A stretch of DNA of 49,514 bases from an uncultured Bacilli bacterium (GTDB lineage Bacteria; Bacillota_I; Bacilli_A; RF39; UBA660): assembly GCA_947624505.1 (NCBI GenBank), contig CANQKO010000007.1, positions 1 to 49,514 on the forward strand, read 5' to 3'. Shown in pieces: positions 1-49,514 of the stretch (position 1 is its first letter; each line of letters opens with the position of its first letter). The notes under the pieces were generated by a model. The model was not told the DNA's origin. It did no database searches and saw only the letters and a list, made by a program, of their open reading frames with translations. The translations under genes and the position numbers were made by a program.

Positions 1-204
1 CAAGTGACATATATTACATTAGTTTTGAGACATTTTCAAATACTAACACTTAAGACATTATCATATACTAAGCATATGGCTTTTTTAAATTCATAAATTT
101 TATCTTGCTAAAAGAGTATTTTAAGATTATAATTAAATTATAGATAAATTATAATTATAATATTTTATTTTTATACATTTAACTAATTAGAAATGGAGAA
201 AAAT
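1..204. other. Intergenic region at window start with 25-base repeat
   Basis: No coding region is visible before RNase Y. Positions 29-46 (gacattttcaaatactaa) recur at 54-71 with two mismatches, so the two copies are 25 bases apart. A weaker third relative starts near base 6. The rest is extremely A+T rich, with several TATAAT-like hexamers at about 130-170 that could serve as the -10 of the RNase Y promoter, but no clear -35 was found. Confidence 0.4.
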
Positions 205-1758
205 ATGGATAATGTAGCTGTTACCATCTTATTTCTCTTTCTTGGAATAATTGTTGGGGCCGGTGCCGTTTTAATAATTAATCATTTAAAAGGTTTAAGT
301 GCCCAAAATAACGCTAATAAATTAATTGAAGATGCTAAAAAAGAAGCTGAAAAACATAAAAGGGATACTCTTTTAGAATTAAAAGAAGAATCATATAAAT
401 TAAAACAACAAACTAATGAAGAAATAAAAGAAAAAAAGCAAGAAATTAAAGAATCAGAAGAAAGACTTTTAAGCAGGGAAAATAATCTTGATAAACGTGA
501 AGAAATGCTGCAAAAAAAGGATTTGGCATTAGAAGAAAAAGAAAATAATTTGTTAGTTAAAACACAAAATATTCAAGAAAAAGAAGAAAAGATGGATAAA
601 CTTCTTAAAGATGAAGTTGAAGAATTAGAAAGAATTTCAGGACTAAGTAAAGAAAAAGCTCACGATTTAATTATGACTAGAATTGAATCCGAGATGTCTT
701 TAGAAATTGCTGAATATATTAAAGATGAAGAAGAAAAAGCCAAAATTACCGCTAATGATAAAGCAAAACAACTAATCGTTAGTAGTATGGAAAGATATGC
801 TGATGATGTAGTATCTGTTCAAACTGTTTCAACAATTGATCTTCCTAATGATGAAATGAAAGGAAGACTAATTGGTAGAGAAGGAAGAAATATTAGAACT
901 ATTGAATCAGTTACAGGAGTTGATTTAATAATTGATGATACTCCGGAAGCAATTGCTATATCATCTTTTGACCCTTTAAGAAGGGAAATTGCTAAAGTTA
1001 CTATTGAAACTTTAATTAAAGATGGTAGAATTCATCCAGGAAGAATCGAAGAAGTTTATGATAAAACTTGTAAAGATGTTTATAGTAGAATTACAGAAAT
1101 AGGAAATGATGCCATAACAGAACTGGGAATTAGTAAAATGGATAGTGAACTTATTAATTTAGTAGGTAAACTAAACTTTAGAACTAGTTATGGACAAAAT
1201 GCTTTAAAGCATTCAATGGAAGTCGCTAAGTTATGTGGTTTAATGGCCTCAGAAATTGGGGAGAATATTACTCTTGCTAAAAGAGCGGGATTATTACACG
1301 ATATTGGTAAATCTATTGATTCTGAAATTGAAGGTAGTCACGTTGAAGTTGGTGAACAAATTGCCAAAAAATATCACGAAAGCGATGTTGTAATTGATGC
1401 AATTGTTTCTCACCACGGTGATAAAGAAGCTAAAAGTGTTATTGCTGTATTGGTAAGTATTGCCGATACTTTATCTGCAGCTCGTCCAGGTGCAAGAAAT
1501 GATTCATTGGAAAACTATATTAAACGTCTAGAACAATTGGAAGAAATTGGTAATTCTTTTGAAGGCGTTGAAAAAGCATATGCAATGCAAGCAGGTAGAG
1601 AAATAAGAGTTATGGTTAAACCAGCGGAAGTTGATGACTTAACAAGTTATAAGATTGCCCGGGAAATGAAAGAAAAAATTGAATCAGAAATGCAATATCC
1701 TGGTACAATTAAAATTACTGTTATAAGAGAAACAAGAGCTCAAGAAGAAGCAAAATAA
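205..1758 (+). CDS. rny: Ribonuclease Y
   Basis: Membrane-anchored endoribonuclease that initiates mRNA decay and acts with the degradosome at the inner membrane. The N-terminus has one transmembrane helix (residues about 4-25), then a long charged coiled coil (about 30-145), a KH RNA-binding domain containing GRLIGREGRNIR (about 220-231), and an HD domain with HDIGK at about 365-369. Length (517 aa) is normal for the family. An in-frame ATG at 193 is rejected because the SD GGAG (195-198) lies inside that start; ATG 205 sits 6 bases after the SD. The gene converges on RNase J, with an intrinsic terminator overlapping its stop codon. Identification is secure from the domain order. Confidence 0.97.
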   Translation: MDNVAVTILFLFLGIIVGAGAVLIINHLKGLSAQNNANKLIEDAKKEAEKHKRDTLLELKEESYKLKQQTNEEIKEKKQEIKESEERLLSRENNLDKREEMLQKKDLALEEKENNLLVKTQNIQEKEEKMDKLLKDEVEELERISGLSKEKAHDLIMTRIESEMSLEIAEYIKDEEEKAKITANDKAKQLIVSSMERYADDVVSVQTVSTIDLPNDEMKGRLIGREGRNIRTIESVTGVDLIIDDTPEAIAISSFDPLRREIAKVTIETLIKDGRIHPGRIEEVYDKTCKDVYSRITEIGNDAITELGISKMDSELINLVGKLNFRTSYGQNALKHSMEVAKLCGLMASEIGENITLAKRAGLLHDIGKSIDSEIEGSHVEVGEQIAKKYHESDVVIDAIVSHHGDKEAKSVIAVLVSIADTLSAARPGARNDSLENYIKRLEQLEEIGNSFEGVEKAYAMQAGREIRVMVKPAEVDDLTSYKIAREMKEKIESEMQYPGTIKITVIRETRAQEEAK

Positions 1759-1770
1759 GCTTCTTTTTTT
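1745..1770 (+). terminator. Intrinsic terminator of rny
   Basis: The stem aagaagc (1745-1751) pairs with gcttctt (1759-1765) across a 7-base loop and runs into a T tract (1764-1770). The rny stop codon (1756-1758) lies in the loop. The reverse strand lacks a good T tract, so it probably acts mainly on rny transcripts. Confidence 0.8.
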
Positions 1771-1788
1771 AAATTATAAAAAAAGAGA

Positions 1789-3462
1789 TTATTCATCCCT
1801 TTTATTAACTTCCATAATAACTGGTAAGATAATTGGTCTTCTTCCCGTTAATTCATTGATAAACGGTAATAATTCTAAAATAATTTGATTTTTTAAATCA
1901 GTATAATTATATAAAGAATTTTTTAAGAAATTATTAACAATTTCACTAATCTTTCTTTCAATTTTATTCATTAATTCTTGATTTTCATTAACTAAGACAA
2001 AACCTCTAGCAGTAACATTTGGTTTAATTAAAAGTTTTCTTGTTAAAGTATTAATATTTAAAATAGTTATTAAAATACCATCTTGGCTCATTAATTTACG
2101 ATCTTTAATTACAACACTGCCCACATCACCAACTCTAGAACCATCAACATAAATATCGCCAGCTTGAATAGTGCCACCTCTTTTTACTTCACCATCTTTA
2201 AGCAAAATTACATCTCCATTACTACAGATAAAAGTATTTTCTTCTGGTATATCACAAAGTTTAGCAATATTAGCGTGAGCTTTTAACATTCTAAATTCCC
2301 CGTGCATTGGCATAAAATATTTAGGTTTAATAATTCTAAGCATCCATTTTAATTCTTCTAATTTAGCGTGTCCTGATGTATGGATATCACTAAATTCTGA
2401 ATTGGTATAAACTTTAACACCTTTTAAATAGATTTTATTAATAATTCTATTGATACTTTCAGCATTACCAGGAATAGGACTAGATGAAAATATTACTAAG
2501 TCATCTGGTAAAAGAGAAATTTGTTTATGAGTGCCATTAGCAATTCTTGATAAAGCCGCCAGTGGTTCACCTTGACTTCCGGTACAAAGAATACATATTT
2601 CATTTCTTTTTAAACCTTTAGCTTGATTACTGTCGATAAAAATTGATTTATCATTTATTAACCCATTATTTAAAGCAAGTTCAATTGAGGCTTCCATACT
2701 ACGTCCAAAAGTAATAATTTTTCGATTATACTTTTTACAAGTTTCAGCAATATGCTTAACTCTAAAAATATTTGAGGCAAAGGTGGCAATAATTACGCGG
2801 CCTACGTGTCTGCCAATAATATCATTTAAAGTTTCATCAACAACCGATTCACTATTAGAAAAGCCAGTAGAAAGGGCATTAGTTGAATCACTAAGTAAAA
2901 GAGTAACACCTTTACTACCTAATTCCGCCATTTTATGAATATCAGCCATTGGCCCAATTGGAGTTAAATCGAATTTAAAGTCGCCAGTTTCGAAGATAAT
3001 GCCGTTTGGAGTATGAATAACAATAGCAAATGAATCAGGTATTGAGTGAGTAGTATTAACAAACTCTATTTCAAAATGTTTAAAATTTACTTTTAAATCT
3101 TTATTAATTATTTCAATATTTTTATAATTTATTTCCCTTTCTTCTAATTTCTTATCAATTAGATCTTTAGCTATTTTAGGAGCATAAATTACGGGTATAT
3201 TAACTTGATTAAGTAAAAAGGGGATACCCCCAATATGGTCTTCGTGTCCGTGTGTTATAAATAGGGCTTTAATTTTACTTTCATTTTGTTTTAAATAAGT
3301 TACATCTTGAATAACATAATCAACCCCAAGTAAACCAACTTCGGGAAACATTACCCCAGCATCAATGATAATTATTTCATCATCATGGGTAATAACATAC
3401 ATATTTTTACCAACTTCACCAAGACCACCTAAGGCAACGATACTTGTTGCAACATCTTTCAT
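1789..3462 (-). CDS. rnj: Ribonuclease J
   Basis: Metallo-beta-lactamase/beta-CASP ribonuclease with 5'-exonuclease and endonuclease activity, central to mRNA turnover and rRNA maturation in Bacillota. The zinc motif HGHEDH is at residues 71-76. The beta-CASP region (about 220-340) and the C-terminal domain (about 450-557) follow, and the 557-residue length fits RNase J1/J2. J1 and J2 cannot be separated from sequence by eye. The start is preceded by a good AAGGA-type SD. It is transcribed towards rny, so the two main mRNA-decay nucleases lie tail to tail with about 30 bases between them. Confidence 0.95.
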   Translation of the reverse strand: MKDVATSIVALGGLGEVGKNMYVITHDDEIIIIDAGVMFPEVGLLGVDYVIQDVTYLKQNESKIKALFITHGHEDHIGGIPFLLNQVNIPVIYAPKIAKDLIDKKLEEREINYKNIEIINKDLKVNFKHFEIEFVNTTHSIPDSFAIVIHTPNGIIFETGDFKFDLTPIGPMADIHKMAELGSKGVTLLLSDSTNALSTGFSNSESVVDETLNDIIGRHVGRVIIATFASNIFRVKHIAETCKKYNRKIITFGRSMEASIELALNNGLINDKSIFIDSNQAKGLKRNEICILCTGSQGEPLAALSRIANGTHKQISLLPDDLVIFSSSPIPGNAESINRIINKIYLKGVKVYTNSEFSDIHTSGHAKLEELKWMLRIIKPKYFMPMHGEFRMLKAHANIAKLCDIPEENTFICSNGDVILLKDGEVKRGGTIQAGDIYVDGSRVGDVGSVVIKDRKLMSQDGILITILNINTLTRKLLIKPNVTARGFVLVNENQELMNKIERKISEIVNNFLKNSLYNYTDLKNQIILELLPFINELTGRRPIILPVIMEVNKRDE

Positions 3463-3510
3463 AAATTTCCTTCTTTCTTTTAAATAAAAAAGTTTTTTTA
3501 ACTACCCATT

Positions 3511-3539
3511 ATTATACTCTAAAATGCCTTTAATGTCTA
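3511..3539 (-). promoter_or_regulatory. Promoter of rnj
   Basis: On the minus strand, TAGACA (3539-3534) and TATAAT (3516-3511) are separated by 17 bases and lie about 50 bases upstream of the rnj start. Spacing and -10 match a housekeeping sigma-A promoter. Confidence 0.65.
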
Positions 3540-3561
3540 CAATTTTATAATTTATTTTAAT

Positions 3562-4491
3562 CTATTTTAGAAAATTCATAATTAAATCAATCATTATTTC
3601 TTTTTCTTGAGGATTTGATTCCGCGATTAAAAGGGTAATTGATGCAAGAGTATTGTTATCGATAATTTGTTTATCATTTTGATAAAGAATATTATTTACT
3701 TGTAAAAAATAAATAAATATGGTTGCTGCAATTCTTTTATTACCATCAATAAAAGCATGGTTTTTAACAGTTAAATAAAGAAGATTAGCGGCTTTTTCTT
3801 CAATACTTGGATAAACATCACATTTATCAAATGACTGATAAATATCACTGATGATAGATTTAAAATTATTATCTCTTTCTAAAGCAAATAAATTACTATC
3901 ATTATTAAACTTTAATTTGTTTATGACTTTTAAACATTCTTCATAAGTTACAACCTTTTCACATTTTTGCCCTTTAACTTTTTTTAAAGTTCGATGATCG
4001 TAATCATCTAATAAGTCTAAGGCTTTAGAATATTCATTAATGACATTTAATATTTCTTTAGTTTCATCGCCAGTTAATCTATTATTACCTCTATTTGCAA
4101 TATCTATAAGTTTGACAGTTTTTTCTAAATAATCTAATCTTTTTTGATTAACAGCATAACCTTTGATTATGTAATCTTTTAAGATTTTATTAGCCCATCT
4201 TCTAAAAATAATACCATTTTGCGACTTAACACGATAACCAACACTTATAATAACATCTAAATTGTAAAAAGGTACTAATTGTTTAACGCCTACAACACGC
4301 ATTTTTTGAGTGTTGTTAATTTTTTCTAATTCACCATCATTAAAAATATTATTTATATGTTTTCTAATAGTTTTTTCATCTTTACTAAATAATACTGCCA
4401 TTTGATTTGCACTAAGCCATACTGTTTCATCTTGCATATTAACTTCTAGTTTTACATTTTGATTTTCAAATAATATTATTTCATTTTTCAT
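3562..4491 (-). CDS. RhuM-type DNA-binding protein fused to a Fic/Doc domain
   Basis: The N-terminal part (about 1-120) resembles the RhuM 'virulence protein' family: a helix-turn-helix-like segment (WLSANQMAVLFSKDEKTIRKH, near 25-45) followed by VPFYNLDVIISVGYRVKS (about 73-90). The C-terminal part carries the Fic/Doc core HAFIDGNKR (residues 245-253), which in the family transfers AMP or phosphate onto target proteins. The catalytic His, Asp, Asn, Lys and Arg of the loop are present. Such fusions are common on mobile islands and defence loci; target and trigger are unknown. It stands alone between two housekeeping blocks and is preceded by a leader that is shared with the Rpn gene at 45630 (see 4492-4620). 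No partner antitoxin is seen. Confidence 0.85.
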   Translation of the reverse strand: MKNEIILFENQNVKLEVNMQDETVWLSANQMAVLFSKDEKTIRKHINNIFNDGELEKINNTQKMRVVGVKQLVPFYNLDVIISVGYRVKSQNGIIFRRWANKILKDYIIKGYAVNQKRLDYLEKTVKLIDIANRGNNRLTGDETKEILNVINEYSKALDLLDDYDHRTLKKVKGQKCEKVVTYEECLKVINKLKFNNDSNLFALERDNNFKSIISDIYQSFDKCDVYPSIEEKAANLLYLTVKNHAFIDGNKRIAATIFIYFLQVNNILYQNDKQIIDNNTLASITLLIAESNPQEKEIMIDLIMNFLK

Positions 4492-4620
4492 TCTTTATCA
4501 CTCTCCATTTCTTTCATTTGAAAAATTTCTAAATTTATTATTTGGTATAAAATTTTTTAATTCATCTTTTTCACCCCCTCTAATATATATCTACGTTTTT
4601 TTTCCTTGATTTCCTTTTAA
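4492..4620 (-). promoter_or_regulatory. Leader of the RhuM-Fic gene with AUG-AAU-UAA minigene
   Basis: On the minus strand there is an A-rich block (4618-4595), a TATATAT stretch, then a near-perfect SD, GGGGGTGA (4578-4571). Five bases later comes ATG AAT TAA (4565-4557), a complete two-codon reading frame. The RhuM-Fic ATG begins 66 bases further on. The same arrangement, with the same A-rich block at one mismatch over 24 bases, occurs upstream of the Rpn gene (45631-45760). A leader or attenuator role is inferred. Confidence 0.55.
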
Positions 4621-4639
4621 TTTAAAAAAAGTTTTTCAA

Positions 4640-4697
4640 TTTCTTACTATTTTCTTAAGAAATAAGTAAAAAATGTTTTAAATAACATTTTTTTTTG
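4640..4697 (+). promoter_or_regulatory. Overlapping hairpins upstream of ftsY
   Basis: AAAAAATGTT (4668-4677) pairs with AACATTTTTT (4684-4693) across a 6-base loop and is followed by T residues, like an intrinsic terminator. An upstream palindrome, TTTCTTAAGAAA (4651-4662), flanked by TTACT and AGTAA, could pair with part of the same region. The element sits just ahead of a TATTAT -10-like hexamer and the ftsY SD (GGGTGA). It may be a terminator between divergent genes or an attenuator. Confidence 0.35.
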
Positions 4698-4721
4698 GTA
4701 TTATTAAATGGGTGATATCAA

Positions 4722-5714
4722 ATGGGTTTATTTGATAAATTAAAAAATTTAGTAAATAAAAAAGAAGAAATAAAAGATGAAGAAGAAAAAGAAATAGTTA
4801 AAAACTATGATGAAGGTTTAAAAAAAACAAGAGAAGAATTTGTTTCTAAGTTAAATATTTTAGGTATTAAATATACCAAAGTATCAGAAGAATATTTTGA
4901 AGAATTAGAAGAGACTTTAATTATGGCTGATATTGGGGTTAATACCGTAATGAAATTTATGGATAAACTAAGAAAAAGAGTTAAAAATGAAAACATTACG
5001 GATACTGCTTATTTAAAAGAAGTAATAGTGGATGAATTACTTATCATCTATGTTGAAGGAGAAAGTTTATCTGATAAAATTAATTTAAGTAGTTCTGGTC
5101 CGACAGTTATTTTAATGGTTGGGGTAAATGGAGTTGGTAAAACCACAACCATTGCGAAGCTTGCCTATAAATATATAAATGAAGGCAAAAAAGTAATGAT
5201 GATTGCTGGTGATACCTTTAGAGCGGGGGCAGTAGCTCAGTTAGAAATTTGGGCAAATAAAACCGGGGCATCCTTTTATGGTGTTGAAAACTCTGACCCA
5301 GCTAGTGTTATATATGATGGATTAGTCAAAGCTAAAGAAGAAGATATCGATATAGTTTTAATCGATACCGCTGGAAGATTACAAAATAAAGTTAATTTAA
5401 TGAAAGAATTAGAGAAGATTAATAAAGTAATTGGGATGCATATAGAAGGAGCTCCTAATGAAACATTACTTGTAATTGATGCTGCCACTGGTCAAAATGG
5501 TATAACTCAAGCCAAAGCTTTTAAAGAAATAACTAATATTACAGGAATTGTTCTTACTAAGCTTGATGGAACTGCTAAAGGTGGAATAGTTCTAGCGATT
5601 AAAGAAGAAGTTAACTTACCAGTTAAATTTATTGGCTTAGGTGAAAAAATGACAGATTTAAAACCATTTGATATTGAAAATTATATTTATGGTTTATTTA
5701 AGGATATGGTATAA
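4722..5714 (+). CDS. ftsY: Signal recognition particle receptor FtsY
   Basis: SRP-receptor GTPase that docks ribosome-nascent chain-SRP complexes at the membrane for co-translational insertion. A charged N-terminal A region (about 10-40) precedes the N domain. The GTPase domain shows G1 GVNGVGKTT (134-142), DTAGR (215-219) and TKLDG (279-283), followed by the GLGE motif near the C-terminus. At 330 aa it is a compact Gram-positive type. GGGTGA lies just before ATG 4722. Its stop overlaps the ylxM start by one base (TAATG), giving the operon ftsY-ylxM-ffh in which receptor and particle are made together. Confidence 0.97.
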
Positions 5715-6073
5715 TGGATAAGTTTTTATATTATAATGAATTATTTTTAGTTTATAAAGATTTAATTAAAGAAAGTCATCGGGAAATTTTTGATTTATAT
5801 TATGGTGAGAATATGACAATGCAAGAAATTGCTGATTTAAAAAAAGTTTCTAAATCAAGAATAGGAGTCATAATTAAAAGTGTTGAGGAAAAGTTATTTG
5901 AATACGAAAATAAATTAAGAATAGTTTTAAAAAATACTTTACTAGAGAATGCTTTAGAATTAAATGATATTAAGGCTATCAAAAAAGAAATTGATAAAGT
6001 TATAAATATAGAAAATTATCAAAAAGAGATAGATAGAGAAATAGAAAAATATCATCAAAATAAGGGAGAATAA
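5714..6073 (+). CDS. ylxM: YlxM-type helix-turn-helix protein (SRP operon)
   Basis: Small protein of the UPF0122 (YlxM) family. The segment REIFDLYYGENMTMQEIA followed by KKVSKSRIGV is a sigma-70 region 4-like helix-turn-helix (about residues 20-55). The C-terminal half is charged and helical. Its position between ftsY and ffh, with start overlap at one side and 2 bases at the other, is the conserved Bacillota arrangement. The family has been linked to SRP function in streptococci; molecular action is uncertain. Confidence 0.92.
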   Translation: MDKFLYYNELFLVYKDLIKESHREIFDLYYGENMTMQEIADLKKVSKSRIGVIIKSVEEKLFEYENKLRIVLKNTLLENALELNDIKAIKKEIDKVINIENYQKEIDREIEKYHQNKGE

Positions 6074-6075
6074 TT

Positions 6076-7380
6076 ATGTTTGAATATATGGGAGATCGGA
6101 TTAGTAATGCCATTAAAAATATTCGGGGAATGGGTAGGATTACCGAAGAAAATATTAATGATGCAATGAAAGAAATTAGAATGGCTTTACTTGAAGCTGA
6201 TGTTAATTATAGTGTTGTTAAAGAATTTATTAGTAATGTTAAAGAAAAAGCTTTAGGTTTAAATGTTGATAAATCACTAAAGCCCGATGAACTTTTTATT
6301 AAAATTGTCAAAGATGAATTAGTTCATCTTTTAGGTGATAATTATGAACCAATTGAAACCAAAGAAAATTTTGTTGTCATTTTATTATGTGGTTTACAAG
6401 GTAGTGGTAAAACTACAACCTCAGGGAAACTAGCTAATTTACTTAGAAAGAAATATAATCGTAAGCCTTTGCTAGTAGCTTGCGATATTTATAGACCCGC
6501 TGCCATAAAGCAATTAGAAGATATTGGTTCATCTTTAAATATTCCGGTTTTTACAGAAGATAAAAAAGTCTTAGAAATTGCCCAAGATGGTATCAATTAT
6601 GCTAAAGAAAATAATTTAGATTATGTTATTATCGATACGGCCGGAAGATTACAAATTGATGAAGATTTAATGAATGAATTAAAATTATTAGAGGAAAATA
6701 TTACCTTTAATGAAACAATATTAGTAATTGATGCAATGATGGGTCAAGATGCTATTAATGTTATAACGGGATTTAATGATGCCTTAAAACTTTCTGGTTG
6801 TATTTTAACCAAAATGGATGGCGATACAAAAGGTGGAGTAGCTCTATCGTTAAGACATCTTACTAATGTGCCTATTAAATTTGTTGGTGATTCTGAGAAA
6901 ATGGATGGCTTATCGGAATTTCATCCTTTAAGAATGGCAGAAAGAATTCTTGATATGGGTGATATTTTATCTATTGCAGAAAAAGTTGAAGATATTGTTT
7001 CTGAAGATGAAGCAATGGAACAAGCTAAGAAAATGCGAGAAGGTAAATTTGATTTAGAAGATTTCCTTAAGACATTTAAACAAATAAAAAAATTAGGACC
7101 TCTTGAAAATATTATTAAAATGCTTCCCCAAGCTAGAAGTATGGGTTTAAATAATATTAAAGTTGATCCTAAAGAAATGGCACACGTTGAAGCAATTATT
7201 TTATCAATGACTCCTTATGAAAGAAGACATCCTGAAGTATTAAAAGCAACAAGAAAGCAAAGAATAGCTAAAGGTAGTGGCCGTTCTGTTGAAGAAGTTA
7301 ATCGTTTATTAAAACAATTTGAAATGATGAAAGATATGATGAAAAATATCAATAATGGCAAAATGAAATTACCTTTTTAA
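6076..7380 (+). CDS. ffh: Signal recognition particle protein Ffh
   Basis: GTPase of the signal recognition particle, binding 4.5S/scRNA and signal sequences. The order is N domain (1-about 95), G domain with GLQGSGKTT (106-114), DTAGR and TKMDG motifs, and a methionine-rich M domain (about 305-434) including the RNA-binding segment around ERRHPEVL and GSGRSVEEVN. At 434 aa it is slightly short at the tail but complete. A GGGAG SD precedes the ATG. No SRP RNA gene was recognised in this window. Confidence 0.97.
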   Translation: MFEYMGDRISNAIKNIRGMGRITEENINDAMKEIRMALLEADVNYSVVKEFISNVKEKALGLNVDKSLKPDELFIKIVKDELVHLLGDNYEPIETKENFVVILLCGLQGSGKTTTSGKLANLLRKKYNRKPLLVACDIYRPAAIKQLEDIGSSLNIPVFTEDKKVLEIAQDGINYAKENNLDYVIIDTAGRLQIDEDLMNELKLLEENITFNETILVIDAMMGQDAINVITGFNDALKLSGCILTKMDGDTKGGVALSLRHLTNVPIKFVGDSEKMDGLSEFHPLRMAERILDMGDILSIAEKVEDIVSEDEAMEQAKKMREGKFDLEDFLKTFKQIKKLGPLENIIKMLPQARSMGLNNIKVDPKEMAHVEAIILSMTPYERRHPEVLKATRKQRIAKGSGRSVEEVNRLLKQFEMMKDMMKNINNGKMKLPF

Positions 7381-7394
7381 ATACGAATTTTTGC

Positions 7395-7423
7395 TTGACT
7401 TTCTCCCTAATTTTAAATAGAAT
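7395..7423 (+). promoter_or_regulatory. Promoter upstream of the 7454 gene
   Basis: TTGACT (7395-7400) and TAGAAT (7418-7423) are separated by exactly 17 bases, about 30 bases ahead of the start codon. This suggests the unknown gene is transcribed apart from ffh. Confidence 0.65.
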
Positions 7424-7453
7424 AATATATAAATTATTAGGGAGTATTTGGGT

Positions 7454-8374
7454 ATGGAAAAAAATATAGAAAATTTAATAAAAACAGAAGATATTTTTAA
7501 TAAAATGATTTTATTTGCCAAAATGTTTAATATCGATATCGTTAATTATCAATATGAAGAGACTAACAATAAAAGACAAATTAATTTTTATGATCAAGAT
7601 AATAATTATGTTGGCTCACTTTATATTGATGTCGAAGTATATAATAATGAAATATTATATAATTTAGATAATTTTAAAATAGAATTACTAACTGATTTAG
7701 GTAAAGTAAGTGGTACTTATTCACCTCATACATCATTATTATCTTATATATTATTATTTAATCAAAATGATTTATATAATAAATTAGCTGGTGATCTTAA
7801 ATTTAATAGTCATAATAAAACTTTTAGTCAAGTTTATAGTGGCATATCCGCATCAATAGAGGCTTATAATAATGATAATTCTTTATTTAGAGTTAACTTT
7901 AATTATTTTGATATAAATGGTATTTTTGCTATTATTAAGAATTTCCCGCATTATGAAAAGTTAGAATTTGATATTTGGAATGGCATAAAAATTAATTATC
8001 AAAAAAATAATAAAAGAGCTAATATTAATGTTAATCGGGGTAAAGATAATACTTATGAAGATGTTGCGGAGTGTAATTTTGATGATAAAGTCATTTTAGT
8101 ACCATTAAAAGTCCAAACACCTTCTGTTGGTAGTTCTATTTGGCAAAATGCTGGTAGTATAGATATAGAACCAATTATTGAAAGCATTGCCATCCATTGT
8201 AAAGACTTAGAAGAATTTATTTTTGAAGCTAAAGACTTATTTACTATTCAGACATTAAACGGAAAAACTATTTATTTATATGATAATTTAGCTAACCTTT
8301 GTTTTAATACAACTGATAAAAGAGCTTATCTTGAATTTGCCACTAATGAAGGCAAATTAACTAGAAAAAGATAA
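7454..8374 (+). CDS. Protein of unknown function
   Basis: I do not recognise this family. The 306-residue product has no signal peptide, membrane segment or obvious catalytic motif. It is rich in Asn, Tyr and Ile, with many alternating hydrophobic stretches that suggest mostly beta structure in the middle (about residues 30-180). The ATG at 7454 is chosen over a TTG at 7448 because the SD AGGGAG (7439-7444) lies 9 bases before it. It has its own promoter and a weak AT-rich hairpin at its end, so it forms a single-gene unit between ffh and glmS. A lineage-specific cytosolic protein is the most I can infer. Confidence 0.75.
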   Translation: MEKNIENLIKTEDIFNKMILFAKMFNIDIVNYQYEETNNKRQINFYDQDNNYVGSLYIDVEVYNNEILYNLDNFKIELLTDLGKVSGTYSPHTSLLSYILLFNQNDLYNKLAGDLKFNSHNKTFSQVYSGISASIEAYNNDNSLFRVNFNYFDINGIFAIIKNFPHYEKLEFDIWNGIKINYQKNNKRANINVNRGKDNTYEDVAECNFDDKVILVPLKVQTPSVGSSIWQNAGSIDIEPIIESIAIHCKDLEEFIFEAKDLFTIQTLNGKTIYLYDNLANLCFNTTDKRAYLEFATNEGKLTRKR

Positions 8375-8383
8375 ACTCTTTTT
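8365..8383 (+). terminator. Weak terminator after the 7454 gene
   Basis: AAAAAGA (8365-8371) pairs with TCTTTTT (8377-8383) around a 5-base loop and continues into T residues. The stem is short and almost all A-T, so efficiency is doubtful. It overlaps the stop codon. Confidence 0.4.
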
Positions 8384-8460
8384 TAAATTTGCATAATATA
8401 TCTATATAATGTTATAATTAATTAAAGCAATAAAATAGAAAGGATAGAATTTTTATTGTT

Positions 8461-8608
8461 AGCGCAAGGACCTAAATGGTTGACGAGGTTGGTAGTTGTC
8501 GAAGTAATCAGCGGATGCTACCACGGATTTAAGTATATTCGTTAGATATATTGAAAAAGCAAAATCAAAATTGTAACAGAGGGTATATCGAATACTTGAT
8601 TTTTGAAA
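8461..8608 (+). ncRNA. glmS ribozyme (glucosamine-6-phosphate riboswitch)
   Basis: Self-cleaving riboswitch that uses glucosamine-6-phosphate as cofactor to cut the glmS leader and lower enzyme synthesis. The conserved core is readable: AGCGC at 8461-8465 (cleavage expected just 5' of G8462), GTTGACGAGG near 8479-8488, and ATCAGCGGATGCTACCAC near 8508-8525. A 3' helical domain includes AGAGGGTATATCGA near 8578-8591. It is followed directly by the glmS SD. TATAAT hexamers at 8405-8410 and 8413-8418, with TTGCAT at 8389-8394, are candidate promoter elements. The 3' limit is approximate. Confidence 0.93.
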
Positions 8609-8620
8609 GGATGTATTATT

Positions 8621-10387
8621 TTGTGTGGAATAGTAGGCTATATAGGTAAAAATAAAGCTTTACCTAGAGTTTTAACTGGCCTTAAATTTTTAGAATATCG
8701 GGGTTATGATTCAGCCGGAGTGGCTTATATTATTGATAATGAAATTAAAATAACTAAAGAAGTAGGAAGAATTAGTTCTTTAGAAAAACTAATTGATGAA
8801 GATAGCAATTCATATGTGGCTATTGGTCATACTAGATGGGCAACGCACGGGGAACCTAGTGTTAGTAATTCTCATCCCCATCGGGTTGGTAAATTTACGG
8901 TTGTCCATAATGGTATTATTGAAAATTATTTAAAATTAAAAGAAGATTTAAAAAAGAAAGGGATAACTTTTTTATCTTCTACCGATACCGAGGTAATTCC
9001 TGCTCTTCTTGATTACTATTATAAAGAAGAAAAGAATATTTTAAAAACAATTAAAAAAGTTATTAACATCTTAGATGGCAGTTTTGCCTTAGGAATTATT
9101 TGTGATGATGATAAAAATAATTTATATGCCGTAAGAAGAGGGAGCCCTTTAATTGTGGCTAAAGATAAAGATGGAATGTTTTTAGCTAGTGATGTTCCCG
9201 CTATATTAAGTTATACTAATAAATATATATTATTAGATAATGACGAAATAGTAAAAATTGGGGAAGATCGTTATCAAGTATATGATCAAAATTTAAAAGA
9301 AAAAGAAAAAGAATTAAAAACTTTTGAAGGATCTTATGATGCAGCGATGCTTAATGGTTATCCACATTATATGTTAAAAGAGATTTGTGAAGAAGAAAAA
9401 GTTTTCTTAGATACTTTAAATTATTATGTTCAGAATAATACTTTTAAAGATAATATCCCTGAATTTAAACATTATAAAAATATTCATATCGTAGCTTGTG
9501 GAAGTGCTTATTATGTTGGTTGTATTGGTAAAAGTTTAATTGAAGAATATGCAGGTATTCCTGTTTATGTAGAAGTAGCATCAGAATATCGTTATAAGCG
9601 AAATTTTTATGATGAAAATACGTTAGTTATTGTTATTAGCCAATCAGGAGAAACAGCTGACTCGCTTGAAGCTTTAAGAAAAGCTAATAAAGATGGTATT
9701 GATACGCTTGCAATTGTTAACGTTGTTTTATCATCTATTGCCAGAGAAGCTAAGTATACTTTATATGTTAAAGCTGGTCCTGAAATTGCGGTTGCAACAA
9801 CCAAAGCCTTTTTAGCTCAAACAACTTTAATGGCTCTTTTAGCTGTTAAACTAGCTAAAAAAGAGGAATTATTAAAAGAATTCCAAGGATTAGATAAAAA
9901 AATTAAAGAACTTCTTAATCGAAGTTATTTAGATTATGCTTTAGATATATATCAAAAAGATAATGCTTTCTTTATTGGTCGTTTAGTTGATTATGCCCTA
10001 TGTTTAGAAGGCAGTTTAAAATTAAAAGAAACAGCTTATATCAATAGTATGGCTTTTCAAGCTGGTGAATTAAAACACGGGACTATTTCTTTAATTGATA
10101 AAGGTACACCGGTTATAGGTATTTGTACTAATAGTAGTATTGCTCCAAAAACAATTAGTAATCTAAAAGAAGTTGCGGCAAGAGGGGCATATATAATTTA
10201 TATAACTAATGAAAAAGTAAACGATGAATTTTATAATAAGGTAATCTATATTCCTAAAGTTCATAATATAGTTACACCTATTTTGGCAGTTATTCCACTC
10301 CAACTTATTAGTTATGAAGTTGCTAAACTTCGGGGTTGTGATATCGATAAGCCAAGAAATTTAGCTAAATCTGTCACTGTTGAATAA
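8621..10387 (+). CDS. glmS: Glutamine-fructose-6-phosphate aminotransferase
   Basis: Makes glucosamine-6-phosphate from fructose-6-phosphate and glutamine, the first step to UDP-GlcNAc for peptidoglycan. The start is the TTG at 8621, not the TTG at 8603: this gives M-C-G-I-V-G, placing the nucleophile Cys directly after the initiator, as the N-terminal amidohydrolase mechanism requires, and the SD GAAAGGA (8605-8611) is properly spaced. The glutaminase domain (about 1-235) shows HTRWATHG and the HNGIIENY motif. Two SIS sugar-isomerase domains follow, with SQSGETADS and the C-terminal KPRNLAKSVTVE. Length 588 aa is near normal. Expression is controlled by the upstream ribozyme. Confidence 0.97.
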   Translation: MCGIVGYIGKNKALPRVLTGLKFLEYRGYDSAGVAYIIDNEIKITKEVGRISSLEKLIDEDSNSYVAIGHTRWATHGEPSVSNSHPHRVGKFTVVHNGIIENYLKLKEDLKKKGITFLSSTDTEVIPALLDYYYKEEKNILKTIKKVINILDGSFALGIICDDDKNNLYAVRRGSPLIVAKDKDGMFLASDVPAILSYTNKYILLDNDEIVKIGEDRYQVYDQNLKEKEKELKTFEGSYDAAMLNGYPHYMLKEICEEEKVFLDTLNYYVQNNTFKDNIPEFKHYKNIHIVACGSAYYVGCIGKSLIEEYAGIPVYVEVASEYRYKRNFYDENTLVIVISQSGETADSLEALRKANKDGIDTLAIVNVVLSSIAREAKYTLYVKAGPEIAVATTKAFLAQTTLMALLAVKLAKKEELLKEFQGLDKKIKELLNRSYLDYALDIYQKDNAFFIGRLVDYALCLEGSLKLKETAYINSMAFQAGELKHGTISLIDKGTPVIGICTNSSIAPKTISNLKEVAARGAYIIYITNEKVNDEFYNKVIYIPKVHNIVTPILAVIPLQLISYEVAKLRGCDIDKPRNLAKSVTVE

Positions 10388-10394
10388 GATAAAT

Positions 10395-10423
10395 TTGCAA
10401 ATAAGTGTAATTTAATATATAAT
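10395..10423 (+). promoter_or_regulatory. Promoter of ysxC
   Basis: TTGCAA (10395-10400) and TATAAT (10418-10423) are separated by 17 bases. The transcript would begin about 10 bases before the ysxC SD GGTGAT (10430-10435) and probably covers ysxC, the prepilin gene and der. Confidence 0.7.
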
Positions 10424-10440
10424 TTAGTTGGTGATTTATT

Positions 10441-11028
10441 ATGCAAATCGATAATGTTAAAGAACCCATTATAGCAATTAGAATAAGCCAATATCCAACT
10501 GATAACTTAGATGAATTTCTACTTTTAGGACGTAGTAATGTTGGTAAGAGTAGTTTTATCAACACTTTAATTGAAAGAAAAAACTTTGCTAGGACTTCAT
10601 CTAAACCTGGTAAAACCCAAACATTAAATTTTTATTTAGTTAATGATAAATTTTATTTAGTTGATGTTCCTGGTTATGGTTTTGCTAGTGTTTCTAAAGA
10701 TACCCAAAAGAAATTCGGCTTAATGATTGAAGATTATTTAAAAACAAGAGAAAATCTAAAGAATGTTTTCTTACTTGTCGATTATCGTCATAAACCAACC
10801 GAAGATGATATTTTAATGTATAACTTCTTAAAATATTATAATTTAAATATTACTATTGTTGCTACTAAATATGATAAAATAACGAAAAATAATCGGGCTA
10901 AACAAGATAAGCTTATTAGAAATGCCTTTGATTTAAAAGAAGATGAGACCTTTATCCCTTGGTCAACGATAACTAAAAAAGGGCGAAATGAAGTATTAGC
11001 GATTATTAATAATAATTTAACTAAATAG
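10441..11028 (+). CDS. ysxC: Ribosome-assembly GTPase YsxC/EngB
   Basis: Essential TrmE-Era-EngA-family GTPase needed for 50S ribosomal subunit assembly. It shows G1 GRSNVGKSS (about 29-37), a switch region with SKPGKTQTLNFY, G3 DVPGYG, and G4 TKYDK. At 195 aa it is full length. It opens a cluster with an 8-base gap to the prepilin-like gene and then der, another 50S-assembly GTPase, so two ribosome-assembly factors are probably co-transcribed. Confidence 0.96.
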   Translation: MQIDNVKEPIIAIRISQYPTDNLDEFLLLGRSNVGKSSFINTLIERKNFARTSSKPGKTQTLNFYLVNDKFYLVDVPGYGFASVSKDTQKKFGLMIEDYLKTRENLKNVFLLVDYRHKPTEDDILMYNFLKYYNLNITIVATKYDKITKNNRAKQDKLIRNAFDLKEDETFIPWSTITKKGRNEVLAIINNNLTK

Positions 11029-11036
11029 AGGGAGTT

Positions 11037-11480
11037 ATGAATAAGAAGGGATTTACTTTAATTGAACTTTTAGCTGTTATTACTTTACTTGGGTTAATTT
11101 TAGCCATAAGTGTACCATCCGTATCATTTATTAATAAAAGTATAAAAGATAATCTTTTAAATACTAAGATAAAATTAATTGAAGAGTATGCTATATTGTA
11201 TGGGGAAGATAATCTTTCATCATTAAAAGAAAGTAATAAAACTTATGATAATAATCGTTGTATAACAATAATTGTAAGCTCTTTAGTACCTAATTATCTA
11301 GATGCTGATAATGATAATTATTGTAATACTTTAAATGGTAGTAATTTGGGATGTATCACTGATCCTAGTAATAAAGAAGCATTTTTAGATAAAGAAGAGA
11401 TAATTATTTATCTAAAAGATAATAAAGTAAAAGCACGTTTTAATAAAGATCATATATATAATTGTAGAGTAGGGGGATAA
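11037..11480 (+). CDS. Orphan type IV prepilin-like protein
   Basis: The N-terminus KKGFTLIELLAVITLLGLI is a textbook class III signal: cleavage expected before Phe after Lys-Gly, Glu at mature position 5, and a hydrophobic helix (about residues 6-30). The rest (147 aa total) is a small soluble domain with four cysteines (near residues 79, 100, 109 and 143), which could form disulphides. Family knowledge suggests a pseudopilin for competence (ComGC-like) or secretion, but no prepilin peptidase, ATPase or membrane-platform gene is nearby. It lies 8 bases after ysxC and 2 bases before der and must depend on machinery encoded elsewhere. Confidence 0.85.
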   Translation: MNKKGFTLIELLAVITLLGLILAISVPSVSFINKSIKDNLLNTKIKLIEEYAILYGEDNLSSLKESNKTYDNNRCITIIVSSLVPNYLDADNDNYCNTLNGSNLGCITDPSNKEAFLDKEEIIIYLKDNKVKARFNKDHIYNCRVGG

Positions 11481-11482
11481 TA

Positions 11483-12796
11483 ATGAAAACGGTTTGTTTA
11501 ATTGGTCGACCTAATGTTGGTAAAAGTAGTATTTTTAATCGGTTGATTAAAGAGAAAAAAGCAATTATTTCGGATAGTCCAGGGGTAACTAGAGATAGAA
11601 TATATGGCATAGTTACTTATAATGATAAAAAGTTTAGTCTAATTGATACAGGTGGTATTAGTGATGATAATGCTGATTTTGAAAAAGATATAATTACTCA
11701 AGCTAGTTTTGCTATTGATGAAGCTGACACCATTTTATTTGTTGTTGATGGGCTAGAAGATTTAACACCCCAAGATAAAAAAATCAGAAATATTCTTAAG
11801 AAAAGTAATAAAGAAGTAATTGTTTTAGTTAATAAAATAGATAATCCTAAAAGAATGGATAATATTTATAATTATTATGAATTAGGTTTTGCTCAAGTTT
11901 TAGGGGTTTCTGCTGAACATAATATTGGTTTTAAAGAGCTTCTTGATTTAATAACTAAAGATATTGCTGTTTTAGAAGATTCTTCTGATGATACTTTAAA
12001 ATTTTGTTTTGTAGGTAGACCTAATGTTGGTAAAAGTTCTTTAATTAATGCTTTATTAAATGAAGAAAGAGTAATTGTTAGTGATATGGCTGGGACAACA
12101 AGAGATGCTGTTGATACTACTTTTACTTATAATAATGAAAAATATATTATCACTGATACAGCGGGAATGCGTAAAAAAGGCAAAGTATACGAAGAATTAG
12201 AAAAATATAGTTTAATGCGCAGTATGAAAGCCATTGATAAAAGTGATGTTTGTGTTTTAGTAATTGATGCTCAAAGTGGCATAATTGAACACGATAAACA
12301 TATTTTATCTTACTGTATTGATGCTGGTAAAGGTATAGTTATTTGTGTTAATAAATGGGATACTGTTAAAGACCCTAATGAAGATTTAAAAAGATGGCAA
12401 CAAGAATTAGAAGTATATTTTAAATTTGTTCCTTATATTAACTTTGTTTTTACTTCAGCTAAAACGAAGAAAAGATTAAATACTTTAATGCCGGAAGTTA
12501 TTAAAGCTTATGAAAATAACCATAAAGAAATTAAAACTAGTTTACTTAATGATGTTATTATGGAAGCTACCTCTTTGCACGAACCACCATCATATAAGGG
12601 TAAAAGATTAAAAATATATTTTACCCATCAAACAGGAAAGAGACCACCAAAGTTTACTTTTAATGTTAATAACAAAAAGTTAGTTCATTTTAGTTATGAA
12701 AGATATTTAGAAAATAAATTAAGAAGTGCTTTTGATTTAGTTGGTACCCCGATAATATTACAATTTAAAAATAAAAATGAAGATAAAATAGATTAG
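11483..12796 (+). CDS. der: Ribosome-assembly GTPase Der (EngA)
   Basis: Double-GTPase required for 50S maturation. Two Ras-like domains each begin with GRPNVGKSS (residues 8-16 and again near 180), with DTGG and DTAG G3 motifs and NKID and NKWD G4 motifs. A C-terminal KH-like domain (about 350-437) follows. Length 437 aa is standard. The SD is AGGGGG just upstream. The gene ends in a strong terminator that directly precedes the retron promoter. Confidence 0.97.
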   Translation: MKTVCLIGRPNVGKSSIFNRLIKEKKAIISDSPGVTRDRIYGIVTYNDKKFSLIDTGGISDDNADFEKDIITQASFAIDEADTILFVVDGLEDLTPQDKKIRNILKKSNKEVIVLVNKIDNPKRMDNIYNYYELGFAQVLGVSAEHNIGFKELLDLITKDIAVLEDSSDDTLKFCFVGRPNVGKSSLINALLNEERVIVSDMAGTTRDAVDTTFTYNNEKYIITDTAGMRKKGKVYEELEKYSLMRSMKAIDKSDVCVLVIDAQSGIIEHDKHILSYCIDAGKGIVICVNKWDTVKDPNEDLKRWQQELEVYFKFVPYINFVFTSAKTKKRLNTLMPEVIKAYENNHKEIKTSLLNDVIMEATSLHEPPSYKGKRLKIYFTHQTGKRPPKFTFNVNNKKLVHFSYERYLENKLRSAFDLVGTPIILQFKNKNEDKID

Positions 12797-12822
12797 TAGA
12801 TTGTGTTTACTAATCTATTTTT
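12785..12822 (+). terminator. Intrinsic terminator of der
   Basis: A perfect 14-base-pair stem, 12785-12798 with 12808-12821, closes a 9-base loop and is followed by T residues. The der stop codon lies in the 5' arm. The -35 of the retron promoter overlaps its 3' arm. Confidence 0.9.
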
Positions 12823-12834
12823 ATAGTTTATAAT
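12806..12834 (+). promoter_or_regulatory. Promoter of the retron
   Basis: TTTACT (12806-12811) and TATAAT (12829-12834) with a 17-base spacer. The expected transcription start (about 12840-12842) falls at the beginning of the a1 segment of the retron RNA, as needed for a precise 5' end. Confidence 0.65.
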
Positions 12835-12837
12835 AAG

Positions 12838-12993
12838 TTTGCAGTAGCGTTTTTATCATACTTTAACGAGTCGTTAAGGAGATTTTTTAATTATAGCTAT
12901 TAATTGTAATATTCCAAAGGGCAACACTACACTTTGTGTAGACGCTTATCGCTTAAGCCCCTTTCCATATTACAATATTTTTAGTACTGCAGA
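12838..12993 (+). ncRNA. Retron msr-msd non-coding RNA
   Basis: Template and primer RNA for the reverse transcriptase. The a1 arm (12838-12846, tttgcagta) pairs with the a2 arm (12985-12993, tactgcaga): seven Watson-Crick pairs plus G-U and A-U. Directly after a1 comes AGC (12846-12848), whose G12847 is the expected branching guanosine. The msr part has a hairpin CTTTAAC/GTTAAGG (12861-12867 with 12873-12879). The msd is a long stem: 12903-12912 pairs perfectly with 12967-12976, then AAAGGG (12916-12921) with CCCTTT (12959-12964). The stem opens into two small hairpins, ctacac/gtgtag (12927-12941) and gctta/taagc (12944-12958). This layout and its position before the RT are the retron signature. 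Confidence 0.85.
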
Positions 12994-13007
12994 TGGAGGT
13001 AGTAGAA

Positions 13008-13964
13008 ATGTGGAAGTACACTGGGGTTAAAGAATGTAATGAATTTTTACTATCTCTTCATTTAATAAGTGAAGAAAATCACAAAAAATATATTAAAACT
13101 ATTTATGGAATAGCTAATAATATTCCAAATAATTATAGAATATTTAAAATTAAAAAAAGAAGGGGAGGACATAGGACCATTTATGAACCAAAGCCTATGT
13201 TAAAATATATTCAAAAGCAAATTTTATCATCACTTTTAAATGAGCAAAGAATATCTAATTATGCTAAAGCTTATCATAAAAATATTAGTCTAAAAGATAA
13301 TGCTCTACCTCATTTAAATAAAAAGATAATTTTAAAATTAGATATTAAAAACTTTTTTAATAGTATATCTTTTTTAGATGTTTATAATGCTTGTTTTCCT
13401 CTTTATTTATATCCGGCGCCAGTTGGAATCATCTTAACTTATCTTTGTACTTATCAAGGTCATTTAGTTGAAGGTGCTCCAACTTCAGCTTATATATCTA
13501 ACTTAGTAATGCAAGATTTAGATGAACAAATAGGTTTATGGTGCTCTAATAAAAATATTGCTTATACAAGATATTCAGATGATTTTACTTTTTCGGGTGA
13601 TTTTAATCCTCGAGAAGTAATTGAGGTAGTAAAAAAATTACTAAATAAAAAGGGTTTAAAATTAAATAATAAGAAAACAAAAGTCATAAAAAACTCGCAA
13701 TGTCAAAATGTTACAGGAATAGTTGTTAATGAAAAATTGCAAGTAAGTAGTAAAAAAAGAAAGATGCTAAGACAAGAAATATATTATATAAAAAAATATG
13801 GTATCAAATCTCATTTAGAAAAAAGAGGACTTAATTATACTAGTAAAGAGTATTTAAATATTTTATATGGCAAGATATTATATGTTTTACAAATAAATGC
13901 TGCTGATAAAGAATTTAATAGTTATAAAAAATATCTTAGTGATTTAATCAAAAAGATAAAATAA
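13008..13964 (+). CDS. Retron reverse transcriptase
   Basis: RNA-directed DNA polymerase that makes msDNA from the upstream msr-msd RNA. Retron-specific motifs are present: NALPH (NAxxH, residues 98-102) and VTG (235-237). The polymerase core shows LDIKNFF (about 111-117), GAPTSAYISN (156-165) and the catalytic YSDD (189-192). A lysine-rich thumb follows (to residue 318). The start is ATG 13008: an ATG at 12993 lies inside a2 and before the SD GGAGGT (12995-13000), which is 7 bases from 13008. No fused effector domain is present and the next gene (alr) is convergent 8 bases away, so no effector is encoded alongside. In known retrons RT, msDNA and an effector form an anti-phage unit. Confidence 0.95.
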   Translation: MWKYTGVKECNEFLLSLHLISEENHKKYIKTIYGIANNIPNNYRIFKIKKRRGGHRTIYEPKPMLKYIQKQILSSLLNEQRISNYAKAYHKNISLKDNALPHLNKKIILKLDIKNFFNSISFLDVYNACFPLYLYPAPVGIILTYLCTYQGHLVEGAPTSAYISNLVMQDLDEQIGLWCSNKNIAYTRYSDDFTFSGDFNPREVIEVVKKLLNKKGLKLNNKKTKVIKNSQCQNVTGIVVNEKLQVSSKKRKMLRQEIYYIKKYGIKSHLEKRGLNYTSKEYLNILYGKILYVLQINAADKEFNSYKKYLSDLIKKIK

Positions 13965-13991
13965 AAAAGAATTTACTCAACATAAATTCTT
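13961..13991 (-). terminator. Terminator of alr
   Basis: TAAATTCTT (13983-13991) pairs with AAGAATTTA (13967-13975) around a 7-base loop. On the minus strand it is followed by a run of T (13966-13961). It overlaps the alr stop region and abuts the RT stop codon. Confidence 0.75.
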
Positions 13992-15034
13992 GGGACTCTT
14001 TTACCAATGCTACAAATAACTTCATAAGTAATGGTATCTAAATGTTTAGCAATTTTTCTAATGTGTTCAATGTCTTTTATAATGGTAACCTTATCACCTA
14101 TTTTAACTGATTCATCTACTTTAACAAATAACATATCCATACAAATATTACCAACAATAGGGTATTCTTTATTATTTATATAAACACATCGGCCAGTATT
14201 TTTTCTTATAATACCATCAGCATAACCAATGGGAATAACCGCAATAAGTTCTTTGCCATTTGCTTTATAAGCCCCATTATAACCAACTGTTTCATTATTT
14301 ACTTCATTTATTTGAAGAACTTTACTATAAAGACTAAAAGTGCTTAAAAAATCATTATCAATGGTATCTTGTAAACCATAAATAGCAATACCAATCCGAC
14401 AACCATTTTGATAAGGCCTTTTTTCATAACGCATTGTAGCATCACTGGCGGTTAAATGAACAATAGGAATATTTTTTAAATCAATATTTTTCGTATCTTC
14501 TTCAAATCTTTGGAATTGTTTATTAGTATCATTTTCATTGGTGGCATTATAAATATGAGTATAAATACCTTCTAAAATTAAATTGCTTTTCAAAATTTTA
14601 TTATAAGATGCTGTAATATCTTCTTCATTATTTAACCCTAGACGATTCATTCCAGTATCAACTTTAAGATGAACTTTTAAATTATGGGGATTTATTTTAA
14701 GTAACTCATTTAAATATTCTTTATTACTAATTGTAATCGTAATATTATATTTTAAACATAAGGGAATAAAATTAATGGCAATAGTCTCTAAACATAAAAT
14801 AGGGATAGAAGCAATATGTTTTCTTATTTCAATTGCTTCTTCTAAACTAGAAACAGCTAGATAATTACAACCAGCATCAACAATACTTTTAACAGTTAAA
14901 ATATGAAAGTGACCATAAGAATCAGCTTTAACAACCCCAATATAATATTTATAATTATTATATTTTTTAATAAATGTTTGAACATTTTTCTTAATATTAG
15001 TTAAATTAACTTCAACATAGGTATTTCTAAACAT
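13973..15034 (-). CDS. alr: Alanine racemase
   Basis: PLP enzyme interconverting L- and D-alanine for peptidoglycan and, in many Bacillota, teichoic-acid D-alanylation. The fold-III barrel carries the PLP lysine in VVKADSYGH (Lys36). The catalytic tyrosine is probably Tyr252 in VGYNGAY, and the conserved NICMDM is at about 297-302. At 353 aa it is slightly short. The SD GGAGATGG precedes the ATG. It converges on the retron RT. It is the obvious source of D-alanine if the dlt-like operon at 36-42 kb uses that substrate. Confidence 0.95.
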   Translation of the reverse strand: MFRNTYVEVNLTNIKKNVQTFIKKYNNYKYYIGVVKADSYGHFHILTVKSIVDAGCNYLAVSSLEEAIEIRKHIASIPILCLETIAINFIPLCLKYNITITISNKEYLNELLKINPHNLKVHLKVDTGMNRLGLNNEEDITASYNKILKSNLILEGIYTHIYNATNENDTNKQFQRFEEDTKNIDLKNIPIVHLTASDATMRYEKRPYQNGCRIGIAIYGLQDTIDNDFLSTFSLYSKVLQINEVNNETVGYNGAYKANGKELIAVIPIGYADGIIRKNTGRCVYINNKEYPIVGNICMDMLFVKVDESVKIGDKVTIIKDIEHIRKIAKHLDTITYEVICSIGKRVPRIYVE

Positions 15035-15168
15035 ATGATACCATCTCCATAATAAATTATATCAATAATATATCTTTTTAATCAATTTATTTTTTCAAAA
15101 TAGCCTTGAAATGAAATATATTTTGTGGTAATCTATATTATAGTAGGAATAAAGAGGTGCTTAATCGA

Positions 15169-16014
15169 ATGGAAGATTTTTTAAATAGATTATATAGTTA
15201 TGAATATTTTGGTACATATCTAATGATTTCAATTGCTGTTTTAATTTTATTATTTGTTATTATTTTATTTTTTGGTAAGAAAGATCAAAAGAAAAGAGAA
15301 ATTGAAGAAACGAAAAAATTACAACAAATAAAAAGTGAAGATGCCTTTAAAGAAGAAGATAATTCTTTAAAAGTCGAAACTGAAGAAATTAAAGAACCGG
15401 TTAAAGAAGAAAATCCGAGTGTTAATGAACCTGTTATTGTACCAAGTATTGAAAATATCACTCCAAATATAGAAAGTGAATCTCTTGATTCAGCAAGCGA
15501 TACTTTACCAAATATTCCTAATTCTCTAGAAGTTGAAAATTTAACAACAAATATTGAAACAGTTGAACAAGTAGAAAATGAAAATTTAGAAAAACCAGTT
15601 TTAAATGCGATACCAAATATTGAAGAAGAAAAAATAAGTGAAGGACCAGTTCTTGAGCCAGAAGAAGAGTTACCTTTAGTATTTGATTCAAGTGATGCAC
15701 CAGAAATTCCCGAATTTAATCTAGATGAAATCATTAGGAGTACTGTAGATACTAACAATATTGAACCAGCTAAAGACGAAATAGATAGTTTAACAATAGA
15801 AATGCCTAAAATAGAAGAAGCCCCAAAACCTAAAGAAGTATTTAGTTCAGTATTTGTCGAAGAAACACCAAAAGAAAAAGTTGAAGAATTAAAAAAAGAT
15901 GATGAAGAAGATTTTGAATTACCAACTTTAAAAAAAGAAAAAGTTGAAGTACCAGAAGAAATAGAACTACCAAGTCTTAATGATTTATCTGGTGAAAGTT
16001 ATAATATTAAGTAG
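15169..16014 (+). CDS. Membrane-anchored acidic, Glu/Pro-rich protein
   Basis: Not recognised as a named family. The N-terminus has one transmembrane helix (residues about 15-35), followed by a short Lys/Arg-rich stop-transfer segment, so the C-terminus should face the cytosol. The remaining 240 residues are low complexity, dominated by Glu, Pro, Ser, Ile and Asn, with repeated short phrases such as IENI, PNIP, PNIE and LEPEEE; probably disordered. ATG 15169 is chosen over GTG 15157, which lies inside the SD AGAGGTG. It is a single-gene unit ending in a strong terminator before parE. Architecture resembles cytoskeletal or cell-envelope scaffolding anchors, but no function can be assigned. Confidence 0.75.
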   Translation: MEDFLNRLYSYEYFGTYLMISIAVLILLFVIILFFGKKDQKKREIEETKKLQQIKSEDAFKEEDNSLKVETEEIKEPVKEENPSVNEPVIVPSIENITPNIESESLDSASDTLPNIPNSLEVENLTTNIETVEQVENENLEKPVLNAIPNIEEEKISEGPVLEPEEELPLVFDSSDAPEIPEFNLDEIIRSTVDTNNIEPAKDEIDSLTIEMPKIEEAPKPKEVFSSVFVEETPKEKVEELKKDDEEDFELPTLKKEKVEVPEEIELPSLNDLSGESYNIK

Positions 16015-16017
16015 ATC

Positions 16018-16041
16018 AAAGAGAAATTATTCTCTTTTTTT
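16018..16041 (+). terminator. Intrinsic terminator after the acidic anchor gene
   Basis: AAAGAGAA (16018-16025) pairs with TTCTCTTT (16030-16037) over a 4-base loop, followed by T to 16041. It isolates the upstream gene from parE-parC. Confidence 0.85.
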
Positions 16042-16073
16042 GTGGGTAAACGTCAAATTTTTTAAAGGAAAGT

Positions 16074-16102
16074 TGAAAATAAAGAATATCTTATGTTAAA
16101 AT
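16074..16102 (+). promoter_or_regulatory. Promoter of parE-parC
   Basis: TTGAAA (about 16073-16078) and TAAAAT (16097-16102), with a TG one base upstream of the -10 (extended -10), lie 20 bases ahead of the parE start. Confidence 0.55.
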
Positions 16103-16120
16103 GGTTATGGTGAATAGAAT

Positions 16121-18028
16121 ATGGCAAAATACGATGAATCATCGATCAAAATTTTAGAAGGTTTAGAAGCCGTTAGAAAACGTCCAGGTATGTATATTGG
16201 CTCAACAGATAAAAGGGGGCTTCATCATTTAGTATGGGAAATTGTTGATAATGGTATTGATGAAATAATTAATGGTTATGGTAATCATATTAAAATAGTT
16301 TTACATAAAGATGGATCAATTACCATTGCAGATAATGGAAGAGGTGTCCCAATTGGGATGCACGAAAGTGGTAAATCAACTCCTGAGGTTATCTATACAA
16401 TTTTACACGCTGGTGGTAAATTTGAAACAGGTAACTATAAAGTAAGTGGTGGTTTACACGGTGTTGGGGCAAGTGTTGTTAATGCTTTAAGTAGTAAGAT
16501 GGATGTTTTAATTTACCGGGATGGTTGTATATCTAATATTCGTTTTACTGATGGAGGAAAGGTTGAGTCACCTTTAAAGAAAATTGGGGAAACCAATAAA
16601 ACTGGTACCGTTGTTACTTTTCTTCCTGATTATAATATTTTTAAAAATTGTAATTTTTCTTATACAACGATATGTGAAAGAATGCAAGAAAGCGCTTTTC
16701 TAATTCCCAGTGTTACTATTGAAGTTATTGATGAAGATAGTAAAAGAGAAGTTAAATATCATTATGAAGATGGCTTAACTGATTTTATTAACTATATTAA
16801 TGAAGATAAAAATACTTTACATAAAGTTCTTAATTTTAGTGGTAGTAAAAATGGAATTGAAGTAAATGTCGCAATGCAATATACCGATACTTATAATGAA
16901 AATATTATTTCTTTTGTTAATAATGTTAAAACTAGTGATGGTGGTACACACGAAGTAGGATTTAAAACGGGTATTACCAAAGCTTTTAATGATTATGTTA
17001 AAAATAATAATTTAATTAAAGGAAAAGATACAACTTTTGATGGCTCTGATGTAAGAGAAGGTTTATCAGTTGTTATTAATTTAAGAATACCTGAAGATAG
17101 TTTACAATTTGAAGGTCAAACAAAAGGTAAACTTGGAACCCCAGAAGCTAGAAGTATAACCGAAAGTATAACTTATGAAAAGATTAAATTTTTCTTAGAA
17201 GAAAATAAAGAGATTGCTCTTAATATTGTAGAAAAAGCAATGAAGAGTAAAGTAGCAAGAGAAGCGGCAAGAAAAGCCAGAGAAGATGCGCGTAATGGAA
17301 AGGGTAAAAATAAAATAGAAAAGAATCTTTCCGGTAAACTTGCGCCGGCGACAACTAAAAATGGAAAGATTAATGAATTATTCTTAGTGGAGGGTGATTC
17401 AGCTGGTGGTTCAGCTAAAAGTGGTAGAGACCGTAAATTCCAAGCCATATTACCTTTAAGAGGAAAAGTTATTAATGCTGAAAAAACAAGTGTGGAAGAA
17501 ATTCTTAAAAATGAAGAAATAAATACGATTATTCATACAATTGGGGCTGGTCTTGGTAGTGATTTTATTGTTGAAGATAGTGCTTATGATAAAGTAATCA
17601 TTATGACCGATGCCGATGTGGATGGATCACATATTCAAATCTTACTTCTAACATTTTTTTATCGTTTTATGCGTCCTTTAATTGAGGCTGGTAAACTTTA
17701 TATTGCTAAACCACCTTTATATAAAATCGATTATGGTAAGAAGCATTTTTATGCTTATAGTGATGAAGAAAGATTTAAGATTATTTCCGAAAACACTGGT
17801 AAACCAGATATTTCCAGAAATAAAGGTTTAGGAGAAATGAATCCTGATGAACTTTGGGATACGACAATGAATCCTGATACTAGAACTTTAATCCGAGTTA
17901 ATATTTATGATGCTGCTTTAGCGGAAAAAAGAGTTAATGTTTTAATGGGCGATAAAGTTGAACCAAGAAAAGAATGGATTGAAGAAAACATTGTCTTTAC
18001 AATGGAAGATAGTTACAGAGTAGAATAG
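16121..18028 (+). CDS. parE: DNA topoisomerase IV subunit B
   Basis: ATPase subunit of topoisomerase IV, which decatenates daughter chromosomes. It has a GHKL ATPase domain (VDNGIDE, DNGRGVP and [15 protein letters not shown] motifs in the first 130 residues), a transducer domain, and the TOPRIM domain with [10 protein letters not shown] and DADVDGSH. I call ParE rather than GyrB because the stretch [19 protein letters not shown] and the following [14 protein letters not shown] are ParE-like, and because the partner is ParC-like. Length 635 aa. A GGTGA SD precedes the ATG. It forms an operon with parC, 7 bases downstream. Confidence 0.9.
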
Positions 18029-18035
18029 GTGTGTT

Positions 18036-20519
18036 ATGGAAAGTATAATAAAAAAAATAGAAGATTATGCCCTTGAAGAAATAATGGGGGAAAGATTTGC
18101 ATCATATGCCAAAGAAATAATTCAAGACCGAGCAATTCCTGATGTAAGAGATGGACTTAAACCTGTTCAAAGAAGAATTCTTTATGCTATGTATAATGCG
18201 GGAAACACTTATGATAAAAAATATGTTAAAAGTGCTGCCACAGTTGGTGATGTTTTAGGTAAATACCATCCCCATGGTGATTCATCTGTGTATGACGCAA
18301 TGGTTAGAATGAGTCAATGGTGGAAACAAAGTACGCCTTTAATTGATATGAAAGGTAATAATGGTTCCATGGATGGGGATCCAGCTGCAGCTTATCGTTA
18401 CACTGAAGCAAGACTTGCGAAAATTAGTAATGAACTTTTAGGTGACTTAGATAAAGAAACCGTTGAATGGGCCCCAAACTTTGATGATAGGTTACTTGAA
18501 CCAACTGTCTTGCCGGCTAAATTTCCTAATCTCTTAGTTAATGGTACAATGGGTATTAGTGCGGGTTATGCCACAAATATACCACCACATAACTTAGGAG
18601 AAATAATTGATGCCACGATTAAACGAATTGAATCACCTAATTGTCATTTAGATACTATTTTAGAAATAGTTAAAGGTCCTGATTTTCCAACCGGTGGCAT
18701 AGTTGAAGGTATAAATGGGATAAAAGATGCTTTTACTACCGGAAGAGGACGCATAATTGTTAAATCAAAATATAGTATTGTTAAAGAAAAAGGTAAAGAA
18801 AAAATTGTTATTACCGAAATACCTTATGATGTAAATAAAGCCTTACTTGTTAATAAAATAGATAGTTTAAGAATTGATAAAAAAATTGAAGGGATTGCTG
18901 AAGTAAGAGATGAATCAGACCGCGAAGGTTTAAGAATTGCAATTGATATTAAAAATGGGGCTAGTAGTGAATTAGTTTTAAATTATTTACTTAAAAATAC
19001 GGATTTACAAATAAGTTATAATTATAATATGGTAGCCATTGTTAATAGAGTTCCTAAAACTTTAGGTATTTTAGCAATAATTGATGCTTATATCGATCAT
19101 TTAAAAGAAGTTATTACGAGAAGATGTACTTTTGATTTAAAAGTAAAAGAAAAAAGACTAGAAATAGTTGAAGGTTTAATTAAATGTTTAAGTATTTTAG
19201 ATGAAGTTATTAAAGTTATTAGAAAAAGTAAAAATAAAAGTGATGCAGAAAATAATTTAGTTAAAGAATTTGCTTTTACTTTAGAACAAGCTAAAGCAAT
19301 AGTTAATTTACAATTATATCGTTTAACTAATACCGATGTTGTAGCTTTAGAAGAAGAATTAGAAAGTCTTAAAAAATTAATTGAGGGTCTAAAAGCTATT
19401 TTAAGTGATGAAAATGCCTTAAAATATGTAATGAAAAAAGAACTTAAAATTATTAAGAAAGAATATGAAGTACCAAGAAAAACTGAGATAAGAGATGAAA
19501 TAACAGAAATAAAATTAGACATGCGTGAAATGATTCCGAAAGAAAATGTTTGTGTCGTTATTTCTAATGAAGGTTATATTAAAAGAGTTAGCGCTAAATC
19601 TTATCAAGCATCTGATGGAGAGACCACTTTAAAACCCGGGGATTTTGTGACTAATTTATTTGAAACAACAACCCTTGATTATTTAGTTTTATTTACTAAT
19701 TTAGGTAATTACTTATTTATTCCGGTTTATAAAATTTTAGATGCTAAATGGAAAGAACTTGGTAAACATATTAGTAATTTAGTACCTCTTAATGAAAGTG
19801 AAAAAATAATTAATGCCTTTATTTTTGAAAATAATAAAAATTTAGTTTTATATACAAAAATGGGGATGGCTAAACAAATTAATACTAATGATTTAATAGT
19901 TAATCGTTATAATAAAACTTATACAGCAATTAAATTAAAAGATAATGATGAACTTATTAGTGTTTATTATAGTTTATTAAATACTTTAATCGTTACTAAA
20001 AATGGTTATTATTTAAAATATAATACAAATGAAATACCAGTTATTGGAGTTAAAGCCAGTGGTGTTAAAAGTATTAAGTTAGATAATGATGAAGTAGTAA
20101 GTGGTATTAGTTATAGTGATGATGAAGAATACTTAAATATCTTTACTAATAATTTAACTAGTAAAAGAGTTAAATTAATGGAATTAAAAACATTAAGTAG
20201 AGCTAAAAAAGGAACTATTTTAATAAAAAGAAATAAAACAGTTAATTATTATATTACTTATGCTTATATTGTTAATAGTAGAGATACTATTATAATGAAA
20301 AAAGATAATGAAATAACTGAAATTAAAGTTGCTGATATTCCTATAATGGATTTACTTAGTAATGGAAGTAATATAACTAAAGGTTATGTTGATGAATTTA
20401 AAATCAAAAATGATCCAATAAAAATAATTAATAAAGAAGAAGTAAAAGTCGAAGAAAAAGAAGATGTCAAAGAAGAACAAATATCTTTTGAAGATTTTAC
20501 TGAAGATTTTAAATTATAA
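18036..20519 (+). CDS. parC: DNA topoisomerase IV subunit A
   Basis: Breakage-reunion subunit of topoisomerase IV. The catalytic tyrosine is Tyr122 in YRYTEARL. The quinolone-determining region reads [12 protein letters not shown] (residues 78-89), with the usual Ser and an acidic Asp where Glu or Asp is common, so no resistance substitution is evident. The tower and coiled-coil (about 350-480) and the C-terminal beta-pinwheel (about 500-800) follow. Residues beyond about 800 form an acidic tail. 827 aa. ParC rather than GyrA is inferred from overall resemblance ([19 protein letters not shown]) and from pairing with parE. Confidence 0.9.
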
Positions 20520-20522
20520 TAT

Positions 20523-20561
20523 AATCACCTAGTAAAACATAATATTTACTAGGTGATTTTT
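20523..20561 (+). terminator. parC terminator that also holds the ylbD ribosome-binding site
   Basis: A 14-base-pair perfect stem (20523-20536 with 20545-20558) with an 8-base loop is followed by T residues (20557-20561). The SD of the next gene, AGGTGA (20551-20556), is entirely within the 3' arm, and its ATG is at 20564. Any transcript reading through would have this site paired. Confidence 0.85.
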
Positions 20562-20563
20562 AT

Positions 20564-20911
20564 ATGAGCAAAAAAGATGAATTTAAAGAATTTATTCGTC
20601 ATAAACCAGAACTAGTTGAGTATATAAAAAATAAAGAAATGACTATGCAACAATTTTATGAATTATATGATGTTTATGGAGATAGTGAAGAAGCTTGGAA
20701 GCCATATGAAAGAGGGGTAAATATTACCCCAAGTAAAATAACTGATTTTATGAAAAATATTAATTTAGATGAAATTCAAAAGCATATTAATACAGCGCAA
20801 AAAGCCCTTGGGGTAGTAGAAGATTTAACAACCAAAGGGGTAACTAATGCCACTAATGCGGTAAAAGGGCCAGTATCTCCTAGGCCACTAAATAAATTTT
20901 TTGAGGATTAA
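20564..20911 (+). CDS. ylbD: YlbD-like putative spore coat protein
   Basis: 115-residue protein resembling the YlbD coat-protein family. Diagnostic features are FKEFIRHKPELVEYIK (about 6-21), a central YELYDVYGDSEEAWKPYE (about 33-50), and an amphipathic C-terminal helix with EIQKHINTAQKAL. It is followed 2 bases later by a YlbE-like gene, the same neighbour order as in Bacillus, which supports both calls. Its SD lies in the terminator hairpin after parC. With the gerA operon, it suggests that the organism forms endospores. Confidence 0.7.
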   Translation: MSKKDEFKEFIRHKPELVEYIKNKEMTMQQFYELYDVYGDSEEAWKPYERGVNITPSKITDFMKNINLDEIQKHINTAQKALGVVEDLTTKGVTNATNAVKGPVSPRPLNKFFED

Positions 20912-20913
20912 AA

Positions 20914-21135
20914 ATGGAATATTTTTTACAACAAAAATTATTAGAAGATAAAAATTTTAAAAAATATTTAGATGCTAACTCTAATTATATTAAATATTTA
21001 AATCGTGATCCTGCCTTTTATAAAGTGTTTATGAAAGAAATGAAAGAAAAATATAAAGAAAGAACAACAGATAAATTAAATGACGCAATTAATACCATTG
21101 ATATAGTTTCATCTATTATTGATACTTTAAAATAA
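20914..21135 (+). CDS. ylbE: YlbE-like protein
   Basis: 73-residue protein. The pattern YLDANSNYIKYLNRDPAFYK (about 19-38) resembles the YlbE family core (a run of positions before a Leu-Asn-Arg-Asp-Pro). The C-terminal helix is charged. No membrane segment. The start is 2 bases after the ylbD stop, so the pair is translated from one message. Function is unknown; a sporulation association is inferred from ylbD. Confidence 0.65.
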   Translation: MEYFLQQKLLEDKNFKKYLDANSNYIKYLNRDPAFYKVFMKEMKEKYKERTTDKLNDAINTIDIVSSIIDTLK

Positions 21136-21136
21136 A

Positions 21137-21592
21137 TTATTTACATCTTTCATAAGGTACTCGTACATCAGTTAGATATAAAATATAATCAGTTGGTATA
21201 TTATAATATTTAGCTAAAATTATTAGTACTTTGTTAGGTATATCGTGATAACAAGTTTCATAATGGGAATATCCATTACGACTCATATTTATGATTTTAG
21301 CTATATCTTCTTGTAATAAATCTTTATTTTCTCTTATTTCTTTTAATCTATTCATATCGCTATTAATAGTTATAATATTACTTCTTTTATAACTATTTTT
21401 TTTATTTGTTAAACATAATATATAATCAATACTAGTATCATAGTATATAGCTATTTTTTTAAGAATATTAGTAGGTATATTAGTAATTTCTGTTTCATAT
21501 TGGGAATAGCCATTTTGACTCATTTCTAAATAGCTAGCTACATCTATTTGTTTTAAATTCTTTTCTTTCCTTAATTCTTTTAATCTATTCAT
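21137..21592 (-). CDS. Regulator with two tandem HTH_3 (Xre) domains
   Basis: Two copies of the same Cro/C1-type unit are joined head to tail: MNRLKELRKEKNLKQIDVAS at residue 1 and MNRLKEIRENKDLLQEDIAK near residue 79. Each is followed by NGYSQYET or NGYSHYET and a DYIL(C/Y)LTxxxxxYxR ending. This is a tandem duplication within one gene. ATG 21592 is preferred to GTG 21601 because it matches the start of the second repeat and of the related regulator at 49231; no good SD is visible. It diverges from the surface protein at 21707 over about 115 bases that contain two different inverted repeats, so it probably controls that gene and itself. Confidence 0.85.
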   Translation of the reverse strand: MNRLKELRKEKNLKQIDVASYLEMSQNGYSQYETEITNIPTNILKKIAIYYDTSIDYILCLTNKKNSYKRSNIITINSDMNRLKEIRENKDLLQEDIAKIINMSRNGYSHYETCYHDIPNKVLIILAKYYNIPTDYILYLTDVRVPYERCK

Positions 21593-21616
21593 ATATCTCA
21601 CAAAAAAATGTTATCA

Positions 21617-21706
21617 TATCGTTATTTGGGACATTGACATTTGTTCCAATTTACGATATACTCATTTTATAAATATCGTAATATGGAGCATAAAGGAGAT
21701 AAGAAT
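21617..21706 (+). promoter_or_regulatory. Promoter and operator region of the surface-protein gene
   Basis: The promoter TTGACA (21634-21639), 17 bases, TATACT (21657-21662) is nearly consensus. Inverted repeat 1, TTGGGACA (21626-21633) with TGTTCCAA (21642-21649), brackets the -35. Inverted repeat 2, TTACGATAT (21651-21659) with ATATCGTAA (21673-21681), overlaps the -10 and start site. A further half-site, ATATCGTTA, is at 21617-21625. The placement implies repression by the divergent double-HTH regulator. The SD and start, ATAAAGGAGATAAGAATATG, are identical to those at 49 kb. Confidence 0.65.
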
Positions 21707-23797
21707 ATGAAAAAGAATAAAAGAGTAGTTATAATAATTTCAATAGTAATATTAACAATAATAAATGTATTTTTAGTATTTAAAAAAGATACTAGTATAG
21801 TAGAAAAGAGTAAAGTAAGTAAAATAGAAAGAAAAGAATTTAGTATATATAAAGAACAAACTTATAATGGAGAAGATTGGAAAGAATCTAATGATACAAC
21901 ATTTCCAACCAGTGGTTATTTATTAAATACAACTAAAACTATGTGTTATGATTATAATGGTAACAAAATAGATTATAAACCAACCCAAGAATTAACAAAA
22001 GGAAGTATAGATGGAAGAGTAACAATAGAAAGTAGTAAAACAATATATTGTGAATTATATTTTGATTTAGATAATAAAGAACCAGAAGTAAAAGAATTTA
22101 GTATAACCGGAAAGACAAGTAGTGGTGATACATTAAATAATGGTTATACATATCAAACAGATAATATACCATATACATTAACTTATGAAGATGAAGATGT
22201 AACTCAATATTGTATAAGTAATACAAGTGAATGTACAGAATGGAAAGAAATAAAAGAAAAAACAAATACATTAACCATAGATGCAACTGATGGCGAAAAA
22301 ACAATGTATATATACTTAAAAGATAAAGCAAATAATGTATCAAGTGGAAAATCAGCAAAGATAACAGTAGATAGAACAGCACCAGTAGTAAATACTTTTA
22401 AATTAACAGGAAAAGCAGATGAAGGCCAACAATTAAGTGATAGTACAGAATATACTCATACAAAGAATATAACATATGATGCAACAATAGAAGAGAGTAA
22501 TATATCTGAGTATTGTATATATGAAGATAATTGTAGTTATACAAGTTTAACATCAACAACAATAAAAAATCAAAATTATACATTAAAAGATACAGAAGGA
22601 AACCATAGCGTAACAATAAGAGTAAAAGATAAAGCGGGGAATGAATCAGATGTATCAACTCAAAGTATAAAGTTAGATTTAAATAATCCAACAGCAACTA
22701 TTTCACCTAATACACACGATACAAGTAGTATAACAGTAACAGTAGGATATGAAGGACAAGATTCAATAATAGCAAGGCAATGTAAATTAGATAGTGAAAG
22801 CACTTGGACAGATGCAAAACCAGATGGAAGTTGTACAATAAGTGATTTAAGTGATGGAACAGAATATACCATCGAAGGAAGAGTAAGAGATGCATCAGGA
22901 AGATGGAATACAACATATCCAAATGTAACAGTTACAACAGACAAAGCTGGGTTTAGTGGAACAGGAAAGCAGTTAATTGAATATAATCCAAAAGGATTAA
23001 GTAGTGAACCGGACTGTCAAGGAATGTATAGATTTGTAGGACATTGTGACGCAGCGGATGATGGGTGTAATGGAATCATTGATAACTTCGTGTGTTTTGG
23101 TTATGAGGATGAGTCGGATTGTAAAGTTGATATTGCAAGCAACGAATATTTATATCGAATAATTGGAATTACTTCAGATGGTAAAATGAAATTAATTAAA
23201 AACAAGGAATTGACACAAAAATATAAATGGCATGAGAGTGACTCAAATATACAATGGAATGACTCGGATTTGTTTAATAATTTGAATAGTTCTGCTTACT
23301 TAACAAATTTATTATCTTCTTGGCAGAATGAAATAGAAAGATATAGCTGGCCAAATGGAGTAATAAACGATAGCGACACCAAATCGAGTGGTCAGTTCTT
23401 TTGCAATTTTGAGAAAAATTTACCGGGAATAAGCGCAAAAGTGGGCCTACTTACCGTCAGCGATTATTACTATGCGAATAATCAGAATGGTACCTCTTGC
23501 CGGAGTTCAGACTGTACAACAGTTTGGTTACATAAAAAAATGAATGGAGTGCCTTCTGAACTTAATAACAGCGAATGGATGATGCTTAGAAGTGATGCCG
23601 AGAGGACAAACATGTCATACTATATTTCAAGTAGTGGTCCGTTGGGGATGGCTCAGCTTGAAATTGGGGATTCGGTTAGGCCTGTCTTCTATCTTTCTCA
23701 ATCGACTTATATTTTCTCTGGCAGTGGTACTTCTACGGATCCGTTTATTGTGGGTAATCCGGAGTGTCCTGGTTGTGGAATCATCCCCATTCCCTGA
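21707..23797 (+). CDS. Surface protein with Ig-like repeats and a DUF6273-like C-terminal domain
   Basis: N-terminal membrane anchor or uncleaved signal (residues about 6-26), then a conserved linker (KVSKIERKEFSIY) shared with the protein at 49345. About residues 125-415 hold three Ig/fibronectin-like modules with recurring phrases such as KDKANNVSSGKS and KDKAGNESDVST. Residues about 430-690 are Cys- and Trp-rich, ending with WMMLRS and VRPVFYLS, the pattern of the DUF6273 (formylglycine-enzyme/lectin-like) family. The start is the ATG at 21707, with a strong SD. The last 800 bases look richer in G+C and use different codons from the first half, which is dominated by ata, aca and gta. The stop is TGA. 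Likely an exported adhesin-like protein under control of the divergent regulator. Confidence 0.8.
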   Translation: MKKNKRVVIIISIVILTIINVFLVFKKDTSIVEKSKVSKIERKEFSIYKEQTYNGEDWKESNDTTFPTSGYLLNTTKTMCYDYNGNKIDYKPTQELTKGSIDGRVTIESSKTIYCELYFDLDNKEPEVKEFSITGKTSSGDTLNNGYTYQTDNIPYTLTYEDEDVTQYCISNTSECTEWKEIKEKTNTLTIDATDGEKTMYIYLKDKANNVSSGKSAKITVDRTAPVVNTFKLTGKADEGQQLSDSTEYTHTKNITYDATIEESNISEYCIYEDNCSYTSLTSTTIKNQNYTLKDTEGNHSVTIRVKDKAGNESDVSTQSIKLDLNNPTATISPNTHDTSSITVTVGYEGQDSIIARQCKLDSESTWTDAKPDGSCTISDLSDGTEYTIEGRVRDASGRWNTTYPNVTVTTDKAGFSGTGKQLIEYNPKGLSSEPDCQGMYRFVGHCDAADDGCNGIIDNFVCFGYEDESDCKVDIASNEYLYRIIGITSDGKMKLIKNKELTQKYKWHESDSNIQWNDSDLFNNLNSSAYLTNLLSSWQNEIERYSWPNGVINDSDTKSSGQFFCNFEKNLPGISAKVGLLTVSDYYYANNQNGTSCRSSDCTTVWLHKKMNGVPSELNNSEWMMLRSDAERTNMSYYISSSGPLGMAQLEIGDSVRPVFYLSQSTYIFSGSGTSTDPFIVGNPECPGCGIIPIP

Positions 23798-23860
23798 GTG
23801 TGATTAATATTCTTTTCTTCCTTTATTTAAGAATTGGTTTTTTGATAAATCTCAATAGAA

Positions 23861-23957
23861 CGTACGTGGTTAGTTAAATGTAATGAATGTTCGAGAAGGA
23901 AAACTCGTAAAAACCTCATAGACTTAACTCTTGGGAAGGGAATTATTCCTTCCTTTT
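23861..23957 (+). other. Structured region and terminator after the surface-protein gene
   Basis: The 200 bases after the stop codon hold no gene. AGTTAA (23872-23877) can pair with TTAACT (23924-23929), enclosing a hairpin CGAG/CTCG (23892-23895 with 23904-23907). GGTT and AACC could form a further crossing helix. The region ends in a terminator hairpin: 23934-23941 with 23946-23953, then TTTT. It may be simply a long 3' end or a small RNA; the evidence does not decide. Confidence 0.4.
23934..23957 (+). terminator. Intrinsic terminator before sufC
   Basis: GGAAGGGA pairs with TTCCTTCC (eight pairs, one G-U) over a 4-base loop, followed by TTTT. It separates the surface-protein transcript from the SUF operon. 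Confidence 0.8.
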
Positions 23958-23986
23958 AGTTTGGTATTAAAATATATGTTAAATTA

Positions 23987-23995
23987 TGATATAAT
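23987..23995 (+). promoter_or_regulatory. Extended -10 promoter of the SUF operon
   Basis: TGATATAAT (23987-23995) is an extended -10 element without a clear -35, about 20 bases upstream of the sufC start. The same nonamer precedes the dlt-like operon at 36314-36322. Confidence 0.5.
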
Positions 23996-24015
23996 CGAAT
24001 ATGTAGGTGATTTAT

Positions 24016-24759
24016 ATGTTAAATATAGATAATATAAACTTATATATAAATGATAAAGTTTTATTTGAGGGATTAAACCTAAAAATTAATGCTGGTGAGA
24101 TTCACGTTTTAATGGGTAAAAATGGTGTTGGTAAGAGTAGTATTGCTAAAGCCATTTTGGGTGATGAAACATATAAAGTTGATGGTCATATTTATTATAA
24201 TGATATTGATATAACTAATTTAAATATCTATGAAAGAAGTAAGTTAGGAATTTATATTGTAAACCAAAGTCCAATGGAAATTGAAGGAGTTACTAATGCA
24301 GAAATGCTTAGAACTACTCTTAGTGATAAAACAAATGAACCAATTAACATTTTAAAATTTAATAAAGAATTAGAGAGTATTTGTGCATCTTTAGAGCTTG
24401 ATAAAAGATTTATTCATCAAGATATAAATGTTGGTTGTTCTGGTGGAGAAAAGAAAAAAATCGAGTTAATGCATATGTGGATGTTAAAACCATCATTTAT
24501 CATCTTAGATGAAATAGACTCAGGATTAGATGTTGATGCCATTAAGATAGTGGCTAATTCCTTAAAAAAATATTATGAAGAATATAAACCAAGTATATTA
24601 ATTATTACTCATTCTAATACTTTAATAGATACTTTTGATGATTATTATGTTCATTTACTTGATAATAAAAAAATATTATTAGAAGGAAATAAAGAATTAG
24701 CTAAAGAAATATTAAGTAAGGGTTATAAAAACTTAATAAAAGATGAGCATTTGTTATAA
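24016..24759 (+). CDS. sufC: Fe-S cluster assembly ATPase SufC
   Basis: ABC-type ATPase of the SUF scaffold complex. It carries Walker A GKNGVGKSS (about 35-43), the signature CSGGEKKKIEL (about 142-152) and Walker B FIILDEIDSGLD (about 163-174), followed by the D-loop and switch His (ITHS). The SufC-type KKIELMHMW after the signature separates it from transporters, and no transmembrane partner is present. ATG 24016 is chosen over GTG 24007 because TAGGTGA (24004-24010) is its SD. It begins a compact operon with a short sufD-like gene and sufS. Confidence 0.93.
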   Translation: MLNIDNINLYINDKVLFEGLNLKINAGEIHVLMGKNGVGKSSIAKAILGDETYKVDGHIYYNDIDITNLNIYERSKLGIYIVNQSPMEIEGVTNAEMLRTTLSDKTNEPINILKFNKELESICASLELDKRFIHQDINVGCSGGEKKKIELMHMWMLKPSFIILDEIDSGLDVDAIKIVANSLKKYYEEYKPSILIITHSNTLIDTFDDYYVHLLDNKKILLEGNKELAKEILSKGYKNLIKDEHLL

Positions 24760-24774
24760 GAGAGAATTAATAAA

Positions 24775-25425
24775 ATGAATAAAATATTAGTAAGTGATAT
24801 TATAGAGTTATGTAATAATGAATATGTAATAAATGTTAAAAGTAATGATGTAATTTTTAATGTAGAAGGTAATGTTAAAGTATATTTAATAGATGAATTA
24901 ATAAATAATTTAGATATTAATTTAAAAGATAATAGTAAATTAGATGTCTATTTTTGTAATAAAAATGTTAATAACAATGTAGTTATTAACATTAAGCAAA
25001 ATAATAATTCTGAAATTAATTTAAATTTATCTATTATAAGTAATGCTAAAAGAGAAATAATTGTTAATAATAATATATATGGTAATAATAATAAATCAAT
25101 GATTAGTAGTAGAATTATAAGTAATAAGGAATTAATTAAAAATATTATCAATGTTTATGTAGAAAAAGATACAATCGATAATATTGCTTTAGAAGATTTA
25201 AAAGGAATAACTAATGGGGGATTAATTCAAATTGAACCAAATATTACTTGTTTAAGTAATGAAGTTTCTGCTAATCACTTAACAACAATAGGTAATTTTA
25301 GTAAGGAAGCAATTAATTATTTAATGAGTAAAGGTTTAAAAGAATTAGAAGCTAAAAAATTAATATTACAAGGTTTTATTTATAGTAATCAAAGTGATTA
25401 TATAAAAAATATGGGAGGTGATTAA
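24775..25425 (+). CDS. sufD: Short SufD/SufB-family scaffold protein
   Basis: Member of the SufB/SufD family, recognised by its C-terminal core: IEPNITCLSNEVSANHL (about 151-167), TIG, then EAINYLMSKGLKELEAKKLILQGF (split motif, about 174-197). This matches the family's ending, including the His after Val-x-x. The upstream part is a run of Asn- and Ile-rich strands consistent with a shortened beta-helix. At 216 aa it is about half the length of ordinary SufB or SufD. In full systems SufB and SufD form a heterodimer with SufC; here only this one protein is present, so it may form a homodimer. Cys157 in the core is a candidate ligand or sulphur acceptor (inference). Confidence 0.8.
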   Translation: MNKILVSDIIELCNNEYVINVKSNDVIFNVEGNVKVYLIDELINNLDINLKDNSKLDVYFCNKNVNNNVVINIKQNNNSEINLNLSIISNAKREIIVNNNIYGNNNKSMISSRIISNKELIKNIINVYVEKDTIDNIALEDLKGITNGGLIQIEPNITCLSNEVSANHLTTIGNFSKEAINYLMSKGLKELEAKKLILQGFIYSNQSDYIKNMGGD

Positions 25426-26622
25426 ATGCATAGAGAAGATTTTCCAATGCTTCGTCAAGATATTATTTATCTTGATAATGGCGCAACTAGTTTAAAACCT
25501 CAATGTGTTATTGATAAAATGACAGATTATTATGAAAACTATAGTGCTAATGCCCACCGGGGTGATTATGATATTTCTTATAAAGTAGATTTAGAATATG
25601 AAAATACTAGAGATTTAGTTAAAGATTTTATCGGGGCTAAAAGAAAAGAAGAAATTGTATTTACAAGTGGTTCAACTGATAGTATGAATTTAGTTGTTAA
25701 TGGTTTTTTTGGTAACTTATTAGAAGCAGGAGATGAAATACTTCTAACTAAAATGGAACACGCATCTAATGTAATGCCTTGGTTTAGGGTGGCTCTTAAA
25801 ACGGGAGCAGTTATTAAATATATTCCTTTAGATGATCATAATTTTGTAACTCTTGATAATTTAAAAAGTGTTGTTACACCAAGGACAAAAGTAATTAGTT
25901 TAGCTGAGATTACTAATGTGGTTGGTGATGTAAGACCAATTAAAGAGATTTGTGAATTTGCCCACGAAAGAGATATTTTTGTCGTTGTTGATGGGGCACA
26001 AAGTGTTCCTCATAAAAAGATCGATGTAAGTAGTAGTGATGTTGATTTTTTAATTTTTTCAGCTCATAAAATGCTTGGTCCAACTGGTGTCGGTGTCCTT
26101 TATGCTAAATATGAATTAATGGAAAATATTGACCCAGTTAATTTAGGGGGAGGAATGAATGAGTCATTTGATTCACCCGATAAAATGGTTTTAAAAGAAA
26201 TACCAACAAGACTTGAAGCGGGAACTCCAAATATTGCTGGTGTTATTGGTTTTGGGGAAGCCATAAAATATTTAAATAAAATTGGAATGGAAAATATTGA
26301 AAAATATGAAAAAGATTTAAGAAATTATTTAATTGAAAAGTTAGTTAAGATTCCCCATATCGATATTTTAAATTTAGAATCTGATAGTGGAATTGTTACT
26401 TTTAATGTTGATGGCCTTTTTTCAGAAGATGTTGCTTACTACTTAAATAAATATGGCATTTGTGTAAGGGCGGGTAGTCATTGTGCTAAACTCACAAAAG
26501 ATGTTTTAGGTGTTATCAATTCAATCAGAGTTAGTTTATATTTTTATAATACTGAAAGTGAAATTGATAGTTTAATTGATTTACTTAAAGATAAAGATAA
26601 GATAATGAAAGAAATGATATAA
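25426..26622 (+). CDS. sufS: Cysteine desulfurase SufS
   Basis: PLP enzyme of the group II cysteine desulfurases that releases sulphur from cysteine for Fe-S clusters. The PLP lysine lies in FSAHKMLGPTG (about 205-215). The catalytic cysteine is in VRAGSHCAKL (about 344-353). Length 398 aa is typical. Its ATG directly follows the sufD stop, with SD GGGAGGTGA inside the end of sufD. The usual next genes, sufU and sufB, are absent; a non-coding RNA region follows instead. Confidence 0.95.
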   Translation: MHREDFPMLRQDIIYLDNGATSLKPQCVIDKMTDYYENYSANAHRGDYDISYKVDLEYENTRDLVKDFIGAKRKEEIVFTSGSTDSMNLVVNGFFGNLLEAGDEILLTKMEHASNVMPWFRVALKTGAVIKYIPLDDHNFVTLDNLKSVVTPRTKVISLAEITNVVGDVRPIKEICEFAHERDIFVVVDGAQSVPHKKIDVSSSDVDFLIFSAHKMLGPTGVGVLYAKYELMENIDPVNLGGGMNESFDSPDKMVLKEIPTRLEAGTPNIAGVIGFGEAIKYLNKIGMENIEKYEKDLRNYLIEKLVKIPHIDILNLESDSGIVTFNVDGLFSEDVAYYLNKYGICVRAGSHCAKLTKDVLGVINSIRVSLYFYNTESEIDSLIDLLKDKDKIMKEMI

Positions 26623-26628
26623 ATCATC

Positions 26629-26657
26629 TTGACAAACTAAATCTTTAGCGATACAAT
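26629..26657 (+). promoter_or_regulatory. Promoter of the 26664 non-coding RNA
   Basis: TTGACA (26629-26634) and TACAAT (26652-26657) with a 17-base spacer begin 6 bases after the sufS stop codon. No SD or reading frame follows, which fits a free-standing RNA gene. Confidence 0.75.
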
Positions 26658-26663
26658 AAAATT

Positions 26664-26950
26664 GCTTAGTATATGATATATCAATATGATATATAGTTTA
26701 GTAGTTATTCTTAGAATAATGTTAATTATATATGGATGTATCTAAAGTAAAATAAATTATGAAAATAATTCTTATCTACGCTAAGCAAAGACAATTGTTT
26801 GATGAGAAAGAAAACTCTAAAGATAAGTAAGTCACACTAAATACTGATAATATTTAGAAAATATTTAAAATTATGGAGAGTAATTTTAAATGATTAGTGA
26901 CGAATTATTTAAACTAAGAATAGTCATTTTATCAGAATGATTATTTTTTT
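26664..26950 (+). ncRNA. Candidate structured non-coding RNA of unknown family
   Basis: About 287 bases lie between a near-consensus promoter and a clear terminator, with no plausible protein. The first base-paired element is TTGCTTAG (26662-26669) with CTAAGCAA (26780-26787), a perfect 8-base closing helix around about 110 bases that contain the hairpin TTATTC/GAATAA. The second half has CTAAATA/TATTTAG and AAAATTA/TAATTTT hairpins, and GTCAC pairs with GTGAC around them. I could not match it to tmRNA, RNase P RNA, SRP RNA or a known riboswitch core; 6S RNA is possible for the first half. Position after sufS is the only context. Confidence 0.55.
26919..26950 (+). terminator. Terminator of the candidate non-coding RNA
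   Basis: AATAGTCATT (26919-26928) pairs with AATGATTATT (26936-26945) with one G-U, over a 7-base loop, and runs into a T tract to 26950. Confidence 0.85.
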
Positions 26951-26971
26951 GCACTTTTTTACATTTTATTA

Positions 26972-27000
26972 TTGATTTATATTTGATTATATAGTATTAT
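26972..27000 (+). promoter_or_regulatory. Promoter of the 27039 gene
   Basis: TTGATT (26972-26977) and TATTAT (26995-27000), 17 bases apart, lie about 35 bases before the start codon. Confidence 0.6.
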
Positions 27001-27038
27001 TTACTTAAGATAGATAGTAGAAAGTAAGTGTGGTGCTG

Positions 27039-27395
27039 ATGAATAGTAATAAGGATATTTTAAAATATTGTCCTAATTATTATAATATAGTTAACTTTGA
27101 TTTTGAAGAAGGAGATTTAATCAGCGAAAAAATTGTGACAATATATAAAAGTTATATATTCTCCGTTAATATAAATGATGATACAGAAAAAGAAAGAGCA
27201 ATAGAAATAGATCGCGTTTTAGCCAGTTATCTTCACGACTACTTATTTAGAAGTACTTTACAAAAAGAAATAGTAACTGTTAGAGTTAAGAAAGATAATA
27301 ATATTATTAAAAGTATTGTTGATGTTATTATTAAAATATTTACAAGTTATGAAGAATATACAACGAGAAAGATATATATAAGTAAATGGATTTAA
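27039..27395 (+). CDS. Small protein of unknown function
   Basis: 118 residues, not recognised. It has no signal or membrane segment. The N-terminal half holds CPNYYNIVNFDFEEGDLISEK and the C-terminal half is Lys/Ile-rich with a strongly patterned amphipathic stretch (about 75-100). The ATG at 27039 has only a weak upstream GTGTGGTG as SD; an alternative GTG at 27030 would add three residues. It has its own promoter and ends in a terminator, converging on the gerA operon. A role in sporulation is possible from location but unproven. Confidence 0.6.
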   Translation: MNSNKDILKYCPNYYNIVNFDFEEGDLISEKIVTIYKSYIFSVNINDDTEKERAIEIDRVLASYLHDYLFRSTLQKEIVTVRVKKDNNIIKSIVDVIIKIFTSYEEYTTRKIYISKWI

Positions 27396-27415
27396 ACACT
27401 TTAATTAGTGTTTTT
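27394..27415 (+). terminator. Terminator of the 27039 gene
   Basis: AAACACT (27394-27400) pairs with AGTGTTT (27407-27413) over a 6-base loop, followed by T to 27415. It overlaps the end of the convergent gerAB-like gene. Confidence 0.75.
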
Positions 27416-28432
27416 CTTATTTTTAGAAGTATATTTTAAATATATTAAAAGAAGCACAAATATTAGAAAGAAAATATCTAAAACATAAGCATAAGATTTA
27501 AACATAATGGAAATAATTCGATAATTTTCTCCAACAATGAATGTTGCAATATATAAAGTTATAAGAATTAAGAGATAAAAATAAACTTTATTATATTTTT
27601 TAGGTAAGACTTCTTTTAAATTAGTTGTGGTAGTAGATAAAGTAATAAATAAATCAAAGTACCAGACAAATGTTGATAAATTTTCTACATTCTCAATAAA
27701 ATCTAGAATCTTAATTTGTTTAAAAACATCATACTCAGGGAAACTATAAATTTTTATTAATGGTTCACCTAAAGTTAAAATAATAAAGAGAATAATAAGT
27801 AAGGTTGTCCCGGTTCCAAATAGATAATTTTTTAAATCATCTTTAAAAGTATTATTTTGATAATTAATGGCTATTATATTAGGAATAGTAGTAATTGAGG
27901 CATATATTAAAGAAGATAAAAAGATATTTTTAGTGCTTTCGGTATAAATTGGCATTATTTTATTTATATCAATATATTTTATTAATAATAAAAAGTATGT
28001 AAAGATAATTAAAATACTAAAAATAAATAATAAGTTACTTAAACTAGTTAAAGTGTTTTGACCTTTTTTAGAAATATAAATAGCTATTAAAAGGAAAGGA
28101 AGAACAACCAGTATTTTAGGGGTATATAATAAATAAAATGAATTAACAAACATAGGTAAAAGAATTAAGATAATAAGCATTATATATAAATAAAAGAGAA
28201 TAAAAATGAAAAGAAAGATTTTTCCTAAGAAAGAATTTTTTAATTTATCTTTTAAAGTTTCATCTTTTAAATATTTTTTAATAAAACTATAAACATAAAT
28301 TATACCTATTCCTAGAAGACTACCTAATATTACACTTATCCAAGCATCTTTACCGGCGTATTTGAAAAGTAAGAAAAAACCAATTCCAAACATAGAAGAA
28401 CGAGTTATAAAATATGATAATCTATTTTTCAT
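27401..28432 (-). CDS. gerAB: Spore germination permease (GerAB-like)
   Basis: Integral membrane subunit of a GerA-type germinant receptor, related to amino-acid permeases and thought to bind the germinant. 343 residues with about ten hydrophobic segments across the full length, beginning after SYFITRSSMFGIGFFLLF and ending in a Lys-rich tail. The start overlaps the gerAC-like stop by four bases (ATGA), so translation is coupled. The gene order is A-C-B rather than the commoner A-B-C. Assignment rests on topology, size and operon context. Confidence 0.88.
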   Translation of the reverse strand: MKNRLSYFITRSSMFGIGFFLLFKYAGKDAWISVILGSLLGIGIIYVYSFIKKYLKDETLKDKLKNSFLGKIFLFIFILFYLYIMLIILILLPMFVNSFYLLYTPKILVVLPFLLIAIYISKKGQNTLTSLSNLLFIFSILIIFTYFLLLIKYIDINKIMPIYTESTKNIFLSSLIYASITTIPNIIAINYQNNTFKDDLKNYLFGTGTTLLIILFIILTLGEPLIKIYSFPEYDVFKQIKILDFIENVENLSTFVWYFDLFITLSTTTTNLKEVLPKKYNKVYFYLLILITLYIATFIVGENYRIISIMFKSYAYVLDIFFLIFVLLLIYLKYTSKNKKNTN

Positions 28433-29508
28433 TCTTTCACCTCAAATATAAATCCTTTCGTATTAACTTTTAAGTCGGCATAAACATTAACTTTGGCTTT
28501 TGTCCATAAATCTTTATTTTCTTTACGCGTTTTTTTATAATAAATATCTTGTAATCCTAAAACATCACTTTCATCTTCTTGAAGAATATGGATAAAATTA
28601 GTTACTTTTTCTGCAATTATTTTGGCAAAATCTTCATTAATTATTTTATAAGTTTGCTGATCCTTTAAATCTAGGTTAGCATTATTTTCTATAACCCGAC
28701 CTTTTAAATTTAAATTAATATTTATTTTATCTTTTAAAACTTCAATATTAGTATCTGATGCAGTAATTGAAATATCAAAATTTTTCCCATTATATTTTTT
28801 ATTAAATGAAATACTAAAAGTATTTTGGGTTAATAAGTTATATAAAGAAGAATCCATTAAAGATAATTCACTTTTCTTTTTATAACCATTAAAAGTATAG
28901 AAATTACTTAAAGTTATTTCATCATTTTCATTAATAGTTAAACTACTTATAATGGCATCACTAGAATTACTAATTAATTTAGTTAAAAATACTTGATAAG
29001 TATCGATAACGGCTAAATTATTATTATATTTTTCATTATTAATAAGATTCATTATAAAATCACTTACTACGGGCATATTATCGCTATTGTGTTCTAAGAT
29101 TTCTTTGGGAGTTACATCTTTTACCGCAAGAGGAATAAATTCATCTCTAATCGCGGTATCCCTGATAAGATAATCACTTATTTTATCTAAATGATTATTA
29201 ATAATATTTTCAGAATACAAAACAATTCTTAAATGCGCAAAATAAGGTTTTTTACCAACTTTATAGTTAGTATCGGTAAATGCTTCAGGTAAAGTTTTAC
29301 CTTTACCACTTATGGTATAGCTTTTCATTGTGGTATTTTGTTCAGTTTTAATATCATTTAATATTTCATAAGTTAAATAATAATTATTATCTTGATAATC
29401 AATACCTATTCCGGAAATAATCGCTAAATTATTTAGTTCAATATTATCATAACAGCCACTTAAACAAAATAGAAAAATAATTAAAATTGTAAATTTAAAT
29501 ATTTTCAT
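28429..29508 (-). CDS. gerAC: Spore germination lipoprotein (Ger(x)C family)
   Basis: Lipoprotein subunit of the germinant receptor, displayed on the outer face of the inner spore membrane. The signal peptide ends in the lipobox FLFCLSGCYDNIELNNL, with Cys19 as the lipidated residue. The W/YD.IELN segment just after it is typical of GerAC proteins. The 359-residue length and C-terminal domain with an EDESDVLGLQ segment fit the family. Four-base overlaps join it to the gerAA-like gene upstream and the gerAB-like gene downstream. Confidence 0.92.
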   Translation of the reverse strand: MKIFKFTILIIFLFCLSGCYDNIELNNLAIISGIGIDYQDNNYYLTYEILNDIKTEQNTTMKSYTISGKGKTLPEAFTDTNYKVGKKPYFAHLRIVLYSENIINNHLDKISDYLIRDTAIRDEFIPLAVKDVTPKEILEHNSDNMPVVSDFIMNLINNEKYNNNLAVIDTYQVFLTKLISNSSDAIISSLTINENDEITLSNFYTFNGYKKKSELSLMDSSLYNLLTQNTFSISFNKKYNGKNFDISITASDTNIEVLKDKININLNLKGRVIENNANLDLKDQQTYKIINEDFAKIIAEKVTNFIHILQEDESDVLGLQDIYYKKTRKENKDLWTKAKVNVYADLKVNTKGFIFEVKE

Positions 29509-30917
29509 TCAAATTTTCCTCTCGTTAAATTATCACTTGTTAATAATTCACTTCGTTTAGTATTCTTTGTATCTTTTCTTTTTAAAATAGTTTTAAAAAA
29601 GTATGCTTTATTAAATGGAGCAATCGGGGCAAAATAAGGGTTATTTAAACTTCTTATCGAAATAACATTAATAAGGAAGAAAACAGTAGCTAAAAAGATT
29701 CCATATAAGCCAAAAAAGGAAGCAAAGAATAAAAATAGATAACGATAATATCTTAAAGCATTACTAATTTCTAAGTCCGAAAATATTAAACTAGTAATAA
29801 AAGTAAATGAGGCAATAATAATGGCAATAGGAGAAACGAGTCCCGCATTAACGGCAGCCTCCCCAATTATTAAGGCACCCAGAATAGAAATAGCGGAACC
29901 AAAGTTAGAAGGAAATCGTAAATCACTTTCTCTTAAAATATCACAAATGATTAAAAGCATAATAACTTCAATAATGGACGGAAAAGGAACGCCACTTCGC
30001 TGGGTACTAATATTAACAAGTAAACTAGCAGGAATAGTTTCCTGATTATAATTAATAATAGCTATATATATTCCTGGAGTTACCATCGATAAGCCAAAAC
30101 AAATAGCCCTTAATATTTTAATAAAAGCAACATTAATACTTTTAACATAATTATCACTGACGGGATTAATATAATCAGCTAAAAAAGTTGGTAAAATAAT
30201 AGCAAAAGGAGATGTATCCATTAGAATAACAATTTTCCCTTCAAGAAGAGAGGTTGCCACTAAATCAGGGCGTTCCGTTCTTTTAATGGTTGGAAAAACC
30301 GTTTTGTTTTCGCTTTCCAAATAATTAACAATAGTTCCTAAATCAATAACACCATCAACATCAATGGAATCTAATTTTTCTTTAATAACTTTTACGTCAC
30401 TGGTTTTAGCAATATTATCAATATAATTAATACTTAAAGTAGTTAAGGTATCTCTTCCCATTACAATTTCTTCGCTTTTTAAATGATGGGTTTTAATTCT
30501 TCTTTTAATAAGTCCCATATTAGTTTGATAATTTTCCACAAAAGAATCTTCGGGTCCTAATAAAGATGGCTCTCTTAAAGCTTGGCTGACCGCTCTTTGT
30601 AAATCACCCCGTACTTCAATAGCTAGGATATCTTTATCTAAAATAACAATGGCAAAACCATTAGTAATATAAAATTCAATCTTATCGTAATTATCCAAAG
30701 GAACGGTATTAGAACCTGGGGTATTACTATTTAAATTTAATTTAGAGTTATATCTCGTTAAATGTTTTAAAATATAATCATTTATTTTATCACCAGAACA
30801 AACGGTTTCAATAAAACAAACATAAATAGTTTTTTTTAGACCAATCTTTATTTCTTTTATTTTAAAATCAGGTACATTAGTAAACTCATCTTTTAATCTA
30901 GCCACAATGGGATTCAA
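29505..30917 (-). CDS. gerAA: Spore germination protein GerAA-like
   Basis: Receptor A subunit. The soluble N-terminal part (to about residue 250) contains the family core ERPDLVATSLLEGKIVILMD, followed by about five to six transmembrane helices (about 260-425) and a Lys/Arg-rich cytosolic tail. The start is placed at the TTG at 30917, because AAGGTGATA lies just upstream on the minus strand; an upstream TTG at 30971 has no SD and would add 18 residues. 470 aa. A TTGTCA, 16 bases, TATTAT pair lies upstream on the minus strand; a forespore sigma-G promoter could also fit the region but cannot be confirmed by eye. Confidence 0.92.
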   Translation of the reverse strand: MNPIVARLKDEFTNVPDFKIKEIKIGLKKTIYVCFIETVCSGDKINDYILKHLTRYNSKLNLNSNTPGSNTVPLDNYDKIEFYITNGFAIVILDKDILAIEVRGDLQRAVSQALREPSLLGPEDSFVENYQTNMGLIKRRIKTHHLKSEEIVMGRDTLTTLSINYIDNIAKTSDVKVIKEKLDSIDVDGVIDLGTIVNYLESENKTVFPTIKRTERPDLVATSLLEGKIVILMDTSPFAIILPTFLADYINPVSDNYVKSINVAFIKILRAICFGLSMVTPGIYIAIINYNQETIPASLLVNISTQRSGVPFPSIIEVIMLLIICDILRESDLRFPSNFGSAISILGALIIGEAAVNAGLVSPIAIIIASFTFITSLIFSDLEISNALRYYRYLFLFFASFFGLYGIFLATVFFLINVISIRSLNNPYFAPIAPFNKAYFFKTILKRKDTKNTKRSELLTSDNLTRGKFE

Positions 30918-30983
30918 TATTATCACCTTCAATTTATTTTTATTATTGACAATATTTACCAAATAATACAAATATAATTTAAT

Positions 30984-31355
30984 ATGACAAATTTAATTAA
31001 AATAAACAATAAATATACTAATAATAAATTAATTTATTTAGATAAAGATACTTATAAAATTATTAAATCTCTAACTAAAGATATTAAAAAAGTCTTTAAT
31101 GATGAGATAATTATCACGGGTGGTTATAAAACATTATTTATTATAAAAAGAAATAGTTATCATCAATTATATAATTCGGGAAAAGCTTTTAATTTATTAA
31201 TTAAGAATAAAGAAATTTTAAATTATATTAATGATAATTTAACAAGATATGGCTTAGTCAAAGAAGATAATTTTTATTATTATATTGGTAAGGCTTCTTA
31301 TCTAATTAATAAATATCATTTAACAATTGAAGGATACCAAAAAATGTTTGAATAG
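30984..31355 (+). CDS. Small protein, possibly a degenerate peptidase M15-like fold
   Basis: 123 residues, no signal peptide. The segment ITGGYKT followed by NSYHQLYNSGKAFNLLI (about 44-73) is reminiscent of the D-Ala-D-Ala carboxypeptidase/M15 pattern (glycine-tyrosine-arginine, then Ser-x-His...Gly-x-Ala-x-Asp). Here the residue expected to be the Asp zinc ligand is Asn and there is an insertion, so zinc catalysis would be lost. This resemblance is weak and may be chance. No SD is present: TATAAT at 30973-30978 ends five bases before the ATG, suggesting a leaderless mRNA. It diverges from the gerA operon. Confidence 0.6.
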   Translation: MTNLIKINNKYTNNKLIYLDKDTYKIIKSLTKDIKKVFNDEIIITGGYKTLFIIKRNSYHQLYNSGKAFNLLIKNKEILNYINDNLTRYGLVKEDNFYYYIGKASYLINKYHLTIEGYQKMFE

Positions 31356-31362
31356 AAAACTA

Positions 31363-31390
31363 TTGACATTTGCCTATTTTTGGGTATACT
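31363..31390 (+). promoter_or_regulatory. Promoter of the lipoprotein pair
   Basis: TTGACA (31363-31368), 16 bases, TATACT (31385-31390), about 35 bases upstream of the first lipoprotein start. It is close to consensus. Confidence 0.75.
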
Positions 31391-31424
31391 AGAGTAGAGT
31401 ATTTTGAAAAGGGGGAATTTTCTT

Positions 31425-33239
31425 ATGATAAAAAAAGCGAAAATCGAATTTAAAAGAGGAATTGCTTGTCTTTTAGCGACTCTTCAAATTGGGGTAATTT
31501 CTAGTTGTAATACTCAAGACTTTGATACAGTAGTTATTTCCAAAGAAGAATATGAAAAATTATTAGATGAATTAAAAACCCAAAAAATGGAAAATAATGG
31601 ATTAAATCTTGAAGTAGAAATTTTAAAAGATGCTCTACAAGCTGAAATAAATAAAAAGAATGAAGAAGATAAGGAGAAAGAAGATAGCAATATTAACGAA
31701 GATACTTCTACGGAACCTATAGATGATCCGGAAAAACCTATTTTTGATGAAGAACTAGCTAATAAAATTGGCATAACTAGTGAAATGGATGAAAATGAAG
31801 ACCTTAAAAAATGCTTAGATGAATTTAATAATTATCTAAGTTTACACACTTACCTTATTTATAAATATGAAAATAAAGATGGCATTCAAAAGATTCAATT
31901 TATAATGAATGATGAAGTAGTTGGAGAAGTTTGGACTTGTAAAGAAACTACAACATCTGTAAACTTTGTTTATAATAAACCGGAATATCAATATATTAAT
32001 AGTTTACATTTAGGAAATGAAGATAATAAGGTTTATAAAACCAGTTATGATTATAAATGGTCATATGAAGGTAATGAGTATGATATAGGTAGTAGCTCTA
32101 TTAATTATGATACGACTGAAGGAAGTATTTATAATTTATCTCTTGATTTTAATATCTTTGATAATAATACTAATGAAGATAAATTATTTATCTATCTTTC
32201 TAAAAATGTTGATGGATCCTTTACAATCGATTTAAATAGTAAAAATTCTCTATACATTCCAAGTGATAGTGAACACACTACACTTAACATATCATCAGAA
32301 GATTTCCAAATTTTAGATAAATTAATTTTATCTTATAAAGAAAAAGGAAAATTGGAAAATATCTTAGCATATTGCCAAGATACATTAATTGAGATAATTA
32401 AAAAATATGATGTCGAAGAGAAGTGTGAACAATATATTAATATTATAAAAAATAATAGTAAAGTTAAAAATGAAGAAATAGATAAAGATGTTAGTAATTC
32501 TAATCATCTTACCTTTAATCAAGAACTTGCTAATATTATTGGTCTAAGTAATGAGGTTTTAGAAAATTCTGTTGTTCAAAAAAATATTAATTTATTAAAT
32601 ATTTACTTAGGAAATTATGACAATTTATCTTATCAAAATAAAATTAGTGAAACATCTAATGATATTACTTTTATAGATAGTGATAATAAAGAAGTAGCAA
32701 GAGTTATTTTATTACAATCCTCACCATCATTGTTTATTACATTGTATGGGACAAATTATAATTCTATTTATTCGGTTATGCTTGATGAAAATAATGAAGT
32801 CGATTATTCAGCTGATGGCTTAAGTTGGGATTATAATGATGAAAATTATTCAGTTGGTGATAGTTATAGTTTCTATGATGCCAATTATACTTATACATCA
32901 TATATTGATTATGTTCATTTTGGGACTGATTCTTCAATTGATAGAGAATTTAGTGTTTGGTTAAATAAAGATGCTGATAACAATTATACTTTGAAACTTA
33001 ATAAAGATGTAACTCTTACAATTGAGGTTGATGATTTTTATAAGCTAACTGATTTAATAAATGCTTATGAAAATACTAATGAATATGGTAATATTTTTAA
33101 GTATTGTGGTAATGAAATAATAGAAATTATTCAAAAATATGATAGTGAAAATATATGTCAAGAATTTATTGATATTATCAAAGAAATCAAAGGTGATCTT
33201 GACAAGGAAAGATCTAGATATAAGGGGGAATTAAAATGA
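31425..33239 (+). CDS. Lipoprotein with two copies of a novel domain
   Basis: 604 residues. A signal peptide with lipobox IGVISSC (Cys near residue 26) predicts lipid anchoring to the membrane's outer face. A coiled-coil-like Glu/Lys segment follows (about 40-90). Two copies of an unrecognised domain of about 230 residues occupy about 105-345 and 365-600. Each begins with ELANxIG(I/L) and ends with (L/I)IEIIxKYD, then Cys and (Y/F)I(N/D)IIK. ATG 31425 is preceded by AGGGGGA; an upstream TTG at 31404 has none. It overlaps the next gene by four bases (ATGA). The second gene encodes one more copy of the same domain. Function unknown; extracellular binding is a guess. Confidence 0.8.
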   Translation: MIKKAKIEFKRGIACLLATLQIGVISSCNTQDFDTVVISKEEYEKLLDELKTQKMENNGLNLEVEILKDALQAEINKKNEEDKEKEDSNINEDTSTEPIDDPEKPIFDEELANKIGITSEMDENEDLKKCLDEFNNYLSLHTYLIYKYENKDGIQKIQFIMNDEVVGEVWTCKETTTSVNFVYNKPEYQYINSLHLGNEDNKVYKTSYDYKWSYEGNEYDIGSSSINYDTTEGSIYNLSLDFNIFDNNTNEDKLFIYLSKNVDGSFTIDLNSKNSLYIPSDSEHTTLNISSEDFQILDKLILSYKEKGKLENILAYCQDTLIEIIKKYDVEEKCEQYINIIKNNSKVKNEEIDKDVSNSNHLTFNQELANIIGLSNEVLENSVVQKNINLLNIYLGNYDNLSYQNKISETSNDITFIDSDNKEVARVILLQSSPSLFITLYGTNYNSIYSVMLDENNEVDYSADGLSWDYNDENYSVGDSYSFYDANYTYTSYIDYVHFGTDSSIDREFSVWLNKDADNNYTLKLNKDVTLTIEVDDFYKLTDLINAYENTNEYGNIFKYCGNEIIEIIQKYDSENICQEFIDIIKEIKGDLDKERSRYKGELK

Positions 33240-34189
33240 TCGAAAAAAAGAAAATTAATTTTAAGAAAGGAATAGCTTGTCTTTTGGCCACTCTTCAAGT
33301 GGGGATAGTGACAAGTTGTGCTAAAAGTGATATTTCGGAAAAAGATTATGTTGATGCATCAGAATTTGTCACTACTTTAGAATTAGTAAGTAAAAGTGGT
33401 GATAATTTAAAAAATAAAAGCAAACTAGATACTTTAAGTAATGATTTAGTTAAAGAAGTTGGCTTAACAGAAGAAATGCTTAATGATCCTATGATTAAAG
33501 GTAATATTGCTAAACTAAATGGTTATATAGAAGAGTATAAAAAAGCTTATTTTAAACATAGTGATTTATACTATGTTGTAAAAGAAGGAGCTGAAGGAGA
33601 AAAGATTATTAGCGTCTTAAATTATCTAAATGTTGTCATTGGTAGTATAACTAAAACTAATGATTATGTTTATTTTAATTTTGATAGACCTTCAAGGGTT
33701 TATCTTGATGAACCGGAAGCATTAGAATTCAATTATAGGATGTTTTTATCAGATGACAGTATAGTCTATGATAAAGGATGGTATAATGAAGACTCAAAAT
33801 ATTCAGCTATTCATACGCATATATTTAAAGATGATGAAGTAAAAAAAGAATCAGAAGTAAATTATTATTCTAATAATAAACATCTTTTAAGATTTGCATT
33901 TATTAATAATGGTAAAGGTTCTTGTACATTTAAGTTAAGTGAAACTTCATATGATGATTACCATTTTGCTTATGAACCAACATCTTTCAAAATAACAGAA
34001 ACAGATTATCTAATTTTAGATAATTTATTAGAAAATCTAAAAAGAAGTGATGAATCTTTAGATATTTTAGATTATTTTAAAGATACCTTATTAGAAATAA
34101 TTCGAAAATATGACAAAGAAAAAGAATGCCAAAAATACATTGATATTATAAAAAATCAAAAGAAAATTATCACTTTAAATCGTAAGTAA
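33236..34189 (+). CDS. Lipoprotein paralogue with one copy of the same domain
   Basis: 317 residues. The signal segment INFKKGIACLLATLQVGIV with lipobox VTSC is nearly identical in layout to that of the preceding gene. One domain copy (about 65-315) begins DLVKEVGLTEEM and ends LLEIIRKYD, then CQKYIDIIKN. The start overlaps the stop of the first gene, so the two are translationally coupled and probably act together. The pair ends in a strong terminator. No known family was recognised. Confidence 0.8.
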   Translation: MIEKKKINFKKGIACLLATLQVGIVTSCAKSDISEKDYVDASEFVTTLELVSKSGDNLKNKSKLDTLSNDLVKEVGLTEEMLNDPMIKGNIAKLNGYIEEYKKAYFKHSDLYYVVKEGAEGEKIISVLNYLNVVIGSITKTNDYVYFNFDRPSRVYLDEPEALEFNYRMFLSDDSIVYDKGWYNEDSKYSAIHTHIFKDDEVKKESEVNYYSNNKHLLRFAFINNGKGSCTFKLSETSYDDYHFAYEPTSFKITETDYLILDNLLENLKRSDESLDILDYFKDTLLEIIRKYDKEKECQKYIDIIKNQKKIITLNRK

Positions 34190-34194
34190 AATTT

Positions 34195-34215
34195 AACTGC
34201 TTTATGCAGTTTTTT
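34195..34215 (+). terminator. Terminator of the lipoprotein pair
   Basis: AACTGC (34195-34200) pairs with GCAGTT (34206-34211) over a 5-base loop, followed by six T residues. Confidence 0.9.
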
Positions 34216-34251
34216 CTTTTTAAATATATTAATTTATTATATAATTATTTT

Positions 34252-35448
34252 ATGGAAGTAGAAGTAATTAAATTTGACAATTTAGGAAGAGGACTAGGGT
34301 ATATAAATAATAAAATTATATTTATTCCTAAAAGTGTTCCTGGTGATATTTTAGAAATAGATATAGTTAAGGAAAAGAAAAACTATTTAGAAGGTAAAAT
34401 TAAAAAAATAATTAAACCCTCTAAATTAAGAAAAGAAGTATTATGTCCTTATTTTGCCTCTTGTGGGGGTTGTGATTTACTCAATATATCTTTAAGTGAA
34501 GAATTAGAATATAAAATACATAAAATCAACGCTATTTTAAAAAAGAATAATATTAATTATGAAGTAAAAGAAATCATTAAAAATAGCAATGATTATTATT
34601 ATCGTAATAAAATTACTTTAAAAGTTATTAATAAAAAAGTTGGCTATTATCAAAAGGAAACCCATCATTTATTAGAAATTAATAATTGTTTAGTGGCTCG
34701 TAAAAGTATTAATGAACTTATTAAAGAAATAGACAAGTTTAATATAATAAATGGTGAAGTAATTATTAGATGTAATAATAAAGATGAATTATTAATTATT
34801 ATTAATTCATCTGATACTTTAAATAATATTGAATATTTTGTAAGTAATTATAATATTGTTGGTATTGTTTTAAATGATAAATGTTTATATGGGGAAGATT
34901 ATTTTATCCATAGTGTTAATAACCATTTATTTAAGATAAGTTATAATGCCTTTTTTCAAGTAAATGATTATATAAGTAGTTATTTATTTAATTTAATTAA
35001 TGAATATACTAAAAATTCACAAAATGTTCTTGATTTATACTGTGGGGTTGGGGCTTTAACATTAAGTGTTAGTGATAATGTTTTAAGTGCTTTGGGAGTA
35101 GAAATTGTGGAAAATGCGATTAAAGATGCTAATTTTAATAAGGGATTAAATCAAAAGAAGAATGTTTCTTTTATATGTAGTGATACTAAAAATATTTTAA
35201 ATAAGATAAGTAAAACTTATGATACAGTTATTTTAGATCCGCCTAGAAGTGGGGTAGATGCAAAAGTTTTAAAGAAGATTATGGATGAAAATATTAATAA
35301 AATTATTTATGTATCTTGTGATCCCTTTACTTTAGTAAGAGATTTAAAAATATTAAATGATGTTTATGAAATAAAAGATTTTAAGCTTCTTGATATGTTT
35401 ACTTGGAGTGAACACGTGGAAAGTTTTTGTGTGTTAGAAAAAAGATAA
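34252..35448 (+). CDS. rlmCD: 23S rRNA (uracil-C5)-methyltransferase, RlmCD/RlmD/TrmA family
   Basis: SAM-dependent methyltransferase that makes 5-methyluridine in RNA. It has an N-terminal TRAM domain (about 1-55), then a four-cysteine Fe-S cluster set (CPYFASCGGC at about 64-73, and a Cys in INNCLVA near 145). The Rossmann domain shows LDLYCGVGALTL, DPPRSG, and the catalytic Cys in VSCDP, followed by a proton-acceptor Glu in the C-terminal HVES. The exact target (U747, U1939 or tRNA U54) cannot be told from sequence. ATG 34252 has no SD; TATAAT (34240-34245) ends 6 bases before it, so the message may be leaderless. Confidence 0.9.
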   Translation: MEVEVIKFDNLGRGLGYINNKIIFIPKSVPGDILEIDIVKEKKNYLEGKIKKIIKPSKLRKEVLCPYFASCGGCDLLNISLSEELEYKIHKINAILKKNNINYEVKEIIKNSNDYYYRNKITLKVINKKVGYYQKETHHLLEINNCLVARKSINELIKEIDKFNIINGEVIIRCNNKDELLIIINSSDTLNNIEYFVSNYNIVGIVLNDKCLYGEDYFIHSVNNHLFKISYNAFFQVNDYISSYLFNLINEYTKNSQNVLDLYCGVGALTLSVSDNVLSALGVEIVENAIKDANFNKGLNQKKNVSFICSDTKNILNKISKTYDTVILDPPRSGVDAKVLKKIMDENINKIIYVSCDPFTLVRDLKILNDVYEIKDFKLLDMFTWSEHVESFCVLEKR

Positions 35449-35534
35449 TATCTTGTTAAATATTGTCAAAAAATAAGAAAAGAAGTGTTGGTTATATTAT
35501 TTTTTTGTTACAATTATTACTAGGAGATGATTTT

Positions 35535-36290
35535 ATGTTTATTGGGGAAGAACCAATTCATATTAATGCGGAAAAAGGAAGTATTGCTCCCCTTGTATTA
35601 ATGCCAGGAGATCCTTTAAGAGCTAAATATATTGCAGAAAATTTTTTGGATGATGCCATTTATGAAGACTTTAGTATTGATAATAAAAATGTAGCTAATT
35701 TAAGAAATATGCTTGGCTATACTGGTTTTTATAAAGGGGTTAGAGTAACTGTTATGGCCTCAGGAATGGGTATGCCTAGTATGGGAATTTATGCTTTTGA
35801 ATTATTCCACTTTTTTGATGTTGAAAAAATAATTAGAATTGGTACTTGTGGGGTTGTGAAACCGACAATTAAAGTGCCAGAATTATTATTAGCAACTAGT
35901 GCTTATTCCGAATCTAATTTTGCTTATACTTTTGATGATTATAAAGGACATATTACTTATCCATCAAATACATTAAACGAAACCATTATCAAAACCTCTG
36001 AAGACTTAAATTATAAATTACACGTTGGTGATATTACAACAATGGATGTTTTTGGCCCATATATTGATTATGACCGGGTTTTAAATAGAATTCCTAAAGA
36101 ATTAGATATTATTGGGGAAGAAATGGAAGCTTTTGCTTTATTTCACATTGCTAAACATTTTAATGCTGAAGCATCTTGTATTTTGACGGCGGTTGATTCT
36201 AAATATAGTGATGTCGTTTTAAGTGGGGAAGAAAGAGAACGCAGTTTAAATGATATGATAACTTTAGCATTAGAGTCTATTATTAAATAA
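35535..36290 (+). CDS. deoD: Purine-nucleoside phosphorylase (DeoD type)
   Basis: Hexameric phosphorylase that cleaves purine (deoxy)ribonucleosides to base and (deoxy)ribose-1-phosphate for salvage. The N-terminal HINAEKG and LMPGDPLRAKYIAE, the IRIGTCG loop, EEMEAF (ribose-binding Glu) and a catalytic-region Asp in TAVDSKYSD match the DeoD family. 251 aa. SD AGGAGATGA precedes ATG 35535; longer in-frame starts lie upstream of the SD and are rejected. The gene precedes the dlt-like operon by 60 bases with a promoter between. Confidence 0.93.
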   Translation: MFIGEEPIHINAEKGSIAPLVLMPGDPLRAKYIAENFLDDAIYEDFSIDNKNVANLRNMLGYTGFYKGVRVTVMASGMGMPSMGIYAFELFHFFDVEKIIRIGTCGVVKPTIKVPELLLATSAYSESNFAYTFDDYKGHITYPSNTLNETIIKTSEDLNYKLHVGDITTMDVFGPYIDYDRVLNRIPKELDIIGEEMEAFALFHIAKHFNAEASCILTAVDSKYSDVVLSGEERERSLNDMITLALESIIK

Positions 36291-36313
36291 ATTATTATAT
36301 TTAGATAGATCTA

Positions 36314-36322
36314 TGATATAAT
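36314..36322 (+). promoter_or_regulatory. Extended -10 promoter of the dlt-like operon
   Basis: TGATATAAT (36314-36322) is followed by the SD GAGGTAG and the ATG at 36351. No convincing -35 was found. Confidence 0.5.
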
Positions 36323-36350
36323 ACTTGCTAGGTGAAGTATCGAGGTAGTT

Positions 36351-37844
36351 ATGATAAATGTAGTCGATTATTTAGAAAATAGTATTAATATTTATAAAAA
36401 TAAAATTGCTGTTATTGAAGAAGATAAAAAAATTACTTATGAATCTTTAGGATATTTAAGTAAATGTGTCGGTAGTTACATTGCTAAAAATCATTTTAAT
36501 GAGCCAATAATTGTTTTTATGGATAAAGGAATAGATACTTTAATTACTTTTTTAGGTACTGTTTATGCTGGGTGTTTTTATACCCTTATTAATCCTCTTT
36601 TACCAGAGGTAAGAATTAACCAAATAAAAGAGGTCATTAATTCAAAATTAGTTATTACTAATGAAGATTATTTTACCCTAGCTAGTAGTTATTTTAAAGA
36701 TTGTGAAGTTAAATTAATTAGTGATTTAAAAGAGGCAAAGATAAATGAAGATGTCTTACTTAATGCTTATCAAAATCATCTTGATGTTGATCCTTTATAT
36801 GTTAATTTTACCTCTGGTTCAACAGGGACACCTAAAGGAGTTGTAATATCCCATCGTTCCGTAATTGACTTTATCGATAATTTTACCAATATTTTTGCCT
36901 TTAAACAAAGTGATGTTATTGCCAATCAAGCACCCTTTGATTTTGATGTTTCGGTAAAAGATATTTATTCTTCCCTAAAGGTAGGAGCAACTTTAGTAAT
37001 TGTGCCCAAAAAATATTTTTCCAGTCCGGCTTCTTTACTTGATTATTTATGTGATAATAAAGTAACTACTTTAACCTGGGCCGTTTCGGCACTATGTTTA
37101 ATTACGACTTTTCACGGTCTTGATTATAAAGTACCTACGACCATTGAAAAGGTTTTGTTTAGTGGGGAAGTAATGCCAATTAAGCATTTAAAAATGTGGA
37201 TGGAAAAATTACCTCAAACAACTTTTGTTAATTTGTATGGCCCAACTGAAATAACTTGTAATTGTCTTTATTATGTGATTGATCGAAATAAAGAGTATGA
37301 TAGCATTCCTATTGGCCGTCCTTTTCCCAATGAGAGAGTTTTTTTGCTAAATGACAAGGGCAACATTATAAAAAGTAAAAGTACGATTGGCGAAGTTTGT
37401 GTAAGTGGAACTTGCGTTGGTCTTGGTTATTATAATAATGAAGAAGTAACTAAAAAGAATTTTGTTTTTAATAATAAAAATTATTTAGAACTTATTTATA
37501 AAACTGGTGATTTAGCTTATTTAGATGAAGATGATAATTATGTTTTTGTGGGAAGAAAAGATTTTCAAATTAAATATCAAGGCCACCGGATTGAATTAGA
37601 AGAAATCGATAAAGCAGTAATGAATATTGCGGGTGTTATTCGCTCTTGTACCATCTTTGATTCAGAAAAAGAAAGACTATATACTTTTTTTGTAGGAGAT
37701 TTAGATAAAGATATAATTACTTCAAATTTAAGAAAAGTATTACCAACTTATATGATCCCTTCAAAAATAATTAAAGTAGATGTAATGCCTTTAACAAAAA
37801 ATGGAAAAATAGACCGTTCAAAACTAAAAGAAGGGGTGAAGTAA
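36351..37844 (+). CDS. dltA: DltA-like amino-acid adenylation enzyme
   Basis: Activates an amino acid as the adenylate and loads it on the carrier protein encoded at 39007. Adenylation-domain motifs are complete: FTSGSTGTPKG (153-163), PFDFDVSVKD (195-204, with the Asp that binds the substrate amino group), NLYGPTE (294-300), TGDLAY, GRKDFQIKYQGHRIELEE and the catalytic Lys in NGKIDR near the end. Overall it is closest to D-alanine-carrier ligase DltA. In the loop VLFSGEVMP (268-276), Ser271 stands where B. subtilis and B. cereus DltA have Cys (FCGE), a residue reported to matter for D-alanine selection. With a decarboxylase gene next, the substrate may not be D-Ala. First gene of a five-gene operon; no dltX is seen upstream. 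Confidence 0.85.
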   Translation: MINVVDYLENSINIYKNKIAVIEEDKKITYESLGYLSKCVGSYIAKNHFNEPIIVFMDKGIDTLITFLGTVYAGCFYTLINPLLPEVRINQIKEVINSKLVITNEDYFTLASSYFKDCEVKLISDLKEAKINEDVLLNAYQNHLDVDPLYVNFTSGSTGTPKGVVISHRSVIDFIDNFTNIFAFKQSDVIANQAPFDFDVSVKDIYSSLKVGATLVIVPKKYFSSPASLLDYLCDNKVTTLTWAVSALCLITTFHGLDYKVPTTIEKVLFSGEVMPIKHLKMWMEKLPQTTFVNLYGPTEITCNCLYYVIDRNKEYDSIPIGRPFPNERVFLLNDKGNIIKSKSTIGEVCVSGTCVGLGYYNNEEVTKKNFVFNNKNYLELIYKTGDLAYLDEDDNYVFVGRKDFQIKYQGHRIELEEIDKAVMNIAGVIRSCTIFDSEKERLYTFFVGDLDKDIITSNLRKVLPTYMIPSKIIKVDVMPLTKNGKIDRSKLKEGVK

Positions 37845-37845
37845 A

Positions 37846-39000
37846 ATGGATGTCAAAAAAATTATAAATACATATGGAACACCTAGCTTTATTTTTGATA
37901 TAGATGCCTTAACTAAAAGAATTGCTTATTTAAAAAGTAAGTTATCATTTGATTTAGTTTATGCCGTTAAAGCCAATAGTTTTATTGTTAAAGACTTAAA
38001 AGATTTAGTTTTAAGATATGAAATTTGTTCACCTGGGGAATATGAGATATGTGAAAAACTAAGTATACCTGAGAGGATGATGGTTATCTCTGGTGTTTAT
38101 AAAGAAGAAACAGTAATCGAAGAAATGATTAAGAATAAAGATATTTTAAAATATACAGTTGAATCAATGAATCAATTTATTCTTCTTGATAAGTTAGCTA
38201 CTAAGTATCAGAAAAAAATTCATTTATTATTAAGATTAACTTCGAATAATCAATTTGGAATGACTAAAGAAGAAATTAAATATATTATAGAAAATCACAA
38301 AAGAGATTATTTAATAATTGATGGCCTAGAATATTTTTCCGGTACCCAAAAGCATAATCTTAATCTAATTAATAAAGAAATAGATAATATAAAGGAATTT
38401 ATTTTAGATATTGAAAATAATTTACATTTTCCGATTAATGAATTAGAATATGGACCGGGAGCACCCGTTTATTATTTTCAAGATAATGAGTTTTTAGAAG
38501 ATGAATTTCTAGATAATTTAAATAATAGTTTAAAAAAAATTAATAAAAAAGTCACTTTAGAAATTGGTCGTAGTATTGCTGCATCGTGTGGAACTTATTT
38601 AACTAAAGTAGTTGATTTAAAAACTAATAAAAGTGGTGATTTTGCTATATTAGATGGAGGTATTAATCATTTAGTTTATTATGGTCAGATGATGGCAATG
38701 AAAGTTCCTTATTTTGATTTAATAAGAGAAAAAGAAGAAAATGAAGATATTATCTATAATTTATGTGGATCTTTATGCACTATTAATGATATAATAGTTA
38801 AAAACTTAACATTAAAGAAGTTAAATATAGGTGATGTTTTTGCTTTTAAAAATGTGGGAGCATATTCCATCACGGAAGGTATTGCTTTATTCTTAAGTAG
38901 AGATTTACCGAAAGTTATATTATATAAAAATAATAAATGTTATTTAGTAAGAGATACATATAAAACAAGTAATTTAAATTTTCCAAATGTAGAGGAGTAG
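37846..39000 (+). CDS. PLP-dependent fold-III decarboxylase in the dlt-like operon
   Basis: Member of the diaminopimelate/ornithine decarboxylase superfamily. The PLP lysine is Lys42 in YAVKAN. EIGRSIAAS (239-247) corresponds to the phosphate-binding EPGRS. GSLCTINDI (308-316) supplies the catalytic Cys311 and substrate-binding Asp315. GAYS (338-341) gives the conserved Tyr340. The usual His-x-Gly-Ser motif that stacks on PLP reads YFSGTQ, so the substrate site differs from LysA. At 384 aa it is complete. ATG follows the dltA stop by one base. In butirosin synthesis, BtrK of this family decarboxylates a glutamyl group held on a carrier protein; a similar on-carrier role is an inference here. 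Confidence 0.82.
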   Translation: MDVKKIINTYGTPSFIFDIDALTKRIAYLKSKLSFDLVYAVKANSFIVKDLKDLVLRYEICSPGEYEICEKLSIPERMMVISGVYKEETVIEEMIKNKDILKYTVESMNQFILLDKLATKYQKKIHLLLRLTSNNQFGMTKEEIKYIIENHKRDYLIIDGLEYFSGTQKHNLNLINKEIDNIKEFILDIENNLHFPINELEYGPGAPVYYFQDNEFLEDEFLDNLNNSLKKINKKVTLEIGRSIAASCGTYLTKVVDLKTNKSGDFAILDGGINHLVYYGQMMAMKVPYFDLIREKEENEDIIYNLCGSLCTINDIIVKNLTLKKLNIGDVFAFKNVGAYSITEGIALFLSRDLPKVILYKNNKCYLVRDTYKTSNLNFPNVEE

Positions 39001-39006
39001 TGATTT

Positions 39007-39237
39007 ATGGAAAAGTTAATAAATATTTTAGAAGATTTACATCCGGGAGTTGATTATAATAATTGTGATAATTTAGTTGATGCAAGAATTCTTGATTCTT
39101 TAACTATTTTATCTTTAATTAGTGAAATAGAAGATAATTTTGATGTTACCATTCCTACAGTCGAAATAATTCCCGCTAATTTTAATTCAGCTCAAAAAAT
39201 ATATGAATTAATTGTGAGGTTACAAGAGGAAGAATAA
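39007..39237 (+). CDS. dltC: DltC-like carrier protein
   Basis: 76-residue acyl/aminoacyl carrier. The phosphopantetheine attachment is Ser31 in ILDSLTILSL, followed by the acidic helix EIEDNFDVTIP typical of DltC. It would accept the amino acid activated by the 36351 product. SD GAGGAG precedes its ATG. Its stop overlaps the MBOAT start (TAATG). Its small size and context support DltC over the fatty-acid ACP. Confidence 0.9.
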   Translation: MEKLINILEDLHPGVDYNNCDNLVDARILDSLTILSLISEIEDNFDVTIPTVEIIPANFNSAQKIYELIVRLQEEE

Positions 39238-40823
39238 TGTCTTATTTTAGTGTTATCTATTTTTTAGTATTTTTACCTATTGTTATTGTTATCTATAATA
39301 TATTACCTAAAAAAATAAGACCGATTATTCTTCTTATAGCTAGTGTATTTTTCTTCTTTACTTATAGTAAATGGTTAATAATCTTTTTACTTTTATCAAG
39401 TATATCTATTTATTTAGCTGGTTATTTTTTAAATAAATTAAATGTTGAAAAAAATAATATAAGTAAAGATTTATTAATAGAAGAAAAAAAGTTACTTAAA
39501 GAAAAATATAAAAGAAAGAAAAAGATTGTTTTAATAATAACTATTTTATTTAATACAGCCTTTTTATTTTATTTTAAATATTTAGGTTTCTTTAAAAATG
39601 TCTTAAATAATCTTCTTAGTTTATTTAAAATAAAGGGTAGTTTAAAAATAGTTAAACATTTAGCCCCGATTGGGATATCTTTTTATACTTTATCGGCAAT
39701 ATCATATATAGTAGATGTCTATAATGAAAAGTATGAATATGAAAGTAACCCTTTAAAATTAATATTATATTTATTATTTTTTCCAACTTTAGTTGAAGGA
39801 CCAATTACAAAATATAATGATGTTAAAGATGATTTATTTAAAGGAAGTAAAGTAACTTATCAAAGTTTTTGTTTTGGTTATCAAAGAATATTATTTGGCT
39901 TATTTAAAAAAATGGTTATTGCTGATCGTTTAAATATTTTTGTTAAAATGGTTTTTAACTATTATGCTAGTTTTCCAGGACCAATAGTTTTTCTAGGAGC
40001 TATTTTCTATACTATATTACTTTATATGGAATTTTCCGGAACAATGGATATTGTTATTGGTAGTGCCCAAATATTTGATATTAAGATTAAAGAAAACTTT
40101 CGCGAGCCTTTTTTCTCTAAAAATATTTCCGAGTTTTGGAGTAGATGGCATATTTCTTTAGGTAATTTTTTTAAAGATTATATTTTTTATCCTGTATCAT
40201 TATCTAAGGGGGTTAAAAAAATTACTAGTAAGATTAAAACGCACTTAGGAATAAAAGTATCATCTTTGGTAATGGGGGCAATTTCTTTATTTGCGGTTTG
40301 GTCTTTAAATGGTTTATGGCACGGTGCGGGGTATCAATACTTATTCTTTGGTTATTATCATTTTACTTTAATTCTTCTTGGTAATATCTTTGAACCCTTA
40401 ATAGTTAAATTATATAATAAATTAAAAATTAATAGAGATAGTAAAATTATAGTGTTTTTCCGGATTATTAAAACTTGTATCTTAATCTTTATTGGCGAAA
40501 TGTTCTTTAGAGCTAATAGCCTTAAAAGTGGATTACTTATGATGAAGGTAATTATTACTAATTTTACTTTTAAGGGATTTAAACATTTGGTATTAACGCT
40601 TGGTCTAGATATCAAAGATTATATTATTATTGGTCTTTCTTTAATCTTTATTTTAATTATAAGTATTTTAAAAGAAAAAAATATTGAAGTAAGAGAAAGT
40701 TTAAGTAAGAAAAATATTGTTTTAAGATGGTTATGCTACTATGCTTTAATTATAAGTATTATTGTTTTTGGAGCCTATGGAGAAGGGTATGCTCCAGTCG
40801 AACCAATCTATGCAGATTTTTAG
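39237..40823 (+). CDS. dltB: MBOAT O-acyltransferase, AlgI/DltB-like
   Basis: Polytopic membrane transferase that moves an acyl or aminoacyl group from carrier to an extracellular polymer. About ten to twelve hydrophobic segments, with the MBOAT signature WSRWHISLGNFFKDYIFYP and the catalytic His in LWHGAGYQYLFFG. At 528 aa it is longer than DltB (about 400). The N-terminus (SVIYFLVFLPIVIVIYNILP) resembles AlgI/PatA-type polysaccharide O-acyltransferases more than classic DltB. A basic cytosolic insertion (about 75-100) is present. The operon is therefore a mix of Dlt and AlgI-like parts. The symbol dltB marks functional position only. Confidence 0.85.
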   Translation: MSYFSVIYFLVFLPIVIVIYNILPKKIRPIILLIASVFFFFTYSKWLIIFLLLSSISIYLAGYFLNKLNVEKNNISKDLLIEEKKLLKEKYKRKKKIVLIITILFNTAFLFYFKYLGFFKNVLNNLLSLFKIKGSLKIVKHLAPIGISFYTLSAISYIVDVYNEKYEYESNPLKLILYLLFFPTLVEGPITKYNDVKDDLFKGSKVTYQSFCFGYQRILFGLFKKMVIADRLNIFVKMVFNYYASFPGPIVFLGAIFYTILLYMEFSGTMDIVIGSAQIFDIKIKENFREPFFSKNISEFWSRWHISLGNFFKDYIFYPVSLSKGVKKITSKIKTHLGIKVSSLVMGAISLFAVWSLNGLWHGAGYQYLFFGYYHFTLILLGNIFEPLIVKLYNKLKINRDSKIIVFFRIIKTCILIFIGEMFFRANSLKSGLLMMKVIITNFTFKGFKHLVLTLGLDIKDYIIIGLSLIFILIISILKEKNIEVRESLSKKNIVLRWLCYYALIISIIVFGAYGEGYAPVEPIYADF

Positions 40824-40832
40824 GGTGATAGA

Positions 40833-41774
40833 ATGAAGAATGTGTTAAAAAGTATTTTATTTATAGTTATATTATTTATTCTTATCTCAGGTATAACTTA
40901 TTTATTATTACCAAAAGAAAACTTAAAGAAATATGGTTTAATTAAAACTTCTACTTATGAAATATTAGGTGAAAAAGAAAATTCAATTGATGCCATTATA
41001 ATTGGTGATAGTTTAATTTATTCTGGAGTGTCTCCAATGGAGATATGGCATAATTTTGGTTATACAGTTTTTGATATGGCTAAAAGTGCTCAGTTAATCA
41101 ATGATTCTTATAAATATTTTGAAGTAGCTATTAAAAGTCAAAAACCTAAAATAATATTTTTTGAAAGTAATGTATTATATCGTGAGGCTAAAAATAAACC
41201 TTGGTTTTATGTTTGGCAAGAATTATATAAAACTTATTTTCCTATAATTAATTATCATAATAATTGGAAGAAATATTTATTTACTAATCTAAATGATTCA
41301 GTATATTATAGTAAATTAAATGCTTATAAAGGATTTAAATATATTAATAAAACCAAACCAGGGAAAAAATTAGATTATATGAAAGAAAGAGAAGAAATAA
41401 AAGTGCCTTTAGAAAACTTAAAATATTTTGATAAAATAGTTAAGTTATGTAATAGTAATGATGTTAAGTTAATTTTAATTAGTACTCCCAATATGAAAAG
41501 TTGGAATTATGGTAAATATTTGGGAACTAAAGAATTAGCTCATAATTATCAGTTAGAATATATTGATTTAAATATTAATAATCCTTTAAATATAGATTGG
41601 CAAACAGAATCAAGAGATGCTGGGAGTCATCTAAATTATAAGGGAGCATTAAAATTATCTAATTATTTAGGTGAATATTTAAAGAAAACTAATTTATTTG
41701 TTGATAAAAGAAATGATGATGATTATAATTCTTGGAATGAAGCATATGATTTATATATTGAATTATTAAAATAA
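40833..41774 (+). CDS. Membrane-anchored SGNH hydrolase-like protein (DltD/AlgX position)
   Basis: One N-terminal transmembrane helix (about 5-26), then an extracellular SGNH-fold domain. The nucleophile is Ser60 in IIIGDSLIYSG, and the C-terminal block DAGSHLNYKGA gives Asp262 and His266. At 313 aa it is shorter than DltD (about 400), and resembles accessory esterase/transferase proteins that work with MBOAT partners. It probably completes transfer of the group delivered by the MBOAT protein onto a wall polymer. Starts 9 bases after the MBOAT stop and ends in a bidirectional terminator. Confidence 0.82.
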   Translation: MKNVLKSILFIVILFILISGITYLLLPKENLKKYGLIKTSTYEILGEKENSIDAIIIGDSLIYSGVSPMEIWHNFGYTVFDMAKSAQLINDSYKYFEVAIKSQKPKIIFFESNVLYREAKNKPWFYVWQELYKTYFPIINYHNNWKKYLFTNLNDSVYYSKLNAYKGFKYINKTKPGKKLDYMKEREEIKVPLENLKYFDKIVKLCNSNDVKLILISTPNMKSWNYGKYLGTKELAHNYQLEYIDLNINNPLNIDWQTESRDAGSHLNYKGALKLSNYLGEYLKKTNLFVDKRNDDDYNSWNEAYDLYIELLK

Positions 41775-41806
41775 AAAAGTATTGGGATTTTTTCCTAATA
41801 CTTTTA
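41774..41806. terminator. Bidirectional terminator
   Basis: AAAAAGTATTGGGA (41774-41787) pairs with TCCTAATACTTTT (41793-41805), one G-U, over a T-rich loop. T tracts follow on both strands, serving the dlt-like operon and the convergent phosphohexomutase gene. Confidence 0.85.
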
Positions 41807-43159
41807 TTTATTATAAGCTTTAATTAAAGTATCAAATAATTTTACTAAGTTATCTAAATCTTTTTGATTTTTAGCTTCACACCTAAGGGTAATGTTAGGA
41901 CCTGTATTACTTGCTCTAACATAAGCCCACCCATTATTAAATATAACTTTTAAACCATCGATTTCCATATATTTAAAATCTTTTTCATCACAATATTTTT
42001 TAATATTATTAATAACCGTAAACTTTAATTTATCAGTTGATTTATATTTAGTTTCGGGAATATTACAATATTTAGGAACGCTAGCTATTAAAGCACTTAG
42101 TGATTGTTTAGTTTTACTTAATATTTCTATTAATCTTAATGCTGCATACATTGCACTTTCCGTACTATATAAGCGATCATTTATAGAAATATGTCCAACA
42201 CATTGAATACCAAAAGGAATATTTTCTCTTATTACTTTTTCTTGGGTATAACTTGAACCAGTCCTTGATATAACTGGTATACCTCCTAAACGAATAACTT
42301 CATCTTTAAAGTTATCAGAACATTTAGCATCATATAAGAATTTTTTATTTTTAACTTTATCAATAATATTTCTAACTATGATAACGCCATAATCTTCAAT
42401 AGCAACCATTTGACCTTTTTCATCAACAATGCCAATTCTATCACCATCTCCATCAAAAGAAATACCTAAGTCAGCTTTAACTTCTAAAACTTTTTCTTTT
42501 AACATTTGTAAGTTATCTATAATTGAAGGATCGGGATGATGATTAGGAAAATGACCATCAGAAATATCATTTATATAAGTAGTATCAATATTTAATTTGG
42601 AAAAAATATCTTTAACTACACAAGTAGTAGTACCATTGGCAGGATCTAGAACAACTTTTATTTTTCTTTTCCCTAATTTTATATTATTAATAACATAATT
42701 TATATAATCTTCTTTGATGTCTTTTTTTATAACTTTACCTTTGCCTTTTAAGAAAATGCTATTTTCAATATAAGTTTTTAAATCTTTAACCATTATCCCA
42801 CGGGCATTAGCATATTCATCAAAAGAAAATTTAAAACCATTTTCATCGCTTGGGTTATGACTTGCTGTTATCATTATGCCAAATAATTTATTTACATATC
42901 GAGCATAATAATGCATTGGGGTAGTAGTAAGTCCGTAATCATAGACATTAATCCCGGTTTCTAATAGTCCTTTTAATAAACTATCGTGTAACTTTTCACT
43001 TGATAAGCGATTATCATAAGAAATAACACAACTCTTTTGATTTAAAAATTCTTGTAAGTATGATCCATACCCTAAACCAATTTTATATGCTACATCTTCA
43101 TTAATCTCACTTGGTACTTTGCCTCTTATATCATATTCTCTAAAAATATTGTCTTTCAC
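41804..43159 (-). CDS. Phosphomannomutase/phosphoglucomutase family enzyme
   Basis: Alpha-D-phosphohexomutase that moves phosphate between C6 and C1 of hexoses for nucleotide-sugar synthesis. It has the active phosphoserine Ser100 in TASHNP, the metal loop DGDGDR (236-241), and the phosphate-binding RASNTGPNITLR near the C-terminus. The sugar-binding loop, usually GE(M/x)SGH, reads GIQCVGH (317-323): the conserved Glu that contacts sugar hydroxyls is Gln and the Ser is Val. That may change specificity. 451 aa. PMM and PGM activities cannot be separated by eye. Convergent with the surface-modification operon. Confidence 0.88.
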   Translation of the reverse strand: MKDNIFREYDIRGKVPSEINEDVAYKIGLGYGSYLQEFLNQKSCVISYDNRLSSEKLHDSLLKGLLETGINVYDYGLTTTPMHYYARYVNKLFGIMITASHNPSDENGFKFSFDEYANARGIMVKDLKTYIENSIFLKGKGKVIKKDIKEDYINYVINNIKLGKRKIKVVLDPANGTTTCVVKDIFSKLNIDTTYINDISDGHFPNHHPDPSIIDNLQMLKEKVLEVKADLGISFDGDGDRIGIVDEKGQMVAIEDYGVIIVRNIIDKVKNKKFLYDAKCSDNFKDEVIRLGGIPVISRTGSSYTQEKVIRENIPFGIQCVGHISINDRLYSTESAMYAALRLIEILSKTKQSLSALIASVPKYCNIPETKYKSTDKLKFTVINNIKKYCDEKDFKYMEIDGLKVIFNNGWAYVRASNTGPNITLRCEAKNQKDLDNLVKLFDTLIKAYNK

Positions 43160-43254
43160 TTTTATCCCTTCTTTATTCTAGATTAATTTTATCATAACTA
43201 TCTAAAAAATGATAGATAATATTTTATTTAACATATAGTATAGTGGAGGAATTT

Positions 43255-44175
43255 ATGAAATATGATTATGAATTTGGTAATAATTTTTATAATTATTACG
43301 ATAATTTAGGGGTGGAAGGCACTAAATACAATATACTGGCTCCTGAACAAGAACAAGATAGACAGCCAGGATTTGAATATTTAATGGATCCTTTACCAAT
43401 ATTTGATAATAAGGAATATAAGGGTAGTGGTAAATTAAAAGATAAAGTTGCTATTATTACGGGTGGTGATAGTGGGCTAGGTAGAGCCTGTGCAGTTGCT
43501 TTTGTTAAAGAAGGAGCTAAAGTTGTTATTCCTTATTATGATGAACATATTGACGCTAATTACACCAAAGAATATTTAGAATCTTTAGGTGGTGAATGTC
43601 TATTATTATCAGGTGACATCACTGATAAAAAGTTTTGCCAAAGAATAGTGGAGGCCACTTTAGAAAAATTCGGTAAAATTAATATATTAGTTAATAATGC
43701 TGGTGTTCAATATCAAGCCGATTCTCTTGATTTAATAACTGATGAACAATTTGATTATACAATGAAAGTTAATGTTTATGGGATGTTTTATTTAACTAAA
43801 GCAGTATTACCTCATCTTCATAGTGGAGATTCTATTATTAATTTATCTTCTATAACTACATTTTATGGTGACCCCCAATTAATAGATTATGTTACGACAA
43901 AAGGAGCAATTGTGGGATTTACTAGAGCTTTAGCGAGGAATTTAGCTCTTAAAAATATTAGAGTAAACGCTATAGCTCCTGGATTTTTCTGGACCCCTTT
44001 GCAACCAGCTTGTTGGGTAAAAGAGAAAATTCCTTCTTTGGGGTGTAATTCCGCAATGGCAAGAGGAGCAAACCCTTATGAACTCGCTCCCACTTTTGTT
44101 TTTTTAGCTAGTTCTGATTCATCTTATGTTACAGGTCAAGTAATTCATAATAATGGTGGAGAAATAATGGGGTAA
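43255..44175 (+). CDS. Short-chain dehydrogenase/reductase (YhdF/GSP39-like)
   Basis: NAD(P)-dependent oxidoreductase of the classical SDR family. TGGDSGLGRA (about 69-78) is the dinucleotide loop, NNAGVQ the structural motif, a Ser in INLSSI and YVTTKG the catalytic Ser-Tyr-Lys set, and NAIAPGFFWTPL the PG motif. A 60-residue N-terminal extension with QDRQPGFEYLM resembles the stress-linked glucose-dehydrogenase-like group of Bacillus (YhdF, YdaD). Substrate unknown. ATG 43255 is used; the GTG at 43243 is part of the SD GTGGAGGA. 306 aa. Confidence 0.88.
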   Translation: MKYDYEFGNNFYNYYDNLGVEGTKYNILAPEQEQDRQPGFEYLMDPLPIFDNKEYKGSGKLKDKVAIITGGDSGLGRACAVAFVKEGAKVVIPYYDEHIDANYTKEYLESLGGECLLLSGDITDKKFCQRIVEATLEKFGKINILVNNAGVQYQADSLDLITDEQFDYTMKVNVYGMFYLTKAVLPHLHSGDSIINLSSITTFYGDPQLIDYVTTKGAIVGFTRALARNLALKNIRVNAIAPGFFWTPLQPACWVKEKIPSLGCNSAMARGANPYELAPTFVFLASSDSSYVTGQVIHNNGGEIMG

Positions 44176-44204
44176 TTTTCACTAACATAAAAATCCTAAA
44201 GTTC

Positions 44205-44582
44205 TTATTCTTTAGAATCTTCCTTTAAAATAGCTTCAATTTCGTGATAACCTAAATGAGTTGTTATCTCAACAAATGAATGATAACTAATACCTGGATG
44301 TTTAGCAATTAATTCTCTTATTAATTTATGAAGAGTCTCAGTATCTTTTTCCATTGCTTCTTCAAGTAAATGTCTTTCCCATACTTTTTCTATTTCTTTT
44401 TCTGTATAGCCAATTATTTTTTCTACTTCTTGAATACTATAATTATTTTCTAACATTTTAATAATAATTCTTTCATTATTGTTCATAATAGCAATCTTAT
44501 CTTCTAATTCTTCTTTATTATAATATAGTAAATTATCGAATGCTTCATCGAAATCAACTAATTCTTTTTTATTTTCTTCCAA
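44205..44582 (-). CDS. Separate Rpn C-terminal fragment (RpnS-like)
   Basis: A 125-residue protein nearly identical to residues 202-326 of the Rpn protein encoded just upstream (44650-45630), but with no nuclease domain. Positions 11-45 and 61-125 differ at only a couple of residues, whereas positions 46-60 are entirely different (NNYSIQEVEKIIGYT here). The start is TTG 44582 with SD AAGGATGAT about 10 bases before it; both align with an ATG and GAGGATGAT inside the long gene. It lies 67 bases downstream of the long gene on the same strand. In E. coli, short C-terminal Rpn products made from internal starts have been described as antitoxins. A similar job is inferred here. A decaying duplicate is the alternative. 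Confidence 0.75.
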   Translation of the reverse strand: MEENKKELVDFDEAFDNLLYYNKEELEDKIAIMNNNERIIIKMLENNYSIQEVEKIIGYTEKEIEKVWERHLLEEAMEKDTETLHKLIRELIAKHPGISYHSFVEITTHLGYHEIEAILKEDSKE

Positions 44583-44649
44583 TATTCTATCATCCTTTTT
44601 TATTTATATTTTTAATATAATATTTTATAATATGAAAACTCTAAAGATA

Positions 44650-45630
44650 TTACTCTTTAGAATCTTCATTTAAAATTGCTTCAATTTCGTGATAACCTAA
44701 ATGAGTTGTTATTTCAACAAATGAATGATAACTAATACCTGGATGTTTAGTAATTAATTCTCTTATTAATTTATGAAGAGTTTCAGTATCTTTCTCCATT
44801 GCTTCTTCAAGTAGGTGTCTTTCCCATACTTTTTCTATTTCTTTTTCTTTATAGTCCATCACATTCATAACAAATTGCATACTAGCACCTTGTTCTAACA
44901 TTTTAATAATAATTCTTTCATTATTGTTCATAATGGCAATCTTATCTTCTAGTTCTTCTTTATTATAATATAATAAATTATCAAATGCTTCATCGAAGGA
45001 GTTAATTTCATTTTTTATCTCTTTCATTATCTCATCATCCTCGTATAATTCATTTAATTTGTCTTCGTCATTACATACAAAGATATATAATGACTTTTCT
45101 AATATATCTCTTTTGTTTATATTAGTATAACTTAATTTATTTAAATAATCTAGATTAATATCAATTATTCTTAGATCATTTCCTCTTGGCATATTATAAT
45201 TAATTTCTCTTATTTCACTAGTATAAATAAATTTACCTTTGCCAAAATAATCAAAATCATCTAATTGGATTTGCCATATTCTTTTTATTTTTTCATAATC
45301 TTTCTTATGCTTTATATTACGTAAATATAATTGGCAAAGGTAAGAAAAATTCTTTTTATCACGTAATATATTATTCTTATCACCTTTATTTTGATAATTA
45401 AATTCAATATTAATAAAATCTTCACTAGTTTCACCAACTAAATCAAGTTCACTATTAATAATATTATTATTAACACTTGGTTCTGTATGAATTAATTCAA
45501 AATCATTTTCTAAATCTTTTATTTTAATATCTGTTACAGCACTAATTATTCTAAATAAGAATTCTTTAGAGGCCTCAGTGCCACTTGTAAATAGTTTCTT
45601 TACTACTACATCTTTTAACAATTTTGTCAT
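44650..45630 (-). CDS. Rpn-family PD-(D/E)XK nuclease (transposase-like)
   Basis: 326 residues. The N-terminal PD-(D/E)XK nuclease region contains SELDLVGETSEDFINIEFNYQ-type acidic residues (Glu61, Asp63 and Glu76, motif about 60-80). The family is annotated as recombination-promoting nuclease or putative transposase and has been linked to anti-phage defence. The C-terminal 125 residues form a separate helical module that is duplicated in the gene at 44582. Met202 (45027-45025) is an in-frame internal start candidate with an upstream purine-rich GAGGATGATGAG. No terminal inverted repeats were seen, so it is not an insertion sequence. Its leader resembles that of the RhuM-Fic gene. Confidence 0.85.
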   Translation of the reverse strand: MTKLLKDVVVKKLFTSGTEASKEFLFRIISAVTDIKIKDLENDFELIHTEPSVNNNIINSELDLVGETSEDFINIEFNYQNKGDKNNILRDKKNFSYLCQLYLRNIKHKKDYEKIKRIWQIQLDDFDYFGKGKFIYTSEIREINYNMPRGNDLRIIDINLDYLNKLSYTNINKRDILEKSLYIFVCNDEDKLNELYEDDEIMKEIKNEINSFDEAFDNLLYYNKEELEDKIAIMNNNERIIIKMLEQGASMQFVMNVMDYKEKEIEKVWERHLLEEAMEKDTETLHKLIRELITKHPGISYHSFVEITTHLGYHEIEAILNEDSKE

Positions 45631-45760
45631 TAACCAAAACTCCTTCCTTTTCTGTTAAATTTATAATGACTTTAATTAAAAACTAATAATTATTTTTTAA
45701 GGCATAAAATTTCTCCTTTCACTATATATATTAGTTTTTTTTCTTTGATTTCCTTTTTTT
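45631..45760 (-). promoter_or_regulatory. Leader of the Rpn gene with AUG-CCU-UAA minigene
   Basis: On the minus strand, an A-rich block (45758-45734) matching 4618-4595 is followed by TATATAT, the SD AAAGGAG (45719-45713) and ATG CCT TAA (45705-45697). The Rpn ATG lies 67 bases further on, with its own SD AAGGAAGGAG. The two leaders share layout and spacing although the genes are unrelated. Confidence 0.55.
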
Positions 45761-45871
45761 TTATGAAAAATTATTTAAAAAATTCTAAATAATTGTGCAA
45801 AGCGTTAACAATTAATTCTTCTTTTTTTTATTTTTCTATTATATAATTATTTTGAAGGATTAGTGATATTT
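45761..45871 (+). promoter_or_regulatory. Intergenic region and promoter upstream of yqeG
   Basis: AATTGT and ACAATT form a short inverted repeat around 45789-45812. TATAAT near 45841-45846 is the probable -10 for yqeG. AAGGA (45855-45859) is a possible SD. Nothing else is visible. Confidence 0.4.
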
Positions 45872-46390
45872 ATGGATGTTTTTGTTCCTGATATATATGC
45901 GCAAAGTATTTATACAATCGATTATAAAAAATTAAAAAAAAGGGGGATAAAATGTTTACTCTTTGATTTAAACAATACTTTAGCCAGTTATGAAGTAGAA
46001 TATCCTGATGATAAATTAAGGGAAAAGATGTTTGAACTTGAAAAAGATTTTCGCGTCGTTATTGTATCTAATAGTAATAAAAATCGTTTGCGTCCTTTTA
46101 AAGAAAAATTAAATTTAGATACATCTTTTTCTTCAAAAAAGCCCTCAACTAAAAAATTAAAAAAAATAATTAATCTATTTAATTTAAAAGATACAGAAGT
46201 TGCCTTTATTGGGGACTCTCTTTTAACTGATATTTGGGGTGGTAATAAAATGAATTTTACAACCATTTTAGTTAATCCCATTAGTGAAGATGAACCTTTT
46301 TTAGTTAGAATATCTAGAAGTTTTGAAAAAAAGATTATTAAAAAGTTAAATAAAAAAGGCATTCTTTTTAAAGGTGAATATTATGAGTAA
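45872..46390 (+). CDS. yqeG: YqeG-family HAD hydrolase
   Basis: HAD subfamily IIIA phosphatase-like protein, usually the first gene of the yqeG-yqeH cluster. Motif I reads FDLNNTLASYE (about 32-42): the second acidic residue of the usual DxD is Asn, so catalysis may be altered. Motif II is VSNSN; motif III is Lys in SSKKPS; motif IV is IGDSLLTDIWGGN. 172 aa. ATG 45872 is chosen; GTG 45863 would add three residues and fits the AAGGA spacing less well. Substrate is unknown. The stop overlaps yqeH by eight bases. Confidence 0.88.
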   Translation: MDVFVPDIYAQSIYTIDYKKLKKRGIKCLLFDLNNTLASYEVEYPDDKLREKMFELEKDFRVVIVSNSNKNRLRPFKEKLNLDTSFSSKKPSTKKLKKIINLFNLKDTEVAFIGDSLLTDIWGGNKMNFTTILVNPISEDEPFLVRISRSFEKKIIKKLNKKGILFKGEYYE

Positions 46391-47258
46391 ATGTCTTGGG
46401 TGTGGAATTACTTTACAAGATACTGATAAAGATAGCCTTGGTTATACACCAAAACTTAGTAATACTTATTGTGAAAGATGTTTTAAAACTATTCATTATA
46501 ATAAAGAAATAAAAGTAGATAATATTGATAATGATAAAATAATTAAAAAGATTAATAAATTAAATTTATTTACCTTTTATTTAACCGATTTTTTAAGTTT
46601 AAATAATAATGTTATAAATAATTTTAAACAAATAACTAATCCTAAAATTTTAGTTATTAATAAATGTGATATTATTCCCATTAATTTAAAATTAGAACAT
46701 TTAGAAGAAAATATTAAAAAGATCTATAATATTTCTGATGAAGTAATATTTATTAGTGCTAAAAATAATCTTTATTTAAATTATCTTAAAAATTTAATTA
46801 ATTATTATAAAGAAGTTATTTTTTGTGGGGAAACATCTTCTGGTAAAAGTACGCTTATCAATAATTTAATAGGAACTAATTTAACAACAAGTAAATATCA
46901 AAATACCACGCTTGATTTTATTAAAATAAAAAGAGATGACTATGTAATTTATGATACTCCTGGGCTTAATATTTTAAATAGAGATAATTATGATAAGATA
47001 AAAGTTATTACTAAAAGTTTAAGTAATGATTATGTTTTAGAAGTAGATGATCTTAAAATAAAGGGTACGGGTAATATTACTTTATTTATAAGTGATAAGA
47101 GTGTAATTAAAAGTAAAAAAGAAGATTTAAAATTAGATTATGTTATTAAAATAGATAAACCAACTGATATATTATTTAAAAATGGTTTTATCTTTTTAAA
47201 AAATAATAGTATTAAAATAAATAAAGATTTAGAAAGACGTAATTCAATAATCAAATAA
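46383..47258 (+). CDS. yqeH: YqeH-like circularly permuted GTPase
   Basis: GTPase involved in 30S subunit assembly. An N-terminal zinc finger (CLGCG at 4-8 and CERC near 30-33) precedes a permuted GTPase domain: G4 NKCD (about 97), then G1 GETSSGKST (about 150) and G3 DTPG (about 190). At 291 aa it is shorter than Bacillus YqeH (about 366), mainly in the C-terminal RNA-binding part, though a hydrophobic/basic tail remains. ATG 46383 follows the SD AAGGTGA. Coupled to yqeG and followed closely by mutL. Confidence 0.88.
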   Translation: MSKCLGCGITLQDTDKDSLGYTPKLSNTYCERCFKTIHYNKEIKVDNIDNDKIIKKINKLNLFTFYLTDFLSLNNNVINNFKQITNPKILVINKCDIIPINLKLEHLEENIKKIYNISDEVIFISAKNNLYLNYLKNLINYYKEVIFCGETSSGKSTLINNLIGTNLTTSKYQNTTLDFIKIKRDDYVIYDTPGLNILNRDNYDKIKVITKSLSNDYVLEVDDLKIKGTGNITLFISDKSVIKSKKEDLKLDYVIKIDKPTDILFKNGFIFLKNNSIKINKDLERRNSIIK

Positions 47259-47271
47259 AGGAAGTAGTAGT

Positions 47272-48987
47272 ATGAGTGTTATAAAAGTAATGAGTGAAAA
47301 TTTAGCTAATAAAATAGCAGCGGGGGAAGTTGTTGAAAAGTGTGCTTCTGTTGTCAAGGAATTAGTGGAAAATGCTATTGATGCTAAAGCTAGTAATATA
47401 AAAGTTATTTTAGAAAATGGCGGATTATCTTTAATAAGTGTTATTGATGATGGCGTAGGGATGGATAGTGCTGATGCTAAAATGGCTTTTCAAAGACACG
47501 CTACGAGTAAAATTTATAAAGATGATGATTTATTTTTTATTGATACTTTAGGGTTTAGAGGAGAAGCTCTTCCTTCCATTGCTTCTGTTTCGGATGTCAT
47601 TTTAGAAACTTGTGAAAAAGATGTTGGGACTCTTATCCATATTAAAGGTGGAACTATTTTAGAGGAAAGTAATTCCAAAGGAAGAGTAGGTACTAAAATT
47701 ACCGTTACTAATTTATTTTATAATACGCCAGCTAGACTTAAATATTTAAAAAGTGAAGGAACGGAGTTAGCTAATACTACATCTTTTTTAGAACATATTG
47801 CTCTTGCTAGACCAGAGATATCTTTTTCTTTAACTAATAATGGAAATAGTATTTTTAAAACTAGTGGAAGTGGTAATTTACTTAAAAGTATTCACGAAAT
47901 ATATGGACTTAATACTTCAAGTAAAATGCTTCCTATAAAAGCTTTATCAGATGATTTTGAAATAAATGGATATATTTCTAAACCAGAAATATTAAAATCA
48001 TCTAAAAATCATTTAATTACTTTTATTAATGGAAGAGTAGTTAGAAATTATGATATTAACAGGGCGATTAATGATGCTTATTATACTTATAAACCTGATG
48101 GTAAGTATCCAGTCGTAGTTATAAATATTGATACCGATCCAACTTTAGTAGATGTTAATATTCATCCAACTAAACAAGATGTTAAAATTAGTAAAATAAA
48201 TGATTTATATAATTTACTTTATAATACTATTAAAGATACTTTATATAATAGTTTACTTATCCCTGATGCTATATCTAAAGAAGATGCTGATAAAATAAAA
48301 AATAGTTTTGTTCCTATTCAAGATTTTCAAGATTTAGATGGTAAACAAACTACTTTTGATTTTGCTGATGTAAAAGAACCAGTTAAAAATGAAGAATTTA
48401 AAAGTTTAGTTCTTCATCCTGTTGGTCTTTGTCTTGGCACATATATTGTTTGTGATAATGAAGATGGTATTTATTTACTTGATCAACACGCTGCCCAAGA
48501 GAGAGTAAATTATGAAAATTATTTAGATAATTTAAAAAAAGAAGATATTAATATTACTGATTTATTAATACCTATTAATATTGAACTTTCCCAAAGTGAT
48601 TATCTAAAGTTTAAAATGTATAGTGAAGTATTTGCGAAAATGGGTTTTGTTTGGGAAGATTTTGGTATAAATACCATTATTATTAAAAGTCATCCTTTAT
48701 GGTTAAAAGTAGGGTATGAAGAAGAAAGTATTAGAAAGATAATTGATTTAATTATTAATTTAAATGGGGAATTTGACCCAATAAAATTTAGAGAAAGTGT
48801 GGCAATAACTTTAGCTTGTAAGATGGCTATTAAAGCTAATGAACATATTTCCTTAATGGAAATTGAAGGATTACTTAAAAATTTAATGACTTGTGATAAC
48901 CCTTATAATTGTCCACACGGTAGACCCACTATTATTAAATTTAGTATATATGATTTAGAAAAGATGTTTAAAAGAGCAATGAATTAG
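47272..48987 (+). CDS. mutL: DNA mismatch repair protein MutL
   Basis: Mismatch-repair ATPase and endonuclease. The N-terminal GHKL ATPase contains IAAGEVVEKCASVVKELVEN (residues about 15-34), DDGVGM, TLGFRGEALPSIASV and the transducer domain. The C-terminal dimerisation domain has the endonuclease motif DQHAAQERVNYE and a CPHGRPT motif close to the end, so this is the nicking type found in bacteria lacking MutH. 571 aa, modestly shorter than in Bacillus because of a short linker. No mutS lies in the window. It is followed by a terminator shared with the convergent regulator gene. Confidence 0.96.
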   Translation: MSVIKVMSENLANKIAAGEVVEKCASVVKELVENAIDAKASNIKVILENGGLSLISVIDDGVGMDSADAKMAFQRHATSKIYKDDDLFFIDTLGFRGEALPSIASVSDVILETCEKDVGTLIHIKGGTILEESNSKGRVGTKITVTNLFYNTPARLKYLKSEGTELANTTSFLEHIALARPEISFSLTNNGNSIFKTSGSGNLLKSIHEIYGLNTSSKMLPIKALSDDFEINGYISKPEILKSSKNHLITFINGRVVRNYDINRAINDAYYTYKPDGKYPVVVINIDTDPTLVDVNIHPTKQDVKISKINDLYNLLYNTIKDTLYNSLLIPDAISKEDADKIKNSFVPIQDFQDLDGKQTTFDFADVKEPVKNEEFKSLVLHPVGLCLGTYIVCDNEDGIYLLDQHAAQERVNYENYLDNLKKEDINITDLLIPINIELSQSDYLKFKMYSEVFAKMGFVWEDFGINTIIIKSHPLWLKVGYEEESIRKIIDLIINLNGEFDPIKFRESVAITLACKMAIKANEHISLMEIEGLLKNLMTCDNPYNCPHGRPTIIKFSIYDLEKMFKRAMN

Positions 48988-49001
48988 TTGCTCTTTAATT
49001 T
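48971..49001 (+). terminator. Terminator of mutL
   Basis: AAAGAGCAA (48971-48979) pairs perfectly with TTGCTCTTT (48988-48996) over an 8-base loop that includes the stop codon, followed by a T-rich stretch. It overlaps the end of the convergent HTH gene. Confidence 0.85.
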
Positions 49002-49231
49002 TTATCCATAATAGATTTAGGATATGGTTTTCTTTCATCAGTTCTATATAATAAATAATCCATACTTGTATCATAAAAATTAGCTAATTGTTCTAATTTT
49101 TCTAAGGGAATAATATTAACACCAAGTTCATATCTACTATATTGAGGTTGAGTTATTTTAAGTAATTTGGCTAAATCAGCTTGGGATAAATCTTTATCTT
49201 CTCTTATTTCTTTTAATCTACTTATATTCAA
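48995..49231 (-). CDS. Xre-type HTH regulator (single domain)
   Basis: 78-residue Cro/C1-type repressor-like protein: MNISRLKEIREDKDLSQADL, then ITQPQYSRYELG, ending in MDYLLYRTDERKPYPKS. It is closely related to each half of the double regulator at 21592. TTG 49231 is the likely start because AGGTGA (49242-49237) lies 5 bases before it; a GTG at 49240 is inside the SD. It diverges from the surface-protein gene at 49345 and is the probable regulator of that promoter. Confidence 0.85.
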   Translation of the reverse strand: MNISRLKEIREDKDLSQADLAKLLKITQPQYSRYELGVNIIPLEKLEQLANFYDTSMDYLLYRTDERKPYPKSIMDKN

Positions 49232-49266
49232 ATTAATCACCTAAATATATTTTATTTTATACGAAA

Positions 49267-49344
49267 AACGCATATTGACTTTTATGCACTTTACGCATAT
49301 AATTTATTTATGATATACGTAATACGCATAAAGGAGATAAGAAT
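49267..49344 (+). promoter_or_regulatory. Promoter and operators of the second surface-protein gene
   Basis: TTGACT (49275-49280), 17 bases, TATAAT (49298-49303) is a near-consensus promoter. ACGCATA occurs three times (49268-49274, 49293-49299, 49324-49330), and TATGC (49283-49287) forms an inverted repeat with GCATA (49295-49299) between the -35 and -10. These sites differ from those at 21.6 kb, while the SD and start context are identical. Confidence 0.65.
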
Positions 49345-49514
49345 ATGAAAAAGAAAAATTTAATGATTATAACAATAGTAATACTTACAATGTTAAGTAT
49401 AATAACAGTATTTAAAAAAGATACTAGTGAAGTAGAGAAGAATAAAGTAAGTAAAATAGAAAGAAAAGAATTTAGTATTTATTTACAAAAAACAGCTGGA
49501 AGTGAAACATATGA
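49345..49514 (+). CDS. Membrane-anchored surface protein, partial (runs off window)
   Basis: Only the first 56 residues are present. The N-terminal hydrophobic segment (about 5-24) and the following FKKDTSEVEKNKVSKIERKE are clearly homologous to the start of the surface protein at 21707. SD AAGGAG precedes the ATG. It probably continues into a similar Ig-like protein beyond the window. Paired with the divergent HTH regulator at 49231. Confidence 0.75.
   Translation, partial: MKKKNLMIITIVILTMLSIITVFKKDTSEVEKNKVSKIERKEFSIYLQKTAGSETY

Follow-up and report, generated by a model that had tools for sequence, protein, structure and literature searches.

A Dlt-like gene cassette with a BtrK-like decarboxylase in Firmicutes: a candidate pathway for omega-amino acyl decoration of the cell envelope

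Related carrier-protein and acyl-shuttle systems

The dlt operon (dltXABCD), which directs D-alanylation of teichoic acids, uses ATP to load an amino acid on a small stand-alone carrier protein and also comprises an MBOAT acyltransferase and an SGNH protein. The cassette described here shares this plan, and its adenylation enzyme (A) is nearest to DltA and to the A domains of NRPSs. However, the cassette contains an extra decarboxylase (DC), its genes follow the order A-DC-ACP-MBOAT-SGNH instead of the A-MBOAT-ACP of dlt, and the shuttle tyrosine, provided by DltX in dlt systems, lies on the MBOAT. A canonical dlt operon was rejected, as all curated Dlt cut-offs were failed. The BtrI/BtrJ/BtrK proteins of butirosin synthesis also pair a carrier protein with a fold-type III decarboxylase that shares the GxLCTxxD loop and the DGGxxH segment with DC, although their product enters an antibiotic and not an MBOAT-SGNH route. 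To our knowledge, carrier loading in butirosin synthesis involves no DltA-like A enzyme.

An A enzyme, a PLP decarboxylase, and a stand-alone ACP occur together in the VinN/VinO/VinL, FlvN-FlvO, and BolO/BolN/BolC systems of Asp-type on-carrier decarboxylation (PMC11284099, PMC7756342), but their products are polyketide or peptide building blocks, and VinN-like A enzymes carry KR in a shortened loop and are only 21% identical to the cassette A. The PatA/PatB and AlgI/AlgJ pairs consist of an MBOAT with a C-terminal YxxF acyl-shuttle motif and an SGNH partner (PMC12148441); they use acyl-CoA and acetyl, whereas the cassette is expected to work with a carrier protein and an amino acyl group. The exosortase-A-associated ligase and decarboxylase (TIGR03098/TIGR03099), represented by locus L193, are an adjacent AMP ligase and PLP decarboxylase with the LCT motif, encoded in envelope polysaccharide loci. 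Their ligase, however, is of VinN type with FR in the loop, no MBOAT-SGNH pair was seen in L193, and their NCBIfam cut-offs are not reached by the proteins studied here. No operon of this composition was found in the searched literature.

Organisation and conservation of the cassette

The analysed window is a 49,514-nucleotide stretch of DNA from an uncultured Bacilli bacterium. Its + strand carries, at positions 36351-41774, five packed genes whose ORFs, read from the sequence, bear out the order and tight packing (gaps of 1-9 bases or overlap) reported in the earlier note. A ribosome-binding-like GAGG (36342..36345, +) lies 5 bases ahead of the start codon of A (36351..37844; 497 aa; AMP-binding, 9.5e-59). 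After a gap of 1 base follows the fold-type III PLP decarboxylase DC (37846..39000; 384 aa; Orn/DAP/Arg decarboxylase, 1.4e-15 and 2.8e-11) and, 6 bases further on, the stand-alone carrier protein ACP (39007..39237; 76 aa; PP-binding, 1.2e-4), which overlaps by 1 base the MBOAT acyltransferase gene (39237..40823; 528 aa; MBOAT, 1.3e-10). A gap of 9 bases separates the latter from the gene of an SGNH/DltD-like membrane-anchored protein (40833..41774; 313 aa). The operon ends with a terminator-like stem-loop of 13 pairs (41775..41805, +), which starts directly after the SGNH stop codon and precedes a convergent phosphomannomutase gene; a promoter scan gave no excess over shuffles.

The carrier serine is present in ACP (S31, in LDSL), although the protein scores only 20.1 bits against the DltC cut-off (TIGR01688, 52.35 bits). 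Likewise, the MBOAT remains below the DltB cut-off (TIGR04091; 117.5 against 375 bits), but it has a catalytic-type histidine, H362 (WHG), and terminates in the motif PIYADF with conserved Y525 and F528. A C-terminal acyl-shuttle tyrosine of this kind is known from PatA and DltX, for which the mechanism was shown (PMC12148441). The MBOAT is thus AlgI/PatA-like, in line with the AlgI-like type suggested earlier, and its own shuttle tyrosine accounts for the absence of DltX. The fifth protein had no Pfam or NCBIfam match and is assigned to the SGNH proteins from its conserved GDS and D262/H266. With this Ser-Asp-His set, the MBOAT histidine, and the C-terminal tyrosine motif, the two proteins have the features of an MBOAT-SGNH acyl-shuttle pair. 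The triad is less clear in proteins of the L046/L057/L061 type.

The five genes stay together as one block in no fewer than 27 loci with all five on the contig, in Bacilli, Erysipelotrichaceae, Lachnospiraceae, and other Firmicutes. Gene order is identical in the 27 complete loci, mostly with overlaps or gaps of a few bases, and this recurrence led us to reject chance adjacency of the five genes. In most loci the identity to the proteins of the window is 44-70% for A and 39-75% for DC. In seven relatives a holo-ACP synthase (AcpS-type transferase) gene adjoins the cassette; these PPTases are convergent ORFs of 115-123 aa, and neighbours of 200-220 aa, also considered for this role, were rejected. 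According to family searches, on which all statements about the genome of the window are based, this genome has one AcpS-type transferase gene.

The presence of DC is coupled to the substrate pocket of A. In a search with A only, DC lay next to each of the nine A proteins that have the pocket DVKxxSxCNK and next to none of the 46 others; among all fetched loci, part of which were fetched by DC, it accompanied this pocket in 24/24 cases and other pockets in 0/50. Conserved gene order and this strict coupling uphold the proposal that the decarboxylase is part of the pathway, and the suggested genome-neighbourhood survey found it together with the A/ACP/MBOAT/SGNH set in the 27 complete loci. Nevertheless, the A proteins that come with DC make up one clade of 51 (SH-aLRT 95), nested among A proteins of A-ACP-MBOAT-SGNH cassettes that lack DC, which indicates that the decarboxylase was gained once and then kept. 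The coupling therefore reflects a single origin with long retention, and this weakens it as an argument for the pathway favoured below. The designation of the operon as a hybrid proved misleading, since the cassette is old, spread over Bacilli and Clostridia, and a branch of a larger Dlt-like A-ACP-MBOAT-SGNH set.

The flanks of the cassette are unrelated between loci, with no constant flanking gene, and no constant polymer-biosynthesis neighbour was seen in 33 loci. This, together with the finding that both LtaS-fold proteins of the own genome fall below the LtaS cut-off, would fit an MBOAT-SGNH pair that acts on a lipid, a surface protein, or a secreted small molecule and not on a polymer. 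We regard such an acceptor as rather improbable: the targets of characterised MBOAT-SGNH pairs with the shuttle motif are envelope polymers (PMC12148441), and the genome encodes, besides the two LtaS-fold proteins, two proteins resembling LCP wall-polymer ligases.

The decarboxylase and the adenylation pocket

DC has the catalytic set of fold-type III PLP decarboxylases, with the conserved PLP lysine K42, R242, the segment YYGQMMAMK (278-286), and the catalytic loop GSLCTIND, in which C311 and D315 are kept in 38/38 proteins. Its predicted fold (pLDDT 87) matches LysA and BtrK in the PDB (TM 0.85 to BtrK 7ru7). That DC could be a diaminopimelate decarboxylase supplying lysine, either for lysylation of the polymer or as a housekeeping lysA that came to lie in the operon, is suggested by its best PDB matches by sequence, which are LysA, and by its being the only LysA-like gene of the genome. 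However, DC reaches about half the curated LysA score (157.4 against the cut-off of 297.9 bits, TIGR01048), and the glutamate of the LysA motif CES and the arginine and tyrosine of IRPxxY are lost in all members of its family. Moreover, a relative (L031) of the same taxonomic family has a true LysA above the cut-off in a different gene context, and in two classes DC is retained together with A and ACP. With this score and these residue losses DC is no diaminopimelate decarboxylase, and we consider the lysine route very improbable.

In place of the CES/CET of LysA, DC has the LCT loop, and GxLCTxxD is common to BtrK, the VinO-like L192, and the TIGR03099 protein of L193. The idea that the decarboxylase is BtrK-like thus holds at the level of diagnostic motifs, which resemble BtrK rather than LysA. 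The DC family profile scores BtrK at 189, L191 at 197, and L193 at 193 bits versus 111-171 bits for LysA proteins; against the reading preferred below, the VinO-like L192 (156 bits) remains below one LysA (171 bits). In the tree the DC proteins group in a clade of their own (100/100) apart from LysA, while the BtrK branch has no firm position.

A scores 289.3 bits against the DltA cut-off (TIGR01734, 559.85 bits). Its predicted fold (pLDDT 88) best matches GrsA, PltF, and DltA, a result that is not discriminating, as generic A domains were matched. The pocket residues, corresponding to GrsA positions 235, 236, 239, 278, 299, 301, 322, 330, 331, and 517, are D199, V200, K203, T242, L269, S271, L295, C303, N304, and K486. 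Their code, DVKTLSLCNK, differs from the DLMILCTVAK of an annotated DltA (L190) and is not the D-Ala pocket of that enzyme. Positions 235, 236, 239, 301, 330, and 331 are 100% conserved across 34 A proteins, the majority of which share ~47-70% identity with the A of the window, although only 17.5% of all columns are invariant.

An amino acid held through its alpha-carboxyl cannot be alpha-decarboxylated, so that the analogy with BtrK requires activation of a side-chain carboxyl, a constraint that the earlier note had missed. The ordinary alpha-amino-acid kind of fold seen in A would make on-carrier alpha-decarboxylation chemically impossible, and it speaks, with a weak alanine racemase Pfam match of DC (5.9e-4; fold III includes this enzyme), for another DC activity, such as epimerisation on the carrier that yields a D-aminoacyl group, or conversion of an alpha-linked aspartyl thioester to alanyl-ACP by beta-decarboxylation. 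Such an activity seems improbable because the decarboxylase loop retains Cys311 and Asp315. We know of no fold-III beta-decarboxylase.

Position 235 of A is Asp, and 236 and 301 are bulky (D, V, and S, all invariant), in accordance with the features described for beta-amino-acid A domains (PMC11253843). V236 and S301 recall F231/S299 of VinN and the engineered TycA A236V (PMC11253843), and IdnL3 decarboxylates free beta-glutamate ahead of adenylation (PMC11284099). Hence DC could first act on free Asp or Glu, and A could then load beta-alanine or GABA, the carrier never bearing the diacid. This order of events is, in our view, unlikely, though less so than the other alternatives: the invariant basic K239 suits a second carboxylate, absent from beta-alanine and GABA, and the LCT motif is common to enzymes encoded beside carrier proteins.

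The reading we prefer, side-chain loading of the diacid before decarboxylation, meets objections of its own. A is not of VinN type, the type known to activate beta-amino diacids: in the VinN-like L192 the loop is shortened (TEAKR, with R331), whereas the beta13-beta14 loop of A (GPTEITCNC) has normal length and lacks basic residues at 330/331, and the VinN mechanism copied as a whole was rejected. K239 also occurs in DC-less cassettes (pockets DAKCAGLGMK and DAKLTALVDK), so that this residue alone is no proof of side-chain activation, and its use as proof of an iso-linked diacid was dropped. Codes for side-chain-activated Glu/Asp were not found in the searched literature, and the pocket therefore does not separate Asp from Glu.

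A possible pathway and its significance

On balance, we propose with evenly divided confidence that the cassette encodes a carrier-protein pathway that attaches an omega-amino acyl group to a polymer of the cell envelope. As the invariant pocket residues D235, K239, S301, and N331 suggest, A would use ATP to activate Asp or Glu through the side-chain carboxyl and load it on the phosphopantetheine of ACP. DC would then bind the free alpha-amine as an aldimine and remove the alpha-carboxylate while the substrate sits on the carrier, which, from motif and context, would yield beta-alanyl-ACP (Asp) or 4-aminobutyryl-ACP (Glu). On-carrier decarboxylation has precedents in BtrK, VinO, and, as proposed, BolN (PMC11284099, PMC7756342, PMC7857480). 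The MBOAT is predicted from its motif to hand the acyl group over to the PIYADF tyrosine at its own C-terminus. From there the SGNH protein may transfer it to an extracellular polymer, which in this host could be LTA-like. No DltA above the curated cut-off was found in the own genome by the family searches, which makes a substitute for D-alanine plausible.

A pathway of this kind, in which an envelope polymer is esterified with beta-alanine or GABA made on a carrier from Asp or Glu, may be widespread in gut Firmicutes, a proposal that we hold to be about as probable as the reading of the cassette itself. No earlier description of omega-amino acid surface decoration was found in the searched literature. 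The cassette unites three separately known mechanisms: on-carrier decarboxylation, a carrier-fed MBOAT, and an MBOAT acyl-Tyr tail. As cultured gut bacteria carry it, Massilimicrobiota sp. An134 and Cuneatibacter sp. NSJ-177 among them, the prediction is directly testable.

D-alanylation sets the surface charge of Gram-positive bacteria, with effects on immune recognition and on tolerance of antimicrobial peptides. Esters of beta-alanine or GABA, if formed, would provide the same positive charge without D-alanine, and from chemical considerations they should be more stable than an alpha-aminoacyl ester. The cassette appears as one member of a range of Dlt-like cassettes that each have a fixed A-pocket code and hence presumably an amino acid of their own. 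To judge from the sister cassettes without DC, the chemistry of envelope aminoacylation in Clostridia goes beyond D-alanine.

Layout and spread of the five-gene cassette

The earlier note had described five tightly packed genes at 36351–41774, and our reading of the open reading frames, all on the forward strand, confirmed both the cassette and its spacing: an adenylation enzyme (A, 36351–37844), a fold-III PLP decarboxylase (DC, 37846–39000), a carrier protein (ACP, 39007–39237), an MBOAT acyltransferase (39237–40823) and a DltD-like SGNH protein (40833–41774). The first four were matched in a Pfam search, in which the fifth had no family match; alignment shows that GDS and D262/H266 are retained across its relatives, a pattern as in SGNH/DltD-like proteins. 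Since GAGG is read upstream of the A start codon, a stem of 13 pairs with a T-rich tail behind it starts directly after the SGNH stop codon, and the next gene (phosphomannomutase) is convergent, the putative operon most simply comprises these five genes alone.

DC matches were found in 13 of 288 genomes of the host's order at 1e-15, about 11 being orthologues, and in 16 of 395 genomes of its class at 1e-60, while A orthologues (at least 779 bits) occurred in 10 of 341 genomes of a Clostridia sample. Scanning of genome contigs recovered 32 loci, which belong to Bacilli, Erysipelotrichaceae, Lachnospiraceae, Ruminococcaceae and other groups; the order A-DC-ACP-MBOAT-SGNH, with mostly tiny gaps, is kept in 27, and MBOAT-SGNH precedes A-DC-ACP in a few. 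Pairwise protein-distance correlations (0.75–0.78 among A, DC and ACP; 0.90 for MBOAT with SGNH) fit a cassette built of a loading trio and a transfer pair. Flank comparison revealed no constant neighbour across the loci, AcpS-type transferases and two-component regulators being the most frequent families; a convergent AcpS gene lies immediately 3' of SGNH in seven relatives, which fits a pathway in need of a primed carrier. An A homologue (H46, 53% identity) was also seen in unannotated phage-labelled records (MT836540.1, 9810–11219, 'Bacteriophage sp.', human faeces), which may be bacterial contigs.

The host genome (1.23 Mb, 60 contigs, 94.6% complete; the window is contig 7) encodes one AcpS-type phosphopantetheinyl transferase and two LCP proteins according to family searches, which detected neither a second LysA-like gene besides DC nor a DltA at 1e-100. 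Two LtaS-fold proteins fall under the LtaS cut-off, and none of the three further AMP-binding proteins has a DltA or amino-acid A-domain model as best match. A second MBOAT-SGNH pair lies within a glycosyltransferase and wecB cluster on contig 2 (L033:5441-7826), with no carrier or A enzyme seen nearby. A DC 98% identical to that of the window occurs in another 'uncultured Bacilli bacterium' MAG (L037, isolate prefix Lapin). Elsewhere in the window, two lipoprotein-like paralogues lie in tandem at 31404–33239 and 33236–34189, their signal segments (KKGIACLLATLQVGI...SC) being nearly identical, and 29505–30971 (minus strand) resembles, by eye, a spore germination protein of the GerA/SpoVAF type; the genome is 1.2 Mb in size.

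The decarboxylase and the adenylation pocket

K42, R242, DGG(I/M), YYGQMMAMK, G(S/A)LCTxxD and other residues are kept in 36–38 of 38 DC-family sequences. Identity with LysA was rejected, as the required CES/CET motif and the IRPxxY segment are both missing. The LCT motif is common to DC, BtrK, a VinO-like protein adjoining methylaspartate mutase and polyketide synthase (L192), TIGR03099 (L193) and two other Streptomyces proteins, and the DC family profile scores BtrK, L191 and L193 above LysA. Trees place DC apart from LysA with full support and leave its sister group unsettled; the fold predicted for DC (pLDDT 87) is as close to LysA as to BtrK. On a Streptomyces sp. S501 plasmid, the L191 region (5971-10883) encodes a BtrK-like PLP enzyme, a holo-ACP synthase, a hotdog protein, a VinN-type A and a carrier, immediately next to ectoine synthase and ectA.

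All DC-linked A proteins but that of L064 share the pocket D V K (T/I/V) (L/I/M/A) S (L/V/I) C N K, in which six of nine positions (Lys517 set aside) are fully invariant, against 17.5% of all A columns. Other stand-alone A proteins of A-ACP-MBOAT-SGNH cassettes, some from the same genomes, have different codes and no DC. In the set fetched with A only, this pocket accompanies DC in 9 loci and other codes lack it in 46, with zero exceptions; the full table (24 with DC, 50 without) takes in DC-fetched loci and overstates independence. Because all 51 DC-linked A proteins form one clade nested among DC-less cassettes, DC was gained once, along with the altered pocket; no loss was observed. A divergent second branch (L064:6231-11720, L066:89-1552) carries DC behind the carrier (A-ACP-DC) and the pocket IARGCSQASK, devoid of Asp235.

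Proposed loading and transfer

In PLP decarboxylation, the carboxylate is lost from the amine-bearing carbon. With that carboxyl engaged as thioester, on-carrier decarboxylation would be impossible, so BtrK/VinO logic applied to the carrier (PMC7857480, PMC11284099) would require loading through the side chain. D235 (GrsA numbering) would hold the amine and a basic residue, plausibly K239 (K203 of A), the alpha-carboxylate, which in VinN is held by Ser299/Arg331 (PMC7756342). Cassette A, like VinN-type enzymes, has D235 and bulky residues at 236 and 301; however, it is not VinN-type, as the TEAKR loop is shortened in VinN-like proteins (a criterion taken from PMC11253843). Loaded Asp would yield a beta-alanyl group and loaded Glu a 4-aminobutyryl group; V236 and S301 lean slightly towards Asp. 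An exosortase-A-associated ligase of Sinorhizobium pSymB (L193:4316-7131) resembles VinN in its short loop, which contains FR; this suggests that the ligase likewise activates an amino diacid.

PIYADF forms the C-terminal end of the MBOAT; its Tyr and last Phe recur in 35 of 36 sequences, L050 alone departing because of an assembly gap. The corresponding tyrosine of PatA and DltX carries the acyl group on to the serine of the SGNH protein (PMC12148441). Other MBOAT-SGNH systems use acyl-CoA and no carrier protein (PMC12148441), whereas the cassette joins a carrier with the MBOAT tail. The earlier proposal of a decarboxylated amino acyl group replacing D-alanine on a surface polymer is strengthened, but short of proof.

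DC-less A-ACP-MBOAT-SGNH cassettes are widespread in Clostridia genomes (L147-L161, L164, L166, L135), with the near-fixed pocket DAKCAGLGMK; further codes are SM(L/S)YLALDIK (no Asp235), DIFFWALLDK and DAKLTALVDK, and in L170, L172 and L173 two tandem A proteins (DNFFVCLDVK, DNFFLAMDIK) precede a single ACP-MBOAT-SGNH set. An annotated DltA (L190) has DLMILCTVAK. The variety of DC-less codes suggests a whole range of aminoacylation systems of the Dlt-like kind. As the curated DltA, DltB and DltC cut-offs are not reached and the D-Ala pocket is absent, the cassette is distinct from a dlt operon and belongs with the Dlt/MBOAT-SGNH kind as a variant.
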